In this document: positions 1 through 64,000 of the stretch, one piece after another
Position numbering within the stretch: position 1 is the first letter of the stretch
Layout of the letters: every line of letters begins with the position of its first letter
NCBI GenBank assembly: GCA_951394045.1
Contig: OX595985.1
Span: 4,526,001-4,590,000 of the forward strand
Length of the DNA stretch: 64,000 bases
Direction of reading: 5' to 3'
DNA from: Nitzschia sp. DOCU1
Lineage: Eukaryota > Bacillariophyta > Bacillariophyceae > Bacillariales > Bacillariaceae
Position numbers and translations under genes: made by a program
The notes under the pieces: generated by a model
Seen by the model: only the letters and a program-made list of their open reading frames with translations
Told to the model about the DNA's origin: nothing
Database searches by the model: none

Positions 1-1
1 C

Positions 2-409
2 TTCGACAACGTCGACGACGACGAACCGTTCGCCGGACTGGTGAGCGCCGTATGCTTCGGGATTCGGAGTACTTATCACACGACACTCAAGGCGACACCA
101 GGACAATTGGTGTTCGGCAGAGACATGATCTTTCCGATCCAACATCAAGCGGATTGGCAGATGATCGAGGAACAAAAGCAGCGACGAATTGCTGAAAACA
201 ACAAAAGAGAAAATGAACGACGCGTCGAACACGACTATGCAGTGGGCGACCGCGTGCTGAAGCTAGTAGCTGACCCAAACAAGGTAGAACCCAAACGTGA
301 GGGTCCTTGTACTATTGAACGGGTACATGCAAATGGCACGGTCACACTACGCTTCGGTAACATCATCGAGAGACTTAACATAAGACAGATCGTCCCATAT
401 AAGTCGTAG
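2..409 (+). CDS. Gypsy polyprotein, C-terminal end (integrase C-terminal region), partial
   Basis: The frame is open from base 2 and ends at a TAG at 407-409. The roughly 135 residues match, almost residue for residue, the C-terminus of the 1255-residue polyprotein at 53437-57204. They include the region after the integrase catalytic core (GIRSTYHTT, QLVFGRDM) and the GDRVL/GPCTIERV segment that resembles the GPY/F-type module of gypsy integrases. The catalytic residues lie upstream of the window. No chromodomain follows. The protein would process and integrate element cDNA as part of Gag-Pol. The frame is undamaged in the visible part. Confidence 0.9.
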   Translation, partial: FDNVDDDEPFAGLVSAVCFGIRSTYHTTLKATPGQLVFGRDMIFPIQHQADWQMIEEQKQRRIAENNKRENERRVEHDYAVGDRVLKLVADPNKVEPKREGPCTIERVHANGTVTLRFGNIIERLNIRQIVPYKS

Positions 410-437
410 GATTAACGGCTTCGATCAGGGGGGCGAG

Positions 438-957
438 TGCAGTAGGCACGATAATGCCTGAAATGGCGTGACAGGACTAACGGGACTAATGTAGACTAAC
501 AGGACTGGCTATAACGCATAGCACCTAACCTAACATACGTACGTACAAATATATACTGCCGACGGACGGACACCGAGGCCACGTGGCGTCGTCGAGCATG
601 CCGGATGGCGCGCTTGCGCACAGAAAGTGCGACACACATATATGGTCGGAGCGAGGCGACGACTATGTCTATCTTGATGCTAGTCTTGACGCTAGGCGTC
701 AGGACCTAGGGTCATGCTATAGGTGTTAGAAGGTCATAGGATGCTAGGCGTCACTAACTAGAGCAGTCACACAGAAACACAACACTGCTAGTTAGGGACG
801 GGCATGTCTTACCTTCTTGACAACTATCTTGTCTACTAAGATATATAGTTGTGAACACGATCAGATGGGAAGATGGAGTCGATGCAACGATAGATCTAAC
901 TTTAAAATAGTCTCACAATTTCCAAAAACAATCTACTGCAGTTTCTAGCCTAGTGCA
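438..957 (+). repeat. Gypsy 3' LTR (520 bp)
   Basis: It begins TGCAGTAGGC and ends CTAGTGCA and is the same length as the two LTRs at 52879 and 57233. A polypurine tract (AGGGGGGCGAG) lies immediately before it. The bases that follow are GTGG. Confidence 0.93.
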
Positions 958-1002
958 GTGGTTTCGGGCCTAGTTACTGAGCAGTAGCTCGGCCCAAACC
1001 AC
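958..1002. other. Inverted repeat (hairpin) abutting the gypsy LTR
   Basis: GTGGTTTCGGGCC at 958-970 can pair with GGCCCAAACCAC at 991-1002, with a one-base bulge and a 20-nt loop. It sits between the gypsy LTR and the downstream end of the DIRS-type genes. It could be a terminal inverted repeat remnant of the DIRS element or the end of the insertion target. The 79 nt to the recombinase stop hold nothing else I recognise. Confidence 0.4.
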
Positions 1003-1081
1003 ACCGATGAAACCATGGTGAGATGGTTAGCCAGTCAACGGACCGTTGAAGGTTGGGAGGGAGCAACGCGTGGGAGGCATG

Positions 1082-2221
1082 TCAGTGGAGGGGAACATGG
1101 TGGTTGGGATGCAACGAGAAAGCACCGTCACGCAGCATGCGGGAAGAAAAGTTGTGCATAACAGGGGCAGCCTGGACATGCAGATAACGGAGCATTTCAT
1201 CGGACCGCCAGCGTCCGATGAGGCGGATGGTATCATGATCAACGTCGGCGCAGAGAAGCGCCATGGCGCCGGAAGCGCGGAGGGATCGAGCCGAGATATC
1301 GGTAGCGAGGAAGCCGTACGTTGGTCCAAGAAAAAGAGCCGAGGCGCGTAGAGCATCGGTGACATCGGCGGGGCGGACAGGTTGCCATGCAGTGTTGTGC
1401 CGGTACATGGCAAGGTTGGTGGTTCGTATGGCATTGTGGAGTCTAAGGTGGAGGACTCGGCGGATGAGGGCCGCCACGGGACAGAAATTGGGGTCGCCAC
1501 TACGACCCAGACCAATGACTTCACCTCGGACACCGTTTTTTTGTGTGGTAAATTCGAGCGTGGCAAAGGTAGCGGTGGACAGGTCATGATCGGTGGCAGT
1601 TTCCAGATTGAGCCGAACGGCCCCAATTTGTAGGCCGACATCACATAGGCGAAACGGGGTGGTGTCAGTGGGAGTGCCTGTGTATTCTCCCGGGCGCAGC
1701 AAGAAAAAGAAAGCAATGGTGATCATGTCAGAAACGGCAATTGAGGCAGCATCATTGGACAGAATAGCCGTCTGCGAGATGCATTGAAGCAGGGGAATGG
1801 GAATCGGTTTGACACGTTGAGGCGGTGGATCTAATTTGGCATAGGCGGCAAGTTGGCGCTGGATGCGGAAGTCGATGTTGCCTTGGGTGGTGAGACGTGG
1901 GTCCGGGGTCCCCACACTGGCGAACGCCTGTCCAATGCTGCGTAGGGCATCCTCCACCGTTCGAGATCGGACGGGGAGGTTACGGGGGGCAATTTCTCCT
2001 GTGCGGTAGCGCCTGGCAAAGACCTGGAGGAACGGAATGGGGTCTTGGAACTCAGAAAGGGCAGGATCGATGGAGAGGTCATCACAGAATGCCTCCCACA
2101 GTTTCCAGTGGGCATTGGAGGCGCGGGCTCTTGAAGGAACGACTCCGGCTTGGACATCTTTCTGAGCAAGGAAGAGGTCACGGCGGAAGTGATCTGCCGT
2201 GTGGGGGTCCACAGATGCCAA
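1082..2221 (-). CDS. DIRS-type tyrosine recombinase
   Basis: This is a 379-residue site-specific recombinase of the lambda-integrase fold, the enzyme DIRS retrotransposons use instead of a DDE integrase. It should insert circular cDNA through a covalent 3'-phosphotyrosine intermediate. The N-terminal half (residues 1-120) looks like a SAM-like core-binding domain. The catalytic half shows an Arg in ARSLRASGA (about residue 320), then DTIRLIGRW with the second Arg, then the likely nucleophile Tyr in LRYLH (about residue 348). The usual His of the HxxR motif is not clear; DHDTIR is the closest match. It overlaps the RT/RNase H ORF by 391 bp in another frame. The frame is intact, so inactivity would come from the missing RT N-terminus rather than from this gene. 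Confidence 0.83.
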   Translation of the reverse strand: MASVDPHTADHFRRDLFLAQKDVQAGVVPSRARASNAHWKLWEAFCDDLSIDPALSEFQDPIPFLQVFARRYRTGEIAPRNLPVRSRTVEDALRSIGQAFASVGTPDPRLTTQGNIDFRIQRQLAAYAKLDPPPQRVKPIPIPLLQCISQTAILSNDAASIAVSDMITIAFFFLLRPGEYTGTPTDTTPFRLCDVGLQIGAVRLNLETATDHDLSTATFATLEFTTQKNGVRGEVIGLGRSGDPNFCPVAALIRRVLHLRLHNAIRTTNLAMYRHNTAWQPVRPADVTDALRASALFLGPTYGFLATDISARSLRASGAMALLCADVDHDTIRLIGRWRSDEMLRYLHVQAAPVMHNFSSRMLRDGAFSLHPNHHVPLH

Positions 2222-3690
2222 GAGTGGGCCTGTGGATATTTAGAATTAAAGTGATCAAGTAAAGAAAGGTTAGTAAGATGGTGCAGACGAGAGGCCTCAT
2301 CTGCCATGTCATTCTGCTCGCCAGGTAAATAGTCTTGAAGTGCCAAGTATCGATGGAATCGTTGGTGCAGGGCCTTCATGCGGAGGAGATGAGAAGTGGC
2401 CGAGTTTGTAGTGACGGATCCTTTCCTTCCCCAGAAAAGTGTGGCTTGGTTGTCGGTGTCGGCCTTGGTGGTACGTTCCCGAATATCAAAACATTGTGCC
2501 ATACCGTCCTGATGCAGCACGGCGCCGGCCAATTCTAATTCTGAATTATTTATTTTTCCATCCGGATTTTCTGCAGTAACCAGTTGGTCAGTTACCGCCT
2601 CCGGAAATTGGAAACGCCAAAGTATGGGCACAGGTCCAGTGGCCGGGCCAGTGGCAATGGTGCCATTGACAACGGACTGTAGGTGGACGGCTCTAGAGGT
2701 AGTGGTAGGATGTGGGAACATGACTCCCCCGGCGCCACAACCCGAGGCATCGTGGCTGCTCACCACTGAAGGAAGAGTGGGCACTAGCTCATAGAGCCGT
2801 GTTGGGCGCCCAGCCATGTCCGAATGGAGCCATCGGAAGTCTCGGATAGCAGCATGAAAGCCTTTGCTCAGTTTCAGCCGCCCCTTGTATTCGGTGCGGG
2901 CAGCTAGTTGGAGCTCTCCAAATAATCCGCGTGACCCGGGGAGGGCCAAGGCCATTGACCGCAGTTCTCCCAGCAGCTGATGCCATTTTGACAATTGCAT
3001 TCGCCGCTGCTGGGGATGGATGGATGCCAACAATTCACCGAGACGATTGAGGCGGCGTGTAGGAAGGGTCAGAGTCATTGCAACGGAATCGATAATCCAA
3101 CCAAGGACTTTTTTGCAGGTGCTCCAGTTGGCATCCCCCTGTCGCAATTTTTTAACCGAAATGGGCTCGGTGCGATGAGGGCTATCGCCATCATCAAGGG
3201 GCCTCCACATGTCATCAATTGTCGTCATGAGAATGCGCCGGATTTTGCGGAGGCGTTGTCGACTGCCTTGGGCAGCCCCAATAAAGTCGTCAACAAACAC
3301 ATCCACCTTTCCCAAGATACGTTGTCGCATTGGGAGCATAGGATTTTCTTCACCAGGCATGGGCAAAGAAGTGGTAGAATTAAAAGGAGGGCCAGATTCT
3401 GTGGGCTCTGGTTCCGAATCTGCCAGTTGCTCTAGACGATGGGGTGGTGGATGTCGTCCTCGAATTATTCGGCGATTTGCCTCATCGGCAATAGTTTCCG
3501 TGACTGCACAAAAGTATGGGGGGGATTCCGTCCATCCCATTGGCAGCGCCAACGGGAAGGCAATGAGTGGCTCTTCGCCTTCAAGGGCGGGGAAGGCCAC
3601 GCCCAGTTTGGGTATATCCTCGGCACGGACCCATACTCTATAAAAACCGTCCGCAATGTCGATCTTTATGTAACTCGTCCTTATGATCAT
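1831..3690 (-). CDS. DIRS-type reverse transcriptase / RNase H, N-terminally truncated
   Basis: The ORF is 619 residues. RT motif A is near the start (KIDIADGFYRVWV, residues 8-20), followed by LPMGWTESPPYF and the catalytic FVDD in VDVFVDDFIG at about residue 135. RNase H follows with SSHDASGCGAGG, ELELAGA, TDNQATLFW and NDMADEASR, supplying the D-E-D-D set. RT fingers motifs 1 and 2 are missing. An in-frame TAA lies just upstream of the ATG, so the 5' part has been deleted. The last 130 or so codons overlap the recombinase gene in another frame and are low-complexity (Pro/Ser-rich), so the functional protein probably ends functionally before them. Intact catalytic residues in a truncated protein suggest a relatively recent deletion. 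Confidence 0.8.
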   Translation of the reverse strand: MIIRTSYIKIDIADGFYRVWVRAEDIPKLGVAFPALEGEEPLIAFPLALPMGWTESPPYFCAVTETIADEANRRIIRGRHPPPHRLEQLADSEPEPTESGPPFNSTTSLPMPGEENPMLPMRQRILGKVDVFVDDFIGAAQGSRQRLRKIRRILMTTIDDMWRPLDDGDSPHRTEPISVKKLRQGDANWSTCKKVLGWIIDSVAMTLTLPTRRLNRLGELLASIHPQQRRMQLSKWHQLLGELRSMALALPGSRGLFGELQLAARTEYKGRLKLSKGFHAAIRDFRWLHSDMAGRPTRLYELVPTLPSVVSSHDASGCGAGGVMFPHPTTTSRAVHLQSVVNGTIATGPATGPVPILWRFQFPEAVTDQLVTAENPDGKINNSELELAGAVLHQDGMAQCFDIRERTTKADTDNQATLFWGRKGSVTTNSATSHLLRMKALHQRFHRYLALQDYLPGEQNDMADEASRLHHLTNLSLLDHFNSKYPQAHSWHLWTPTRQITSAVTSSLLRKMSKPESFLQEPAPPMPTGNCGRHSVMTSPSILPFLSSKTPFRSSRSLPGATAQEKLPPVTSPSDLERWRMPYAALDRRSPVWGPRTHVSPPKATSTSASSANLPPMPN

Positions 3691-3730
3691 GCATTAAACT
3701 AGATTTTTCGTGTACAACTCGCTCACACCT

Positions 3731-4906
3731 TCAGTTTTCATCGTCGCTAGCGACAAGGTTAGCCAAGAGTTCGTCCACATTGAAGTTTTCCTCGTCGGGT
3801 GGATCAATCGCCTTGCGCTTGCGTTCGTCCTTGACCGCGTCCTTGACCATGTTCTGGATCATGGCATGCAATTCTTCTTTCTTGTTGGCGCCGCCATCGT
3901 CACGAACCCAAGTGCGGTTGCCGTAACGAGGCTTTTTATCGCCATTCTTGATGAAGTTTCCATGGGCGGCCGCCATCTTCTGGGCCTGCGCCACCACCAT
4001 CTTGCAGTCCCCAGTGTTGTGGGACCAGTTAGGGCCATGGTAGGCACATTTAAAGGGAGGAGTCTTGTCATTAGGGCCGCGCTTAATAGCGGGCTTCGAG
4101 TGATCCATTCGCGGGTCTCGCTTCCCCTTCGGAGGATGGTTGCCATCTGGCTTCTGCTTACGGACGTGATGAGTTTCGTGCAATTTTTCGGTGAATTCGA
4201 GGCGCTCGCAGAACTGGGTAAACTCGTCCAAAGTGTGGTCAATCGGCTCGAAACCCTGCAGGATCATCTGTTGACGCCAACTGGCGGGAATGGCGAATTC
4301 TGCATGCTCAATGATCTCGTTGTTGGGGAGCTTGTTGGCTGCTCCACGAGTGCTGTCAAACATCGCCAAGTAGCTGTTGAGTTGCTGGAAGCGGCTGATA
4401 TATTCCTTCATCGACATCTCAGGAGGCTTGCGACACAAACGGCGCATGTAACGTTTCTGGGTCTGAAGTGCGCGAGCCGGGAGAACGTAGTTAGTCACTC
4501 CTTGGAGGACGATTTTCAAATTTGCACTTGTTTCGTTCCCAGCGGTCGCTGCGGTTTCCTCGAACTTGGCGAGGGCCTTTCCGGTGAGGATACGGCGGTA
4601 AAACTCATACTTTTGCGGACCGGTAGTCAGGTGCTGACCGTTGATCACCTTTTTGGCCTTTTCTTGGAGGCGAAACCAAGTTTCAGGCGACTCGTCGCCG
4701 TTGAACGGAAGAATCGACAGTTCGAACTGAGTGGAGGTTGGATCTTCAGGAACATTGCGACACTTGAAGGTAACCAGCTTTTCCTTGTTCACTGCAACTT
4801 CAGGTTCACGTTGAATAGGGATCGGGGCTCGTTGAAAACACTTTCTCGACATGTCATGGCGAGGAATAGCCGCGGCGGCGGCAACGGTTGCGTTAGAGAG
4901 CTTCAT
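3731..4906 (-). CDS. Gag-like nucleocapsid protein
   Basis: The ATG at 4906 opens about 391 codons. The middle resembles a retrotransposon capsid domain (PFNGDESPETWF, YISRFQQLNSY, FCERLEF). It is followed by a basic linker and the zinc-knuckle-like motif CAYHGPNWSHNTGDC (C-x2-H-x5-H-x4-C). The gypsy Gag at 53437 has the same spacing (CRLHGEGCGHSDSEC), so the two are related. The C-terminus is acidic. It would assemble particles and bind element RNA. The stop codon lies 41 bp from the DIRS RT ORF. It may be the DIRS gag or a stranded gypsy gag; the sequence alone does not decide. Confidence 0.72.
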   Translation of the reverse strand: MKLSNATVAAAAAIPRHDMSRKCFQRAPIPIQREPEVAVNKEKLVTFKCRNVPEDPTSTQFELSILPFNGDESPETWFRLQEKAKKVINGQHLTTGPQKYEFYRRILTGKALAKFEETAATAGNETSANLKIVLQGVTNYVLPARALQTQKRYMRRLCRKPPEMSMKEYISRFQQLNSYLAMFDSTRGAANKLPNNEIIEHAEFAIPASWRQQMILQGFEPIDHTLDEFTQFCERLEFTEKLHETHHVRKQKPDGNHPPKGKRDPRMDHSKPAIKRGPNDKTPPFKCAYHGPNWSHNTGDCKMVVAQAQKMAAAHGNFIKNGDKKPRYGNRTWVRDDGGANKKEELHAMIQNMVKDAVKDERKRKAIDPPDEENFNVDELLANLVASDDEN

Positions 4907-4927
4907 TTTGAGTAAATTGATCTTGAT

Positions 4928-4943
4928 CACGACGATTGTCGTG
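4928..4943 (-). other. Hairpin just upstream of the gag-like ORF
   Basis: On the minus strand this reads CACGACAATCGTCGTG, a 6-bp stem with a 4-nt loop. It lies between a TGTTAACA (4947-4954) that could end an LTR and the gag ATG, where a primer-binding site would be expected. No TGG-starting tRNA complement is visible. Confidence 0.4.
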
Positions 4944-5440
4944 GAGTGTTAACACTATGCACTACGTCGTTTGTAGGATCGAAAAGGTTGTGAAAATTAT
5001 GGCTAGGTTAAAAACTAGATGTATTTCTCATGCAAGTTGTCTCGTAGGCTCTCGTAGTTCTAGTAGAGTCGAGACCTTTGACATGCATCGACAACAATCC
5101 GAACAGGAGGTTGATGCATCTTGTAGTAGACTAGCTACGACGTTGTACTAGGGTTCTTTGGACGTCGTCAGCTACTCTGGAATAAAGTATAGCTACCTCG
5201 ATGTCATCGAGGTGCCAGATCTTAGGTGGCATTGACACTAGGATCTCATCGGCATTCGACTAGCTGGAGTCATGCGCGATGCCTGCGTCATGCAGCGTCA
5301 CGCCGATGGTGACGTCAATAGGTTATGGGCCTTGTCCGACGATGTCCGAGACCGGCCTAGCGTTCGCGTCCGCGTGCAACGCTTTCGTCATGCTACGTCA
5401 TCACACATGATGTCACACATGACTAAATAGACTAATATTA
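4944..5440. other. Intergenic stretch, possible terminal repeat of the gag-bearing element
   Basis: No credible coding sequence is present. It lies between the gag-like gene and the point where the copia pol frame becomes recognisable, so it is probably untranslated or LTR sequence. Candidate ends are TGTTAACA at 4947 and the CACACA-rich sequence near 5415. There is no second copy in the window to prove an LTR. Confidence 0.3.
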
Positions 5441-7792
5441 TTGGACTACAATCATTCGAAGGAGTCGACGTGTAAAGCAGTGTACTGCACAGGGGACCGT
5501 TTATTTCGGCCCTCCCATTATCAGCTCCGGTATCCAAGGTTGAAATGTGCTATGTATACCGACACGAAATTTGGTCCCTGCACATCGCTTGAGGGGACTA
5601 CTTGTCTCCAAGTTTATGCTACAATATTTCAATGGTGCCGAGCCTTCCCGTTGCGACAAGAAAAAGATGCTCATACATCGCTGGATAAATTATTTCGTGC
5701 GTTCGGATTTCCTGAAGCAATTATTCCTGACTCGGCTACTACTTTAACGCAAGGAGAATTCTTGAGGCGCTGTCAAAAGGCGCAGGTTCCTATTTATCCG
5801 GTGGAGCCTTACATGCATAACCAAGCAAGAGCGGAGGACACAATACGGGAAGTTACCCGATTGTATGAAAGAACGATGACCTCACGTAACGTACCCGCTG
5901 TTTTGTGGGACAGATGCTTTATGACTTGTTGCGAACAACGATCTCACACTGTTTTAAACCACCCTGAGCAAGAAGGTGAATGCGCCACAACAATTATTAC
6001 AGGTAACACAGCAGATATTTCACATCTCGTGGACTTTGCGTTCTACGATTGGTGTTGGTCTCGGTCGCCGGCGGAATCAGCCCAACCGAAAAAGCAACTC
6101 ACCCGCTGGCTTGGCCCAAGTTTTGAAGTCGGAGACGAGCTCTGCTTCGCCGTGCTGACCTCGAAGGGGACAAGTTTGCACCGTACTTCAGTCATTCCGC
6201 TGTTGCCCGAGGAGCATCGCTCCGAGGACATTAAGGAAACGAAAAAGGAGTTCACTGAAAAGTTAAAGGTGTCGCTTGGTAATCGAATAAAAGGGATTTC
6301 TGTCGAGCCAGAGGAAGATGATGATCGGTTTATCCGTATCGAGGCAACCGTTCCGGAATATGAGAGATACGACGACGATGAAGAAGAAAGGGAGCGGAAA
6401 TTCCAGCAATGGGAACCGCCTCCAGTTGATGAGGAAGAGGACCAGCTCGCATTTGACAAATATGTGTCGTCAAAGGTTCGTATGGCCTCGGGTGACGGTA
6501 ATTCGTTCTTCACAGGTATCGTGAAGGGCCGGAAGCGTCGCCCTGATGGGAAATTCATTGGTTTCTACCATGACAATCCTATTCTGGACACGAGCGTCTA
6601 CGAAGTTGAGTTTGATGATGGTCATGTTGAAGCGTACAATGCTAACCAGATCGCGGAAGCAATTTATGCCACAGTTGATGATGAAGGCTACACCGTCATG
6701 CATTTGAAAGAGTTCGTCGACCACAAGCGTGATGGGAGTGCCTTGTCGAAAGATGATGCTTGGATTGAGCGTCATGGCCAGAGAATACCCAAGAGAACAA
6801 CGAAAGGATGGAAAGTCTGTGCCGAAATGGTTGATGGATCAACTGAATGGCTCTCGCTGAAGGATGCGAAGTAGGGCTATCCGGTGCAACTGGCGGAGTA
6901 TGCCATCGCGAATAAACTTGTTGAAGAACCGGTGTTTGCTTGGTGGGTTCCCTATACTCTCCGAAAACGTGATCGGATTTTGAAAGCAGTCAAACGTCGC
7001 GCGATTCGTCGCAAAAATGAGAAATTTGGAATCGAAGTCCCAGGGCCCATGGACGTGGCCCGGGCACGAGCTATTGATGCTGAAACCGGTACCGACCTGT
7101 GGGAGAAGGCAATGGCTAAGGAAGTCAAAACTGTGCTGCCTGCCTTAAAAGTTCTCGAAGACACTGAACAACCGCCAGTCGGGTCGCAACAGATCGACCT
7201 GATGATTATTTTTGACGTTAAAATGGATCTGACAAGGAAGGCCCGGATCTGCGCAAGAGGCGATCAGACCGAGTCGCCGTCATCAATTACATATGCGTCG
7301 GTAGTGACACGAGAAAGTATCCGAATTGCATTCCTCATTGCCGCTTTGAATGGTCTTAACATTTTGTCTGCCGATATCGCAGGAGCTTACTTGCATGCGC
7401 CCTGTGCAGAAAAGGTTCACACAATCCTAGGTCCGGAGTTCGGCTCTCTCCAGGGTCGGACAGCTGTGATCATCAAGGCACTCTATGGATTGTCGTCTGC
7501 AGGATTTTCATGGAGGTCTCATTGTGCAAAGGTTGTGAGGGAAGAAATGCAATTTATTCCATGCCGCGCCGATATGGATGTCTGGCGTCGTGAGGCGTTG
7601 CACCCGAACAGGGAGAAATATTATGAGTATTTACTTGTGTATACTGACGACTTGCTGTGTGTCTCTCACGATCCAAAGTCAATCCTGAACGATCTTAATG
7701 ATCGGTTCCTATTGAAACCAGAGTCAGTGGGAGAGCCAACATCCTACCTAGGAGCCACAATCTCCAAGTATTGGATTGACGGCGATGCTAAT
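5441..7792 (+). pseudogene. Copia-type Pol (integrase and reverse transcriptase), 5' part, one stop codon, split by LINE
   Basis: One reading frame is interrupted by a single TAG at 6872-6874. The integrase core is visible as YTDTKFG (D), IIPDSATT (D) and NQARAEDTIREV (E); the N-terminal HHCC region, protease and gag are missing. An acidic linker follows. Next comes a Tudor- or chromo-like stretch around 6530-6660 (VYEVEFDDGHVEAY). The RT then has LSADIAGAYLHA, IIKALYGLSSAGFSW and LVYTDDLLCVS (catalytic TDD). The frame runs to YWIDGDAN, where the LINE at 7793 interrupts it. It resumes in the same gene at 16357 (FKWAIGSEEY). It is a dead fragment of a copia element distinct from the one at 51889. 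Confidence 0.85.
7778..7792 (+). repeat. LINE target-site duplication, left copy
   Basis: GACGGCGATGCTAAT is repeated exactly at 16342-16356 and falls in the same codons of the interrupted copia RT. Removing the LINE and one copy restores the copia reading frame. Confidence 0.95.
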
Positions 7793-8000
7793 AAAATAAA
7801 ATAAAACGCAGGATTTACTACTTAAAAGGCAATCAAATTAGACGCCAGTAGCCGCCCATCAAGGCTTTAACGTCGCTCAGGGGCACCCTCACCAACACCA
7901 GGCGGGCGAGCTTGAAACGACAGAAGAGAGAATCAACAGCTGAGAGGAATGAGAGAGATGAGACGCGAGGCTGTCTCATGTCACTCCGTCCACACAATAT

Positions 8001-11000
8001 TCAGGACAACCAGGCCTGAACGTTGCGAAGCCAAAGAAGTTTAAAGTCAAGGGTTTCAGAATGTAAAGCGGAGGGAGATCGTTGGAACCAACGCCTGGCA
8101 GGTGCAGGCAGGTCAGAACGATCCCGAGAGAAGGCAGCATTAATCGCTGCATCAAGATCAGCATGACGGCGGGAAAGAACAAGTGAGTCATCCGATCGAG
8201 AAAGGGAGCAGCGTAGCTGCCATGAACCCCACGCGATTTGCCAAATACGCCGAATCAACAAGGAGTGCCATCGGTTGCCAGTGCGCCGTGAGCCCAAATA
8301 CTGGTAATGTGCATGCTGTAGAGCAGTCCACGAGCGTAGCACAAAACCATCCAACAAGGCAGAGAGACCCAAGGATGCTTGAGCGGAGAGGAGGTCATGA
8401 TGAATAAGTGGCACATCGTTCGGGGGTGTCCACGGTTCAGAAAAAATGCAAGCGCGAAGGATTGACAATACACCGGCTTCGAGCGATGGATGTGTCCTTT
8501 GTTCCCGAAGCCACGACTCCAGTTCATTTAAGGAACGCTGGACGTGGGCCAAATTGTCGGAATGTTTGCACTGTATCAAATGATGTCGTGTTTCAACCAG
8601 ATCACAACGTGGGCAAAGGTCATTATCCACTGTCTGCCAACGGAAAAGGGTGCTTTGGAGGGGAAGAAATGATGATAGAAAGCGTGGAAGCCAAATCTGC
8701 CGGAATAGAGGAAGGCGTTGGAAAGCATTTCCTAGGGCGTCCCAATTGCAAGCCGAAGTATCCAAACGCAGGCGTTTAGACCAGTACTCCCTCGAAGAGG
8801 CCCCATAGTACAGATCTTCGACCCGTGTGCGCGACCAGCTACAAATGCGTCGAGTGCCACGCCAAAGAGACCACTGGCCAGTGTCGGGTTCATCAAGGTG
8901 GTGGGCCTGAAAGCCACCACGATCAAGCGTTTTCCAAAATGTTTTTGCAAGTGCATCCATGTTGCAGTTCAAACGTTCCCATGGGTTCAACAGGTGATAC
9001 GGCAGCAAGCGATCCCTGTGGCCATGCACATGGTGGGGAATCCACTGTAATGGGCTACGATGAAGTTCAAAACGAGCCGCCATGATGAGGTCGTAATGTG
9101 GGGCACTGGGGCGTGGGTCAAAGTTAGAAAACAAATTGTTCAAAACCGCTTTGCAATCACATGCGAGCGTAATAGTAGTTCCACTACGAACCCCTGGCCC
9201 TGGCGAAGAGAGGATCTGGGCGGTGGTGCGTAGAATGCCATAAGCCCCAGCAAGTTCTGCCCGATGTGGGTCAATATCCTCGGGGTCGCCCGGCGTTTGG
9301 TTGGCAAGGATCATATCATCGTGGGAGTCCTGAAGGTCGCCTCGGATAGTATAAGCCGCAGTGCCCCACCCATTCTTGAAAGAGCCATCGGTAAGGGTAA
9401 CAGAATGACCTGATAGAATACTGTCCCGGAGCCGCCGCAGAGAGGAAGGCCACCGGACCACCACTCCCCACCAAGAAGAAGGTGGACGCGAAGGAGCCCG
9501 TGGGAGCACAGGGAAAGCCGAGGAGACCAGCCGCCAATTACCACGACCCGTAGCCGAAGCAGGAAGGGAGCCCAGCGGAAGCGTATCAGCGGAATCGAGG
9601 AAACGAACGCGAAGGGAGCGAGAGGCATGCCCTGTGTTGGTAAGAACGTAGCGAGAAAAGCCCGTACATGGAGAAGATTGCCGAATGTACACGTGACAAG
9701 TCGAGGGGTCGAGGAAAACAGGCCATCCGGGAGGAACGGAAAGCCAGGACCCCAATGGCCGAATAAGGCGTTGACGGGAGTCGGAAGTCGGACCAAGGAA
9801 ACACGCAAGGAGGGCGTCATGCCACAGCCGCCAAGTATGAGCATTTGGGGAAGTTGAACGAGGCCATGCCAAATTGCAGTGCAAATCAACCGGCTCTCGT
9901 GACAGCAAAGCATCATGCGTAAGGCTGGTGCCATCACCAGTCGTAAGGTCAGAGAGGTAAATCAGACGACGAAACATTCGACATCGGTTAAGCATGGCCA
10001 GCTGCTTTGGGCTGTAGCCGTGATGGGCAAAAGCTTCCATAAGAAATACATCATTTTCACGTTGCGCCTCCAGAGCAGGTAAATGATCCTGCAAGGACAG
10101 TCCCAATCGACTAAGGAATTCCCACATGATATAAAGCTGCACCGGAGTACCACACCGATGCCACTGGTGGAAGTCGTACGACAATGGGCAACCAGGAAGT
10201 CCCAATTCTAGTCGCAAATTTTCAATAGTACACCGAAGTTGCCCCCCGGTAATATCGCGGAGTTTGTTGGCATGAAAGATGTAATTCTCGACTTGTTCGT
10301 AACCTTGTTCAAACCAGCAATCAAAGACGCCATAACCTAAGTATCGTCGGGGACTGTGCACAATAGAGAGGGGCATAGACTTGGGGAGGCCCAGGGCAGG
10401 TAGGGCTGAGACCTTCAAGCTCTTGGTGACACGTGTGCAATCTTTATAGGACAGGTGCGTAGCGACCAACGGATAAACCAAGGACCGAGTAATGCCCGAA
10501 GTAAGAGAGAGCCATCCCTCGGTGTGGGTCAACTGCCTCGTGGCAATCTTTGCCGCCCAAGCATCCACTTTTGCCGTCATGGCGGCGATTTGTGCAACTT
10601 GGTTACCATCTGGGGCGATCCAAATACCAAGTGTCTCTTCCGCATCGGAGGGTTCAAGGCCCCGAATTAACTCAGGGGCTGAGGCCGAAGACCGAAGCCA
10701 AAGAGAACCAGGACGAGAAGTAATCGTGCAAGGCCGCCATTCCTGACAACTTGGGTGCCAAAAGAAATCAATTAGCCACCAGTAGGTCTTGTCAACAGAT
10801 AAAGCACCACCAGTTGCGCGAAGCCCGCCACCCCAAAGATCCAGTGCTGCTTGCGCCTCCTGGATAAGGCCTTGGATAGTAGGGCAATGTAAGGGAGCGA
10901 TGATGGAATCCGAGTCATCAACAAAGGTAAAGCAGCTGAAAAAGATATGTTCGTTAGAGAAGGGAGCAACCGCCTCAATACCAAAGCCACGATTCCGGAG

Positions 11001-13779
11001 CATATTGATTAGCGGAATGGTCATCACCAACCAAATCGCTGGGCCGGCCCCATTCCCTTGACCAATTCCTTGGAGTGGAATGCGAAGGGCACCATAGGCA
11101 GTCGAGCTCTGTCCAAAAACTGTAGAGATGTAGTGATTTAATTCCTGCAGCGTCCCAAACATAACCTTGCATACCTCTGGAGTCACACCCAAACGTTGCA
11201 TGCATATGCTAGCAACTACGTGCACAATCCGATCGTAGCAAGAAGCGGCATCGTTCCCACAGATGATGCCAGCCCGGCGAAGCTGGTAGAGGATATCGAT
11301 AGCCAGCACCTTGTTTAGAGCGCAAATATTAGCACGACATCCCGGGCGACTGCCATAGGCCTCCAAAGGGATGAGACCAAGATTATCTGCTTGTCGTATC
11401 ATGGCTCGGCCAACTCGCTTATTCAACATATTGAACAGGGAATGAAATAACACGATGATCCGCAACTTTTGAACATTGACAGAGGTTACCTTCTTTGGGA
11501 TCATAACGTCTAAAGACTTCTTCCACAATTCAGGAGAAAAACCGGCGGCAATTGGAATGTTGGCAAAAGCCGCATCAATAGCTGCGGTTTCTTGATGGTC
11601 GCTTCCGGCAATAAAATCAGCAAAGCTGGGACCAAAAGGGCTAGCAGCAACACGGCCCTTCATACGTTGCCAGCCAGCAGTATGTGCTCTTGCATCAACA
11701 AAACCAGTTATCGGAGCGGTGGAGCGAATAGCATCTGGCATCTTCAATTCGGCAAGAAACAATCTTGTGGGTTCATCCACGTCCTCTCCTGGAACAAATT
11801 CACCCGCCAGAATAGCATCAACCACGGACTGGCAAGCCTGAAAACCCAGCTGTTGATGCAAGGAGCCCGTCATAAAAGGGGTATCCACAGTTTGTGAAAA
11901 ACGACGAGCTCCTTCATCAGCGCAGGCTGCCTCAATATCCTCCCGAGTAGTGCACTGAATTGTTTGGCCCTCCTCATCCACGGTCTCAAGGATACTAATG
12001 TTGGTTCGGGGCCTTCGTTCCATGACCCGGCGCACATGCCCAAAATGGCGGCGCATACCAGCAGTATGAATGTCCGCTCGTTCTTGCGCAGCAGGGTCGA
12101 TTCCGCGAGCTTCAGCGCGACTTCGATTGCGACGGGCACGGCTTTCCTTGTGGAGCTTGGCTTGATGGCGTTTCGCATGACGGTAGCGTTTGCGGACATC
12201 ACGTTTTTGTTCTGCGATCTGTTCCCGCGTGAGCCGTAAGGCGTCCGTGATATGGAGTTTCAGCATGAGCCTTCGGATCTTGCGGCTATCCACACGGCGT
12301 TTAGACCGATGAATGAAGACCAGGTTCCAAAGGTAAATCTCCTCCCGAAGAGCCCCAATTTCTTCAGAGTAAAGCACTCGACCAGCAAAAAAGGGAGCGC
12401 ATTTTAAACGAGCCTCTTTGCGCAGTCGCAGATCCAGTGCCGCCAAATTATTATACCGGATCTCATCCGTGGCCGTGAACAAATTACCCTCAGCCTTGAG
12501 AGCAAGGGAGGCCAGCTGTCCCTGTAGGTCATGTTGGCTACGCAGCTTGCTGAGAAGACGGCAATAACGTTTGCTTGCGAGCACGTGGGTCATCAAGTGG
12601 GAAATTTCGAATTTCCTTTTTAGCAGGGCGGGGAGCTGCAAAGCCAAAAAGAGATTCATCTTGCACATCCAACCACAGCAAACGATGATCAGTATTCACT
12701 CCCAAAGCCAAGGAACCAAACCCAGAGAGACCACAGGCAACAATGTCAAGACCCGGAGAGCACCACACGGCATCGATCGGATGGGAGGATACCGTACTTT
12801 TATTGCAGGTGGGAACAAACGTGGACTCCCCCCACATTTGATCGTGAACGTCAAGCAGACCAAGACCGGCCGTCCATTCCTGCAGGCGAGAAGCCCTGGT
12901 GTTTTCATTAGCATCGAGGCCCAAGATAATTTGGTCCCCATCGGCCATCCACTGGCGAATAGCCTGGCCCAAATCCTCAAGAAAGGCTGCTCGGGGACAT
13001 CGGTAAGATGCACCCGATTCCTTCCAAAAAAGTTCATGTTGAGAGTACACAGAATTTGGCCGATCAGAAGAATCGAGGACCGGGCGATACCCAGTGATAA
13101 CACGGGTCCGCATGCCATGTTTTCCCAACAAAGTGATCCAACTCCAACGACCCAGTCCGGAGGGATCAGTGCCATGGAGACCAAGACGGATTTGAAGCTT
13201 AGGCTCCACGAAGTAGGCTGTTCCACCAAAAAGGACATTTTCGGTGGAGGCGGAATGAACATTGACTTCAGCACGGGAGAACCCAGCATATTTCGCTGTG
13301 CGTCGTGACCATGATCCTGCCGCATTACATTTCGAAAGATTGATATTAACTTCTTGAATTCCCAAAAACGAAAAGTCCTTGGATGGAATGAATTTAAAGA
13401 ACTCTTGATATTGGGGGGAACTTGGTTCTGTGTGCAACCCGCTAATGTTGAGGAAACCAAACCTCGTAGTACCAGGTGTGGCTGATGCCACTAGGGGGCT
13501 GCCGACAGGACCATTCCAATTTCGACGTGAAGAAGGGCACCCTCCTGACGGCCGTCGAGATCGTCGGGAGTTGCCTCGGCGCCTATTCATCCTCCTGGGC
13601 ACCGACACCGGTGCCAGGCACTGCTCCATGTGGAGCAGCGGCCTGAGGGGAGGAGGAAGAGGCAAGTTGTGCATCGATAGCGTCCGCAGATATTCCAGCG
13701 GCCTGCAGCATGGCACGAAGGACGTCGACTTGAGAAATAGCGGCGGCACGTTCCGCTTCAATTTCCTTATTTTCATCAC
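8001..13779 (-). pseudogene. LINE ORF2: AP endonuclease - reverse transcriptase - RNase H (one frameshift)
   Basis: The first segment (13779-12538) holds an APE-type endonuclease: FGFLNISGLH, LGIQEVN (catalytic Glu), LGLDANENT and VNTDHRLLW (C-terminal D-H pair). A one-base frameshift near 12575 moves the frame into the second segment (12668-8001, 1555 residues). There the RT shows RIIVLFHSLFN, GNDAASCYDR (Asp about 473), QGIGQGNGAG and TFVDDSDS (catalytic DD about 584). RNase H follows near residues 1110-1250 with LTDGSFKNGWG, HRAELAGA, LACDCKAVL and NMDALAK. CPRCDLVETRHHLIQC gives a zinc knuckle. It nicks target DNA and reverse-transcribes LINE RNA in place. The 5' end overlaps the ORF1 stop. 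Apart from the frameshift it is undamaged, so a sequencing error is possible. Confidence 0.88.
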
Positions 13780-16266
13780 GAAGCTGAGCAGAGATCATGC
13801 GCTCATGGCGGAGATTGCGACGAGTAGACTCGGTCGTGAAGCCGGATCCCATGGTGCTGACGGAACCAGCATCACGGGGAGTAGAATGGTCGTCATTGGT
13901 TGCTGCCAACGTGGTGGCAATTTCATCCGGAACAAGGTCAAAGGAGACCTTTGTATTAGGGTCTGGTGCCGCCGGAGGCGGGGCTTCAGTGACAACCGTG
14001 TCTCCATCATGATCCCGGCCCACATAATCCCCAAGGGATTGATCATCGTTGGCAAGGATGTTGCGGTTGGCAAGCATTTCACCCACAGTAGCGCCATCAC
14101 CAGGAGGTGCACCAGAGGGTGGGCCAGCATTAACCTTTTGATCCTGTGAAGGGGAGAAGGCGTCCGTCATCATTGCATTTTTCCACTTGTTGGAAAGTCC
14201 GTAAGGGTCATCACCATCATCGTCAAAATCCAAATTGGTGACTGTAAGGCCTTGTTTTGGGTCCCACTTGTCATCTGCATGATGGTCGATTGCGTCTGGA
14301 GACCACCAACGAGCAGCATCGGGGCCAAATAAGTACAAGCTTTGCGGAATCATGCTGACCATGAAGGACTCCATAACATCGACATACTCTTGCACTGCCA
14401 AGAGGACATGGCCTTCATCGCGCCAGTGTGGCATAATCCCAATGCAGAGACGGGCTGTGATTTTACACGGAGGGTGCTGTGCCATAATAAAGGACCGGGC
14501 ATCGTGAATAACGCCATCACAAGCTCAGGGCAGTGAATGCGAACCAGAAAATCATTGATGAAGAAGCGTTGCTTGACCGCCGCCGTCACCATGGTGGCTG
14601 CAGGGGGCTCCTTGGCACCTGGACGGGGGCCAGCTTTCTTGAGGGCCGGGCCTTTGAAACTAGTGAAGCAGGGAATAGCTCGGACCTTCTGACCAAGGAG
14701 GCGGTGGCGGCTCTTCCGATGGAAGCGTTTCATGAGAGCTTTCATGAGAACGAGCCGCGCCGATGTTTCGCAATCAATATGGAGAGCCTGCGGCGGTGGA
14801 TTTTTATTTCGGTCATCTGGATCCGGAAATTCATACATCCGTCCATCCGGTCGTTTGACACGGCGCCACTGAGCACCAATAATGGTCTTGGAGTTAAGTT
14901 TCAGATCCCGGCGCAGTTCGTCACATACTTTATCGGCGTCCATTGACTGGTTGGAATAGAGCAACCAGATCAAGGAGGAATGCTTTGCACATTGCATATG
15001 ATGAGGGCTTTTTGTAATTTTTAGCCCGACGGTTTCCAATTCATCCACAAGACGATAACCCAAATCCGGGAGGTCGATGGAGAGGGTATCAGGGGAAGCT
15101 GTAACGAAATGGAGATTGATCCATGCATCGAACGACGTAACCTTCTTCTTTGGTTTCGGAGGGAGGGATCCCAGAATGGTCTTCAGGAGGAGGTCGTCTT
15201 TCTTAGACCCATCACCAGTGGGCATGTCGGTCGCTTTAGAGAAAATTTCCGGGGATTTCTTGAAATCCCAAGCAGCAAGGCTAATAGCTGTGCCTCCTTC
15301 ATCTTGAACAGCTTTTAGGGTAGATTTCAGGATCTTTGCGATGCTCTTTTTGTAGTGGACCGCATCAACCCCCGGGATAATAGCCTTGTACCGAATAGTC
15401 TTGTTGCGGTTAAGGGGTTCATCGAATTCGACCCGACCGTCAGACAAAGGGATCACGCCATCACTAGCAACGTCTACGTAAGGGCGTCCAGCAGAACGGG
15501 ACAAACGTGCACTGTGAAGATTAATTGGGTCAATGTTTAAATTCCCTTGGGCATCTTCACGTAAAGCTTGGATTTCCATTGCATCGACCGAGATTTGATC
15601 TTCATCAAGGGCAACATCGCGTACAGCACCTTCTGGGTTGTAAGAAGCATCGTCCTCGTCCTCTTCGTCACCAATGCCAAATTCGTCCTCATCAGAATCC
15701 TCATCGGCAAGGTTGGATTCAACTGCGGGGGAGTCCACCTGATATTCAGGGCGGGGTTCAACAAAAATAACGGAACCGGTTCGGCTAGCATCATCATCAG
15801 CATCATCGATACAGATGGCCTCTGTTTCACCGGGTTGGACCGACATATCCTCGTCTTCGGTGTCTACCAGGGGGTCATAGGGGTTATCAGCAGCACCTCC
15901 TCCATCCAACCGAGTAGTAGGGCAATTCTTTTTCTTATTCCTGCCCTTCTGAGGGGTATGCTTGGACCCAGCGGGGCGTTTTCCCTTTTTTATCTTGTCG
16001 ATAAGCTCCTCGGTATCGCCCGAATGGATATCATCGTCGTCGAGGGCGGAGTCATAATCCTTGGTACTGGGGCTACGTGCAGTGCTACGAGCCGGGGTCA
16101 CAGCATTGGGCGGACGTGCCTGAAGCACTCCCGAGGTGGATTTTCCACCTCCACGCCCCGGACCAACGGCATCTTTAGTTGCAGATGGTGGGTTGCGACG
16201 AGATGAAGTGTGGCGGGGGGAGGACTTGCCCTTTCGAGGATATTGTTTGTGTTTCACCATGGTCAA
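13583..16266 (-). pseudogene. LINE ORF1 protein (one frameshift)
   Basis: The ATG at 16266 begins a basic, Ser/Arg/Lys-rich N-terminus, then long acidic stretches (EDSDEDEFG, DEEDEDDAS). A globular region with no family I recognise follows at residues 270-600. A frameshift between about 14515 and 14535 moves the frame into the segment ending at 13583. That segment carries a Glu-rich helical stretch (LRDENKEIEAERAAA), plausibly a coiled coil. In LINEs ORF1 binds the element RNA and accompanies ORF2. It is the first gene after a 75-nt leader and its stop overlaps the start of ORF2. Assignment rests on position and composition, not on a recognised domain. Confidence 0.7.
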
Positions 16267-16341
16267 ATGTCCCCGTTTCTACGAAAAACGTGGTACAAGA
16301 CGCACAGCTAAATAAATATCAATTTAGACTTTTGCGCGCGG

Positions 16342-16356
16342 GACGGCGATGCTAAT
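16342..16356 (+). repeat. LINE target-site duplication, right copy
   Basis: Exact copy of 7778-7792; see the left copy. Confidence 0.95.
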
Positions 16357-17155
16357 TTTAAATGGGCTATCGGTTCAGAGGAATACGTTAAAGAAGCAAT
16401 CCGGGTGATCCAATTACGGATCGACGGGACCCTGAAGAATAAGGTCAGCTCTGTACTACCGAATGGCTACAGACCAGAGCTGGATTCATCGCCACTACTA
16501 AATGACGACGGTGTATCATTTTACATGCAATGTATTGGAATTTTGCGTTGGATTGTTGAGTTGGGGAGGATTGACATCTGCGGAGAGGTCTCGATGCTGT
16601 CAGCGTAGAATGCGTGCCCGAGGAAAGGACATCTGGATGCGGTGCTACATGTGTTTGCATATTTGAAGTCCCACGATCGATCTAAACTTGTCATGGATGA
16701 CGCCTACATGGAGTGGGAGGAGTTGCCCAAATGCGATTGGTCTGAATTCTATCCGTACGCGCCAAGGCCATTAGGAAAACCAGTGGTAATTACTATGTTC
16801 GTCGATGCTTCACATGCTGCTAACCTTGTTACTCGACAGTCGCGCACAGGTGTGTTGATTTTCTTGAACAGAGCGCCAATTGTTTGGTACTCAAAGAAAC
16901 AGAACAGTGTTGAAACAAGTTCGTTTGGCTCCGAGTTCATGGCTTTAAAAACCGGAGTTGAGTTGTTGGAAGCGTTGCGCTACAAGCTGAGAATGATGGG
17001 CATCCCTATCGAGGGCTATGCCAATGTTAGAGTTGACAACATGTCCGTCGTGAAGAATACAAGCGTTCCCGAATCGATGCTGAAGAAGAAGTCGAATTCC
17101 ATTGCGTATCACTACGTTCGTTCAAAGGCTGCGGCCGAGGATTCCTGCATAGTAG
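16357..17155 (+). pseudogene. Copia-type Pol, 3' part (RT end and RNase H), one stop codon, truncated
   Basis: This continues the frame broken at 7792. A TAG at 16606-16608 interrupts it where related copia proteins have an aromatic residue (SMLSA stop NACPRKGH). RNase H motifs are clear: TMFVDASHAAN (D), SKKQNSVETSSFGSEFMAL (E), VRVDNMSVVKN (D) and IAYHYVRSKAAAE. After residue AAAEDS the typical ending of copia RNase H (HIRSxxNxADxxTK) is missing and the sequence runs into the palindrome-rich repeat at 17157. No LTR, polypurine tract or target duplication could be assigned. Confidence 0.82.
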
Positions 17156-17156
17156 A

Positions 17157-17361
17157 CATTCGAATGTTGGAACGTTTCAACGTTAGAACATTACAAAGTT
17201 GTAACCTAGTGTCATGTTGTGTGCAAGGGAAGAATGCGTGACACAAGGACAGCAGCAAGAGGATTCCTGAATTGTAAAACATTCGAATGTTGGAATGTTC
17301 TAACGGTGGAACGTTCCAACGTTAGAACGTTACAACGGTGTAACCTAGTGTTATGTTGTGT
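17157..17361. repeat. Duplicated palindrome-rich repeat with AACGTT/TTCGAA sites
   Basis: Two related units (about 17157-17222 and 17278-17361) both start ACATTCGAATGTTGGAA. Both contain several GAACGTT/AACGTT/AACATT palindromes and end CCTAGTGTYATGTTGTGT. The second unit is expanded by additional palindromes. The sequence interrupts the copia RNase H end. It may be a small palindromic transposon remnant or a self-amplifying palindrome cluster. Confidence 0.6.
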
Positions 17362-17780
17362 ACATTTTGGTGGACTTGGCAGTTTTGGCGGACCATTTTG
17401 TTTGTGTAGTGGGGATACAAGGTGCCCTCTCTAGTAGTAAGAGAGACACCTCGAGCACTCATCAAAAACGGGGGGATCGGCTGCGTCGAGCATACGCGCT
17501 CATTTTCACGAGCTCCTCAACCTGACCAAAAATCGAATCGAATCATGCGATGACTATAATACTCGATTGATATGGCTGCTCTTCACTATCAGGTCGTCGC
17601 ATCATCATATATCTAGAGTGCCGACATCATGCATGCTATGATGATTGGTCGAGCGATGGCCACCTCCACCGTCATCGTCTGTTTGAACGATATCCCCCGG
17701 CCGATCGTTTGTCATGGGCCATTGTTGCGTCTTCCGCCTTGACATGCCCCGCACTATGCGATCGTCCTCGCTATCTATCC
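17362..17780. other. Non-coding stretch, nothing recognised
   Basis: Short ORFs only, with no domain or repeat that I can name. It separates the copia remnant from the 3' end of a spliced minus-strand gene fragment. Confidence 0.4.
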
Positions 17781-17902
17781 GTCGAAGAAGAAGGAGGATT
17801 CGTCGGGGCAGGAACAAGCGGCAACATCAAATCGGGGACTTCCCCCACCTGAACTCAACTGACGTCTATGTCCACTGCTATTCGGTGCCGAGAGCTTGCG
17901 GG

Positions 17903-18868
17903 TCAAACCAGCCGGGGTTGCAATCGTCTCTGGACCAGTTTCTTTGCTGTGTGGCGAAGCCAAGGCATTTTTGCATCTGCGTCATCGTCGTCATTTCTGC
18001 CACCACTCCTCAATGGAATCACTTTTTCGGGATTCGTTTCATCGTGATCCTTGTCGCCTTTGGCTCCTTCTTCCGACCCGGGTAATTTTTCGACTTTGGA
18101 TATAGTACTTCTGTGCAATGGATGTTGTTGATGCTGTTGATGCTGCGATGGATCGGAAGACGTCGCTTCTGAATCGACGGAAGATTGTGCATTCGTAGCC
18201 CGATCTGCTCCCAATGCTGACAAGTACATGGATTGTTGCACAATTTCATGAATTTCTCGGGTTGACGTTGTGGAATTCAAAATATGGACCTGTGAAAAAA
18301 AGAAATTATCCGAACCCACCTAAAGTAGTATCAAAACAGTGCACGAAATGAGGACCTAGAGTAGAAGGAAGCACTTTCTTCCTCATGGAAGGAATCCTTT
18401 GTTACTCACCGTATTCACAGTTTGCATCCTTCGATGTCTGTTTGCATCCGAATAGTTTCGAGTGAAGATTTCAGGATCAATACTACCCTCATTGTCCATT
18501 ATCATCATATTGCCGTCCACATCGTAATCCAATGGTGGTTGTTCCTCCTCGCCTTCCGTGGTTCAATCGGCTGATTCATGATCGTTTCACGATCTTCCAA
18601 ATGTGCTATCTCGGGGCAACCGTTGCTGTTGCTGCGAAGTATTATCCCCACGTGTATAAGTGGAAGCTGGAATATTCGAACCATACGCTGTCGAGGAGGG
18701 CAAGGAAGCCGACGCGGCTGTCGTCAATCCACGAGGATTGTGATGTGATCTGGTATTCTTTCGATATTGATCCGTCGCCGAACTATTGTATTTGCGTTTG
18801 CGATCCATCGCTCGAATCAGCAACAATTCTTTTTCTACTTCGACATCCGAAACGGGTCGTCGTCCCAT
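17903..18868 (-). pseudogene. Spliced gene of unknown function, probably decayed
   Basis: Two exons are supported. Exon A ends RMQTVNT at 18410, followed by a GTGAGT donor. A 120-nt intron (18290-18409) ends TTTCACAG, and exon B (18289-17903) starts VHILNSTTSTREIHEIVQQ in phase. Exon B is rich in Ser, Gln, His and Asp (QHQQHQQH, DDDDADAK) and ends after LQPRLV. Upstream coding quality is good but uses three frames (MGRRPVSDVEVEKE from 18868; a segment with LEDRETIMNQP; EEQPPLDYDVDG). This implies two more frameshifts or unrecognised introns. No domain is recognised. It may be a host regulatory protein or part of an older insertion. It is oriented away from the helicase gene at 19290. Confidence 0.45.
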
Positions 18869-19289
18869 GGCCCCCCGTATGAATAATGAGTGGTCCAAAG
18901 GCCGAAAAGGGAATAATGACATGAAAGAACACGAGTAGAACCATCAACAAGAAAAGGTACTGAATGAGCAATCCATAACAAGAGCAAATATGGTAGGTAG
19001 GCTCGGCTTTTCGCCAGGGATAAGGGCCTATTACCTGATGACGTTTGCATTCGGAAACGCCTACTGGTCGATAGGCGGGACCGTGCCATTAAGAAACGCG
19101 TGCACTGTCGTTGAGAAACGCCGGCCGGTTCCCACATGGTACCGAGAAAGCAAACGGAAGAATAAATGTAATGCATACGAGCATAATTAAAATTTCCAAA
19201 AAAGGGTCGACACATGGTAGACGGGCTCGTTTGGGCCATAGTGGAAAAACGGATGCGGTACGCCAAAATCTGAAAAGGGGGGCGCAGGA
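18869..19289. other. Intergenic stretch between divergent genes
   Basis: No convincing coding sequence. It contains a short repeated GAAACGCC element (19056, 19092, 19114) and lies between the decayed minus-strand gene and the plus-strand helicase gene, so it could hold their promoters. No motif is strong enough to name. Confidence 0.3.
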
Positions 19290-22200
19290 ATGAGCAGCAG
19301 CAGCAGCAGGACAAAAAAGCAAAATCAGGAGGAATCGAAGACACAAAATCGCAACGATGGCAATTCAACAACGAAAAGGAAACAAAAGGATAAAGGAGAT
19401 GGTTCGGATGCGTCCAACCAAAGGATCTTCTGAGAAGAAGAAGAAGAAAAATGAAGATCACGAGGAAAGCGGTGGGGAGGAGGACTCGCCCAACATTGCA
19501 GCGATGGTGGAGAGTGAATCCGACGACGACGATAACGAGGAGGATGAGGAGTCGACCATGGACATGAATTTCGGCGATCCAATTGAAATCGTTAGGTACC
19601 TTCAGCGGGTTTGGCAGAACTTCCATCGTCTACACGAGAGTTATCAAGATGACAAAGAACACTTCCACCGGCGAATGGCAACTCTGGTGGAGAAAATCTA
19701 CAAGGCGCGCAAGACGAGCGCGGACAACAGGGAAGAATGTTACGACTTCCCCCACTTTAACAGTCGAGACCGCCCTCTCCTAAGCGGTGTGCAAATGGTC
19801 AATGCCTGCGGCACAGAGATTCTCGAAATGTATGGGCCCATTGATGAACTGTTTGGAAAGCCGAGAGTTGCAACACTGTTGATGAAATGGACGGGTAAGT
19901 GAGGAGGTGACTGCGCAATGAATTGTAATTCACATACAGATGAATGGTTTGACTTATTTGGAGAATCCACCGAGTACATGATGTTTCGTTTCAGGCCTGC
20001 CCGCACTTTGCGCGATGCATTTATGAATACCCACTCAATCTTAACCAAATCTCTGGGGTACAACACAAATGTTATGGTTGCCATGAATGGACCCTGTGTC
20101 TTCTATGTAACGGGTTATCAGGCAAAAGGGCAGCAGAAAGAGGAAATGCAGGCATATTCTAAAGTTGCTGAGGTTGTTGCAGGGATGATCAAAAAATATA
20201 CACTCCCCGATGTGGATCAGGTTCCAGCTACCCCCCAGCAAGAAGGGTTCCGTCGTCTACTGGGGGGGGGGTGTATGCACAATGCAATGCGCACATTTGT
20301 GCGGCCCAATGGCCCATTATCTCGCCCTTAAAAAATCCCGCTTCAGATTCTCGCATTCCTCAGTGTCAATTCCTGTTACCAACACCGATTCATGGTTACT
20401 TGATGAAGCATCCTCTGGTACTTTCAGGTCTGTGGGAGGTAAACCTGTTTGGACACATAAAGCAATGAATTATCTCTATCGACCTGCTGACTTGCAGCAA
20501 TGGACATTCTTTGAATTTTTTCAAAAGACAGAGGTAATGCCAATTGCCCTCGCCGAAAAAAAATATGCCAAGGTCCACAGATTCACACCCGAACATCCTC
20601 TGTTCAGTTGCTATGCAATTGCTGAAATGCCTGATTTTCGAATAGGGTATTTCCCGTGGCATTGGTTCCCTTCCCGACAAGAGTTCAACTTTCTTCAAAA
20701 AAAGGGAGATTTTGCCGTCGATTCCTAACGTTATTCAAGCCTTTTCAAGAATTCGAAGAAATTTTGGGAGGCCATGCTACTTATCAAGAGGCATTTCGCG
20801 CATTTGCGCCATCAATTAAACCAGCAATGAAAGATTATGCCAATAACATCCAGGACATTCATAATTCATTGCGCGTTGAAATGCCCCTCGACGAGTTATC
20901 GAGCAATATGGAATTGGACTTTCCAGATGAAGGCGAGTTTGAAGAAATGGAAGACGAAGGTACTTACGCGAATTCCTTGGAATTACAGGCAACGTTGGGA
21001 CAGGCCATGTTGGGGCTTGGTCGTGGGCACATTTCAATTACAGAGGAAGACACTGTGGAACCCACCTTTGTGGGTACTAGTGGGAACGTGTGCAATGGGG
21101 TACAAATTGATGATGACACGCTTACAACGTTATCTGGTGACACATGCTGTGTGGCAGGCACTCCGGGAGAAAATGATGAATCAACAAGAAATCTGGACAA
21201 TTCCGTTGGCCTTTTCACTTGTCCCTTAGCGCAATTGAACACACTGGTAATTTCAACCAATGGTGCCATGGGTCGATCAAAAAATATACCCAAACATGCA
21301 ACCGGTTCAACTGCGTCTGTGATCAAATGGGGAAAAACGGATGAACTCGATTCTGCACAGCAACGAGCATTCGAAATTTTGGCGGCAACATACATCCTTA
21401 CATTTTACAACGGTGCAACAGGTCCTGGTCACACCAGGGAGAAACTTCGTCTGGAAGAATTAGCCCAGACAGCTCGCCAAAATGGAAACCCACTGGCGAT
21501 GTTTGTTACAGGACCAGGCGGAGCAGGAAAATGTGAGTACTTAAAGAACTAATACTTGGAACCATATTCTGTATCTCACATTAATGCATTGCGCAGCACG
21601 AATCCTGGAATCCCTCATGGCATATGCGCGAGCATTTAGTGGGCACTTACACCACCAATTCACAAGCACCACCATCAGACTGAGCGCAATTACGGGATCA
21701 GCTGCCACAGCTATTACTGGCGATACCACCTGTCGCCAATTCGGATTGTTAAAAAGAAGATTTGTGGACAGCGACAAATTAGAATTCCTTGACACCAGGT
21801 TAAATGTGGTGGATGAAGTTTCTTTTGCAACACAAACTACCTTGCGTCAATTAAGCAAACGTCTGCAAAGACTGACAGAAAGCCCTCATTTGCCTTTTGG
21901 AAATATTCCTATCCTCTTTTTGGGTGACTTTTGCCAATTGGATGGAATTGGAGGCGAACCCATTTTTCAAGGTGCCCCAAGCCCTCTTTGGCACACTTGT
22001 CTTACGCACATGGTTGAACTGGATGGCATGCATCGCTACAAAGATGACCCAATCTTTGGACTTGCTATGGCACAAGCACGAGATGGAAATGACGAACCAT
22101 TGTGCAAATTATTACAGTCACGTGAGATATACGACAACAACTTGAGTATACCACAAAACCTGTCTGCACGTTATGCGGTATATACAAACCGCAAGCGAGC

Positions 22201-23079
22201 GGAAATCAATTCATGTGTTGTGCGCACTTATTTACGAAAGTTTCATTCTGGGGACCGATCAGATCCTATTCCTGGCGGGGCTATTGTCATTTGGAGTTAG
22301 ATCCTATTCCTGGCGGGGCTATTGTCATTTGGAGTTCGGGCAATTGGTCAATTAAAAACACTCTGCCGGTGAGCAATGTCCATCTAAAAGATCTGTGGGA
22401 ATTTTGCTCCGATGCGGATGCTGCTACGAGGACATACAAGGTAGATCCTTTTCTTGTTCTTTTTGGGGGGTGTGAATTAATGATGAGTGACAACTTTGAT
22501 GTCAAAAATGGAATCGCAAATGGGACCTGTGGCCGGTTTGTTCGAGCAGTCAAAAAACCTAATGCGATTGTCACTCCCATGAAGGTGCATGGTCGGTGGG
22601 TCAACACGATAGATGTCCATGACATTGACCACATTGAAATGAAGTATGACGAGATGCATGGGCCAGCATTCGTGGGAAAATTTAAAATTTTTCCAAGCAC
22701 AAAACCTGTGAAAGTACACTTTCCTTGCCCAAAGGAGATGGATTCTTCAGGACGCAGTCATATCAACATGGATTTGGCACACCTTCCCATTGTTTTGAAC
22801 TATGCAACGACAGTACACAAACTCCAAGGGAAATCTGTTGACAATCTGGTCATTGTGGAATGGTGTCGAACACGCAACTGGGCCTATGTTGTCCTGTCAA
22901 GAGTATGCACTTTAGCTGGGCTCTTTCTAACATCTGCCCTTCCTGACGATATTTCATTTACTCCGTCCCTAGAATATCTAACGATGATGGATCAATTTCG
23001 ATCTTCCATTTTGTCCACTGCCCTGTCTGAGGAACGCAGTGCATTCTTATCATCTGAATTGCTGCCAGCCAATAATTAA
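19290..23079 (+). pseudogene. Helitron-type Rep(partial)/PIF1 helicase gene with introns, frameshifted
   Basis: Coding pieces joined by splicing and frameshifts give a Helitron-like helicase protein. An acidic Lys/Glu-rich N-terminus is followed by a 45-nt intron at 19895-19939 (GTAAGT..ACAG), giving MKWTDEWFDLFG. FYVTGYQAK then resembles the two-Tyr motif of Helitron Rep; the HUH motif is absent. MNYLYRPADLQQW and LTLFKPFQEFEEI are typical of the Rep-helicase linker. The PIF1 helicase shows FVTGPGGAGK (Walker A, interrupted by an intron 21534-21595), LNVVDEVSF (Walker B), FLGDFCQLD and ATTVHKLQGKSVD. Frame breaks lie at the G run 20262-20271, the A run 20697-20703 and the 38-bp duplication 22261-22336. 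It would unwind DNA during rolling-circle transposition. The Rep part is 5' truncated. Confidence 0.82.
22261..22336 (+). repeat. 38-bp perfect tandem duplication inside the helicase gene
   Basis: Units 22261-22298 and 22299-22336 are identical. Because 38 is not a multiple of three, the duplication introduces a TAG and shifts the frame between RSDPIPGGAIVIWS and SGNWSIKN. Removing one unit restores a continuous helicase frame. Confidence 0.95.
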
Positions 23080-23573
23080 TGAAAACCATTTAATTTTAGA
23101 TTTTCCCGGTGGTGCAACTGCGTTGTCAAACAGTCCAATTCCATTGTGCGCATTGATTTTATATTTTCTGCCCGTGTGGTCTGCTTTTGTAGTGCGCATT
23201 GATTTATCAAACATCTTATGCCCCATTTTTCCATACCTGGTACTCCTTCAAGTAGCGTGGTAGGTAGAGGGGTAGGGAATGGTACTGGCGGAAGAGAAGG
23301 GAAGGTCAGACGAAAAGTGAGAAGGGGTACAGTAACAGGGGAGGGGGAGGAAAATAGGAAGGAGAAGGGGGGAATTTTTATACTTTGAATAGCATAAGAC
23401 GAACGGGAGAGAGGGACGACGTAGAGCTTGTTAGTACTAAAATAAATACTAGAAGGCCTAGTTACAGTTAATGTTAGAACTATGCGGAAAGGACACCGTT
23501 GAAACGATGCCGGACGACGACAGGTGTCCAGCCCAAAAGAAGGTCGTTGTTCGGGAAGAAAGTTTTATGCCAA
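23080..23573. other. Non-coding stretch with a purine-rich tract
   Basis: After the helicase stop there is AT-rich sequence, then a strongly purine-rich plus strand at about 23255-23420 (runs of GGGAAGG and AGGGGAGGGGG). No gene is recognised. The purine tract resembles a degenerate polypurine or G4-forming region but is not tied to an LTR. Confidence 0.4.
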
Positions 23574-24230
23574 CTAGACATAGGGCGTCTGTGCCGCATA
23601 AAGTAGAGACCGCTTTAGAACTTCAGTTTGGTTTATGAACTCTTCGGTAGTAGAGTCACCCATTTCAACTGTGTATAAGACAGTTCCATCGTCGGACCTA
23701 ACGAAATTCCTAACACGGCCCATAGATGGCCGGAAGAATTCGCCGCGCCATTCCTTTCGGACGACTAGGCGATCCAACAAATCAACAGGGTGCGTATCTT
23801 GGGTGTCAGAGGGGCCAAGAATAATTTCCTCTCCCTTTTCAATGGTTGTGGTTGCACGAATTACGCCGTTTGGAGTTAATCGTGCGTTAGGTCGTAGATT
23901 GTTTCCGTCGGCTTGACGGATGAATGTAGCACCAAAGTTCAATGGCCGATCCTTTCCTTTGACACTTTCCTTGGGGAATTGAACTGTGATAATAGAGCCT
24001 TCCTGAAAGCGAAGAAGGGAAAAAAGTCCATAGGATTCGGATTCGCCTTGCGATAGGTCAAAAACGGAAATGAACTTCGGCGGAAGCGAAAGGCCAGCAT
24101 TGTAATTGATACGCATTCGCAGCTTAACTCCAATCGCAAAAGTCCACCAGAATTGGTTGACTTTCCAAAACTCCACCAGAATTCTGGTGGAGTTTTTGCA
24201 TATCCGGACATAATTCGCTCGGAAACCCAT
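23574..24230 (-). CDS. SET-domain-like protein fragment
   Basis: The ORF is 218 residues. Residues about 55-140 resemble the C-terminal half of a SET lysine methyltransferase fold: SYGLFSLLRFQEGSIITV, then PNARLTPNGVIRATTTIEKGEEI, which follows the usual N(A)..-G-x-I-x-A-x-x-x-I-x-x-G-E-E-I pattern. The NHxxxPN cofactor motif is not intact (LRPNAR instead), so methyltransferase activity is doubtful. The C-terminal part (GRVRNFV..VLYTVEMGDS) looks like a Tudor/chromo-type barrel, similar to a stretch in the copia Pol at 6530-6660. The first 40 codons run through the palindromic repeat 24137-24196, so the native start is probably missing. It is likely mobile-element associated. Confidence 0.5.
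   Translation of the reverse strand: MGFRANYVRICKNSTRILVEFWKVNQFWWTFAIGVKLRMRINYNAGLSLPPKFISVFDLSQGESESYGLFSLLRFQEGSIITVQFPKESVKGKDRPLNFGATFIRQADGNNLRPNARLTPNGVIRATTTIEKGEEIILGPSDTQDTHPVDLLDRLVVRKEWRGEFFRPSMGRVRNFVRSDDGTVLYTVEMGDSTTEEFINQTEVLKRSLLYAAQTPYV
24121..24198 (-). repeat. Palindromic repeat pair, left inverted copy
   Basis: Two palindromic sites about 30 bp apart; the outer one is a perfect 30-bp palindrome (24167-24196, core CCACCAGAATTCTGGTGG). The sequence is related in inverted orientation to 25031-25111, including the adjoining CGATTGGAGTTAAG box. Confidence 0.75.
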
Positions 24231-24415
24231 TTATGGGGAAACCAAGTTCATCGTATGAAAGCGCGTGAAAAACTGAAGGGGAAACATTATGGTAATGCTA
24301 CGCCTATTTCCCGTAGTTAGCCCGATGCGAGTCATCAAAAAAGCGCTCATTCGGCCCAAAATCACACATTTTTTGGACCAAGCCCCATAACGAATGCCAT
24401 ATCTCGATCCACTGA
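24199..24415. other. Spacer, nothing recognised
   Basis: AT-rich sequence between the palindromic repeat and a coding fragment. No gene or repeat is identified. Confidence 0.3.
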
Positions 24416-24789
24416 TCAAGAAAGTTCACTGTTAGACTCTCCACAGCTTCCCAACATCATTAGTGATATGTTGCTACATGGGATTGACGAGGGAAATGAT
24501 GACAACATGCAGCTGGAGGAGAGTTGGTTCGTCATCAAAAATCGGTATAAAAAGAAATTCTTTGCTGTGTTGGACATGATGCCTTTGAACTCACTCATGA
24601 GGTGCATGATCCACAGATGCATTAACCACTACTTGCTCCCTGAAGATGACATAATGCCATATCTGCAAGTTGGATACCAGAAGAGAAAGCCTGCTTTTCC
24701 TGCACTACAATGAAGCCAATATTGCATTCGTTGGTGGTGAATGCTTTGCTGGAAACGACCTGTTTTGGTTGAGCAAGAACGAACTATAG
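24416..24789 (+). pseudogene. Coding fragment of unknown function (one frameshift)
   Basis: The frame is open from about 24390 (SSLLDSPQLPNIISDML) through WFVIKNRYKKKFFAVLD and CINHYLLPEDDIMPYL to a stop at 24713. The adjacent frame continues plausibly (LHYNEANIAFVGGECF) to a TAG at 24787-24789, which implies a one-base shift near 24710. Composition is that of a soluble globular protein. I recognise no domain. It lies between two inverted palindromic repeats and could be cargo of an element bounded by them, or part of an older gene. Confidence 0.35.
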
Positions 24790-25030
24790 TAGTAATCTGC
24801 ATCTAGCACTAATACTAGTAAGATCTATTTAGCAGCAACAACTTGTCTAGTCTACAAAGTCTTACTTGTTGGGGAAGTCCACTCTAGTTTGGGTCCATGG
24901 CTGCTTGTTGATGATGATAACAACAGCACAAAATCACGTTCTCCCTCCGACAATCCGAGGATTTCATTCCCTTATTTCGTGAAAGGGCGCTTTTATTTCC
25001 TTAAAACAAAAGTGTCAATTTACGAAGTCA

Positions 25031-25111
25031 TGAAAAGTACACCAAGATTTTGGTGGAGTTTTTTGGAAAAGTACACCAAAATTGGTGGAGTTTCGGGGTC
25101 CAATGCGATTG
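25031..25111 (+). repeat. Palindromic repeat pair, right inverted copy
   Basis: Two imperfect palindromes (CACCAAGATTTTGGTGGAG and CACCAAAATTGGTGGAG) about 35 bp apart are followed by CGATTGGAGTTAAGG. It is the inverted partner of 24121-24198. The flanking sequence to about 25500 has no gene I can support. Confidence 0.72.
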
Positions 25112-25504
25112 GAGTTAAGGGGAACCGCCATGGAGGAGGAGGCGTCGTCAGCACCAACAAGGTCCCAACGAAACAGCTTTAGTTCGGCGGCACGCACAAG
25201 GCTGGGAGATGGCGTTGTATAGCGAAGTCCTCTTGTGTCAGAGGTAGAAAACTGAGGCGGCCTGTTGGGGTCGAAACTTTCCTGTTCATCGTTGCAATTC
25301 GGAGCATCATAGGATGCTAGGGCGGAGAGGAGCCAGGGAACTCTGTAATCGTAAACTGCCATTTTCGAATGGGAGAATTAGTGATGGAGTTTTGTGTCAC
25401 CGTAGTAGATGCGATGACTTTGGAGGAAAGGCACGATAGGGGTCGAAAATGGAAATCTTTAGAGTTTGGATGACCACATGATGATGTCTGATGGGGCCAC
25501 GGAC

Positions 25505-25658
25505 GGAGGGGCAAGCGACGAAGGAACATGCCCTGCACGCTCGTATCATGCATTCAGTCCGTCCGGCGCACGTGGTGTATTGGAGGGGCAAGCGACGACG
25601 GAACATGCCCTGCGCGCTCGTATCGTGCATTCAGTCCGTCCGGCGCACGTGGTGTATA
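25505..25658 (+). repeat. 77-bp tandem duplication
   Basis: Units 25505-25581 and 25582-25658 differ at only a few positions (for example ATCATG/ATCGTG). Each contains CAGTCCGTCCGGCGCACG. The sequence has no coding call. Confidence 0.9.
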
Positions 25659-25815
25659 TATTGGTAATAACAAAAGGCGTGAGGCAGAAGTGGCTGCTGC
25701 CAAGGAAAGTTTGTATCTGTAGAAAAGACATTTTTAAACAAATGAATTTCAAGGGAGGAAATCCAACAGATATTAACAAGCTTATAACTTTGAACATGGC
25801 TATTACAAGAAGCAA

Positions 25816-26202
25816 AGCTAGACAGCATCATTCAGTGCCCCATAGGCCAACGAAGCAGAAGTGCAAAGACGCCAAGCTGAAGAAGAAAGGTGGCCCTATG
25901 ATGCCAATCAAGTTGAAGTTTTGCAACATGACCTAGAAGAGAATGAGGAAGGAGTAGCTGGAATCCTGCAGGGTTTGAAGCACTCTAAAGAAGAAGAGGC
26001 ACTGGAAAGAGGAAAGTCATTTGAAAATGAAGAGTTGTTTCTGGATGGGTCACCAGAAGGAAAGAAGTCACCTACACATATTAAAGCAGAAGCAGACAGC
26101 CTTAAGGAGAAACAGGCAGAGGGTTGTGAAGATGTTTCTTGTGGCTGGCGCATAGAGCTAAGGTCCCATGTGACTCGGCTTTTTTGGGGGGGAAAGTACT
26201 AA
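25816..26202 (+). CDS. Acidic coiled-coil-like ORF, unknown, possibly an exon
   Basis: The plus-strand frame is highly charged (EAEVQRRQAEEERWPYD, DLEENEEGVAGI, SKEEEALERGKSFENEE) and would form a helix or coiled coil. A similar stretch just upstream (RREAEVAAAKESLYL, about 25670-25722) in another frame suggests a spliced gene with an unresolved intron around 25725-25810. No domain is recognised and the start is not defined. The ORF ends at a TAA at 26200. Confidence 0.3.
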
Positions 26203-26811
26203 GAGAGACGTGAAGATGCATGATTTGTGCAGTAGATGAGTTGACAGGCAGAAGTACTACATGATGGCCCAGGTTTTGTGCTGTAGGAAGACTCAAGAAC
26301 CACCCAGAAATAAATACATAAATTTTTTCTTCTTGTGCCATAGTCCCTGCTTGGAGGCCACAAATTGGGATCAATTTGACTATTGGAACGTGGCTGGAAT
26401 GCTGCCCTAGCCAGCCAAATGTTACTGTGGTAGATCTCATTCATTGATAATGAGAGCTAGAGGTATTAGTACTTTGAAAATGTTGTTAAAGGGGTCATAT
26501 TAATGTTCCTGGTTGACTGACAGGCAGTTCATGTTGACGCACCAAAACAAAAAAGAAGGCTTGCGTTAAAGCAGTACGCAGAAATGGGATGCGGCGCAAC
26601 AAAGAATGGTGGGGGTGAGGGCAGGACAGACGCCACGCGCAAATGGTGTCATTACATCAATTTTTAGCTGTGGAAAGCAATATGCATATTGGTGTACAAG
26701 GTATGCCTGATGAAGATGAAAAATTCTTTACTTATTTAGTGGTATGTAATTCGGCCATTGATAGGCAATATTTGGGTGTATGTTAAGAATCCAAGGGAAG
26801 TATTGTCATTT
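26203..26811. other. Mostly non-coding; partial dispersed repeat
   Basis: Positions about 26515-26565 resemble the dispersed repeat seen at 44391, 51580 and 63480 (GGCAGTTC..GACGCACCAAAA). A short minus-strand frame (26440-26203) has coding-like composition but no recognisable domain. Nothing else is identified. Confidence 0.35.
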
Positions 26812-27808
26812 CTAAACTTGAGCAGTATCCTCCTCATCATCTGTAGCATCATCAATAGCTTCATTTTGAGCAAGTGGAATTTGTCTGCTTGGTGGTCTTT
26901 GTCCACTGGAAGGTGGGGAGCGTCGAATTTGTTTTTCGCGAAACTCCTGAGAATTGATGAAGGAGCTGCCACGTGATGGATATAAGTATGACAATCGGAC
27001 AGTGACTTCTGTGTTCACCACTTTTTCTTTTTCGTCAGCAGCATCAGCTACCTCGCCCAGTTTGAACCAACCAACAATAGTCCAGCCCCCATTTGCATTA
27101 ATATACTGCACCATCTGCAATTTTGTTCCGATGAACCCTTTTGACTGCTAACATCTCTTCCTCAAACTCAAAAGTGGAAACATAATCATCAAAACTCTGA
27201 AAGAAGAGTTTTGTTGTTTGAAGAGACCTGAATCCAGTTGTAGTGTATGTATCCCCAAGCCCAAACCTGGCTGGCAAGGGGAATTCAACATCAAAGGAAT
27301 AGACAAATGCCTTGTCAGGCCCATTGTGAAGGCATGTACATTCCCCTTTGGACTTTTGGCGATCGCACTGGATACCACTGCAGGACACATCAAAGGGCAT
27401 GGTAGGCCGATGAAGAGCAATGCTTTGGTGTTTGAGAACAAAGTAATTGGTCTCTGCTGGTATAGTTGGCATACGCATTTTGCGAGATGTATCTGGGGTT
27501 GAGGCCTCTGTCTGGTTCAAGGGGATGAGGGTACGATCCTTAAAGTTGACAATAGGAAGGGTCTTTCCAATACTTTGGGAGATCAAGTTGGGTTCATATA
27601 AGTAGAAATCCCTGCCAATGTAGGAAAGTCCATGGAGATGCCGAAGAAGGTCACTGGTTTGCTGGACATTTTGTGTCATGATAGCGCAGCAATGTGGAGG
27701 GTTTGAAAGATCAGCACAGAGAAAGAAGCGATTGTAGGTTTTGGATGTCTGTGACATTTTCATTCGTTTGTTGGCTGCGTTTGTTGCATAGCTACTGACA
27801 ATGGCACT
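26812..27808 (-). pseudogene. Unidentified protein gene, 3' part (split by gypsy copy 1; one frameshift)
   Basis: The frame is open right up to the gypsy LTR at 27808 and joins in phase to 33472-33657 when the insertion and one GTGCC duplication are removed (GGSSRSA + IVSSYATNAANKR). Notable stretches are NRFFLCADLSNPPHC, LSYIGRDFYLYEPN and a Cys cluster CSGIQCDRQKSKGECTC that could bind zinc. A frameshift near 27115 leads into MVQYINANGGWTIVGWF and a charged tail ending at 26812. The full protein would be about 390 residues. Helitrons often carry single-strand-binding (RPA-like) proteins and an OB-fold is conceivable here, but I do not recognise one. Confidence 0.5.
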
Positions 27809-28425
<617 letters not shown>

Positions 28426-28585
28426 GGCACTTCGGGAACTTCCTCCCATGGTGCAAGCAAGAATTTTAAGGTGAAGAACTCTGTCCTCAAGAGCATTGGC
28501 ATGATCTTTGTTTTGCAAATAGACCAGTGGTACAACTTTAGTTTCAGGGCCAAGAAGAACCTCACCTGGTCCATCCTCTGGCACC
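28426..28585. repeat. 160-bp copy of external flanking DNA inside gypsy copy 1
   Basis: These 160 bp appear identical to 33472-33631, the host-side flank of the other LTR, and replace the end of pol. See findings. Confidence 0.93.
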
Positions 28586-28587
28586 GA

Positions 28588-31500
28588 TGATCTTCTGCTT
28601 GCGTAGCCTAATACGCGCCCAGTCTGCCACAAACTGTACTGGGAGAAACATATCCCTGCCGAATACTAACTGCGCTGGGGATGCCTGTAGGGTTGTGTGG
28701 TGCGTACTCCTAATCGCGAAGGCGGCGGCAGTGAGGAACTCATCCCATGGGTTCGTTTCGTCGAGTTCTCGTTCCTCTAATTCGAAGTTACGTAACGCGT
28801 TTCCTAATACTTGGTGTACACGCTCTATTACGCCGTTACTTTGGGGATTGTATTCTGTTCAGGGCTTCCTCTCCAGGCCATAGTTCTTACATAAGTCGTT
28901 GAAGTAGCGTTTGAATGTTGAACCATTATCTACGCCCACTTGTTGAGGTCTCGGGTACCTCGCCAACCAATAAGCATCGAATACCTTCTGGCACTCGTAG
29001 CTATCAGGTTTAGGCAGTGGTGCTATTTCAAACCAACCCGTGACTGGGTCGATCATGGTCATCGCTAAGAGCTCGCGTACTCCTTTCGGAGTTCGCACGG
29101 TGTATGGTCCTACCATGTCTACGTTCACGCGCTTCCATGGTATTGTCTCCGCTTCTTTCGGCGGCAGATGGCCATATTCTTTCCGTTGCTTCTTCGTCAA
29201 CTGACATATCTTGCACGTGCGACAGTGTTGCTCGACTTTCTCTCGCAATCCTCGCCAATCGAATACATGGCGTATTGTCGCTTCCATTCGTGTCATGCCT
29301 GGGTGTTGTAGCAAGTCGTGGTAGCTTTCGACTATCCTATCTTGTAGTGCAGCCGGTACTACTACTTTACCGTACTTAGCTATAACATCTACACCTTCTA
29401 GTTTGATCCTGGTGTATTTAGAGGGAGCTCGTCTGGCTTTTCGCATTAGATCGAGGTCTTTGTTTTGGTAGTAGTATGCTACTACCTTTGGACTCAGTGC
29501 GAATCCTTCTTCTGCCGCGATATCTTCCGCGGTCACGAGGTCGGCATAGGAGATCTCGTAGTCGTCGTCATCTCTTGGGTGATGCGACATACAATACGAC
29601 ATTTGTTTCCCAATGGGAACCTCCTCTGTCGACTCATCATCTGGGTCACTATTCGGGTGTCGCGACAGTGTGTCCGCGACTACATTGTCTTCGCCTTTGA
29701 CATGCACGAACGTAGCACCGTACTCTTCCAACAGAAGACGCCAGCGAACCACTCGGGAGCTCGGCATCTTGTTGTACAGAATATTTAGGTGGTCCGTGTG
29801 TACTACCAGCTTTTGACCAAGGAGAATATTCCTAAATTCCTTAAGCGTCTCGACTATACTTAGCAGCTCCTGTTCGCCTGTCGTATAATTCTTTTGGGCG
29901 GAGTTCAACTTCCGACTATAGAACGCCAATGGCTTTCCGTCTTGCATAATTACGGCGCCCAATTGATAATCGCTAGCATCCATATATATGTGGAATTCTT
30001 TGTTGAAGCCGGGGAAGTTCAACAGCGTCTCTCGCGCTACTGCTCGTTTGATCGATTCGAATGATTCATTGCATTCGGTAGTCCATTTCCACGGGACTGA
30101 CTTGGAACATAACGCCGTTAGCGGCGCCAGTATGTGTGATCGCTTCCGCCACATATCACGGTAGTAATTTACCATGCCTAAGAAACGTCTCAGTTGTCGC
30201 TTCGTTTGCGGCGGCTGCATCTTCAGTATCGCTTCCACTTTCTTAGGTTGGGGATGGATACCGTTACGGGAAATCTCGTAGCCTAGGTACTCAACGCGGT
30301 CGGCAGCAAATTTGCATTTGCGTACATTCGCGCGGAAACCAGCTTGTTCGAGTCGTGCGAGAACCTCTTTGAGCTTTGCGACATGGTCGCTAAATGTGCC
30401 TTTGCTCGTTATCAATATATCATCCATGTAGACTTGTACGTACTCCAGGTCACCAAGGAGACGCATCATGATACTTTGGAAAATATCAGGGGCATTGGAT
30501 ATACCCATCGGCAGCACCTGGTACTGATATAAGCCCCACGGCATTACAGTACCGAGGAGGCCTTGGCTGTACTTATCCATTGGAATGTGATAATAGCCCA
30601 TGCTGAGGTCAATAGCCGTTGCCCATTTAAAGCCCTGGAGTTTTTGCAATAACTCGTTGATCTTTGGCAGTGGGTGCGGCTTGCGCACAAGATATTCGTT
30701 GAGTTTCCGAAAATCTGTAAGTACGCGCACATCACCCGTTTTCTTCGGTTGAATGAACGTGCCGGCCGTCCATGTGGATAGGCTGACACGCTTCCAGATT
30801 CCAAGTTTTTCGAATCGTTCGATCTCTTTTCGCGTCATTTGCTCGTACGCATGAGGAATGCCGAATGGCTTAGCATGATACGGCTTTGCTCCTTCTTTTA
30901 ACTCTAGACGAATAGGATCTATTTTAAGTTTACCTAATCCGCCTCCGAATAGTGTGGGGTGCTGCTTCAGTTCAGCTAGTAGCTCGTCTCGCTGCTCCTT
31001 AGTCAAGTAGTCGAGTGAGTCAACAAACTCTTCCATCTCAACTTTGGAGTAGTCGGCGTCAAGGATCTTAGCTTGTCGTTCTTCCGCCGCTTGAATAACG
31101 GGGGCGTCTTGAGACATCTCGTACAGAAGCTGTAGAGCCTCTGGATCCGTCACAACACCACTTTCCTTCATCTCGACTTCGCTATCGCCCCATCGAATCG
31201 TTCGTTTCTCGAAATCGAGTACAAACTTCAATTCGGCTAATAGGTCAAGTCCTAGAATTAGGTCGTAAGGTGAGCTTTCGCGATCTGTGTGCTCGTCGAC
31301 GTGACATGGCCAGTGTATCTCTTTACTAGACGAGAGTTCGGGGATCCTGAAGCAAATCATTCCGACTTTGTCCGTCTTGAATTTGCCGCCCATTGTAGTC
31401 CAAGTAGTAACTCGTTTTCCAGTGGGAACGAGCTGGCTAAGCGTCACAACGCTCTTAAGAACGATGGAACGACTAGTACCCGTATCTAGTAGAGTTCTAA

Positions 31501-32212
31501 GGACATAGGATTCACCTCTAGGATTTACCGCTTCGACGACTATTTCTGTAGTTAGCCGCCTGGCAATTTTCCTATTTGGCTCTATTCCAGGGCGTGACGT
31601 TCGAATAGCAAAACTATGTTCATTTTCGCTATTGTAGTCGATGTAGTCGCTCTCGGATTCACTACTTTCGTTACTGCTACTGTCCGAACGATTATTCAGC
31701 TGGAAACTGACCTGCCTTTTGGCTTTGGTCTTCCCTTTTTCTTTCTTACTTTGTTTCTTAGCGAGGGCTTTCACGACAGTCTCCATCTGGAGTGCCGAGA
31801 ACATGTTCTCACGGGCTCCACGCGGACGCTTGTTTGGGCGATCCTTGGCATTGCCAGGAAGGCTCCAACACTTGTCATCGGGGGCCGGATGAAACTTGCC
31901 GCAGTGCTCGCAGGGCTTCTTTCTGTCCCCCTTTTCGGCTTTCTTGCGGTCTTTGCCTCTCTTTCTTTTCTTACCGCCGTCCTTGCTTTCGCTTTCGGAT
32001 CGTTCGGCGTTTTTCTTTTCTTTGTTCTTTTTATCTGCTCTGACCGCATCGTCGAGGACGTGCTTGGCCTCGAGCTTTTCCAAGTATTTGTAGTACTCGT
32101 CGAGCGTCATTGAGAAGGGATCGATGTTCGAGGTGAGCAGGTCTCGCTGCCACTCGATCCTTTTCGCTCGGTCGAGGATCTCCACGAGTTCGTCATCGTC
32201 GAAACATCTCAC
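28588..32212 (-). pseudogene. Gypsy copy 1 Pol (protease-RT-RNase H-integrase), truncated
   Basis: After the frameshift near 32205 the frame runs 1117 residues. It covers the Gag C-terminus with zinc knuckle CEHCGKFHPAPDDKC, protease LLDTGTSRS, RT (VYMDDILI), RNase H (YMDASDYQ, where copy 2 has YTDAS) and integrase HHCC and two catalytic Asp. A Ser codon TCA has become TGA at about 28859, cutting the integrase before its catalytic Glu (NGVIERVH). The frame stays recognisable to 28586 (DASNKREN end missing), where the 160-bp external segment replaces the C-terminus. It is not functional. Confidence 0.93.
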
Positions 32213-32828
32213 CGCTCGTTTTGTCTTCGGGGATCGGGAAGTAAGGTAGCATGTTGTTTTGATGGAGTAGTTCGGCCTTGAAGTTGGCCAACGACATCTC
32301 CATCATGAACACGTGATAGCGTAGATAGTTTCGCTGGCGGCGGTAGGCGTGCTCGGTGCCGAAGTAGTACTGCCCCATTCGTTGCATCGCCTCGTTAAAG
32401 GTGTCGTCCGGGGTCTCTTCTTCTTCTTCGTCCGACTCGTCAATGTTGTGACGTAGGTTGGCAACGATGTCTGCGAACCTTTGCCTTGCCTCTCCAGCGA
32501 ACAACGCCTTCGCATACTTGATTTTCTTCTCCCCATCGTCCAAGGGGACGTCCCGAATCAACTCGTCCATCTGCATCCGCCACTTGACCCATCGTTCGGC
32601 GTCGCCTTGTTCGAAGATAAAGCAACGCGTTTCGAACTCGTCCGAATCCTCATCGGTTGGGTCTAACTTGATCTTGACCTTCTTGGACTTCTCATCATCT
32701 TGGAGAATCTCTTCGTCCTTGGGTTTCTCGCGACGGAAGGGGATCAACGGAGGGTTGACGTGAGCGGCTTGAGTCAGAAGCAACGCAACTTTCTTCGCGT
32801 ACTCGTGGTTAGAGTAGGAGGTCTTCAT
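32193..32828 (-). pseudogene. Gypsy copy 1 Gag, N-terminal part (frameshifted)
   Basis: Residues 1-207 match the Gag of copy 2 (MKTSYSNHEYAKK to PIPEDKTS). The frame then breaks because of an extra base in the AAA at about 32212-32214 (plus strand GAAAC versus GAAC) and ends EMFRR. It starts 25 bp inside the 5' LTR. It is the capsid/nucleocapsid part of the polyprotein. Confidence 0.92.
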
Positions 32829-32840
32829 CCTTCAAACGGG

Positions 32841-32852
32841 AGTTTTAAAACT
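32841..32852. other. 12-bp palindrome at the primer-binding position of gypsy copy 1
   Basis: AGTTTTAAAACT, one base from the 5' LTR edge; the same in copy 2 at 50275-50286. No TGG-initial tRNA complement is visible. Confidence 0.7.
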
Positions 32853-32853
32853 G

Positions 32854-33471
<618 letters not shown>

Positions 33472-33657
33472 GGCACTTCGGGAACTTCCTCCCATGGTGC
33501 AAGCAAGAATTTTAAGGTGAAGAACTCTGTCCTCAAGAGCATTGGCATGATCTTTGTTTTGCAAATAGACCAGTGGTACAACTTTAGTTTCAGGGCCAAG
33601 AAGAACCTCACCTGGTCCATCCTCTGGCACCAAAGACAAATCAACATAAGATTCCAT
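33472..33657 (-). pseudogene. Unidentified protein gene, 5' part (split by gypsy copy 1)
   Basis: The ATG at 33657 begins MESYVDLSLVPEDGPGEV, continues through VVPLVYLQNKDHANALEDRV and is open to the LTR. It joins 27808 in phase; see the 3' part. The first 160 bp next to the LTR also occur inside the gypsy element. The product is unidentified, although the VPLVYLQN..VLHLKILA pattern of beta strands would fit a small barrel fold. Confidence 0.5.
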
Positions 33658-34092
33658 GATGAATGTTGAGCAATAGGAATTATGAGGAAATGTGTGGTGC
33701 TATGTAAAATTGAGAGCAACACTGCAGAAAAGAAACATTTTTTCATAATTTTAGTGTATTTTATGATGCAGATTTCAAAATATGTGCTTCCCGGTGTGCA
33801 GTGCATTCACTCTGCATCTGACGCATGATGCATTTGGCGTGGAGCATGCTAACTAACAGAAATTGTATTTCCAATGGCAAAGAGTGTAGGTAGATCATTT
33901 CCTTTCCCAAGTATTCAGACAGCAGGTACGAAACTTGTTTAAGTCATTTGAATGGTGCTACATAGTGCTTACTTGCACAGCCTACATTTGGCAGTGCCAT
34001 ATAGCTTAAAAAGACAACGCAGAAACAAGTACGAAAGAAATAGTAAAAGAATACATTAACTTGTGTTGAGAAAGTACCACATTGTGAATTAT
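33658..34092. other. AT-rich intergenic stretch
   Basis: No coding sequence is supported. It lies between the stop of the gene at 34093 and the start of the gene at 33657 and probably holds a terminator and a promoter. No motif is named. Confidence 0.35.
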
Positions 34093-35142
34093 CTAATAAT
34101 AACCAAGTTCAGCTGCTGCAATCTCAGGATATGGCTTCGAAAATAGTCCATCGGCAAGCTTACGATTGGCAGAGTAAAAGGCAGAATGGAGATGCCGTTT
34201 TTGGATGATAAGTTTTGTAATTCTCATAACATCCTCATCCAAAAGATAGGAGTCAAGAGATGGAGTCATGGATGGAGTTTGATCAAAATCCATGGGGACA
34301 GCAGTAAAAGAATCAGAGACGCTGGCTTGATTGATTCCCTTGGTAGAATTTTGGTACGGATTGGCTTTGCGCCAATTGTTTAGGAAGTTAGAAATAGACT
34401 CAGCAATTCGCTTGCATTCATTCGTGGTAAATCCCATTGGCCTGAAGCAAACAATGTAACACTTTTTGTACTGAGTTTTTCCCTGTCCTGTTTTGAAGAC
34501 TGCCATATTCTGGTCCTTGGAAAGCCTACGGGGAGCAATGGCAACAACCGGCACATGTTTGAGAAAAGCTTTTTGTTCTTCATTTTTGTCTTCATTTGTG
34601 GTGATGAACTTGAGAAGAGGAAAGACAAAAGCTTCATCATTCCCTTGGTTGATCTCAAATAAGGCAAGCAAATTGGAGCAAGTTCTTGTCACCATCTTGG
34701 TTCAATATTGGTGCGAAACATTTGTGACCATTGCAAGAATGGAACAGCCCTGTTATCATCTGTTGATGTTTTAAATCTCTTATCACGATCGGGTGATACT
34801 ACAACAGCATTGATTTCAGAATCTTCCTCCATGGTCTCCTCAGATTGGACTTGTGGAAGTGAAGGAGCCAAGTTTTTATCCACATTATGATTGTCCTGCA
34901 TACTTTCTATATTGACACGCTTCATGATTGTTTTTATGAGTGCTTTACCCAAAGGGTCCATGAAAAGTTGTGGAAGAGATCCTATAAAAAATAGAAAATA
35001 TTATTGATTTTGTAGAAAAACATAAAGATAGTAGTGCGACCCTACCTGCTTGGAGGAAGTTTAGGTCCCTTTTTTCGAGTTCCCTTAGCAGAAAACAAAG
35101 ATTTGAAGAACCCCAGGGTTTTATGGTGAGTGGTTTTGGCAA
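34093..35142 (-). pseudogene. Unidentified spliced gene of the cluster (one frameshift)
   Basis: Exon 1 (about 35142-35046, RELEKRDLNFLQA) is joined across a 64-nt GT-AG intron (34982-35045; GTAGGG donor, TTTTTATAG acceptor) to exon 2 (SLPQLFMDPLGKALIKT). The exon 2 frame ends at FRTNIEPRW near 34690. An overlapping frame starts at once (MVTRTCSNLLALFE) and runs to 34093 with good coding composition, so a one-base shift or a genuine ATGGTGA overlap occurs there. The protein is about 320 residues, soluble, Lys/Asn-rich in the second half. No domain is recognised. No ATG precedes exon 1, so another upstream exon may exist. Confidence 0.45.
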
Positions 35143-35143
35143 T

Positions 35144-35173
35144 GCGCTTGTTTCCCCTGCGGGGAAAAAGCGC
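35144..35173. other. Hairpin element, copy 1
   Basis: GCGCTT..TTTCCCC..GGGGAAA..AAGCGC forms a 13-bp stem. Copy 2 lies 134 bp away within a degenerate direct repeat that includes TTTTGGCA before it and ATACTACAT after it. Confidence 0.8.
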
Positions 35174-35277
35174 TACCTAAGTTGTAATACTACATTATTT
35201 GTGTGTTTAACCAGATGCTTGTGACCTTGTTGCCTGTTTGGGTTACCAAGGCTTCTTCGGCTTGTGTTTTTGGCACC

Positions 35278-35307
35278 GCGCTTATTTCCCCTACAGGGAA
35301 AAAGCGC
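35278..35307. other. Hairpin element, copy 2
   Basis: GCGCTT..TTTCCC..GGGAAA..AAGCGC. Loop bases differ from copy 1 (CTACA instead of CTGCG), and the stem is kept except for one outer-loop pair. Confidence 0.8.
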
Positions 35308-35396
35308 TAGCTTGATTGCGATACTACATCTTTGGTCCTTGTGGTGTTCCTGCTAAAGTTGTAACCACTACTAAACTGATGTCTACAAGTAATATA

Positions 35397-36154
35397 TTAA
35401 TGTTCCTTTGGTTCCGCATGACAAAATTTTAGAGGAGGCTTTTTGCTGATCTTGGAGAAGTTGTGGCCAGTTAAGTCGTGTCGAACTCTTTTTACCTTAG
35501 GCTGTTGAGGAGTATTAAATACTGTAGTGTCAATGGTATCATCAAGACATTCCTTTTTGCGTGCTTGCGCATTCCCAGAACTGACGTCTTTTTCATGTTG
35601 GTACTCATGAAATTTTCTGTGCTCTTTGTATGATGGAAACAAAGTTGGTTCATAAGGATGTTGGTGAAACGTTATGGTAATTGCTGCTGGCAGGACTCCA
35701 CTGAAGTTTTCTTGTTGTTTGGATGGAAGTTGGGTCCCACAGGTTTTCTCTTGAAGAAAAAGATGAGGAGGATGACAGTTGTTGCCACAATGATGGGTCA
35801 GAATGTCATCAGGGCAATGGTGCATCATGAGATCATAAAGGGACATTTTTGTTGCTCCACAATCAAGACAGCCAAAACATGGTGCAGTTTTTCCTATGTT
35901 GGGGTGAAACTTCATAATACAGGAAAGAAAAATTGAGTTGAATGATCATGAGAAAATGATCAGAAAAGACTTACCTCACGTTCTTTGGTTTGCACAAAGA
36001 TAGTAGTTGGTTCAGCGTTTACAGGGAGGTCAACTGATTCGGCCCAGCTTCTTGGATCAACAACACGAATGCCATGATAAAGTAGTCCCAAGTTCGCATC
36101 TTTTGCTTTTGCTCTGGTGAGAGATTCCTGAAGTTGTGCGGGATTAAGAATCAT
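35397..36154 (-). CDS. Zinc-binding Cys/His protein with one intron, unknown function
   Basis: The ATG at 36154 (MILNPAQLQESLTRAKAKD) opens exon 1, which ends FVQTKERE at 35975. A 65-nt intron (35910-35974) starts GTAAGT and ends ATGAAG. Exon 2 continues in phase (FHPNIGKTAPCFGCLDCG). The spliced protein is about 230 residues. Cys/His residues cluster at CFGCLDCG, MMHHCPDD and LTHHCGNNCHPP, a pattern consistent with one or two zinc sites but not one I can name. The C-terminus is basic (VKRVRHDLTGHNFSKISKK), as in nucleic-acid-binding proteins. The start is divergent from the histone H3 gene, 166 bp away. It is probably cargo or an accessory gene of the Helitron-like element. Confidence 0.6.
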
Positions 36155-36320
36155 GATGGAAATGCAATATAATGAACATATTTTTCTTTTTGTATTCTGT
36201 ATGGGACACTTTCCTTTCATAGCTTCTGTGAAAAACAAAAATCTCATGACAAAATTCATGGTTTCTACTAACAGAACAAAAATATGGTGAATGGGCACAC
36301 AAACTGAAACTTTGCGAATC
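36155..36320. promoter_or_regulatory. Short divergent intergenic region (zinc-protein gene / histone H3 gene)
   Basis: These 166 bp separate the two start codons. The region is AT-rich. It is probably a shared bidirectional promoter; no TATA or initiator element is convincing. Confidence 0.35.
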
Positions 36321-36731
36321 ATGGCACGAACTAAACAGGCAAGGCCTCAAAAACGAGTACAAAGGACACCAAATTGCAAGCAGCAACAAGGAAATAAAGA
36401 AATCAGGGAGGGTGTTGCAATAAGTGAGAACGTTAATAGAAAACGGTATAGGCCAGGAACAGTTGCTCTGCGGGAAATTCGAGACTATTTGAAGCCTACT
36501 ACTTTAGAAATTGAAAAGCGTCACTTCCAAAAATTAGTCCGACAAATTGTTGAAGAAGATCTCAAGAAAAAACTCCATTTCCAAGCCTCTGCTATTTTAG
36601 CGCTGCAAACTGCGTCTGAAGCCCACCTTATTGGGTTGTTTGAAGAAGCAAATTTATGTGCTCTGCACAGCAAGCGTGTAACAATCATGGCAAAAGATAT
36701 ACTACTAGCAAGGCGCATTCGTGGAGAATGA
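36321..36731 (+). CDS. Divergent histone H3 variant
   Basis: A complete intronless ORF of 136 codons, the usual H3 length. It begins MARTKQ and contains [15 protein letters not shown] (alpha-N), [19 protein letters not shown] (alpha-1/loop 1), [18 protein letters not shown] (alpha-2) and [19 protein letters not shown] (loop 2/alpha-3), ending RGE. It should pair with H4 in a nucleosome. The Lys4 context is kept, but neither ARKS motif (K9, K27) exists and the KKPHR segment is replaced by VNRKR. The loop 1 region is one residue longer than in canonical H3, a feature of centromeric H3. It is on the opposite strand to its neighbours, 85 bp from the Rep gene stop. Whether it acts in the element's own chromatin, at centromeres or not at all is unknown. 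Confidence 0.93.
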
Positions 36732-36815
36732 TCATAAAGATTGTTGGTAGTTGAATGGGTACATTTTTCCTAAGATACATAACGATGGTAGTTTTGTGAA
36801 GCAAAATTCAAACAA

Positions 36816-39800
36816 TCAATTCTCCTGTGCAATTACTCCACAACGTATAACTCTGAGATTCTGTCTCCTTGAAGAATTCCATTCATCAGCCATTTGGTAA
36901 CCTAAATGAAGTAGTCCCTCAGCATCCATGAGTTGCCGATGCCTCCTGGATCGTGCCTTTACTTTCCATATGCTCTCAAAGGTTTGTCGATCCCTTTTTT
37001 TGTAAAGCCAATTACCATACCATATACTGCCCATGGTTGAAGGAATCGTTGATTTGTAATAGTGGATCCATCCCCACTGTTATGCTGCATCAAGCGGCGA
37101 CGTATGTTTTTTGTCTCACCAATGTACATTACACTGGTATCCCTTGTAGAAACCAATTGGTAGACTATTCCATGATTTCCAGGTGGCAGTTGGGCATCAC
37201 AAGGCTGGAAAACACATGGGTTCTGCACAATTGCAACATTGTTGCTTGCAGTTGTAAGCTGACGCAAAAGAAGGCGAATATAGGGCAAGAACCGGTTTGT
37301 CATTTTTAGCACCTGTAAAAAATGTTCTGCGACTTCAGTTGCATTGCCAACAATGTAAATATCCCGAGCCCTACGAGTGCGACTCAGAAGAACCACAACC
37401 TGTGCAGCCTCCCATAATGTATAGTCATACGTGTCCTCTCCATTGGTAACCTGGGTAACAATTGATGATAAAGTACAACCCATGCTCCCATGGATGGTTG
37501 CTGCCACTCTGGGCTTGAGACCGTATTGTGTTCTTCGTGCTTGAATGCCTCGAAAAACTGTTTCATTGGGTGAAGTAGTGTAGGAAACACTGACTTTCTT
37601 CCAACCACGTTCACTTAATGCATTTTCATTGAAAAAATCCATTGGGGGGAAATCCTTGCATCCAGGAGGTGCAGCCCAAACTTTAATAGGTTCTTTGTTT
37701 TGAACTTTGCCTTCATCCAATTCCAACAAAATAGCCAACTGTCCCTGTTGAAAATGTTTATCCTTATGGCAGAATTCGAATCTGGCATTTCGATAAAGAA
37801 CAAGCTGCTGTTTCCGCCGTTGCTGCCTTGATAGTTTTCTGACAACAGGAGGAGTTGCAGGATGCCAATTTCCCCCTGTTGTTGATTCCTCATCACTTGC
37901 TTCAGAAATCACAAGAGGAGTTCCACTTCGACGAAGACGCCTCAGCATGAGTTTCTCTACCTGCAGGCAGGGTTCACGTCTTCCAAAAATGAAAACTGCT
38001 TCTTCTGGAATTCGTGAATCAGAAAGGCTGGATACAAAGGTACAATTATTTGAAATGAGCTCAATGAATCGTTCAATGTCTCTGTCAGTCCATGTTGTAT
38101 TTCTGGTCAAAGCACATATCTCTCTGAGTGCAGCGCAATTGGCAGCTCGCACGGACTCAGTGAGCTCATAAAACTTGAATTCCACAATCATGTTGATAGA
38201 CATCATGACTGGTGTTCCCTGCCAAGGCATGAGTTGCAAGATATCTTCTGAAGCTATTACCAGCAAGCCGCCCATGAAGAGAGCACTGTGCTTCACATAT
38301 CTGGCAATCATGTCTAGAGTTGCAAATAACTCAGCAGACAGTAATCCAAGCTCATCAACATATAAAAAGTCCAATGATTGCCACAAAAATAGCAACTCTG
38401 GGTTTCGGTATAAGGCAGCAAGCGCATTTTCCGCCATTCTTCCTGGAGTTAATGCTGTACTTGATGCTTTTAGACAACCAAAGCGATGAATGTGCTTTCC
38501 TCCAAGTTGCTTTGCCCGGTCAGCTACAACACTGGTTGGTAGACCATTGAGCCCTTTACACATCGCATAAAGGCAAGCGATTTCACAAACTGTGGTTTTT
38601 CCAGTTCCCGGAGCCCCCACCACTACCAAGTTTTTGTGATTTTTTGTTGGGTTAATGTAAGCATCAATCTCAGCTTTCATTCCAAGTAATGTCCTGGTCT
38701 GCTCAATATGTGACACAGAATTTTGGTCAAATGAACGAGGTGGAGGGAAAAAAACAGATGTGTCAATTGCAGAAGGGTACTGTCTTGCAAATTGAACCAT
38801 CTCTTTTTCGGGCAAAACAGTGGCATGCCCGCAAGCAGTAAGATCGTTCAAAAGTACATCAATGAACAGTGCACGCTGGTTCATTAGGAATGTCTGAGTA
38901 GATGCGTTTGTCTCATCCACCATGTGACTGTGTAAAACAGAAGGGAGAGGTGGGGTATCAAGGATGGTTTTGCAAAGCATGTCCTTGAAGGTAGTATATG
39001 CCAAACAAAGATTACGATCAAACTGAAATGTTGATCCAGGCTGGATTGCAAGAAATTTGCGTACGTATCGACCAGTCAAGTTCAAAATGGAGGCTTCTGC
39101 ATGTGTTGGATCAAAAAGTCCTGCATGAATAAATGCAGAGCGTATGTTGCCACTTAGCATAAGTTCATATTCTGTCTCAAAACTCCCTATCGAAAGAAGA
39201 AGATGAATCAGAAAGCGATTTCTGTTTTTTGGGAACACAGGAGTGTGCCAGACCACAGGTATATTGTTCTTTGATTTCAATGAGAGAAATCTTTTCTTTA
39301 TTTCTTGAAAATCTTGTTGGGCACGTGGAAGTGCCGGAAGACGGATAGGCACAGTCTTCTTGATAAAAATATTACATAGACGTTGGATTTTCAAAAGAAG
39401 CGCAAGCATTTCTTGTTTGTATATGTTGCCGCCAAAATGTATTACATCTGAATTCTGGGCATATGCCAGGATTTCATCAACTGCTCCTTGTCGTAACCTG
39501 AGTTTGCAATTAAAACCATCCAACCATTCACTGTGTTCGATGGAAACTTTTACGTTCTGCTGGACATAGGCAAGAGAAGCCTGAGGATCAAACAATGCAG
39601 CAACAGTTTCTCGTTCAAACCATCGTAAATAGTTACGTTGTTCCCGTACAAATCGTAATTCAGGAGGACGCATGCTGAAATAAGTGGTTGCATCAGTTGA
39701 TAATGGAGCACGTAGCTCATCCTGAATAGTGACAATCTGGCTGTCACTGAACAATCTTGTTGCAGGGAAACCTGCAATTGACATTCTTGCTGTTTGCCCT

Positions 39801-41830
39801 GTTACTGCCAATACGGCTTGCATATCGTGTGGGCGCTGTCCAGATCCCTTCACTCGATTGAATAGAGCAGCACGATATTCCCGAGGACAAGTAGGCATAT
39901 GTATAAATTGCACCGTGCTAGTCACCAGTGGAATACCCTGAATAACTGTCAAACACTCCATTTGAGTCAAAGCACGGCCATGGCCATTCCGCACATTGCT
40001 CTTTGTTTTGTGTGCTAACCTCTTCCAAGAAGTAATTTTTGTGTTGTGTAAAGCAGTGTACGTCCCATTTAGGTGATCTGCTCCTAACCCACCTTTTTCA
40101 GAGTGAACACCCACTGGAGATGGAGGGGTCAACTTAATGATTGCAACTTCATCCAATTCAGCAACATATTTAGCAAGATATGCTGCAACACTGTAGCCAG
40201 TAGTAAATTGTAGATTTTGTGCACTGGGGAAACACATAAACAACTTGCCATTTGTTGGCGAGAATGGCGTTTCTGTTTTTGAACATCTGGGTACATGGCG
40301 TTCAGCCTGCAACAACTTCTCTGTAATTACATTTCCATCCATCATTCCCAAAAGCCGCAAAATATCGCAACATTCTTTTGAATGATGAACTGGCACAGGC
40401 TGAATGGAATGATTCTGGGGCTGGTCTGTAAGTCGGAAATTGTTTGGCACTTTGCAAACAAAATGCGTCTCTCCCTTATCATCCATTTTGGGAACCTGAC
40501 ATCGGTCATGACATCGGTGGGCAAGGTATGTTTCAGCATCCAGTAATATATCTTGAAGTTGTGATGTGGAGGAAATAAAACCATCATTCTTCAAAGCATT
40601 GATCTCGCTGTATTGGATTAGATCTGCCAAGCAACCACGTATTTTATGCAGTACTGTATTCAAACCTGCTGGAGTGGATATATCAACTTTGGTTCGCAAA
40701 ATTGCGTGGATGTGACTTGGATTGCCTTGCTTTTCCTGGAACTCATGGCGCCACCATGCCCATTCAATCTCATGCAAAGGAGCCTCTATTGAATAGACAA
40801 TATATTTCATCCATAATAGACTCACTTCATTCCAACTCAATACAAATGGGGCGGCAGACTCACGTAGCAAAAATCTTGCTTCTTCCAAGGTGACACCATA
40901 TTTTTTGCTGATTTCTTCTGCTGCCAAGTTTGAGGTAGTCCATTCTCTTAGGACTCGGAGTCCACGGCAGGTTTTTTGATTGCAAGACTGTGTAAAAAAG
41001 TAGTGTGGAGGGTGTTCGCCAAGCAGGGCAGAAAGCTTGTGAACATTGTTGGTATTTTCTGAAGAATCTCCATACAATTCAGCATTTTCATTCTTCGCAA
41101 AAGAAATCCCATCCTGTCCCTGTTTGTCTGCAAATCCGTGATGCAGAATCATTCTGCTGTCATTTCCTCTAAGACCCAAATTGACCAGCACATCAAAAGT
41201 TAAAAACTGGTAACGTGGATCAGTGCTGCATAGATGACATGGATCCATAATGCGATTTTTTCCATGCTGTCGCATGGAGGCAACACCGTACTGAGCCAAA
41301 GTCATTTCATCTGTCCACAAAGAAGTGGGTAAAGCACCCAGAACTGATCCATCATCACTGTTGAAATAAAATATGTCAGGGAAGAGCAGAGCTTCAGCAT
41401 AGACAAGAGGAACAGTTCGACCTTTTGACCTTGATACAATTCTTTCATAGAAATTTGAACTTCTGCGCCGCATTCGAAGTTTAGTGTTCTTTCGAATAAG
41501 CAAATGTCCTTGCATATTCAAAAGAACGTGAAGAGGTGATGATACAACATCAGGCGGACCTTGTAGATTTATCCCTAGGGGTTGCCTTGCAGTGCTAGTT
41601 GTAGGAATCATTGCAATCTGATTTTCCTGTTCTTCAATACTTTCCTCAAGTTCATCATCACCATGAAAAACATCATCCTGATAATAGTCATCTTCGCTCA
41701 TTACACTGCTTTCAGTGCTAAAATCATCAAAAAGATCTGTAGGGAGTTCATGAGCTGCAATTGGCCCTAAGTTTGCTGCTGGCAATGGTGGGCTATTGCG
41801 AGATCCAATTATAGCATCAGTATTGCGCAT
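36816..41830 (-). CDS. Helitron-like Rep - PIF1 helicase - GIY-YIG nuclease protein (frameshift near C-terminus)
   Basis: The first ATG is at 41830 (MRNTDAIIG); the frame runs about 1620 residues to 36959. Residue numbers count from the in-frame codon 41851. The rolling-circle initiator has RHEFQEKQGNPSHIHAIL (HUH, His380/His382) and YSVAAYLAKYV (candidate Tyr553, 558, 562). The helicase has VVVGAPGTGKTT (Walker A, 1079-1086), FLYVDELG (Walker B, 1162-1169) and TIHGSMGCTL (1453-1462). A GIY-YIG nuclease ends the protein: HGIVYQL (1560-1566), VMYIGETKNIRRRL (1574-1587) and QH (1589-1590). A one-base shift near 36990 moves the end of that domain (TFESIWKVKARSRR) into the frame ending at 36816. 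It would nick, unwind and copy the element. A GIY-YIG tail is not part of the standard Helitron protein. Confidence 0.87.
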
Positions 41831-41840
41831 GACCTCTTGC

Positions 41841-44072
41841 TCATTTCCCACAATACAATCTTCCTCGCTTAAAAAAAAGATGTGATGGATGATCTTGTTC
41901 CTGTATTAAACCCTCCCAATCTTCTTGACAAATTCCGATACAACACCCTCTTTCAGGGCAAACAAAAGAAGGACGAGTGTTGCAAGATCTTACCCCTGTG
42001 TTGTCTGCAGAATCATATTGTTTCAGAACGCATTTGCACCTATCTTGAGCTTGGTGCAGGTGTGCATTTGTTACAAGTGCTACCAGATGGGCTTCACAAT
42101 AACACGTATTCTGTCCACCAAGACATTTCAAATATCGTCGACGAAGTTCTTCATGCCGCTGTGTTTGATGACGACAATATATTGCAACCCGTAGTTTATC
42201 AAAAGTATCTGGCAATCCAGTGCTTCGTGCAAATTGGGCAGATCGTTTGTGTTGGTACCACCATAGTTGTCCCGAATGTCGTGAAAAAATTGCAGCGTCA
42301 CAATTATACTGTTCTGTTTGCTCACCAAAAACTAAACACCGCAACTCCCAGACTGCACTGTCAAGAACAACACCAGTGGACCCGAATACAATCACAACTT
42401 TGGTGCTGTCACTATGCACCCCATTCCAGGTTCCTTGCACAATGGCAATACCATTGACAGTGGAGAAAATGCGCTGAAGCTCACTAAAAGAAAAATCATT
42501 GGTCATTCCCAGTTTTTCCAAAGCTCTTTCAGGGCGAGATTCAGTATAAAAAATCTTCTTTTGCCGATGACCTTTTCCTCTCCCTGGGAGTTTCAGGCTC
42601 TCCGAAGCCAAAACAAGCCACCAGCCAAACCACTCACGATTGCTTGTCACATTACTTGCCAAAATAGACCAAACCTCATCTACAGTCATCATGATACCCA
42701 AAAGAAAAAATCCAACAAATGTTTTAGTTGGATCAGAAATCATAGCAAAGCGTTCTCCAAATCCATCATATGGGTGCACGTGGAGACGACGGCGTGGCCA
42801 AGGAGGGTCGAAAATGACTTCTTCGCATTCTCCACTTTCTGCATCAAATATTAAAAGACTCTGGGATTTTGCCTCATATGCTTGCTCTTGAAGTTCAATG
42901 GCATCCAAAAGAGAAATATAAGTGGAGCCTTTCAGCTCTTCCCTGGAAGCAAGATTTTCAAAAAGGACCCTTGCAGCTGCCAACTTGCGTACAACAATGT
43001 TCTCTGGTAAATATGCTGAATCTTCTGGATTTTGCCCCAAAGTTTGAACATATTCTCGAATATCTGTTCTTCCTTGTATAGAAAGGGAATCTCGCAGCAG
43101 AGCCAAAGCATTTGTATGGCGCAAATCTCCCTTGTTCATTATGTAAGATGAGTCCATACCATCATATCCACCCTGTAGTACTCCAGTTTGGTATGTGTCT
43201 GAAAAATAATGAAGCTTGGTAGGACGCAATGTTCGACTCCTGCAAACCGCTGGTGAAAGTTGGTTGGAATTTCCTGTAAATAAATGCCCTGTCACTGTTA
43301 TTGGTGGGTAGATATACCTCTGTCGACATCGTGCATTATGATCCCTGCAAGCAAGAATCTCAGCACCATTGGTTCCAATGCAAATGGTGGGTGTGCAAAC
43401 AAAATTTTCATTTTCAAGCAGAGTAACGCTGCTAGGATAATCAGGCCGTATACAATCAGTCCATTGAGTGGTATTTCCTGATCCTGTGGCATAGCAATTG
43501 AATGTCCAATTGCTATAGAAATACAAGAAATCTTCCAGTGGTAGTTTGTTGCATGTGTGCAGAAACTCGCTGCAACCCCAAGGACAACGGATTTCAGGAT
43601 AAGCCAAATGCTTGTCCATTTCAAGAGAAAGTTCCATCCATCTTAGCCTGGTTATCGCCATATGAAATACATTGGCTTCCTCTGTTTTATCACAAAATAG
43701 TGGTGGTGGTGTATGCATTGTAATGGAAACACCATCTTGCAATGTTTGTACTGATGCAAGCCACCATATTCTCCACTTAATTGGGATCAGCGCCCAACGA
43801 TCAGCCAATGATGGTTCTTGAACAAAAGGGAACTGACTTCTTTGACATAAGAAAGACCATACCATGGATGGCCAATAATCCTTTGCAACAGGCTTGCCAT
43901 TGCCAGACAAAAAGTATGATTCACACTGAGCACACAAGCTAATAATCTGTGGAAGCCCATTGTCTGGTGGGAGGAAGCAATACTTTTTGCCTCGCTTCCG
44001 TCGAAACACTTCAGATGAGTGCACAAAAAGAACCACCTCCCGGCGGTAGCAATTGCAGCATACATCATTCAT
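41841..44072 (-). CDS. Cys-rich 743-residue protein upstream of Rep, unknown
   Basis: The ORF is intact, ATG at 44072. The N-terminus has paired Cys (MNDVCCNCYR and LCAQCESYF), likely one zinc site. The last 90 residues are a dense Cys/His cluster (CLGGQNTCYCEAHL, DRCKCVLKQ, CPERGCCIGICQEDW) that suggests two or more zinc sites. The middle is globular and unrecognised. It overlaps the next ORF by 11 bp in the +1 frame at a run of eight T. It could therefore be the N-terminal zinc-finger part of one giant Rep protein separated by a homopolymer error or by programmed shifting, or an independent protein. Helitron Rep proteins often have N-terminal zinc fingers, which favours the first view. Confidence is high for the gene, low for function. 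Confidence 0.7.
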   Translation of the reverse strand: MNDVCCNCYRREVVLFVHSSEVFRRKRGKKYCFLPPDNGLPQIISLCAQCESYFLSGNGKPVAKDYWPSMVWSFLCQRSQFPFVQEPSLADRWALIPIKWRIWWLASVQTLQDGVSITMHTPPPLFCDKTEEANVFHMAITRLRWMELSLEMDKHLAYPEIRCPWGCSEFLHTCNKLPLEDFLYFYSNWTFNCYATGSGNTTQWTDCIRPDYPSSVTLLENENFVCTPTICIGTNGAEILACRDHNARCRQRYIYPPITVTGHLFTGNSNQLSPAVCRSRTLRPTKLHYFSDTYQTGVLQGGYDGMDSSYIMNKGDLRHTNALALLRDSLSIQGRTDIREYVQTLGQNPEDSAYLPENIVVRKLAAARVLFENLASREELKGSTYISLLDAIELQEQAYEAKSQSLLIFDAESGECEEVIFDPPWPRRRLHVHPYDGFGERFAMISDPTKTFVGFFLLGIMMTVDEVWSILASNVTSNREWFGWWLVLASESLKLPGRGKGHRQKKIFYTESRPERALEKLGMTNDFSFSELQRIFSTVNGIAIVQGTWNGVHSDSTKVVIVFGSTGVVLDSAVWELRCLVFGEQTEQYNCDAAIFSRHSGQLWWYQHKRSAQFARSTGLPDTFDKLRVAIYCRHQTQRHEELRRRYLKCLGGQNTCYCEAHLVALVTNAHLHQAQDRCKCVLKQYDSADNTGVRSCNTRPSFVCPERGCCIGICQEDWEGLIQEQDHPSHLFFKRGRLYCGK

Positions 44073-44758
44073 GACAGAGTGTCTGTGAATTTAATGAATG
44101 CTGAAAAGCCTGTATAATGATGTTTGCCAAAACTTTTCTAAAAATAATTGTAATAAAGAAAGATTCGATATACAACCATTTTCTATTGACACTGGGGAGT
44201 CCCATAGAAAGTGAAGCACCAACAGCAAAAAGGGAGAATACATACACATGGTAGCATCATGCTCGTAGAGAGACTCCAATATGTCGTATACATACCTGCG
44301 TCCCCATGGGATATCCCATAATACCGACCTTCTTGCACGTAAGTGGACCAACACTGGATCCCACTCAAGTGGCTTGAGCAACCCCTTCGGGCTCTGATGA
44401 CTGGCAGACGCACCAAAAAAAGGAGATGCACGCATGCGACGGGGCACGAGGAACTTGCCGCAGTCACTAACAGTATACATCTAATTGACATTATTCTATG
44501 AGTAGCATAGCACACACACATGTGACATGCACTTGTACGTTCCTAAAAACTCAACCAACGCAACCAAGAAGGCATCTTCTGATCCTCAGTAGGCACCTTG
44601 ACAATGGTGATTACAAAACCATAACGTCAGCAACTATTAATGTGCACTTTGAGGTGTACTGCACAATACAATCCATTTAATTTATTTCCTAATACATCAT
44701 CACGTTTTCATAGTGAATTTTCCATCCACTGACAACAACAAGCCAATATCAAAACATT
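44073..44758. other. Intergenic region with one dispersed-repeat copy
   Basis: Positions 44391-44462 hold one unit of the dispersed repeat (GGCAGACGCACCAAAAAAAG, then CACGAGGAACTTGCCGC). The rest is AT-rich with no supported gene. It separates the RING gene from the 743-residue gene. Confidence 0.55.
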
Positions 44759-44973
44759 CTAATCAACCACCAAACAAATGACGCCAAAATCCTTGCGACA
44801 AATAGGACAACTGGCATGGGTTTTTTCCATTCCCGTAGACATTTCATATGAAAATTGTGTGCACAGTTGCTGGGTTGAACAATATCAGCATTTAGAATGG
44901 CATGACAAATAGGACAGGCCTCCTCCTCTCGAGTCAGATCAACAAATAGCCCTTCATCAATAGTCATGATCAC
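44759..44973 (-). pseudogene. RING-H2 finger protein (frameshift at an A run)
   Basis: A small protein of about 70 residues: MIMTIDEGLFVDLTREEEA, then the finger CPICHAIL, NCAHNFHMKCLREW and SCPICRKDF. The eight zinc ligands follow the C3H2C3 order of RING-H2 ubiquitin ligases. The last CPIC pair is reached only by a one-base shift in the run of six A (minus strand) near 44822; otherwise the frame reads KPMPVVLFVARI. The protein would recruit an E2 enzyme. It lies at the upstream edge of the Helitron-like cluster and next to the gypsy insertion at 45157. It may be cargo of the element or a host fragment. The frameshift may be a sequencing error. Confidence 0.7.
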
Positions 44974-45151
44974 AAGTAGTGTAAAGGAACTTGTTTATGG
45001 TGGGTAAACAAGATGAAACAAAATATGTAGAATGAAAAGTCTGCCGTGCTTGCAGATTACAAAAAACACATTCCATTTTTATGTCCAAGTCCAATGTAGT
45101 CTTTGATGTTGTCATAATCATTATCAATAAAATTACCATTTTTATACCAGC

Positions 45152-45156
45152 TTTAT
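45152..45156 (+). repeat. Target-site duplication CTTTA, left (gypsy copy 2)
   Basis: Exact match to 50906-50910. Confidence 0.93.
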
Positions 45157-50262
<5,106 letters not shown>

Positions 50263-50274
50263 CCTTCAAACGGG

Positions 50275-50286
50275 AGTTTTAAAACT
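50275..50286. other. 12-bp palindrome at the primer-binding position of gypsy copy 2
   Basis: AGTTTTAAAACT one base from the LTR; identical in copy 1 (32841-32852). Confidence 0.75.
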
Positions 50287-50287
50287 G

Positions 50288-51330
<1,043 letters not shown>

Positions 51331-51883
51331 ACAATGAATGGGACTCACTTGATTTGTCGTATGTGGCATGACTCCTTTGATTGATTCAAATGACTAACTG
51401 GATCACTGCAATTCGCCTTACTACTGGGAAGTTTTCCTCTAGAAAGTAGATTGTCTATAACTTGCCAGGAACCTGTCCAAATTCAACCCTTTCTTCAAAG
51501 TCCATCCAATGCTTCACTGGCCAATATGTAGGCAAGTTTCTTGCAACTCGCCCTGGATTGACATTTGAGATGACTGCCAGGCAGTTCTGATCAAAGGGTT
51601 TAAAACAGGAGACACACAACAGAAGCAGTTCTGGTTGACGTGCCAAAAAAGGAGACATGCATGGAAACAAGCATGCCTGCAACATGAGTTAGGAACTTCC
51701 TTCCAACAAAGAGTGGACTGGCAAGCAGTTCTCACCAATGCGGCAACAGAAGAGGCATGCCTTGAAGCAAGCACCCCTGCAACCTGGTGCGAGGAGCTTG
51801 CATCCAACAAAGAGTCGTAGCAACCTATCTTCTTGCAATCCATCTTGGATCAGCATATCAGATGATTGGCGGGCATTTCATTC
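51331..51883. repeat. Dispersed 45-90 bp repeat, left flank of the copia element
   Basis: At least two units of the shape GCATGCCTGCAAC..GAGGAACTTGCATCCAACAAAGAG (about 51668-51713 and 51765-51814) and a GTTGACGTGCCAAAAAAGG box (51635). The same family continues on the other side of the copia element at 63316 and occurs at 44391. Confidence 0.75.
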
Positions 51884-51888
51884 TCGCC
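51884..51888 (+). repeat. Target-site duplication TCGCC, left (copia)
   Basis: Matches 63316-63320 exactly. Confidence 0.9.
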
Positions 51889-52164
51889 TCGTGACTACAA
51901 AATAGGAATCACGTTAGTCATAACCCTCTATCTATATACCTACACATCCTACATATGAGTAATCCCCATTATATCGTGGGACTCAAGAACTCTCTAACTC
52001 TAAGAGTTTCTGTGCAAAGCAAGACTCAAATTAGAGTATCTCAGAGTCTCTCAGAATCTCTTCCAAAACAAGACTCAAACACAAAAACATCAAAAATCAC
52101 AAATATTTGATCATTTTGTAGTTCTCATAAAATAAAAATCCAAATTATCAAAAACCCATTACAA
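51889..52164 (+). repeat. Copia 5' LTR (276 bp)
   Basis: TCGTGACTAC to CCATTACAA; the 3' LTR has TTGTGAC, giving the inverted TTGT/ACAA ends. No TGG-type primer-binding site is obvious in GATTAAGAGTCGTG, which follows. Confidence 0.95.
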
Positions 52165-52874
52165 GATTAAGAGTCGTGTACCAAACACCCTCTTTGTTAA
52201 TTCAAGGCACTATTACCACTTAAGGTTACGACCAAGGTTACGACCAATATGCCCTCTACTGAGCAAGCAACCCGCTTTGCTACGCCCCCTCCTCGTGGCA
52301 CTCGCTCTTCTATGAAGGATGCGGTGACCCACATCTATACTGTACTTGAACTATCTGAAGCTGAGCAGGAGTTTCTCCTTCAAAAGGGCTTCCGTTCCCC
52401 TATCGCTATCCTCAATGCGTGGAAGCGTGACAAGATCTATGCCCTCCAATGTGAGGAGTTCCCTGAAGGGCTGTGCTCTACACTCGACCGAGTGGGGGCT
52501 TATCTACAGTACCACCAAGATTCATATGGAGACTTGAATGGCCTTACGAGTGCCTTCTCCCTTGATATGTTACAGACCTTCAACCCTGACCGTCTACTTA
52601 AAGAGACTCCTAATATGCCCTCTACAGTGCCTATTGAAGACCATAAAATATCAGTCAAGTTGTCTGACTACCCTACGTACTCTGGTCGCACTTTGGACTG
52701 GCCAAAATTCTATGACAAGTTCGCGGCAGCCGCCTCTCTTCAAGGTATTGGCTACCTACTTAAGGAACAGTCAGACCATGATGCTCGCTTAACGAGTGAC
52801 CCTAAATATAAACGAGACTGTGAAACTCTGTACTCTATCCTCCGTCACTGTTGTGCCAATGGAATGGCCCTAAC

Positions 52875-52878
52875 CAAG
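52875..52878 (+). repeat. Target-site duplication CAAG, left (nested gypsy)
   Basis: Repeated at 57753-57756; supported by restoration of the copia Gag frame. Confidence 0.9.
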
Positions 52879-53398
52879 TGCAGTAGGCACGATAATGCCT
52901 GAAATGGCGTGACAGGACTAACAGGACTAATGTAGACTAACAGGACTAGCTATAACGCATAGCATATAACCTAACATACGTACGTACAAATATATACTGC
53001 CGACGGACGGACACAGAGGCCACGTGACGTCGTCGAGCATGCCGGATGGCGCGCTTGCGCACAGAAAGTGCGACACACACATATGGTCGGAGCGAGGCGA
53101 CGACGATGTCTATCTTGATGCTAGTCTTGACGCTAGGCGTCAGGACCTAGGGTCATGCTATAGGTGCTAGAAGGTCATAGGATGCTAGGCGTCACTAACT
53201 AGAGCAGTCACAAAGAAACACAACACTGCTAGTTAGGGACGGGCATGTCTTACCTTCTTGACAACTATCTTGTCTACTAAGATATATAGTCGTGATCACG
53301 ATCAGATGGGAAGATGGAGTCGATGCAACGATAGATCTACTTTTAAAATAGTCTCACAATTTCCAAAAACAATCTACTGCAGTTTCTAGCCTAGTGCA
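52879..53398 (+). repeat. Nested gypsy 5' LTR (520 bp)
   Basis: TGCAGTAGGC to CTAGTGCA. Element transcription should begin within it. Confidence 0.96.
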
Positions 53399-53410
53399 CT
53401 TTGATCAAAG
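53399..53410. other. 12-bp palindrome at the primer-binding position of the nested gypsy
   Basis: CTTTGATCAAAG directly abuts the 5' LTR and is followed by a small hairpin AGACTTGTCAGTCT (53410-53423). There is no TGG-initial tRNA complement. Confidence 0.75.
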
Positions 53411-53436
53411 ACTTGTCAGTCTAGAGGATAAGTATC

Positions 53437-56400
53437 ATGCGTCTCGCTTTCAACTCGTTCGTTGCCGCTCGTGGCGTCATCCCGTTGTACCCGCCTTGCA
53501 AGTGGAAAACTGGCTCGACGGGCTCGTCTGACGGCGCCGGCGACGCCGACGAGGATGGCTTTCGTTCGGTGAAACTCGAGCTTCGTTCCGTTCCTGGGGA
53601 TGCGACCTCCCCAAAATACTCCGAAAAGTTCTATGTGTTTGAATCGGGAACCCCCGAACAGTGGTGTCGCTGGAATGACAATCTCGTTAAGGTTTGGACT
53701 TGTTTGAGCCTCACCAATGGCCCCGATCGTCGCGCTATGACTCTTACGCTTCTCGCGGGTTCGGCGAAGGACACGTTTGAGGAGTATTTCGCTCGTCCCA
53801 GCGTCACTGCGACTGTCGATCATGTGTCTCGTGCGTTGCGTTACGTCGCAGCTCGGTTCTTCCCTGATTATGCCGCCCAGAATCAGACGTCGTACCTCCG
53901 CTACGAGGGTCGTAAGCCTGCAAAGATGTCTGCTCGCGGATTGGCTACTCGCTTGCGCCAGGTCAATAAGTGGTTCGATTACTTCCCCAACGATGGTGGC
54001 AATCGTACTGACGTGGTTGAACGCCTGAACGAGACCGAACTGCCCCTGATCTACGAGCGCATGTTGCCTGCCGCGTGGCTGAGTGTTAAGGAGTTGATGT
54101 TCCACGATTATCGCCAGAACCGCTTCAACTTCGAGAAGCAGATAGATTATGCGGAGCAACTTGAAGTGTACGAGATGCGTCACGGTGTCACCGGACTGCT
54201 TGCCTTTGGCTCGAGCAAAGCCAACAAAGGGCGTAAACCCGGGGAAGCTGGCGTCGCCAGTGGAACCAATGCAGGACCCGAATTGGGAACCCTGAACCGC
54301 GGTCGGAAGACGAACCGTGACTCCCCTTCTAAGAAGGGCAATAATGGTAACAACTCAAAGAACTGCCGCTTGCACGGAGAAGGCTGTGGACACAGCGACT
54401 CTGAGTGCAAGGTCTGGCTCAATCATGCGTCTAAGGTCGCTGCGGTCCGTAAGGCCCAGCACCCCAGTACGCTCAAGAAGGCGCCCCACAAAGGGCGCAC
54501 AACTCACAACAAGACTTGGCGTCGCGGAGAATCCAATGGCGCGAACCGCGGAGAACGCACCACCGAGATTTTAGACGCACACTATGAAAACGCTAACCTA
54601 GAACAACTGTGCAAGGAGCAGTCGCACTTGTCAGAGACAGAACAAGGCGACTTGCTCCGACTACTTCGCAAATATGAAACACTATTTGACGGTACACTCG
54701 GCGAGTGGAAGGGAACCGATATTGAGTTAGAACTAAAAGATGATGCAAAGCCATATCATGCACGTCCTTTCCCCATACCGCAAGTACACGAAGGCGCTAT
54801 GCGACGCGAAGTCGAACGACTCTGCGCGTTAGGCGTCTTGGAAGAAGATAATGATAGTGAATGGGGGGCACCCTCGTTTATTATCCCCAAAAAGAATGGA
54901 ACCGTACGATTCATAAGCGACTTCAGAAAGTTAAACACGATGCTAAAGCGTAAGCCGTATCCTATCCCTAAGATTCAGGACATGCTATTGAAGCTGCAAG
55001 GCTTCCAATATGCGAGTTCCTTAGATCTGAACATGGGGTACTATACCATACGTTTAAGCCCTGCGGCGTCAAAGCTATGTACTATTGTGCTGCCCTTCGG
55101 CAAGTACAAGTATAAACGCTTACCCATGGGAGTGGCTGGTTCGCCAGATATCTTTCAAGCAAAAATGTCCTCCCTGATGGCAGGACTCGAATTCGTGCGA
55201 ACCTATCTCGATGACGTACTCATAGTCAGTCCAAGTACCTTTAACGATCACCTCACCAAGCTAGAGAAGGCCCTAGCGCGTATAGCCAAAGCTGGGCTCA
55301 AGATCAATGCGCAGAAATCCTTCTTTGGGCGTGGCGAGATCGAGTATCTTGGATACTGGGTAACTAGGGAAGGTGTCCAACCTCTCCCCAAAAAGGTTGA
55401 CAGCATCTTGGCAATGAAAGCGCCGAAGAACAGAAAGGAACTTCGAGGCTTTATTGGTCTTGTCAACTATTACCGCGACATGTGGAGACGTCGTTCACAC
55501 GTGCTCGCACCATTAACGTCTATGACATCCAAAAACGTCCCTTGGCGATGGGGCGAAGAACAGCAAAAGGCCTTCGATGAGGCGAAACGTATAATTAGTA
55601 AGGAAGCTATACTAGCATTCCCAAATTTCTTAAAACGGTTCGTTATCTACACGGACGCTTCTAAGTACCAGCTAGGTGGCGTCATCACGCAGGACGGACG
55701 TCCGTTAGCGTTCTACAGCAGGAAACTGACCGACGCGCAGACGCGCTACACGACAACCGAGCGTGAACTGCTCTCAATTGTCGAGACTCTGAAAGAGTTC
55801 CGTACTATTCTTCTCGGACAGAAGATAACGATCTATACAGATCACAAGAATTTACTATTTAATGATCTCAAGACGGATCGCGTGTTACGCTGGCGTCTAC
55901 TAATTGAAGAATATGGTGCCAACATTGAGTACATCAAAGGCGTCAACAACGTCGTTGCTGACGTGCTCAGCCGCTATCCTCGTTCTGATACTCCAGTCGT
56001 TCCGGTCAGTGCGCCGACGCGAGAACAAGCGCACGAGCTCTTCGCGGGAGATAGGCTTCCAGCCGACCTCTTCCCTTTGAGCTTTCGCGTCATTGCTGAG
56101 TATCAACAACGGGATTTGCAAATGCAACAGCTCACGGAATCTCACCCGGAGGTCACACGGAAGATATTCCGTGGGGGCGAACAGCTGATTTGCTATAAGG
56201 ATAAGATTTACATTCCGCGCATACTACGGAACCATGTCATCAATTGGTACCACGAATACTTAATGCACCCAGGAGAATTGCGAACGGCAGAAACGATTGC
56301 CCAGCATCTCTATTGGCCAGGTATTAAAGCCGACGTTAAGAAAGTAGTTCAACGTTGCGACCCATGTCAAAAGGGTAAAACGAAAAGGCTTAAGTACGGG

Positions 56401-57204
56401 AAGCTTCCAGAGAAGCTCGCAGAAGCCCAACCATGGGAACATTTGTGTGTCGACACGATTGGACCCTATAAGATCAGACGAAAAGGAAAGAAGCCGCTAG
56501 AATTCATGGCACTAACGTTTATTGATCCTGCGACAGGATGGTTCGAGATGACAGAGATCAAGAACAAGCAAGCCGACAACATCGCGAACATGGTAGAGAA
56601 GCAATGGCTCTCGCGATATCCTTGGCCGGAGCTCATCACATATGATGCAGGCCCCGAGTTCAAGGCCGAATTTCAAGAGTTAATTCAGAAAGAATACGCG
56701 ATCAAGGCGAAGCCTTCATCGAAGCGAAATCCCCAGTCAAACGCCATTCTCGAGAGAGTACATGGTACTATTGGGAACATGATTCGCACCTTCAACTTCG
56801 ACAACGTCGATGACGACGAACCGTTCGCCGGACTGGTGAGCGCCGTATGCTTCGGGATTCGGAGTACTTATCACACGACACTCAAGGCGACACCAGGACA
56901 ATTGGTGTTCGGCCGAGACATGATCTTCCCGATCCAACATCAAGCGGATTGGCAGATGATCGAGGAACAAAAACAGCGACGAATTGCTGAAAACAACAAA
57001 AGAGAAAATGAACGACGAGTCGAACACGACTACGCAGTGGGCGACCGCGTGCTGAAGCTAGTAGCTGACCCAAACAAGGTAGAACCCAAACGTGAGGGTC
57101 CTTGTACTATTGAACGAGTACATGCGAATGGTACGGTCACACTACGCTTCGGCAATATTATCGAGAGACTTAACATAAGACAGATCGTCCCTTATAAGTC
57201 GTAG
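53437..57204 (+). CDS. Gypsy Gag-Pol polyprotein without protease (1255 aa)
   Basis: An intact frame starts 39 bp after the LTR. Gag covers residues 1-375 with capsid-like core and knuckle CRLHGEGCGHSDSEC (310-324). RT follows almost directly: TEILDAHYENANLEQL (376-391) aligns with the sequence that in gypsy copy 2 lies about 140 residues after the DTG protease. No D(T/S)G motif is present. RT has SDFRKLNTML, LDLNMGYY, LPMGVAGSPDIF and TYLDD (590-593). RNase H has YTDASKYQLGG. Integrase has HPGELRTAE, CDPCQK, VDTIGPY, TYDAGPEF and NAILERVHG. A GPY/F-like end follows. The element's RNA would need protease in trans. Confidence 0.95.
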   Translation: MRLAFNSFVAARGVIPLYPPCKWKTGSTGSSDGAGDADEDGFRSVKLELRSVPGDATSPKYSEKFYVFESGTPEQWCRWNDNLVKVWTCLSLTNGPDRRAMTLTLLAGSAKDTFEEYFARPSVTATVDHVSRALRYVAARFFPDYAAQNQTSYLRYEGRKPAKMSARGLATRLRQVNKWFDYFPNDGGNRTDVVERLNETELPLIYERMLPAAWLSVKELMFHDYRQNRFNFEKQIDYAEQLEVYEMRHGVTGLLAFGSSKANKGRKPGEAGVASGTNAGPELGTLNRGRKTNRDSPSKKGNNGNNSKNCRLHGEGCGHSDSECKVWLNHASKVAAVRKAQHPSTLKKAPHKGRTTHNKTWRRGESNGANRGERTTEILDAHYENANLEQLCKEQSHLSETEQGDLLRLLRKYETLFDGTLGEWKGTDIELELKDDAKPYHARPFPIPQVHEGAMRREVERLCALGVLEEDNDSEWGAPSFIIPKKNGTVRFISDFRKLNTMLKRKPYPIPKIQDMLLKLQGFQYASSLDLNMGYYTIRLSPAASKLCTIVLPFGKYKYKRLPMGVAGSPDIFQAKMSSLMAGLEFVRTYLDDVLIVSPSTFNDHLTKLEKALARIAKAGLKINAQKSFFGRGEIEYLGYWVTREGVQPLPKKVDSILAMKAPKNRKELRGFIGLVNYYRDMWRRRSHVLAPLTSMTSKNVPWRWGEEQQKAFDEAKRIISKEAILAFPNFLKRFVIYTDASKYQLGGVITQDGRPLAFYSRKLTDAQTRYTTTERELLSIVETLKEFRTILLGQKITIYTDHKNLLFNDLKTDRVLRWRLLIEEYGANIEYIKGVNNVVADVLSRYPRSDTPVVPVSAPTREQAHELFAGDRLPADLFPLSFRVIAEYQQRDLQMQQLTESHPEVTRKIFRGGEQLICYKDKIYIPRILRNHVINWYHEYLMHPGELRTAETIAQHLYWPGIKADVKKVVQRCDPCQKGKTKRLKYGKLPEKLAEAQPWEHLCVDTIGPYKIRRKGKKPLEFMALTFIDPATGWFEMTEIKNKQADNIANMVEKQWLSRYPWPELITYDAGPEFKAEFQELIQKEYAIKAKPSSKRNPQSNAILERVHGTIGNMIRTFNFDNVDDDEPFAGLVSAVCFGIRSTYHTTLKATPGQLVFGRDMIFPIQHQADWQMIEEQKQRRIAENNKRENERRVEHDYAVGDRVLKLVADPNKVEPKREGPCTIERVHANGTVTLRFGNIIERLNIRQIVPYKS

Positions 57205-57232
57205 GATTAACGGCTTCGATCAGGGGGGCGAG

Positions 57233-57752
57233 TGCAGTAGGCACGATAATGCCTGAAATGGCGTGACAGGACTAACAGGACTAATGTAGACTAACAGGAC
57301 TAGCTATAACGCATAGCATATAACCAAACATACGTACGTACAAATATATACTGCCGACGGACGGACACAGAGGCCACGTGACGTCGTCGAGCATGCCGGA
57401 TGGCGCGCTTGCGCACAGAAAGTGCGACACACACATATGGTCGGAGCGAGGCGACGACGATGTCTATCTTGATGCTAGTCTTGACGCTAGGCGTCAGGAC
57501 CTAGGGTCATGCTATAGGTGCTAGAAGGTCATAGGATGCTAGGCGTCACTAACTAGAGCAGTCACAAAGAAACACAACACTGCTAGTTAGGGACGGGCAT
57601 GTCTTACCTTCTTGACAACTATCTTGTCTACTAAGATATATAGTCGTGATCACGATCAGATGGGAAGATGGAGTCGATGCAACGATAGATCTACTTTTAA
57701 AATAGTCTCACAATTTCCAAAAACAATCTACTGCAGTTTCTAGCCTAGTGCA
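57233..57752 (+). repeat. Nested gypsy 3' LTR (520 bp)
   Basis: Preceded by the polypurine tract AGGGGGGCGAG; nearly identical to the 5' LTR. Confidence 0.96.
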
Positions 57753-57756
57753 CAAG
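57753..57756 (+). repeat. Target-site duplication CAAG, right (nested gypsy)
   Basis: See the left copy. Confidence 0.9.
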
Positions 57757-58275
57757 GTTAAAGCCCACAAAGACACTGAGGATGGGTACAAGGCATTCCA
57801 TTCCCTTCTCAAGGCATATGAGAATCGTGGGAATAAGGATGACTATTCTGCTGTACTTATGTCCGAAATTTTAAGCCTGCGACTCACTTCCTCAGCCCCA
57901 AAGGCTATAGAGAAGTACTTATTCGAGTTCTCCAAGCATGTGCAAGCCCTTGAGCCCTTAGATCCTCTTACAGAGGCACAGAAGAGAACCTTCCTTGTGA
58001 ATGGTATTATGGACAAGGAGGTTAAAAATATCGCACAGTTCTGTCTCATTAACAAGTTGACTTATGAGGCTACTTACGATGAGCTTCACAAGTTAGTTAA
58101 CGATTCAACTTGGAAATATGCCCATGACACAAGGCGCAATAACAAAGCCACTTCAACTTCAAGCAAGACTTCACTACAGAATGTGAGTACCGGATCAAAA
58201 GGCTCCTTCAATAAGAACAAATAAGCCTCGAAGAAGCCAAATGAATACCGACTTCCCAAGTTACTATGGGACAAG

Positions 58276-61200
58276 ATGACCTCTAAACAACGTGGCATAT
58301 ACATGTCTGCTCTCAAAGAGAATGGCCTTAAGAGTGATCACTTCGTTGAAGAACCTCTTGCAGGCGATAATGTCCCTCGCAACATCAAGAGAACTGAACA
58401 GCACTTAACTAAGCCCAGTGATGAGAACCCGGAAGGGGACATCTGGCAAACAGTACGTCCTAAAGACAAGGCACATGATGACAAAACGTCAGTCAAAGCA
58501 AGGCTTACCAAGATGGGGAAGACCAATCCACACAGGGATTTAAAGTACCCTCCTACCAGAAAGCTCCCTGAAGAGCCGTATACGTACGACGCTGATGTAC
58601 AAGAGTACCAACCAGTGAGATTCGGACCGGATGGTCCAACTCCTGAGCAGATTGTACAACTTCAAGAACAAGGAATTCTCCCCAAAGAGGAGACCCCCCA
58701 AGACAAAATTGAAAAGTTCAAGATCCCCAAAAAGAAACCCAAGCTTACTACTGGGGAAATCATAGCCAAGAAGAGGAAATTTGAAAAGATTGCACCTGAT
58801 CCCCCAAAGTCATCCCTGCTACAAAAGGGGGAACTTCACAAGATTGAACTACCTGGTACTACTACCTATCCCAAAAAATGGAAACCATATATAGTTGATG
58901 AATTTTACATCTACTATGCTGTTACCAACACCAGAGTGGAACAAGTCAATATCATGGATTATGACATCCACACACACAGTTACTATGTCAGGCAGTACTC
59001 TTTGGAAAAGGCAGAACTGCTATATCCAGAGTTGATTGCTGAATACAAGGCTAATCGCTACAAGAAATATGCCAAGCCTATCGAGCTACTTCAAGACAAT
59101 GTTGTCCTCAGTGACAATGAAGATGAACATGAAGATTCCAAGCCGAGTGCTAAGATGAATCATCTTGCATGTAATCCTACTACTGACGCGAATGACTTCT
59201 CCAACTTCCTCCTTGTGGATGGAGGAAGCGATACTTCTGGTATGGGTGGACCACACTGGATTATTGATGAGCTCACTGACCGTACTGTTGACATCAATGG
59301 AGTCAACAATGCCGCACCACTCCAGAATATTGTTATTGGTAGTGGTATTACTGCTGTTGATCTACCTGATGATGAAACTATCCTTATCAAAATGTGCGAA
59401 TCATCCGTGCTAGGTACTAAGGGGAGCTCTGTTCTTTGCCCAAACCAAGCCAGGAGCTATGGGATTTATGTGAACGATCTATCACAAGCCTATGGAGGCA
59501 TCCCTCATATTAGAGTTGAAGACATTGTCATTCCTCTAGAGGAACTCAATGGACTACTTGTTCTACGCATTCGCCCTCCTACTCAGGAAGAACTTGAAAC
59601 TTGTCAAATTATTCAATTGACCGCTGATGCCCCTTGGGAGCCACATACCTTTGGTCATGTTAAGCCTGATATCCATGAATACCTTGCCCTACAAACCAGT
59701 AGCGATGAAGAGACTGACACTCGCTACAGCAATGCAATGATTACGCATACTATTGACAAGAAAATTGATGAAGTCAATGCATTTCTCCTATATCCTGGGA
59801 AAGAAACAAGTACCAAAACACTTCAAGCTACTACTCAGTATGGCAAGATTAGCCAACGTATCCCTACACGTCCCCATCTCAAGACACGCAACCCTATCCT
59901 ATCCTGTGTCCGACTTATGGAAACCTGGTCAACCGATACTTGGTTCTGGTCTATTACAAGCTATGAAGGCTACAACTGTTCCCAGATCTTTGTTGGTAAC
60001 AAATCCAAGCGTCCTATTGTCTATGGTATGACCACTGAAAAGGACGGACCTCGTATTCTCCTTGATTTCTTTTGCAACATTGGTGTCCCTCTCGCATTGC
60101 GACGAGATAACTCCAAAATGCAAGCTAGCAGAGCATGGAAAGACATTATGCGGGACTACAATGTCAAGGATGAATTTATTGAACCATACAACCCACAGCA
60201 GAACCCTGCTGAACATGAACTTGGAATTATCAAGAATGTTATGAAGCGCATCTTTGCTGAAACTAACTGTGATCAACGTGCATGGTTCAGACTTGCCTGC
60301 CACGTTTGCGATGTCAAAGAATCCACTGCCCGCGCTACACTAGATTGGCGTACACCCTATGAGAAAAGTACTGGCCATACACCTGACATTTCAGGCCTCC
60401 TGCACTTCAAATGGTGGAGCCTTATTGCCTACTATAACCCTCCTACCGAAGATGAACGCTATGGCCGCTGGCTAGGGCGTTCCAAGGATTATGGAGATAC
60501 TATGTGCTATTGGGTACTCCCTATAGATGGTGATGACCCTATTGTACGTGGAAGTGTCCGCAATCTTACAGAAAACGAACGCACAGCTTTGCGTCAACAA
60601 GGATACATTGATGTCAGCAACCGCGTTCTGCCCAACACCAACATCGACAATGATAATGAAGATGCACCACCACCACTCATTACACCAAACTTGGATGATG
60701 ATGCTTTACCTCCACTTCTCCCACATGACTCCAATGATGATGACGATGATGATTTACCACCCCTCCTTGCATGTGATTCTGATGCCGAATCCGAGTCCGA
60801 TACAGAAAGTGTGAATGAACTTCCCCTTCTTAACTATGCCCCCATTCAAGTCTATGATGGAACCAAAATTGGTAAAGCCCGTATTATCAATCCAGATGAG
60901 CTAATTGACAAGATTGTCTACTATGGCAACAAAAAGGGGAGAATTGTTGAACGAGTCAATAATACTGACTACCGGATCCTCTATGACCATAATCGCAAGA
61001 ATGGTATCATGAACTATGAAGAAATTGTATGCCAACTCACCAATGCTGATGCTGATGGTGATGAACGTTGGGAAATTGAAGCCATTACTGGTCATCGTTG
61101 GTCTCCAACCCACAAAGGTCAACTTGAGATCCAAATCAAGTGGCTCGGCTATGATGAACCAACCTGGGAACCTATTTCTATTATCAAGGAAGATGATCCA

Positions 61201-63033
61201 GTTACTCTTGCAGAATATGCTAAAGATATGGATCTCCTGAAGCAATCTCGCTGGAAATGGGCTCACCGCTATTTACATTTGAGCACAACTTCACGCCACC
61301 GTCTCCGTCAAATCTATGTTAAGCGACGACTACAAGCTGGTCCACGTTACAAATTTGGTGAGCGTGTACCAAAATCTGTAAAAGAAGCTCTAGACCTTGA
61401 CGCCCAGACTGGCACTACTGGATGGAAGGATGCTATGCAGAAAGAGATTGATATGCTCTACAAGGAATTCAGCTGTTTTGACGTCCTACCTCCACAATCC
61501 GAAGCCCCTCCTGGCTATAACTATGTACCACTCCTTTGGGTATTCGATGTCAAATATGATGGGCGCAAACGTGCACGCCTGGTTGCTGGTGGCCATGTCA
61601 CCCCTCCACTTGACCCTGAAGACAAATCGTCCTCCACCATTAGTCCTGACACGATCAAACTGGTCTACTTGGCTGCTGGACTTCAAGACCTTTCTGTTCT
61701 TGCTGCTGATGTTTCGCATGCCTATTTGCAAGCACATACACGTGAACGCATATACACCCGTGCTGGTCCAGAATTTGGTGACATTGCAGGACGTACTATG
61801 ATTATTCAAAAAGCACTCTATGGACTCCAAGCCTCCGGATTTGCCTGGCATTCTAAACTTGCTGATGACCTCTCCCATCTTGGATTTCGGCCATCCAAGG
61901 CAGACTCTGATCTCTGGATGCGCAAAGTTGATGATCACTATGAGTACATTTGTGTATTCGTTGATGATCTGTTGGTATTCTCCAAACACCCACAGGCCAT
62001 CCTCGATCAACTTACTTCCACAACTGGATATGAACTCAAGAATGTCGGCCCACCTGAGTACTACAATGGTGCTGATATATACTTCAATCCTATCACTGGC
62101 TTTTATGAAATGAGCGCCAAGACCTATATCAAGAATACTTGCGCCAAAATTGAATCACTCTTTGGCATTACCCTACGCAACTACGGTTCCCCACTTGAAT
62201 CTGGTGATCATCCTGAACTTGATGATACTGATTATCTTGACCCTCCAAGCATCACTAGGTACCAAATGCTTGTTGGCTGTGCACAATGGGCTGTCACTCT
62301 TGGACGTTATGATGTTCAATATGCTACCAATACTATGGCACGCTTTGCTTCCAAGCCCCGCATTGGCCATCAAACACGTATGCTACGTCTTTTTGGCTAC
62401 CTCAAACACCACCCCAAACACCGTATTGCATTTGATACCAATGATCCTTCCTATGATCATTTCACGTTCCTTGAGCATGATTGGAAGTCTATCTATCTCA
62501 ATGCTGAAGATGAAATTCCTGAAGATGCTCCAGAACCTGTTACTCGCAGTGTTCATACAACCATTTATGCCGATTCCAACCATGGTAACTGCCAACTCAC
62601 TGGACGCAGTACTACAGGATTACTCTTCTGTGTTCAGCGCACTCCCATTCATTCCTACTCTAAACTACAGAACACTGTCGAAAGTTCCACCTATGGTTCT
62701 GAGTTTGTTGCAGGGCGCATTGCCGTTGAAAAGGCTATTGAATTCCGCTATCGTTTGCATATGATGGGTGTACGTATTGACACACCTACTACCCTTCTTA
62801 TGGATAATGAAGCTGTTGTCAAAAATACCACGCTACCCTCAAGTACTCTCAAGAAGAAACATAATGCAATCGCTTACCACAAAGTTCGAGAAGCTGTCGC
62901 TGCTGGCATTGTCCGTGTCGCTCATATTCGCTCTAAAGCAAACAGGGCTGATATCCTCACTAAGCCACTTGGCCCAGCCGACTACTATACTCTTCTCAAC
63001 AACATTCTCTTCACACGATCCAATGGTGATTAA
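58276..63033 (+). CDS. Copia Pol polyprotein (protease, integrase, chromodomain-like, RT, RNase H)
   Basis: The 1585-residue frame is the same frame as Gag after one TAA; it is in fact open from 58225, so translation may require stop readthrough. Protease: LLVDGGSDTSG (about 315). Integrase: METWSTDTWFW (D, about 551), RRDNSKMQ (D, about 608) and PAEHELGII (E, about 645). An Asp/Glu-rich linker follows, then ITGHRW..IQIKWLGYDEPTWEP (about 929-985), a chromodomain-like module with the W-x-G-Y-x-x-x-T-W-E-P signature. RT: LAADVSHAYLQA, QKALYGLQASGFAW and VFVDDLLVFS (DD about 1229). RNase H: TIYADSNHG, SSTYGSEF, LLMDNEAVVKN and HIRSKANRADILTK. It carries out cDNA synthesis and integration. All catalytic residues are present. 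Confidence 0.95.
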   Translation: MTSKQRGIYMSALKENGLKSDHFVEEPLAGDNVPRNIKRTEQHLTKPSDENPEGDIWQTVRPKDKAHDDKTSVKARLTKMGKTNPHRDLKYPPTRKLPEEPYTYDADVQEYQPVRFGPDGPTPEQIVQLQEQGILPKEETPQDKIEKFKIPKKKPKLTTGEIIAKKRKFEKIAPDPPKSSLLQKGELHKIELPGTTTYPKKWKPYIVDEFYIYYAVTNTRVEQVNIMDYDIHTHSYYVRQYSLEKAELLYPELIAEYKANRYKKYAKPIELLQDNVVLSDNEDEHEDSKPSAKMNHLACNPTTDANDFSNFLLVDGGSDTSGMGGPHWIIDELTDRTVDINGVNNAAPLQNIVIGSGITAVDLPDDETILIKMCESSVLGTKGSSVLCPNQARSYGIYVNDLSQAYGGIPHIRVEDIVIPLEELNGLLVLRIRPPTQEELETCQIIQLTADAPWEPHTFGHVKPDIHEYLALQTSSDEETDTRYSNAMITHTIDKKIDEVNAFLLYPGKETSTKTLQATTQYGKISQRIPTRPHLKTRNPILSCVRLMETWSTDTWFWSITSYEGYNCSQIFVGNKSKRPIVYGMTTEKDGPRILLDFFCNIGVPLALRRDNSKMQASRAWKDIMRDYNVKDEFIEPYNPQQNPAEHELGIIKNVMKRIFAETNCDQRAWFRLACHVCDVKESTARATLDWRTPYEKSTGHTPDISGLLHFKWWSLIAYYNPPTEDERYGRWLGRSKDYGDTMCYWVLPIDGDDPIVRGSVRNLTENERTALRQQGYIDVSNRVLPNTNIDNDNEDAPPPLITPNLDDDALPPLLPHDSNDDDDDDLPPLLACDSDAESESDTESVNELPLLNYAPIQVYDGTKIGKARIINPDELIDKIVYYGNKKGRIVERVNNTDYRILYDHNRKNGIMNYEEIVCQLTNADADGDERWEIEAITGHRWSPTHKGQLEIQIKWLGYDEPTWEPISIIKEDDPVTLAEYAKDMDLLKQSRWKWAHRYLHLSTTSRHRLRQIYVKRRLQAGPRYKFGERVPKSVKEALDLDAQTGTTGWKDAMQKEIDMLYKEFSCFDVLPPQSEAPPGYNYVPLLWVFDVKYDGRKRARLVAGGHVTPPLDPEDKSSSTISPDTIKLVYLAAGLQDLSVLAADVSHAYLQAHTRERIYTRAGPEFGDIAGRTMIIQKALYGLQASGFAWHSKLADDLSHLGFRPSKADSDLWMRKVDDHYEYICVFVDDLLVFSKHPQAILDQLTSTTGYELKNVGPPEYYNGADIYFNPITGFYEMSAKTYIKNTCAKIESLFGITLRNYGSPLESGDHPELDDTDYLDPPSITRYQMLVGCAQWAVTLGRYDVQYATNTMARFASKPRIGHQTRMLRLFGYLKHHPKHRIAFDTNDPSYDHFTFLEHDWKSIYLNAEDEIPEDAPEPVTRSVHTTIYADSNHGNCQLTGRSTTGLLFCVQRTPIHSYSKLQNTVESSTYGSEFVAGRIAVEKAIEFRYRLHMMGVRIDTPTTLLMDNEAVVKNTTLPSSTLKKKHNAIAYHKVREAVAAGIVRVAHIRSKANRADILTKPLGPADYYTLLNNILFTRSNGD

Positions 63034-63039
63034 GGGGAG

Positions 63040-63315
63040 TTGTGACTACAAAATAGGAATCACGTTAGTCATAACCCTCTATCTATATACCTACACATCC
63101 TACATATGAGTAATCCCCATTATATCGTGGGACTCAAGAACTCTCTAACTCTAAGAGTTTCTGTGCAAAGCAAGACTCAAATTAGAGTATCTCAGAGTCT
63201 CTCAGAATCTCTTCCAAAACAAGACTCAAACACAAAAACATCAAAAATCACAAATATTTGATCATTTTGTAGTTCTCATAAAATAAAAATCCAAATTATC
63301 AAAAACCCATTACAA
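63040..63315 (+). repeat. Copia 3' LTR (276 bp)
   Basis: TTGTGACTAC to CCATTACAA, preceded by AAGGGGAG. Confidence 0.96.
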
Positions 63316-63320
63316 TCGCC
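63316..63320 (+). repeat. Target-site duplication TCGCC, right (copia)
   Basis: See the left copy. Confidence 0.9.
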
Positions 63321-63860
63321 AGCGGACCAACAAAATGAGACATGGATTGAAACAAGCACGCAAGCACGCCTGTGACGCAGTGCGAGGAACTTACGCAAGC
63401 ACGCCTGTGATGCAGTGCGAGGAACTTGCATCCAACAAAGAGCCACAGCATTGTTGATGGTGGGTTTCTTGAAATCCACTCTGGATCAGCATTTCAGATG
63501 ACTGGCAAACAGTTCTTTTTGAAATGCCAATAAAAGGTCACACGCGAGAAAAGAAGACATCCATTGAGACACCCATTGAAATAAACATGCCTGGGACACG
63601 GCAAGAGGAACTTGCATCAAATAAAGATGGGCATGCCAGAAAAAGTAGACGTGCCTAGAATGCAAAGAGAGGAACTTGCATCCAACAAAGAGCAGCGGCA
63701 GCAGGGGGTGTGGCATTTTAAGGGAAGAAAGGGCAAGGAATCTGTTAAAAGAGGGTTGAAGAGAAGGGAGAGAATGAGAATGATTGTGATACTTTTCCTG
63801 TGTAGTAAGCATTCAACCTTCATGTTTGCTCTACTAATGCAATTTTCTTAAGGAATCACA
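63321..63860. repeat. Dispersed 45-90 bp repeat, right flank of the copia element
   Basis: Several units of GCACGCCTG..GCGAGGAACTTGCATCCAACAAAGAG (about 63351-63395, 63393-63440, 63586-63628, 63648-63692). The pre-copia locus was one continuous degenerate array with 51331-51883. No gene is supported. Confidence 0.75.
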
Positions 63861-63863
63861 ACC

Positions 63864-64000
63864 TTATGCAGCCGGAGATGCTGGCAAATCAAATAATCCA
63901 ATGGCATATTTCTCGCCTTGCAAAGCAACACTTTCTGGAGAAAGATCAAGTCTGCAAAACTCCTTCTTTGCTTTGTCAAATACAGCCATCATGGGAACAA
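63864..64000 (-). CDS. C-terminal end of an unidentified gene (runs off the window)
   Basis: The minus-strand frame is open from the window edge to a TAA at 63864-63866. It reads VPMMAVFDKAKKEFCRLDL, then SPESVALQGEKYAIGLFDL and ends PASPAA. Composition is protein-like with no stop in 45 codons. It is too short for a family call. It could be a host gene or another element; the rest lies to the right of the window. Confidence 0.35.
   Translation of the reverse strand, partial: VPMMAVFDKAKKEFCRLDLSPESVALQGEKYAIGLFDLPASPAA

Follow-up and report, generated by a model that had tools for sequence, protein, structure and literature searches.

On the forward strand of a 64,000-nucleotide stretch of the Nitzschia sp. 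DOCU1 genome, referred to here as the window, lies a gene for a histone H3 variant whose translation (MARTKQ...RRIRGE) runs for 136 amino acids to a stop codon. The protein matches the Pfam Histone family (PF00125) with an E-value of 1.8e-34, its top PDB match is an H3 (131.7 bits, residues 1-136), and the H3 histone fold is matched across its full core, which places it among the core H3 histones. A second in-frame ATG is present 10 codons upstream, at 36291; MARTKQ was taken as the start because the other copies of the gene share it and not the 10-codon lead. In an alignment with canonical H3, the window protein has ARKS at neither the K9 nor the K27 position, lacks KKPHR, and carries one additional residue between helix 1 and the FQ of helix 2; by script count, loop 1 is 11 residues long in this protein and in a CENH3-like exon of the host, versus 10 in canonical H3. 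The missing ARKS and KKPHR and the added residue, as well as the complete frame with its ARTKQ start, had been pointed out in the first-pass annotation of this DNA, and translation, family and PDB matches, and alignment bear them out. A search of the protein database with the whole protein gave 7973 matches, among the best 120 of which none exceeded 69% identity, while residues 60-100 yielded zero candidates with three shared 5-residue words, and a search of IMG/VR with this H3 returned no relatives. The AF2 model of the protein has helices at residues 48-56, 66-80, 89-115 and 124-134 with a pLDDT of 61, a value of low confidence, and the 50 PDB matches shown for it, which are chains of nucleosomes or H3 complexes at rmsd 9-16, were given no weight.

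Table 1. Features of the window element, and H3 loci of the genome with no Rep match in range
Feature	Location	Strand	Evidence
Element-borne H3 variant of 136 aa with Lys4 but without ARKS; loop 1 longer by one residue	36321..36731	+	Translation, PF00125, PDB, alignment
166 bp separating the H3 (+) and orf3 (-) start codons	36155..36320	.	Coordinates, orf3 homology
Rep/helicase ORF, 1630 aa: HIH, YLAKY, PIF1 helicase, C-terminal GIY-YIG	36959..41851	-	Pfam, alignment
Rep-side ORF, 743 aa	41841..44072	-	ORF list, homology
orf3 start, exon-like piece	35960..36154	-	55% identity to L025, query residues 57-118
orf3 piece 2	35400..35915	-	96.5% to L009 over 172 aa; L025 only 27 aa (59%)
orf3 piece 3	34093..34695	-	59% identity to C8 element over 199 aa
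orf3 piece 4, severed by Gypsy 1	33485..33699	-	Homology
Gypsy retroelement 1, nested in Helitron orf3, GGCAC flanks	27808..33471	-	Boundaries by eye
orf3 3' pieces past Gypsy 1	26812..27807	-	Longest: 77% identity to C8 element, 182 aa
Gypsy retroelement 2, Rep side, CTTTA flanks	45156..50905	-	Boundaries by eye
Truncated locus nearly identical to part of the window element	C1:3069104		98.1% over 1600 bp
Three canonical H3s, H4 adjoining each	C10:777537, 798932, 1811512		
Host H3 variant	C10:1819850		
H3 exon	C3:2670773		
CENH3-like exon	C6:3437069		
Lone H3 fragment with stop	C7:2808639		

The first-pass annotation had placed this H3 inside a Helitron-like gene cluster, and the gene is indeed Helitron cargo, with copies beside Rep genes elsewhere in the genome. 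Its neighbors in the window are a Rep/helicase frame, a Rep-side frame of 743 aa, which in several other copies is part of a single open frame some 2400 aa long, and an accessory gene, orf3, whose pieces extend from 36154 down to about 26812 and which is kept in a related element on contig C8 and partly at other loci of the same Rep lineage (Table 1). Homology between orf3 and the C8 element begins, as read by eye, at codon 57 of the ORF at 35960-36322, that is at the ATG at 36154, and we take the pieces to be exons of a single gene; orf3 has no Pfam family, its only matches being sub-threshold ones to DUF3825 and Imm_superinfect. The short stretch that separates the H3 and orf3 start codons might possibly act as a two-way promoter. 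The element is disturbed by two Gypsy retroelements, situated in or beside it. An element end near 26974, where DNA homology stops, was rejected since the sequence there is coding, and a scan of positions 25400-26815 for a 3' Helitron end (CTRR and hairpin) produced one weak candidate. The window also holds a sub-threshold PIF1 piece at 21584-23252, probably the remnant of a second Helitron, with relatives on contigs C10, C13 and C16 located 3-4 kb from PF14214 matches; an array of 33- and 8-bp spaced repeats at 50866-51347, beside the second Gypsy element, with similar DNA on several contigs; and, at 58276-63033, a polyprotein of the Copia type in which a sub-threshold chromodomain lies between the integrase and the reverse transcriptase.

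Two lineages of Helitron-type Rep were followed: group A, the GIY-YIG-type lineage to which the window element belongs, and group B, the lineage defined by Helitron_like_N (PF14214). Residues H380, H382, Y558 and Y562 of the group A Rep are invariant in all 14 aligned members (motifs identified by eye), and we take this HIH and the two tyrosines four apart, read without a Rep profile, to be the HUH-like and tyrosine motifs of Helitron Reps. PIF1 and GIY-YIG each match 14 of the 14 members at E<=1, with a best PIF1 value of 8.3e-11, and in the PDB the group A profile matches PIF1 helicases, SLX1 (through its GIY-YIG part) and Helraiser 7lcc (E=4.6e-5, through its helicase part). Helitron_like_N is not among the 10 Pfam families of the 1630-aa window protein, is absent from the listed 25 of 39 Pfam families for the 14 group A members, and does not match the 743-aa window ORF at E<=0.001; judged by coordinates, 0 of the 26 PF14214 matches of the genome fall at group A loci. 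In group B, PF14214 is over the cut-off in 26/26 matches, six of which lie beside an H3, and the same search matched none of 14 control genomes. Relatives of the group A Rep/helicase in the protein database number 32, from jgi, ena and lgn sources, and its profile found no relatives in IMG/VR. Among the literature matches listed, no title or opening of an abstract describes a Helitron with a GIY-YIG fusion.

The first-pass annotation had proposed a search for further copies of this H3 next to Rep genes, and such copies were found on nine contigs (C1, C5, C6, C7, C8, C9, C10, C12 and C17) and in both Rep lineages. Across the 52-Mb genome the H3 search found 27 matches, equal to 26 loci, as the matches at C1:3801710 and C1:3807644 were counted once, being a single H3 gene split by a Gypsy copy; this copy, inside the element-borne H3 at C1:3801710-3807817, is 99.6% identical to the second Gypsy element of the window. 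Rep loci were located with the 743-aa ORF (31 matches merged into 21 group A loci) and with PF14214 (26 matches, 25 group B loci); these counts, like that of the H3 matches, are lower bounds. A Helitron Rep match lies no more than 11 kb from 18 of the 26 H3 loci, while the 11-kb neighborhoods of all 46 Rep loci make up about 2.1% of the genome. The binomial probability of this proximity is 6e-23, computed with 17 of 26 loci, one fewer than the final 18. The 11-kb limit was chosen after the data had been seen, with the 18 H3s situated at most 8.5 kb from a Rep and the others more than 86 kb away. Seen from the Rep side, an H3 is present at 12 of 21 group A and six of 25 group B loci; the remaining nine A and 19 B loci, among them those whose Reps are most closely related to that of the window element, have no nearby H3 match, and H3 is therefore dispensable for transposition. 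The copies do not lie at a single-copy host locus devoid of Rep genes, and an ordinary host H3 or CENH3 with an adjoining transposon was rejected on account of the copies on multiple contigs in two Rep lineages. A separate CENH3-like exon of the host is found on contig C6.

Other histones behave differently. Searching the genome with the Histone family yielded 38 matches, namely the 26 of H3 (two of which are the one split gene) and 12 taken together as other histone-fold matches, and an H4 search gave six matches in four genes. By coordinates, 0/12 of these other PF00125 matches and 0/4 H4 genes are near a Rep, so that the cargo is H3 and not histones generally, and a general capture of histones was rejected on the same counts. 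Table 1 lists the eight H3 loci that have no Rep in range. The host H3 variant among them (C10:1819850-1820197), 8 kb from a canonical H3/H4 pair, has an altered tail, ARKVTGGKAPRKEFATKAARKS, and an altered loop 1 composition. On the same contig, C10:774838-802040 is an inverted duplicate histone cluster with H3, H4 and other histone-fold matches and its two H3s 21 kb apart, which is either a real palindrome or an assembly effect. The fragment at C7:2808639-2808926, which combines a long loop 1 with a stop, is probably a relic.

The H3 is common to copies on different contigs together with the element DNA that surrounds it. In the six group B copies (on C1, C5, C6, C7, C10 and C12) shared DNA extends from the Rep side across the H3 and beyond it, with 77-99% identity in pairwise pieces; the H3 frame is 387 bp long in all six and free of gaps in the six pairs measured among five copies. 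Past the group B H3, and facing it, is a conserved ORF of 230-243 aa with no known family (L038 3101-3832 and L035 466-1158). The group A copies on C12 and C17 share 99.8% identity across 3.1 kb, which could reflect either a recent jump or a duplicate in the assembly; for the C5 copy and C1:4979163, with 99.5% identity, these two explanations apply as well. The place of the H3 within the element differs among copies. Downstream of the helicase it is found on the opposite strand in the window and on the same strand at C1:5308562, C12, C17 and C1:86077; upstream of the Rep it is divergent in six group A copies (C8, C9, C1:3563553, C1:3801710, C1:2875559 and C10:2414607) and in all six of group B, and on the same strand at C1:3553817. 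The C8 relative of the window element accordingly has its H3, which contains a stop, upstream of the Rep, and no H3 between helicase and orf3.

Tails were tabulated for 15 copies (10 of group A, five of group B) and read by eye in four more (C1:3069104, C1:3801710, C17:59928 and C1:4979163). Lys4 is kept in 15/15 of the former and, with the latter, in 19/19, and Arg2 in all copies except C9:82579. ARKS occurs in 0/15 tabulated tails, and these proteins were therefore classed as H3 variants; it is absent from the four copies read by eye as well. Each of the five group B tails has a single lysine, Lys4, and eight or nine arginines, versus eight lysines in the tail of host canonical H3 and two to eight in the ten group A tails. 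By count, a lysine outside ARKS occupies position 9 in six of ten tabulated group A tails (C8, C1:5308562, C12, C1:86077, C1:2875559 and C10:2414607) and position 27 in two of ten (C1:3563553 and C9), so that silencing methylation at these positions would still be possible. Of the first-pass idea of an H3 that keeps Lys4 and is immune to silencing marks, the first half holds, Lys4 being kept and ARKS absent in 19 of 19 copies. The second half, immunity, is inferred and has its best case in group B, six group A tails having a lysine at position 9. Loop 1 can be read in 17 of the 19 copies and is longer in all of these, by two residues in C10:2414607 and by one in the others; in C12:310765 alignment gives it the same length as in C1:86077, the script count there being a matching artefact.

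Signs of selection differ between the two groups. Counting the 18 Rep-linked loci and the truncated C1:3069104, there are 19 element-borne copies, 15 of which have an open H3 frame. In group B, dN/dS is 0.17-0.24 (NG86) in nine of nine between-subgroup pairs and 0.22-0.33 with YN00, and dS<=dN was obtained in 0/300 codon bootstraps for each of four such pairs; C12 versus C10 gave 0.31 (4/300 bootstraps), and C7 versus C12 gave 1.46 at a dS of 0.022. In group A, C1:3553817, which has a stop, gave 0.42 (YN00 0.56, 0/300 bootstraps) against C1:3563553 and 0.41 (YN00 0.50, 0/300) against C9, while C1:3563553 versus C9 gave 0.64 (YN00 0.89) and C12:310765 versus C1:86077 gave 0.53, with dS<=dN in 56/297 bootstraps. 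For the window copy, dN/dS was 0.15 against C8 (184/300 bootstraps usable) and 0.20 against C1:5308562 (244/300 usable), synonymous sites being saturated in both comparisons. On this pattern, the H3 is clearly under purifying selection in group B and likely so in group A, while for the window copy selection is beyond measurement.

Based on the association of H3 with Rep loci, its sharing with element DNA, and selection in group B, the best explanation in our opinion, held at slightly less than even confidence, is that two Helitron-type lineages carry an H3 variant as a working gene that would keep element DNA active, or hard to silence. H3 requires H4 as its partner, and the element H3 would presumably pair with H4 supplied by the host, no H4 genes having been found near the elements. 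The resulting nucleosomes would be deposited on element DNA, perhaps on the newly made rolling-circle product, where Lys4 could be offered for activating methylation and read as active, and where the lack of an ARKS site for silencing of the K9/K27 type would leave the element transcribable. In a wider form of this proposal, to which we give distinctly less credence, Helitrons of at least two lineages might run a histone-variant system of their own, in which an H3 with Lys4 only (group B) or without ARKS (group A) is passed between lineages and chromatinizes element DNA so that it cannot be silenced. If true, a self-encoded nucleosome would serve as an anti-silencing device, and would be a new class of such device: enzymes and regulators are known means by which transposons counter silencing, whereas a histone of their own would target the substrate of silencing instead. 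The Lys4-only tail of group B would also amount to an experiment of nature on the H3 tail residues that a parasite requires, and makes it testable whether Lys4 alone is enough for an active state and whether loss of ARKS means escape from heterochromatin.

The main rival is that the H3 acts genome-wide, as a decoy or poison that enters host nucleosomes, or occupies H3 chaperones or methyltransferases, and thus weakens silencing everywhere. A tail that has diverged around a conserved core would suit such a role, and a viral precedent is available in the bracovirus H4 reported to alter host gene expression from within nucleosomes (PMC5423620). Against it, trap-type Lys-to-Met changes at the ARKS positions are absent from the alignment, in which the tails align poorly there, and on balance we consider such a genome-wide action unlikely. 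Next in order, and a little less likely still, is a role in targeting or replication, in which the H3 would package or recruit the rolling-circle intermediate, or steer insertion, and would have no part in silencing. The link of H3 to Rep in two lineages agrees with this, as do the short divergent gaps that separate H3 from another element gene (166 bp to orf3 in the window, 235 bp between the H3 start and the divergent Rep-side ORF in the C10 copy of group B); however, the many related elements without a nearby H3 match indicate that it is not essential for replication.

Alternatively, the gene might be a captured CENH3 by which the element is targeted to centromeres or gains an advantage in transmission, and the first-pass annotation had in fact raised capture of a CENH3-like gene, with the longer loop 1 as a hallmark. 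The longer loop itself stands in all 17 of the 19 copies where it is readable, and one extra residue is also what the CENH3-like exon of the host shows. This exon (C6:3437069-3437338, LRRLPFARLVREI) is likely a host CENH3 exon, as it groups with the CENH3s of human, yeast and Arabidopsis at 81/90. In our tree of 23 sequences and 97 columns, which includes 14 element H3s and the C7 fragment, that CENH3 group forms without the element H3s, at a support that is not decisive, and the capture is not borne out by the best tree; a joint clade of element H3s and CENH3s is, on the other hand, not rejected (AU p=0.371). Most copies also start in a canonical-like manner, with MARTKQ or MARIKP, and the window core has 69% identity to host canonical H3 versus 58% to the CENH3-like exon. 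Capture of a CENH3 is thus neither supported nor excluded by these data, and as an explanation of the element H3s we regard it as improbable. As for their common origin, the 14 element H3s and the C7 fragment fall on one side of a branch at 60/89, which is not decisive, while group A by itself is not kept apart in the tree (constraining it to stay together gives AU p=0.189). The window core shows 67-70% identity with host H3s and 57-71% with other element H3s, and since these ranges overlap, identity alone gives no common origin. The H3 closest to that of the window (71%) is found at C1:3563553, where the Rep has 36% identity with the window Rep, while the C8 element has a Rep 56% and an H3 64% identical to those of the window; over 95 columns, this mismatch is only a hint, compatible with exchange of H3 between elements or with separate captures.

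Passive capture, in which pieces of histone genes are swept up by Helitrons and decay, has in its favor the four of 19 element-borne H3s broken by a stop, a truncation or a Gypsy insertion, the weak constraint in young group A pairs, and the decayed histone fragments of Culex Helentrons (PMC4067079), but with 15 of 19 frames open and the C5 and C10 H3 frames 85% identical versus 67-78% in the adjoining 100-column blocks (79-94% in the Rep-side ORF), it is hardly probable, being rejected for group B by dN/dS, if not firmly for group A.

Elements and histones with which these H3s can be compared each share some of their features. The element H3s resemble CENH3/CENP-A in having an H3 fold with a longer loop 1, but differ from them in a canonical-like N-terminus and in standing apart from CENH3s in the best tree, where support is weak. 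The elements themselves resemble Helitrons of the Helraiser type in an HUH-like motif, two tyrosines four apart and a PIF1-family helicase, whereas group A has a C-terminal GIY-YIG and no Helitron_like_N among the families listed. Helentron-Cq-32A of Culex is likewise a rolling-circle element with histone sequence, in that case fragments of H4 and H15 genes with a stop, a frameshift and indels (PMC4067079), while the H3 described here is whole, mostly open, under selection in group B and present in two Rep lineages. TET/JBP genes are carried by fungal DNA transposons that include Helitrons (PMC12730594), and a SET domain by a proto-Helentron of Phytophthora (PMC4067079); in both cases, as here, cargo found in several transposon lineages may act on the silencing layer of the host, but that cargo consists of modifying enzymes, whereas here it would be the substrate itself, a histone. 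The bracovirus histone H4, CpBV-H4, is reported to join nucleosomes and alter host gene expression (PMC5423620), and it is similar in that a DNA element of viral kind encodes a core histone with an important tail; it is, however, an H4 and viral, unlike the transposon-borne H3 of these elements. The first-pass annotation knew of no transposon with an H3 as cargo, and the literature matches listed agree with it, as they contain no intact transposon-borne H3. Chromatin cargo of Helitrons is already known; what is new, among those matches, is an intact H3 as the cargo.
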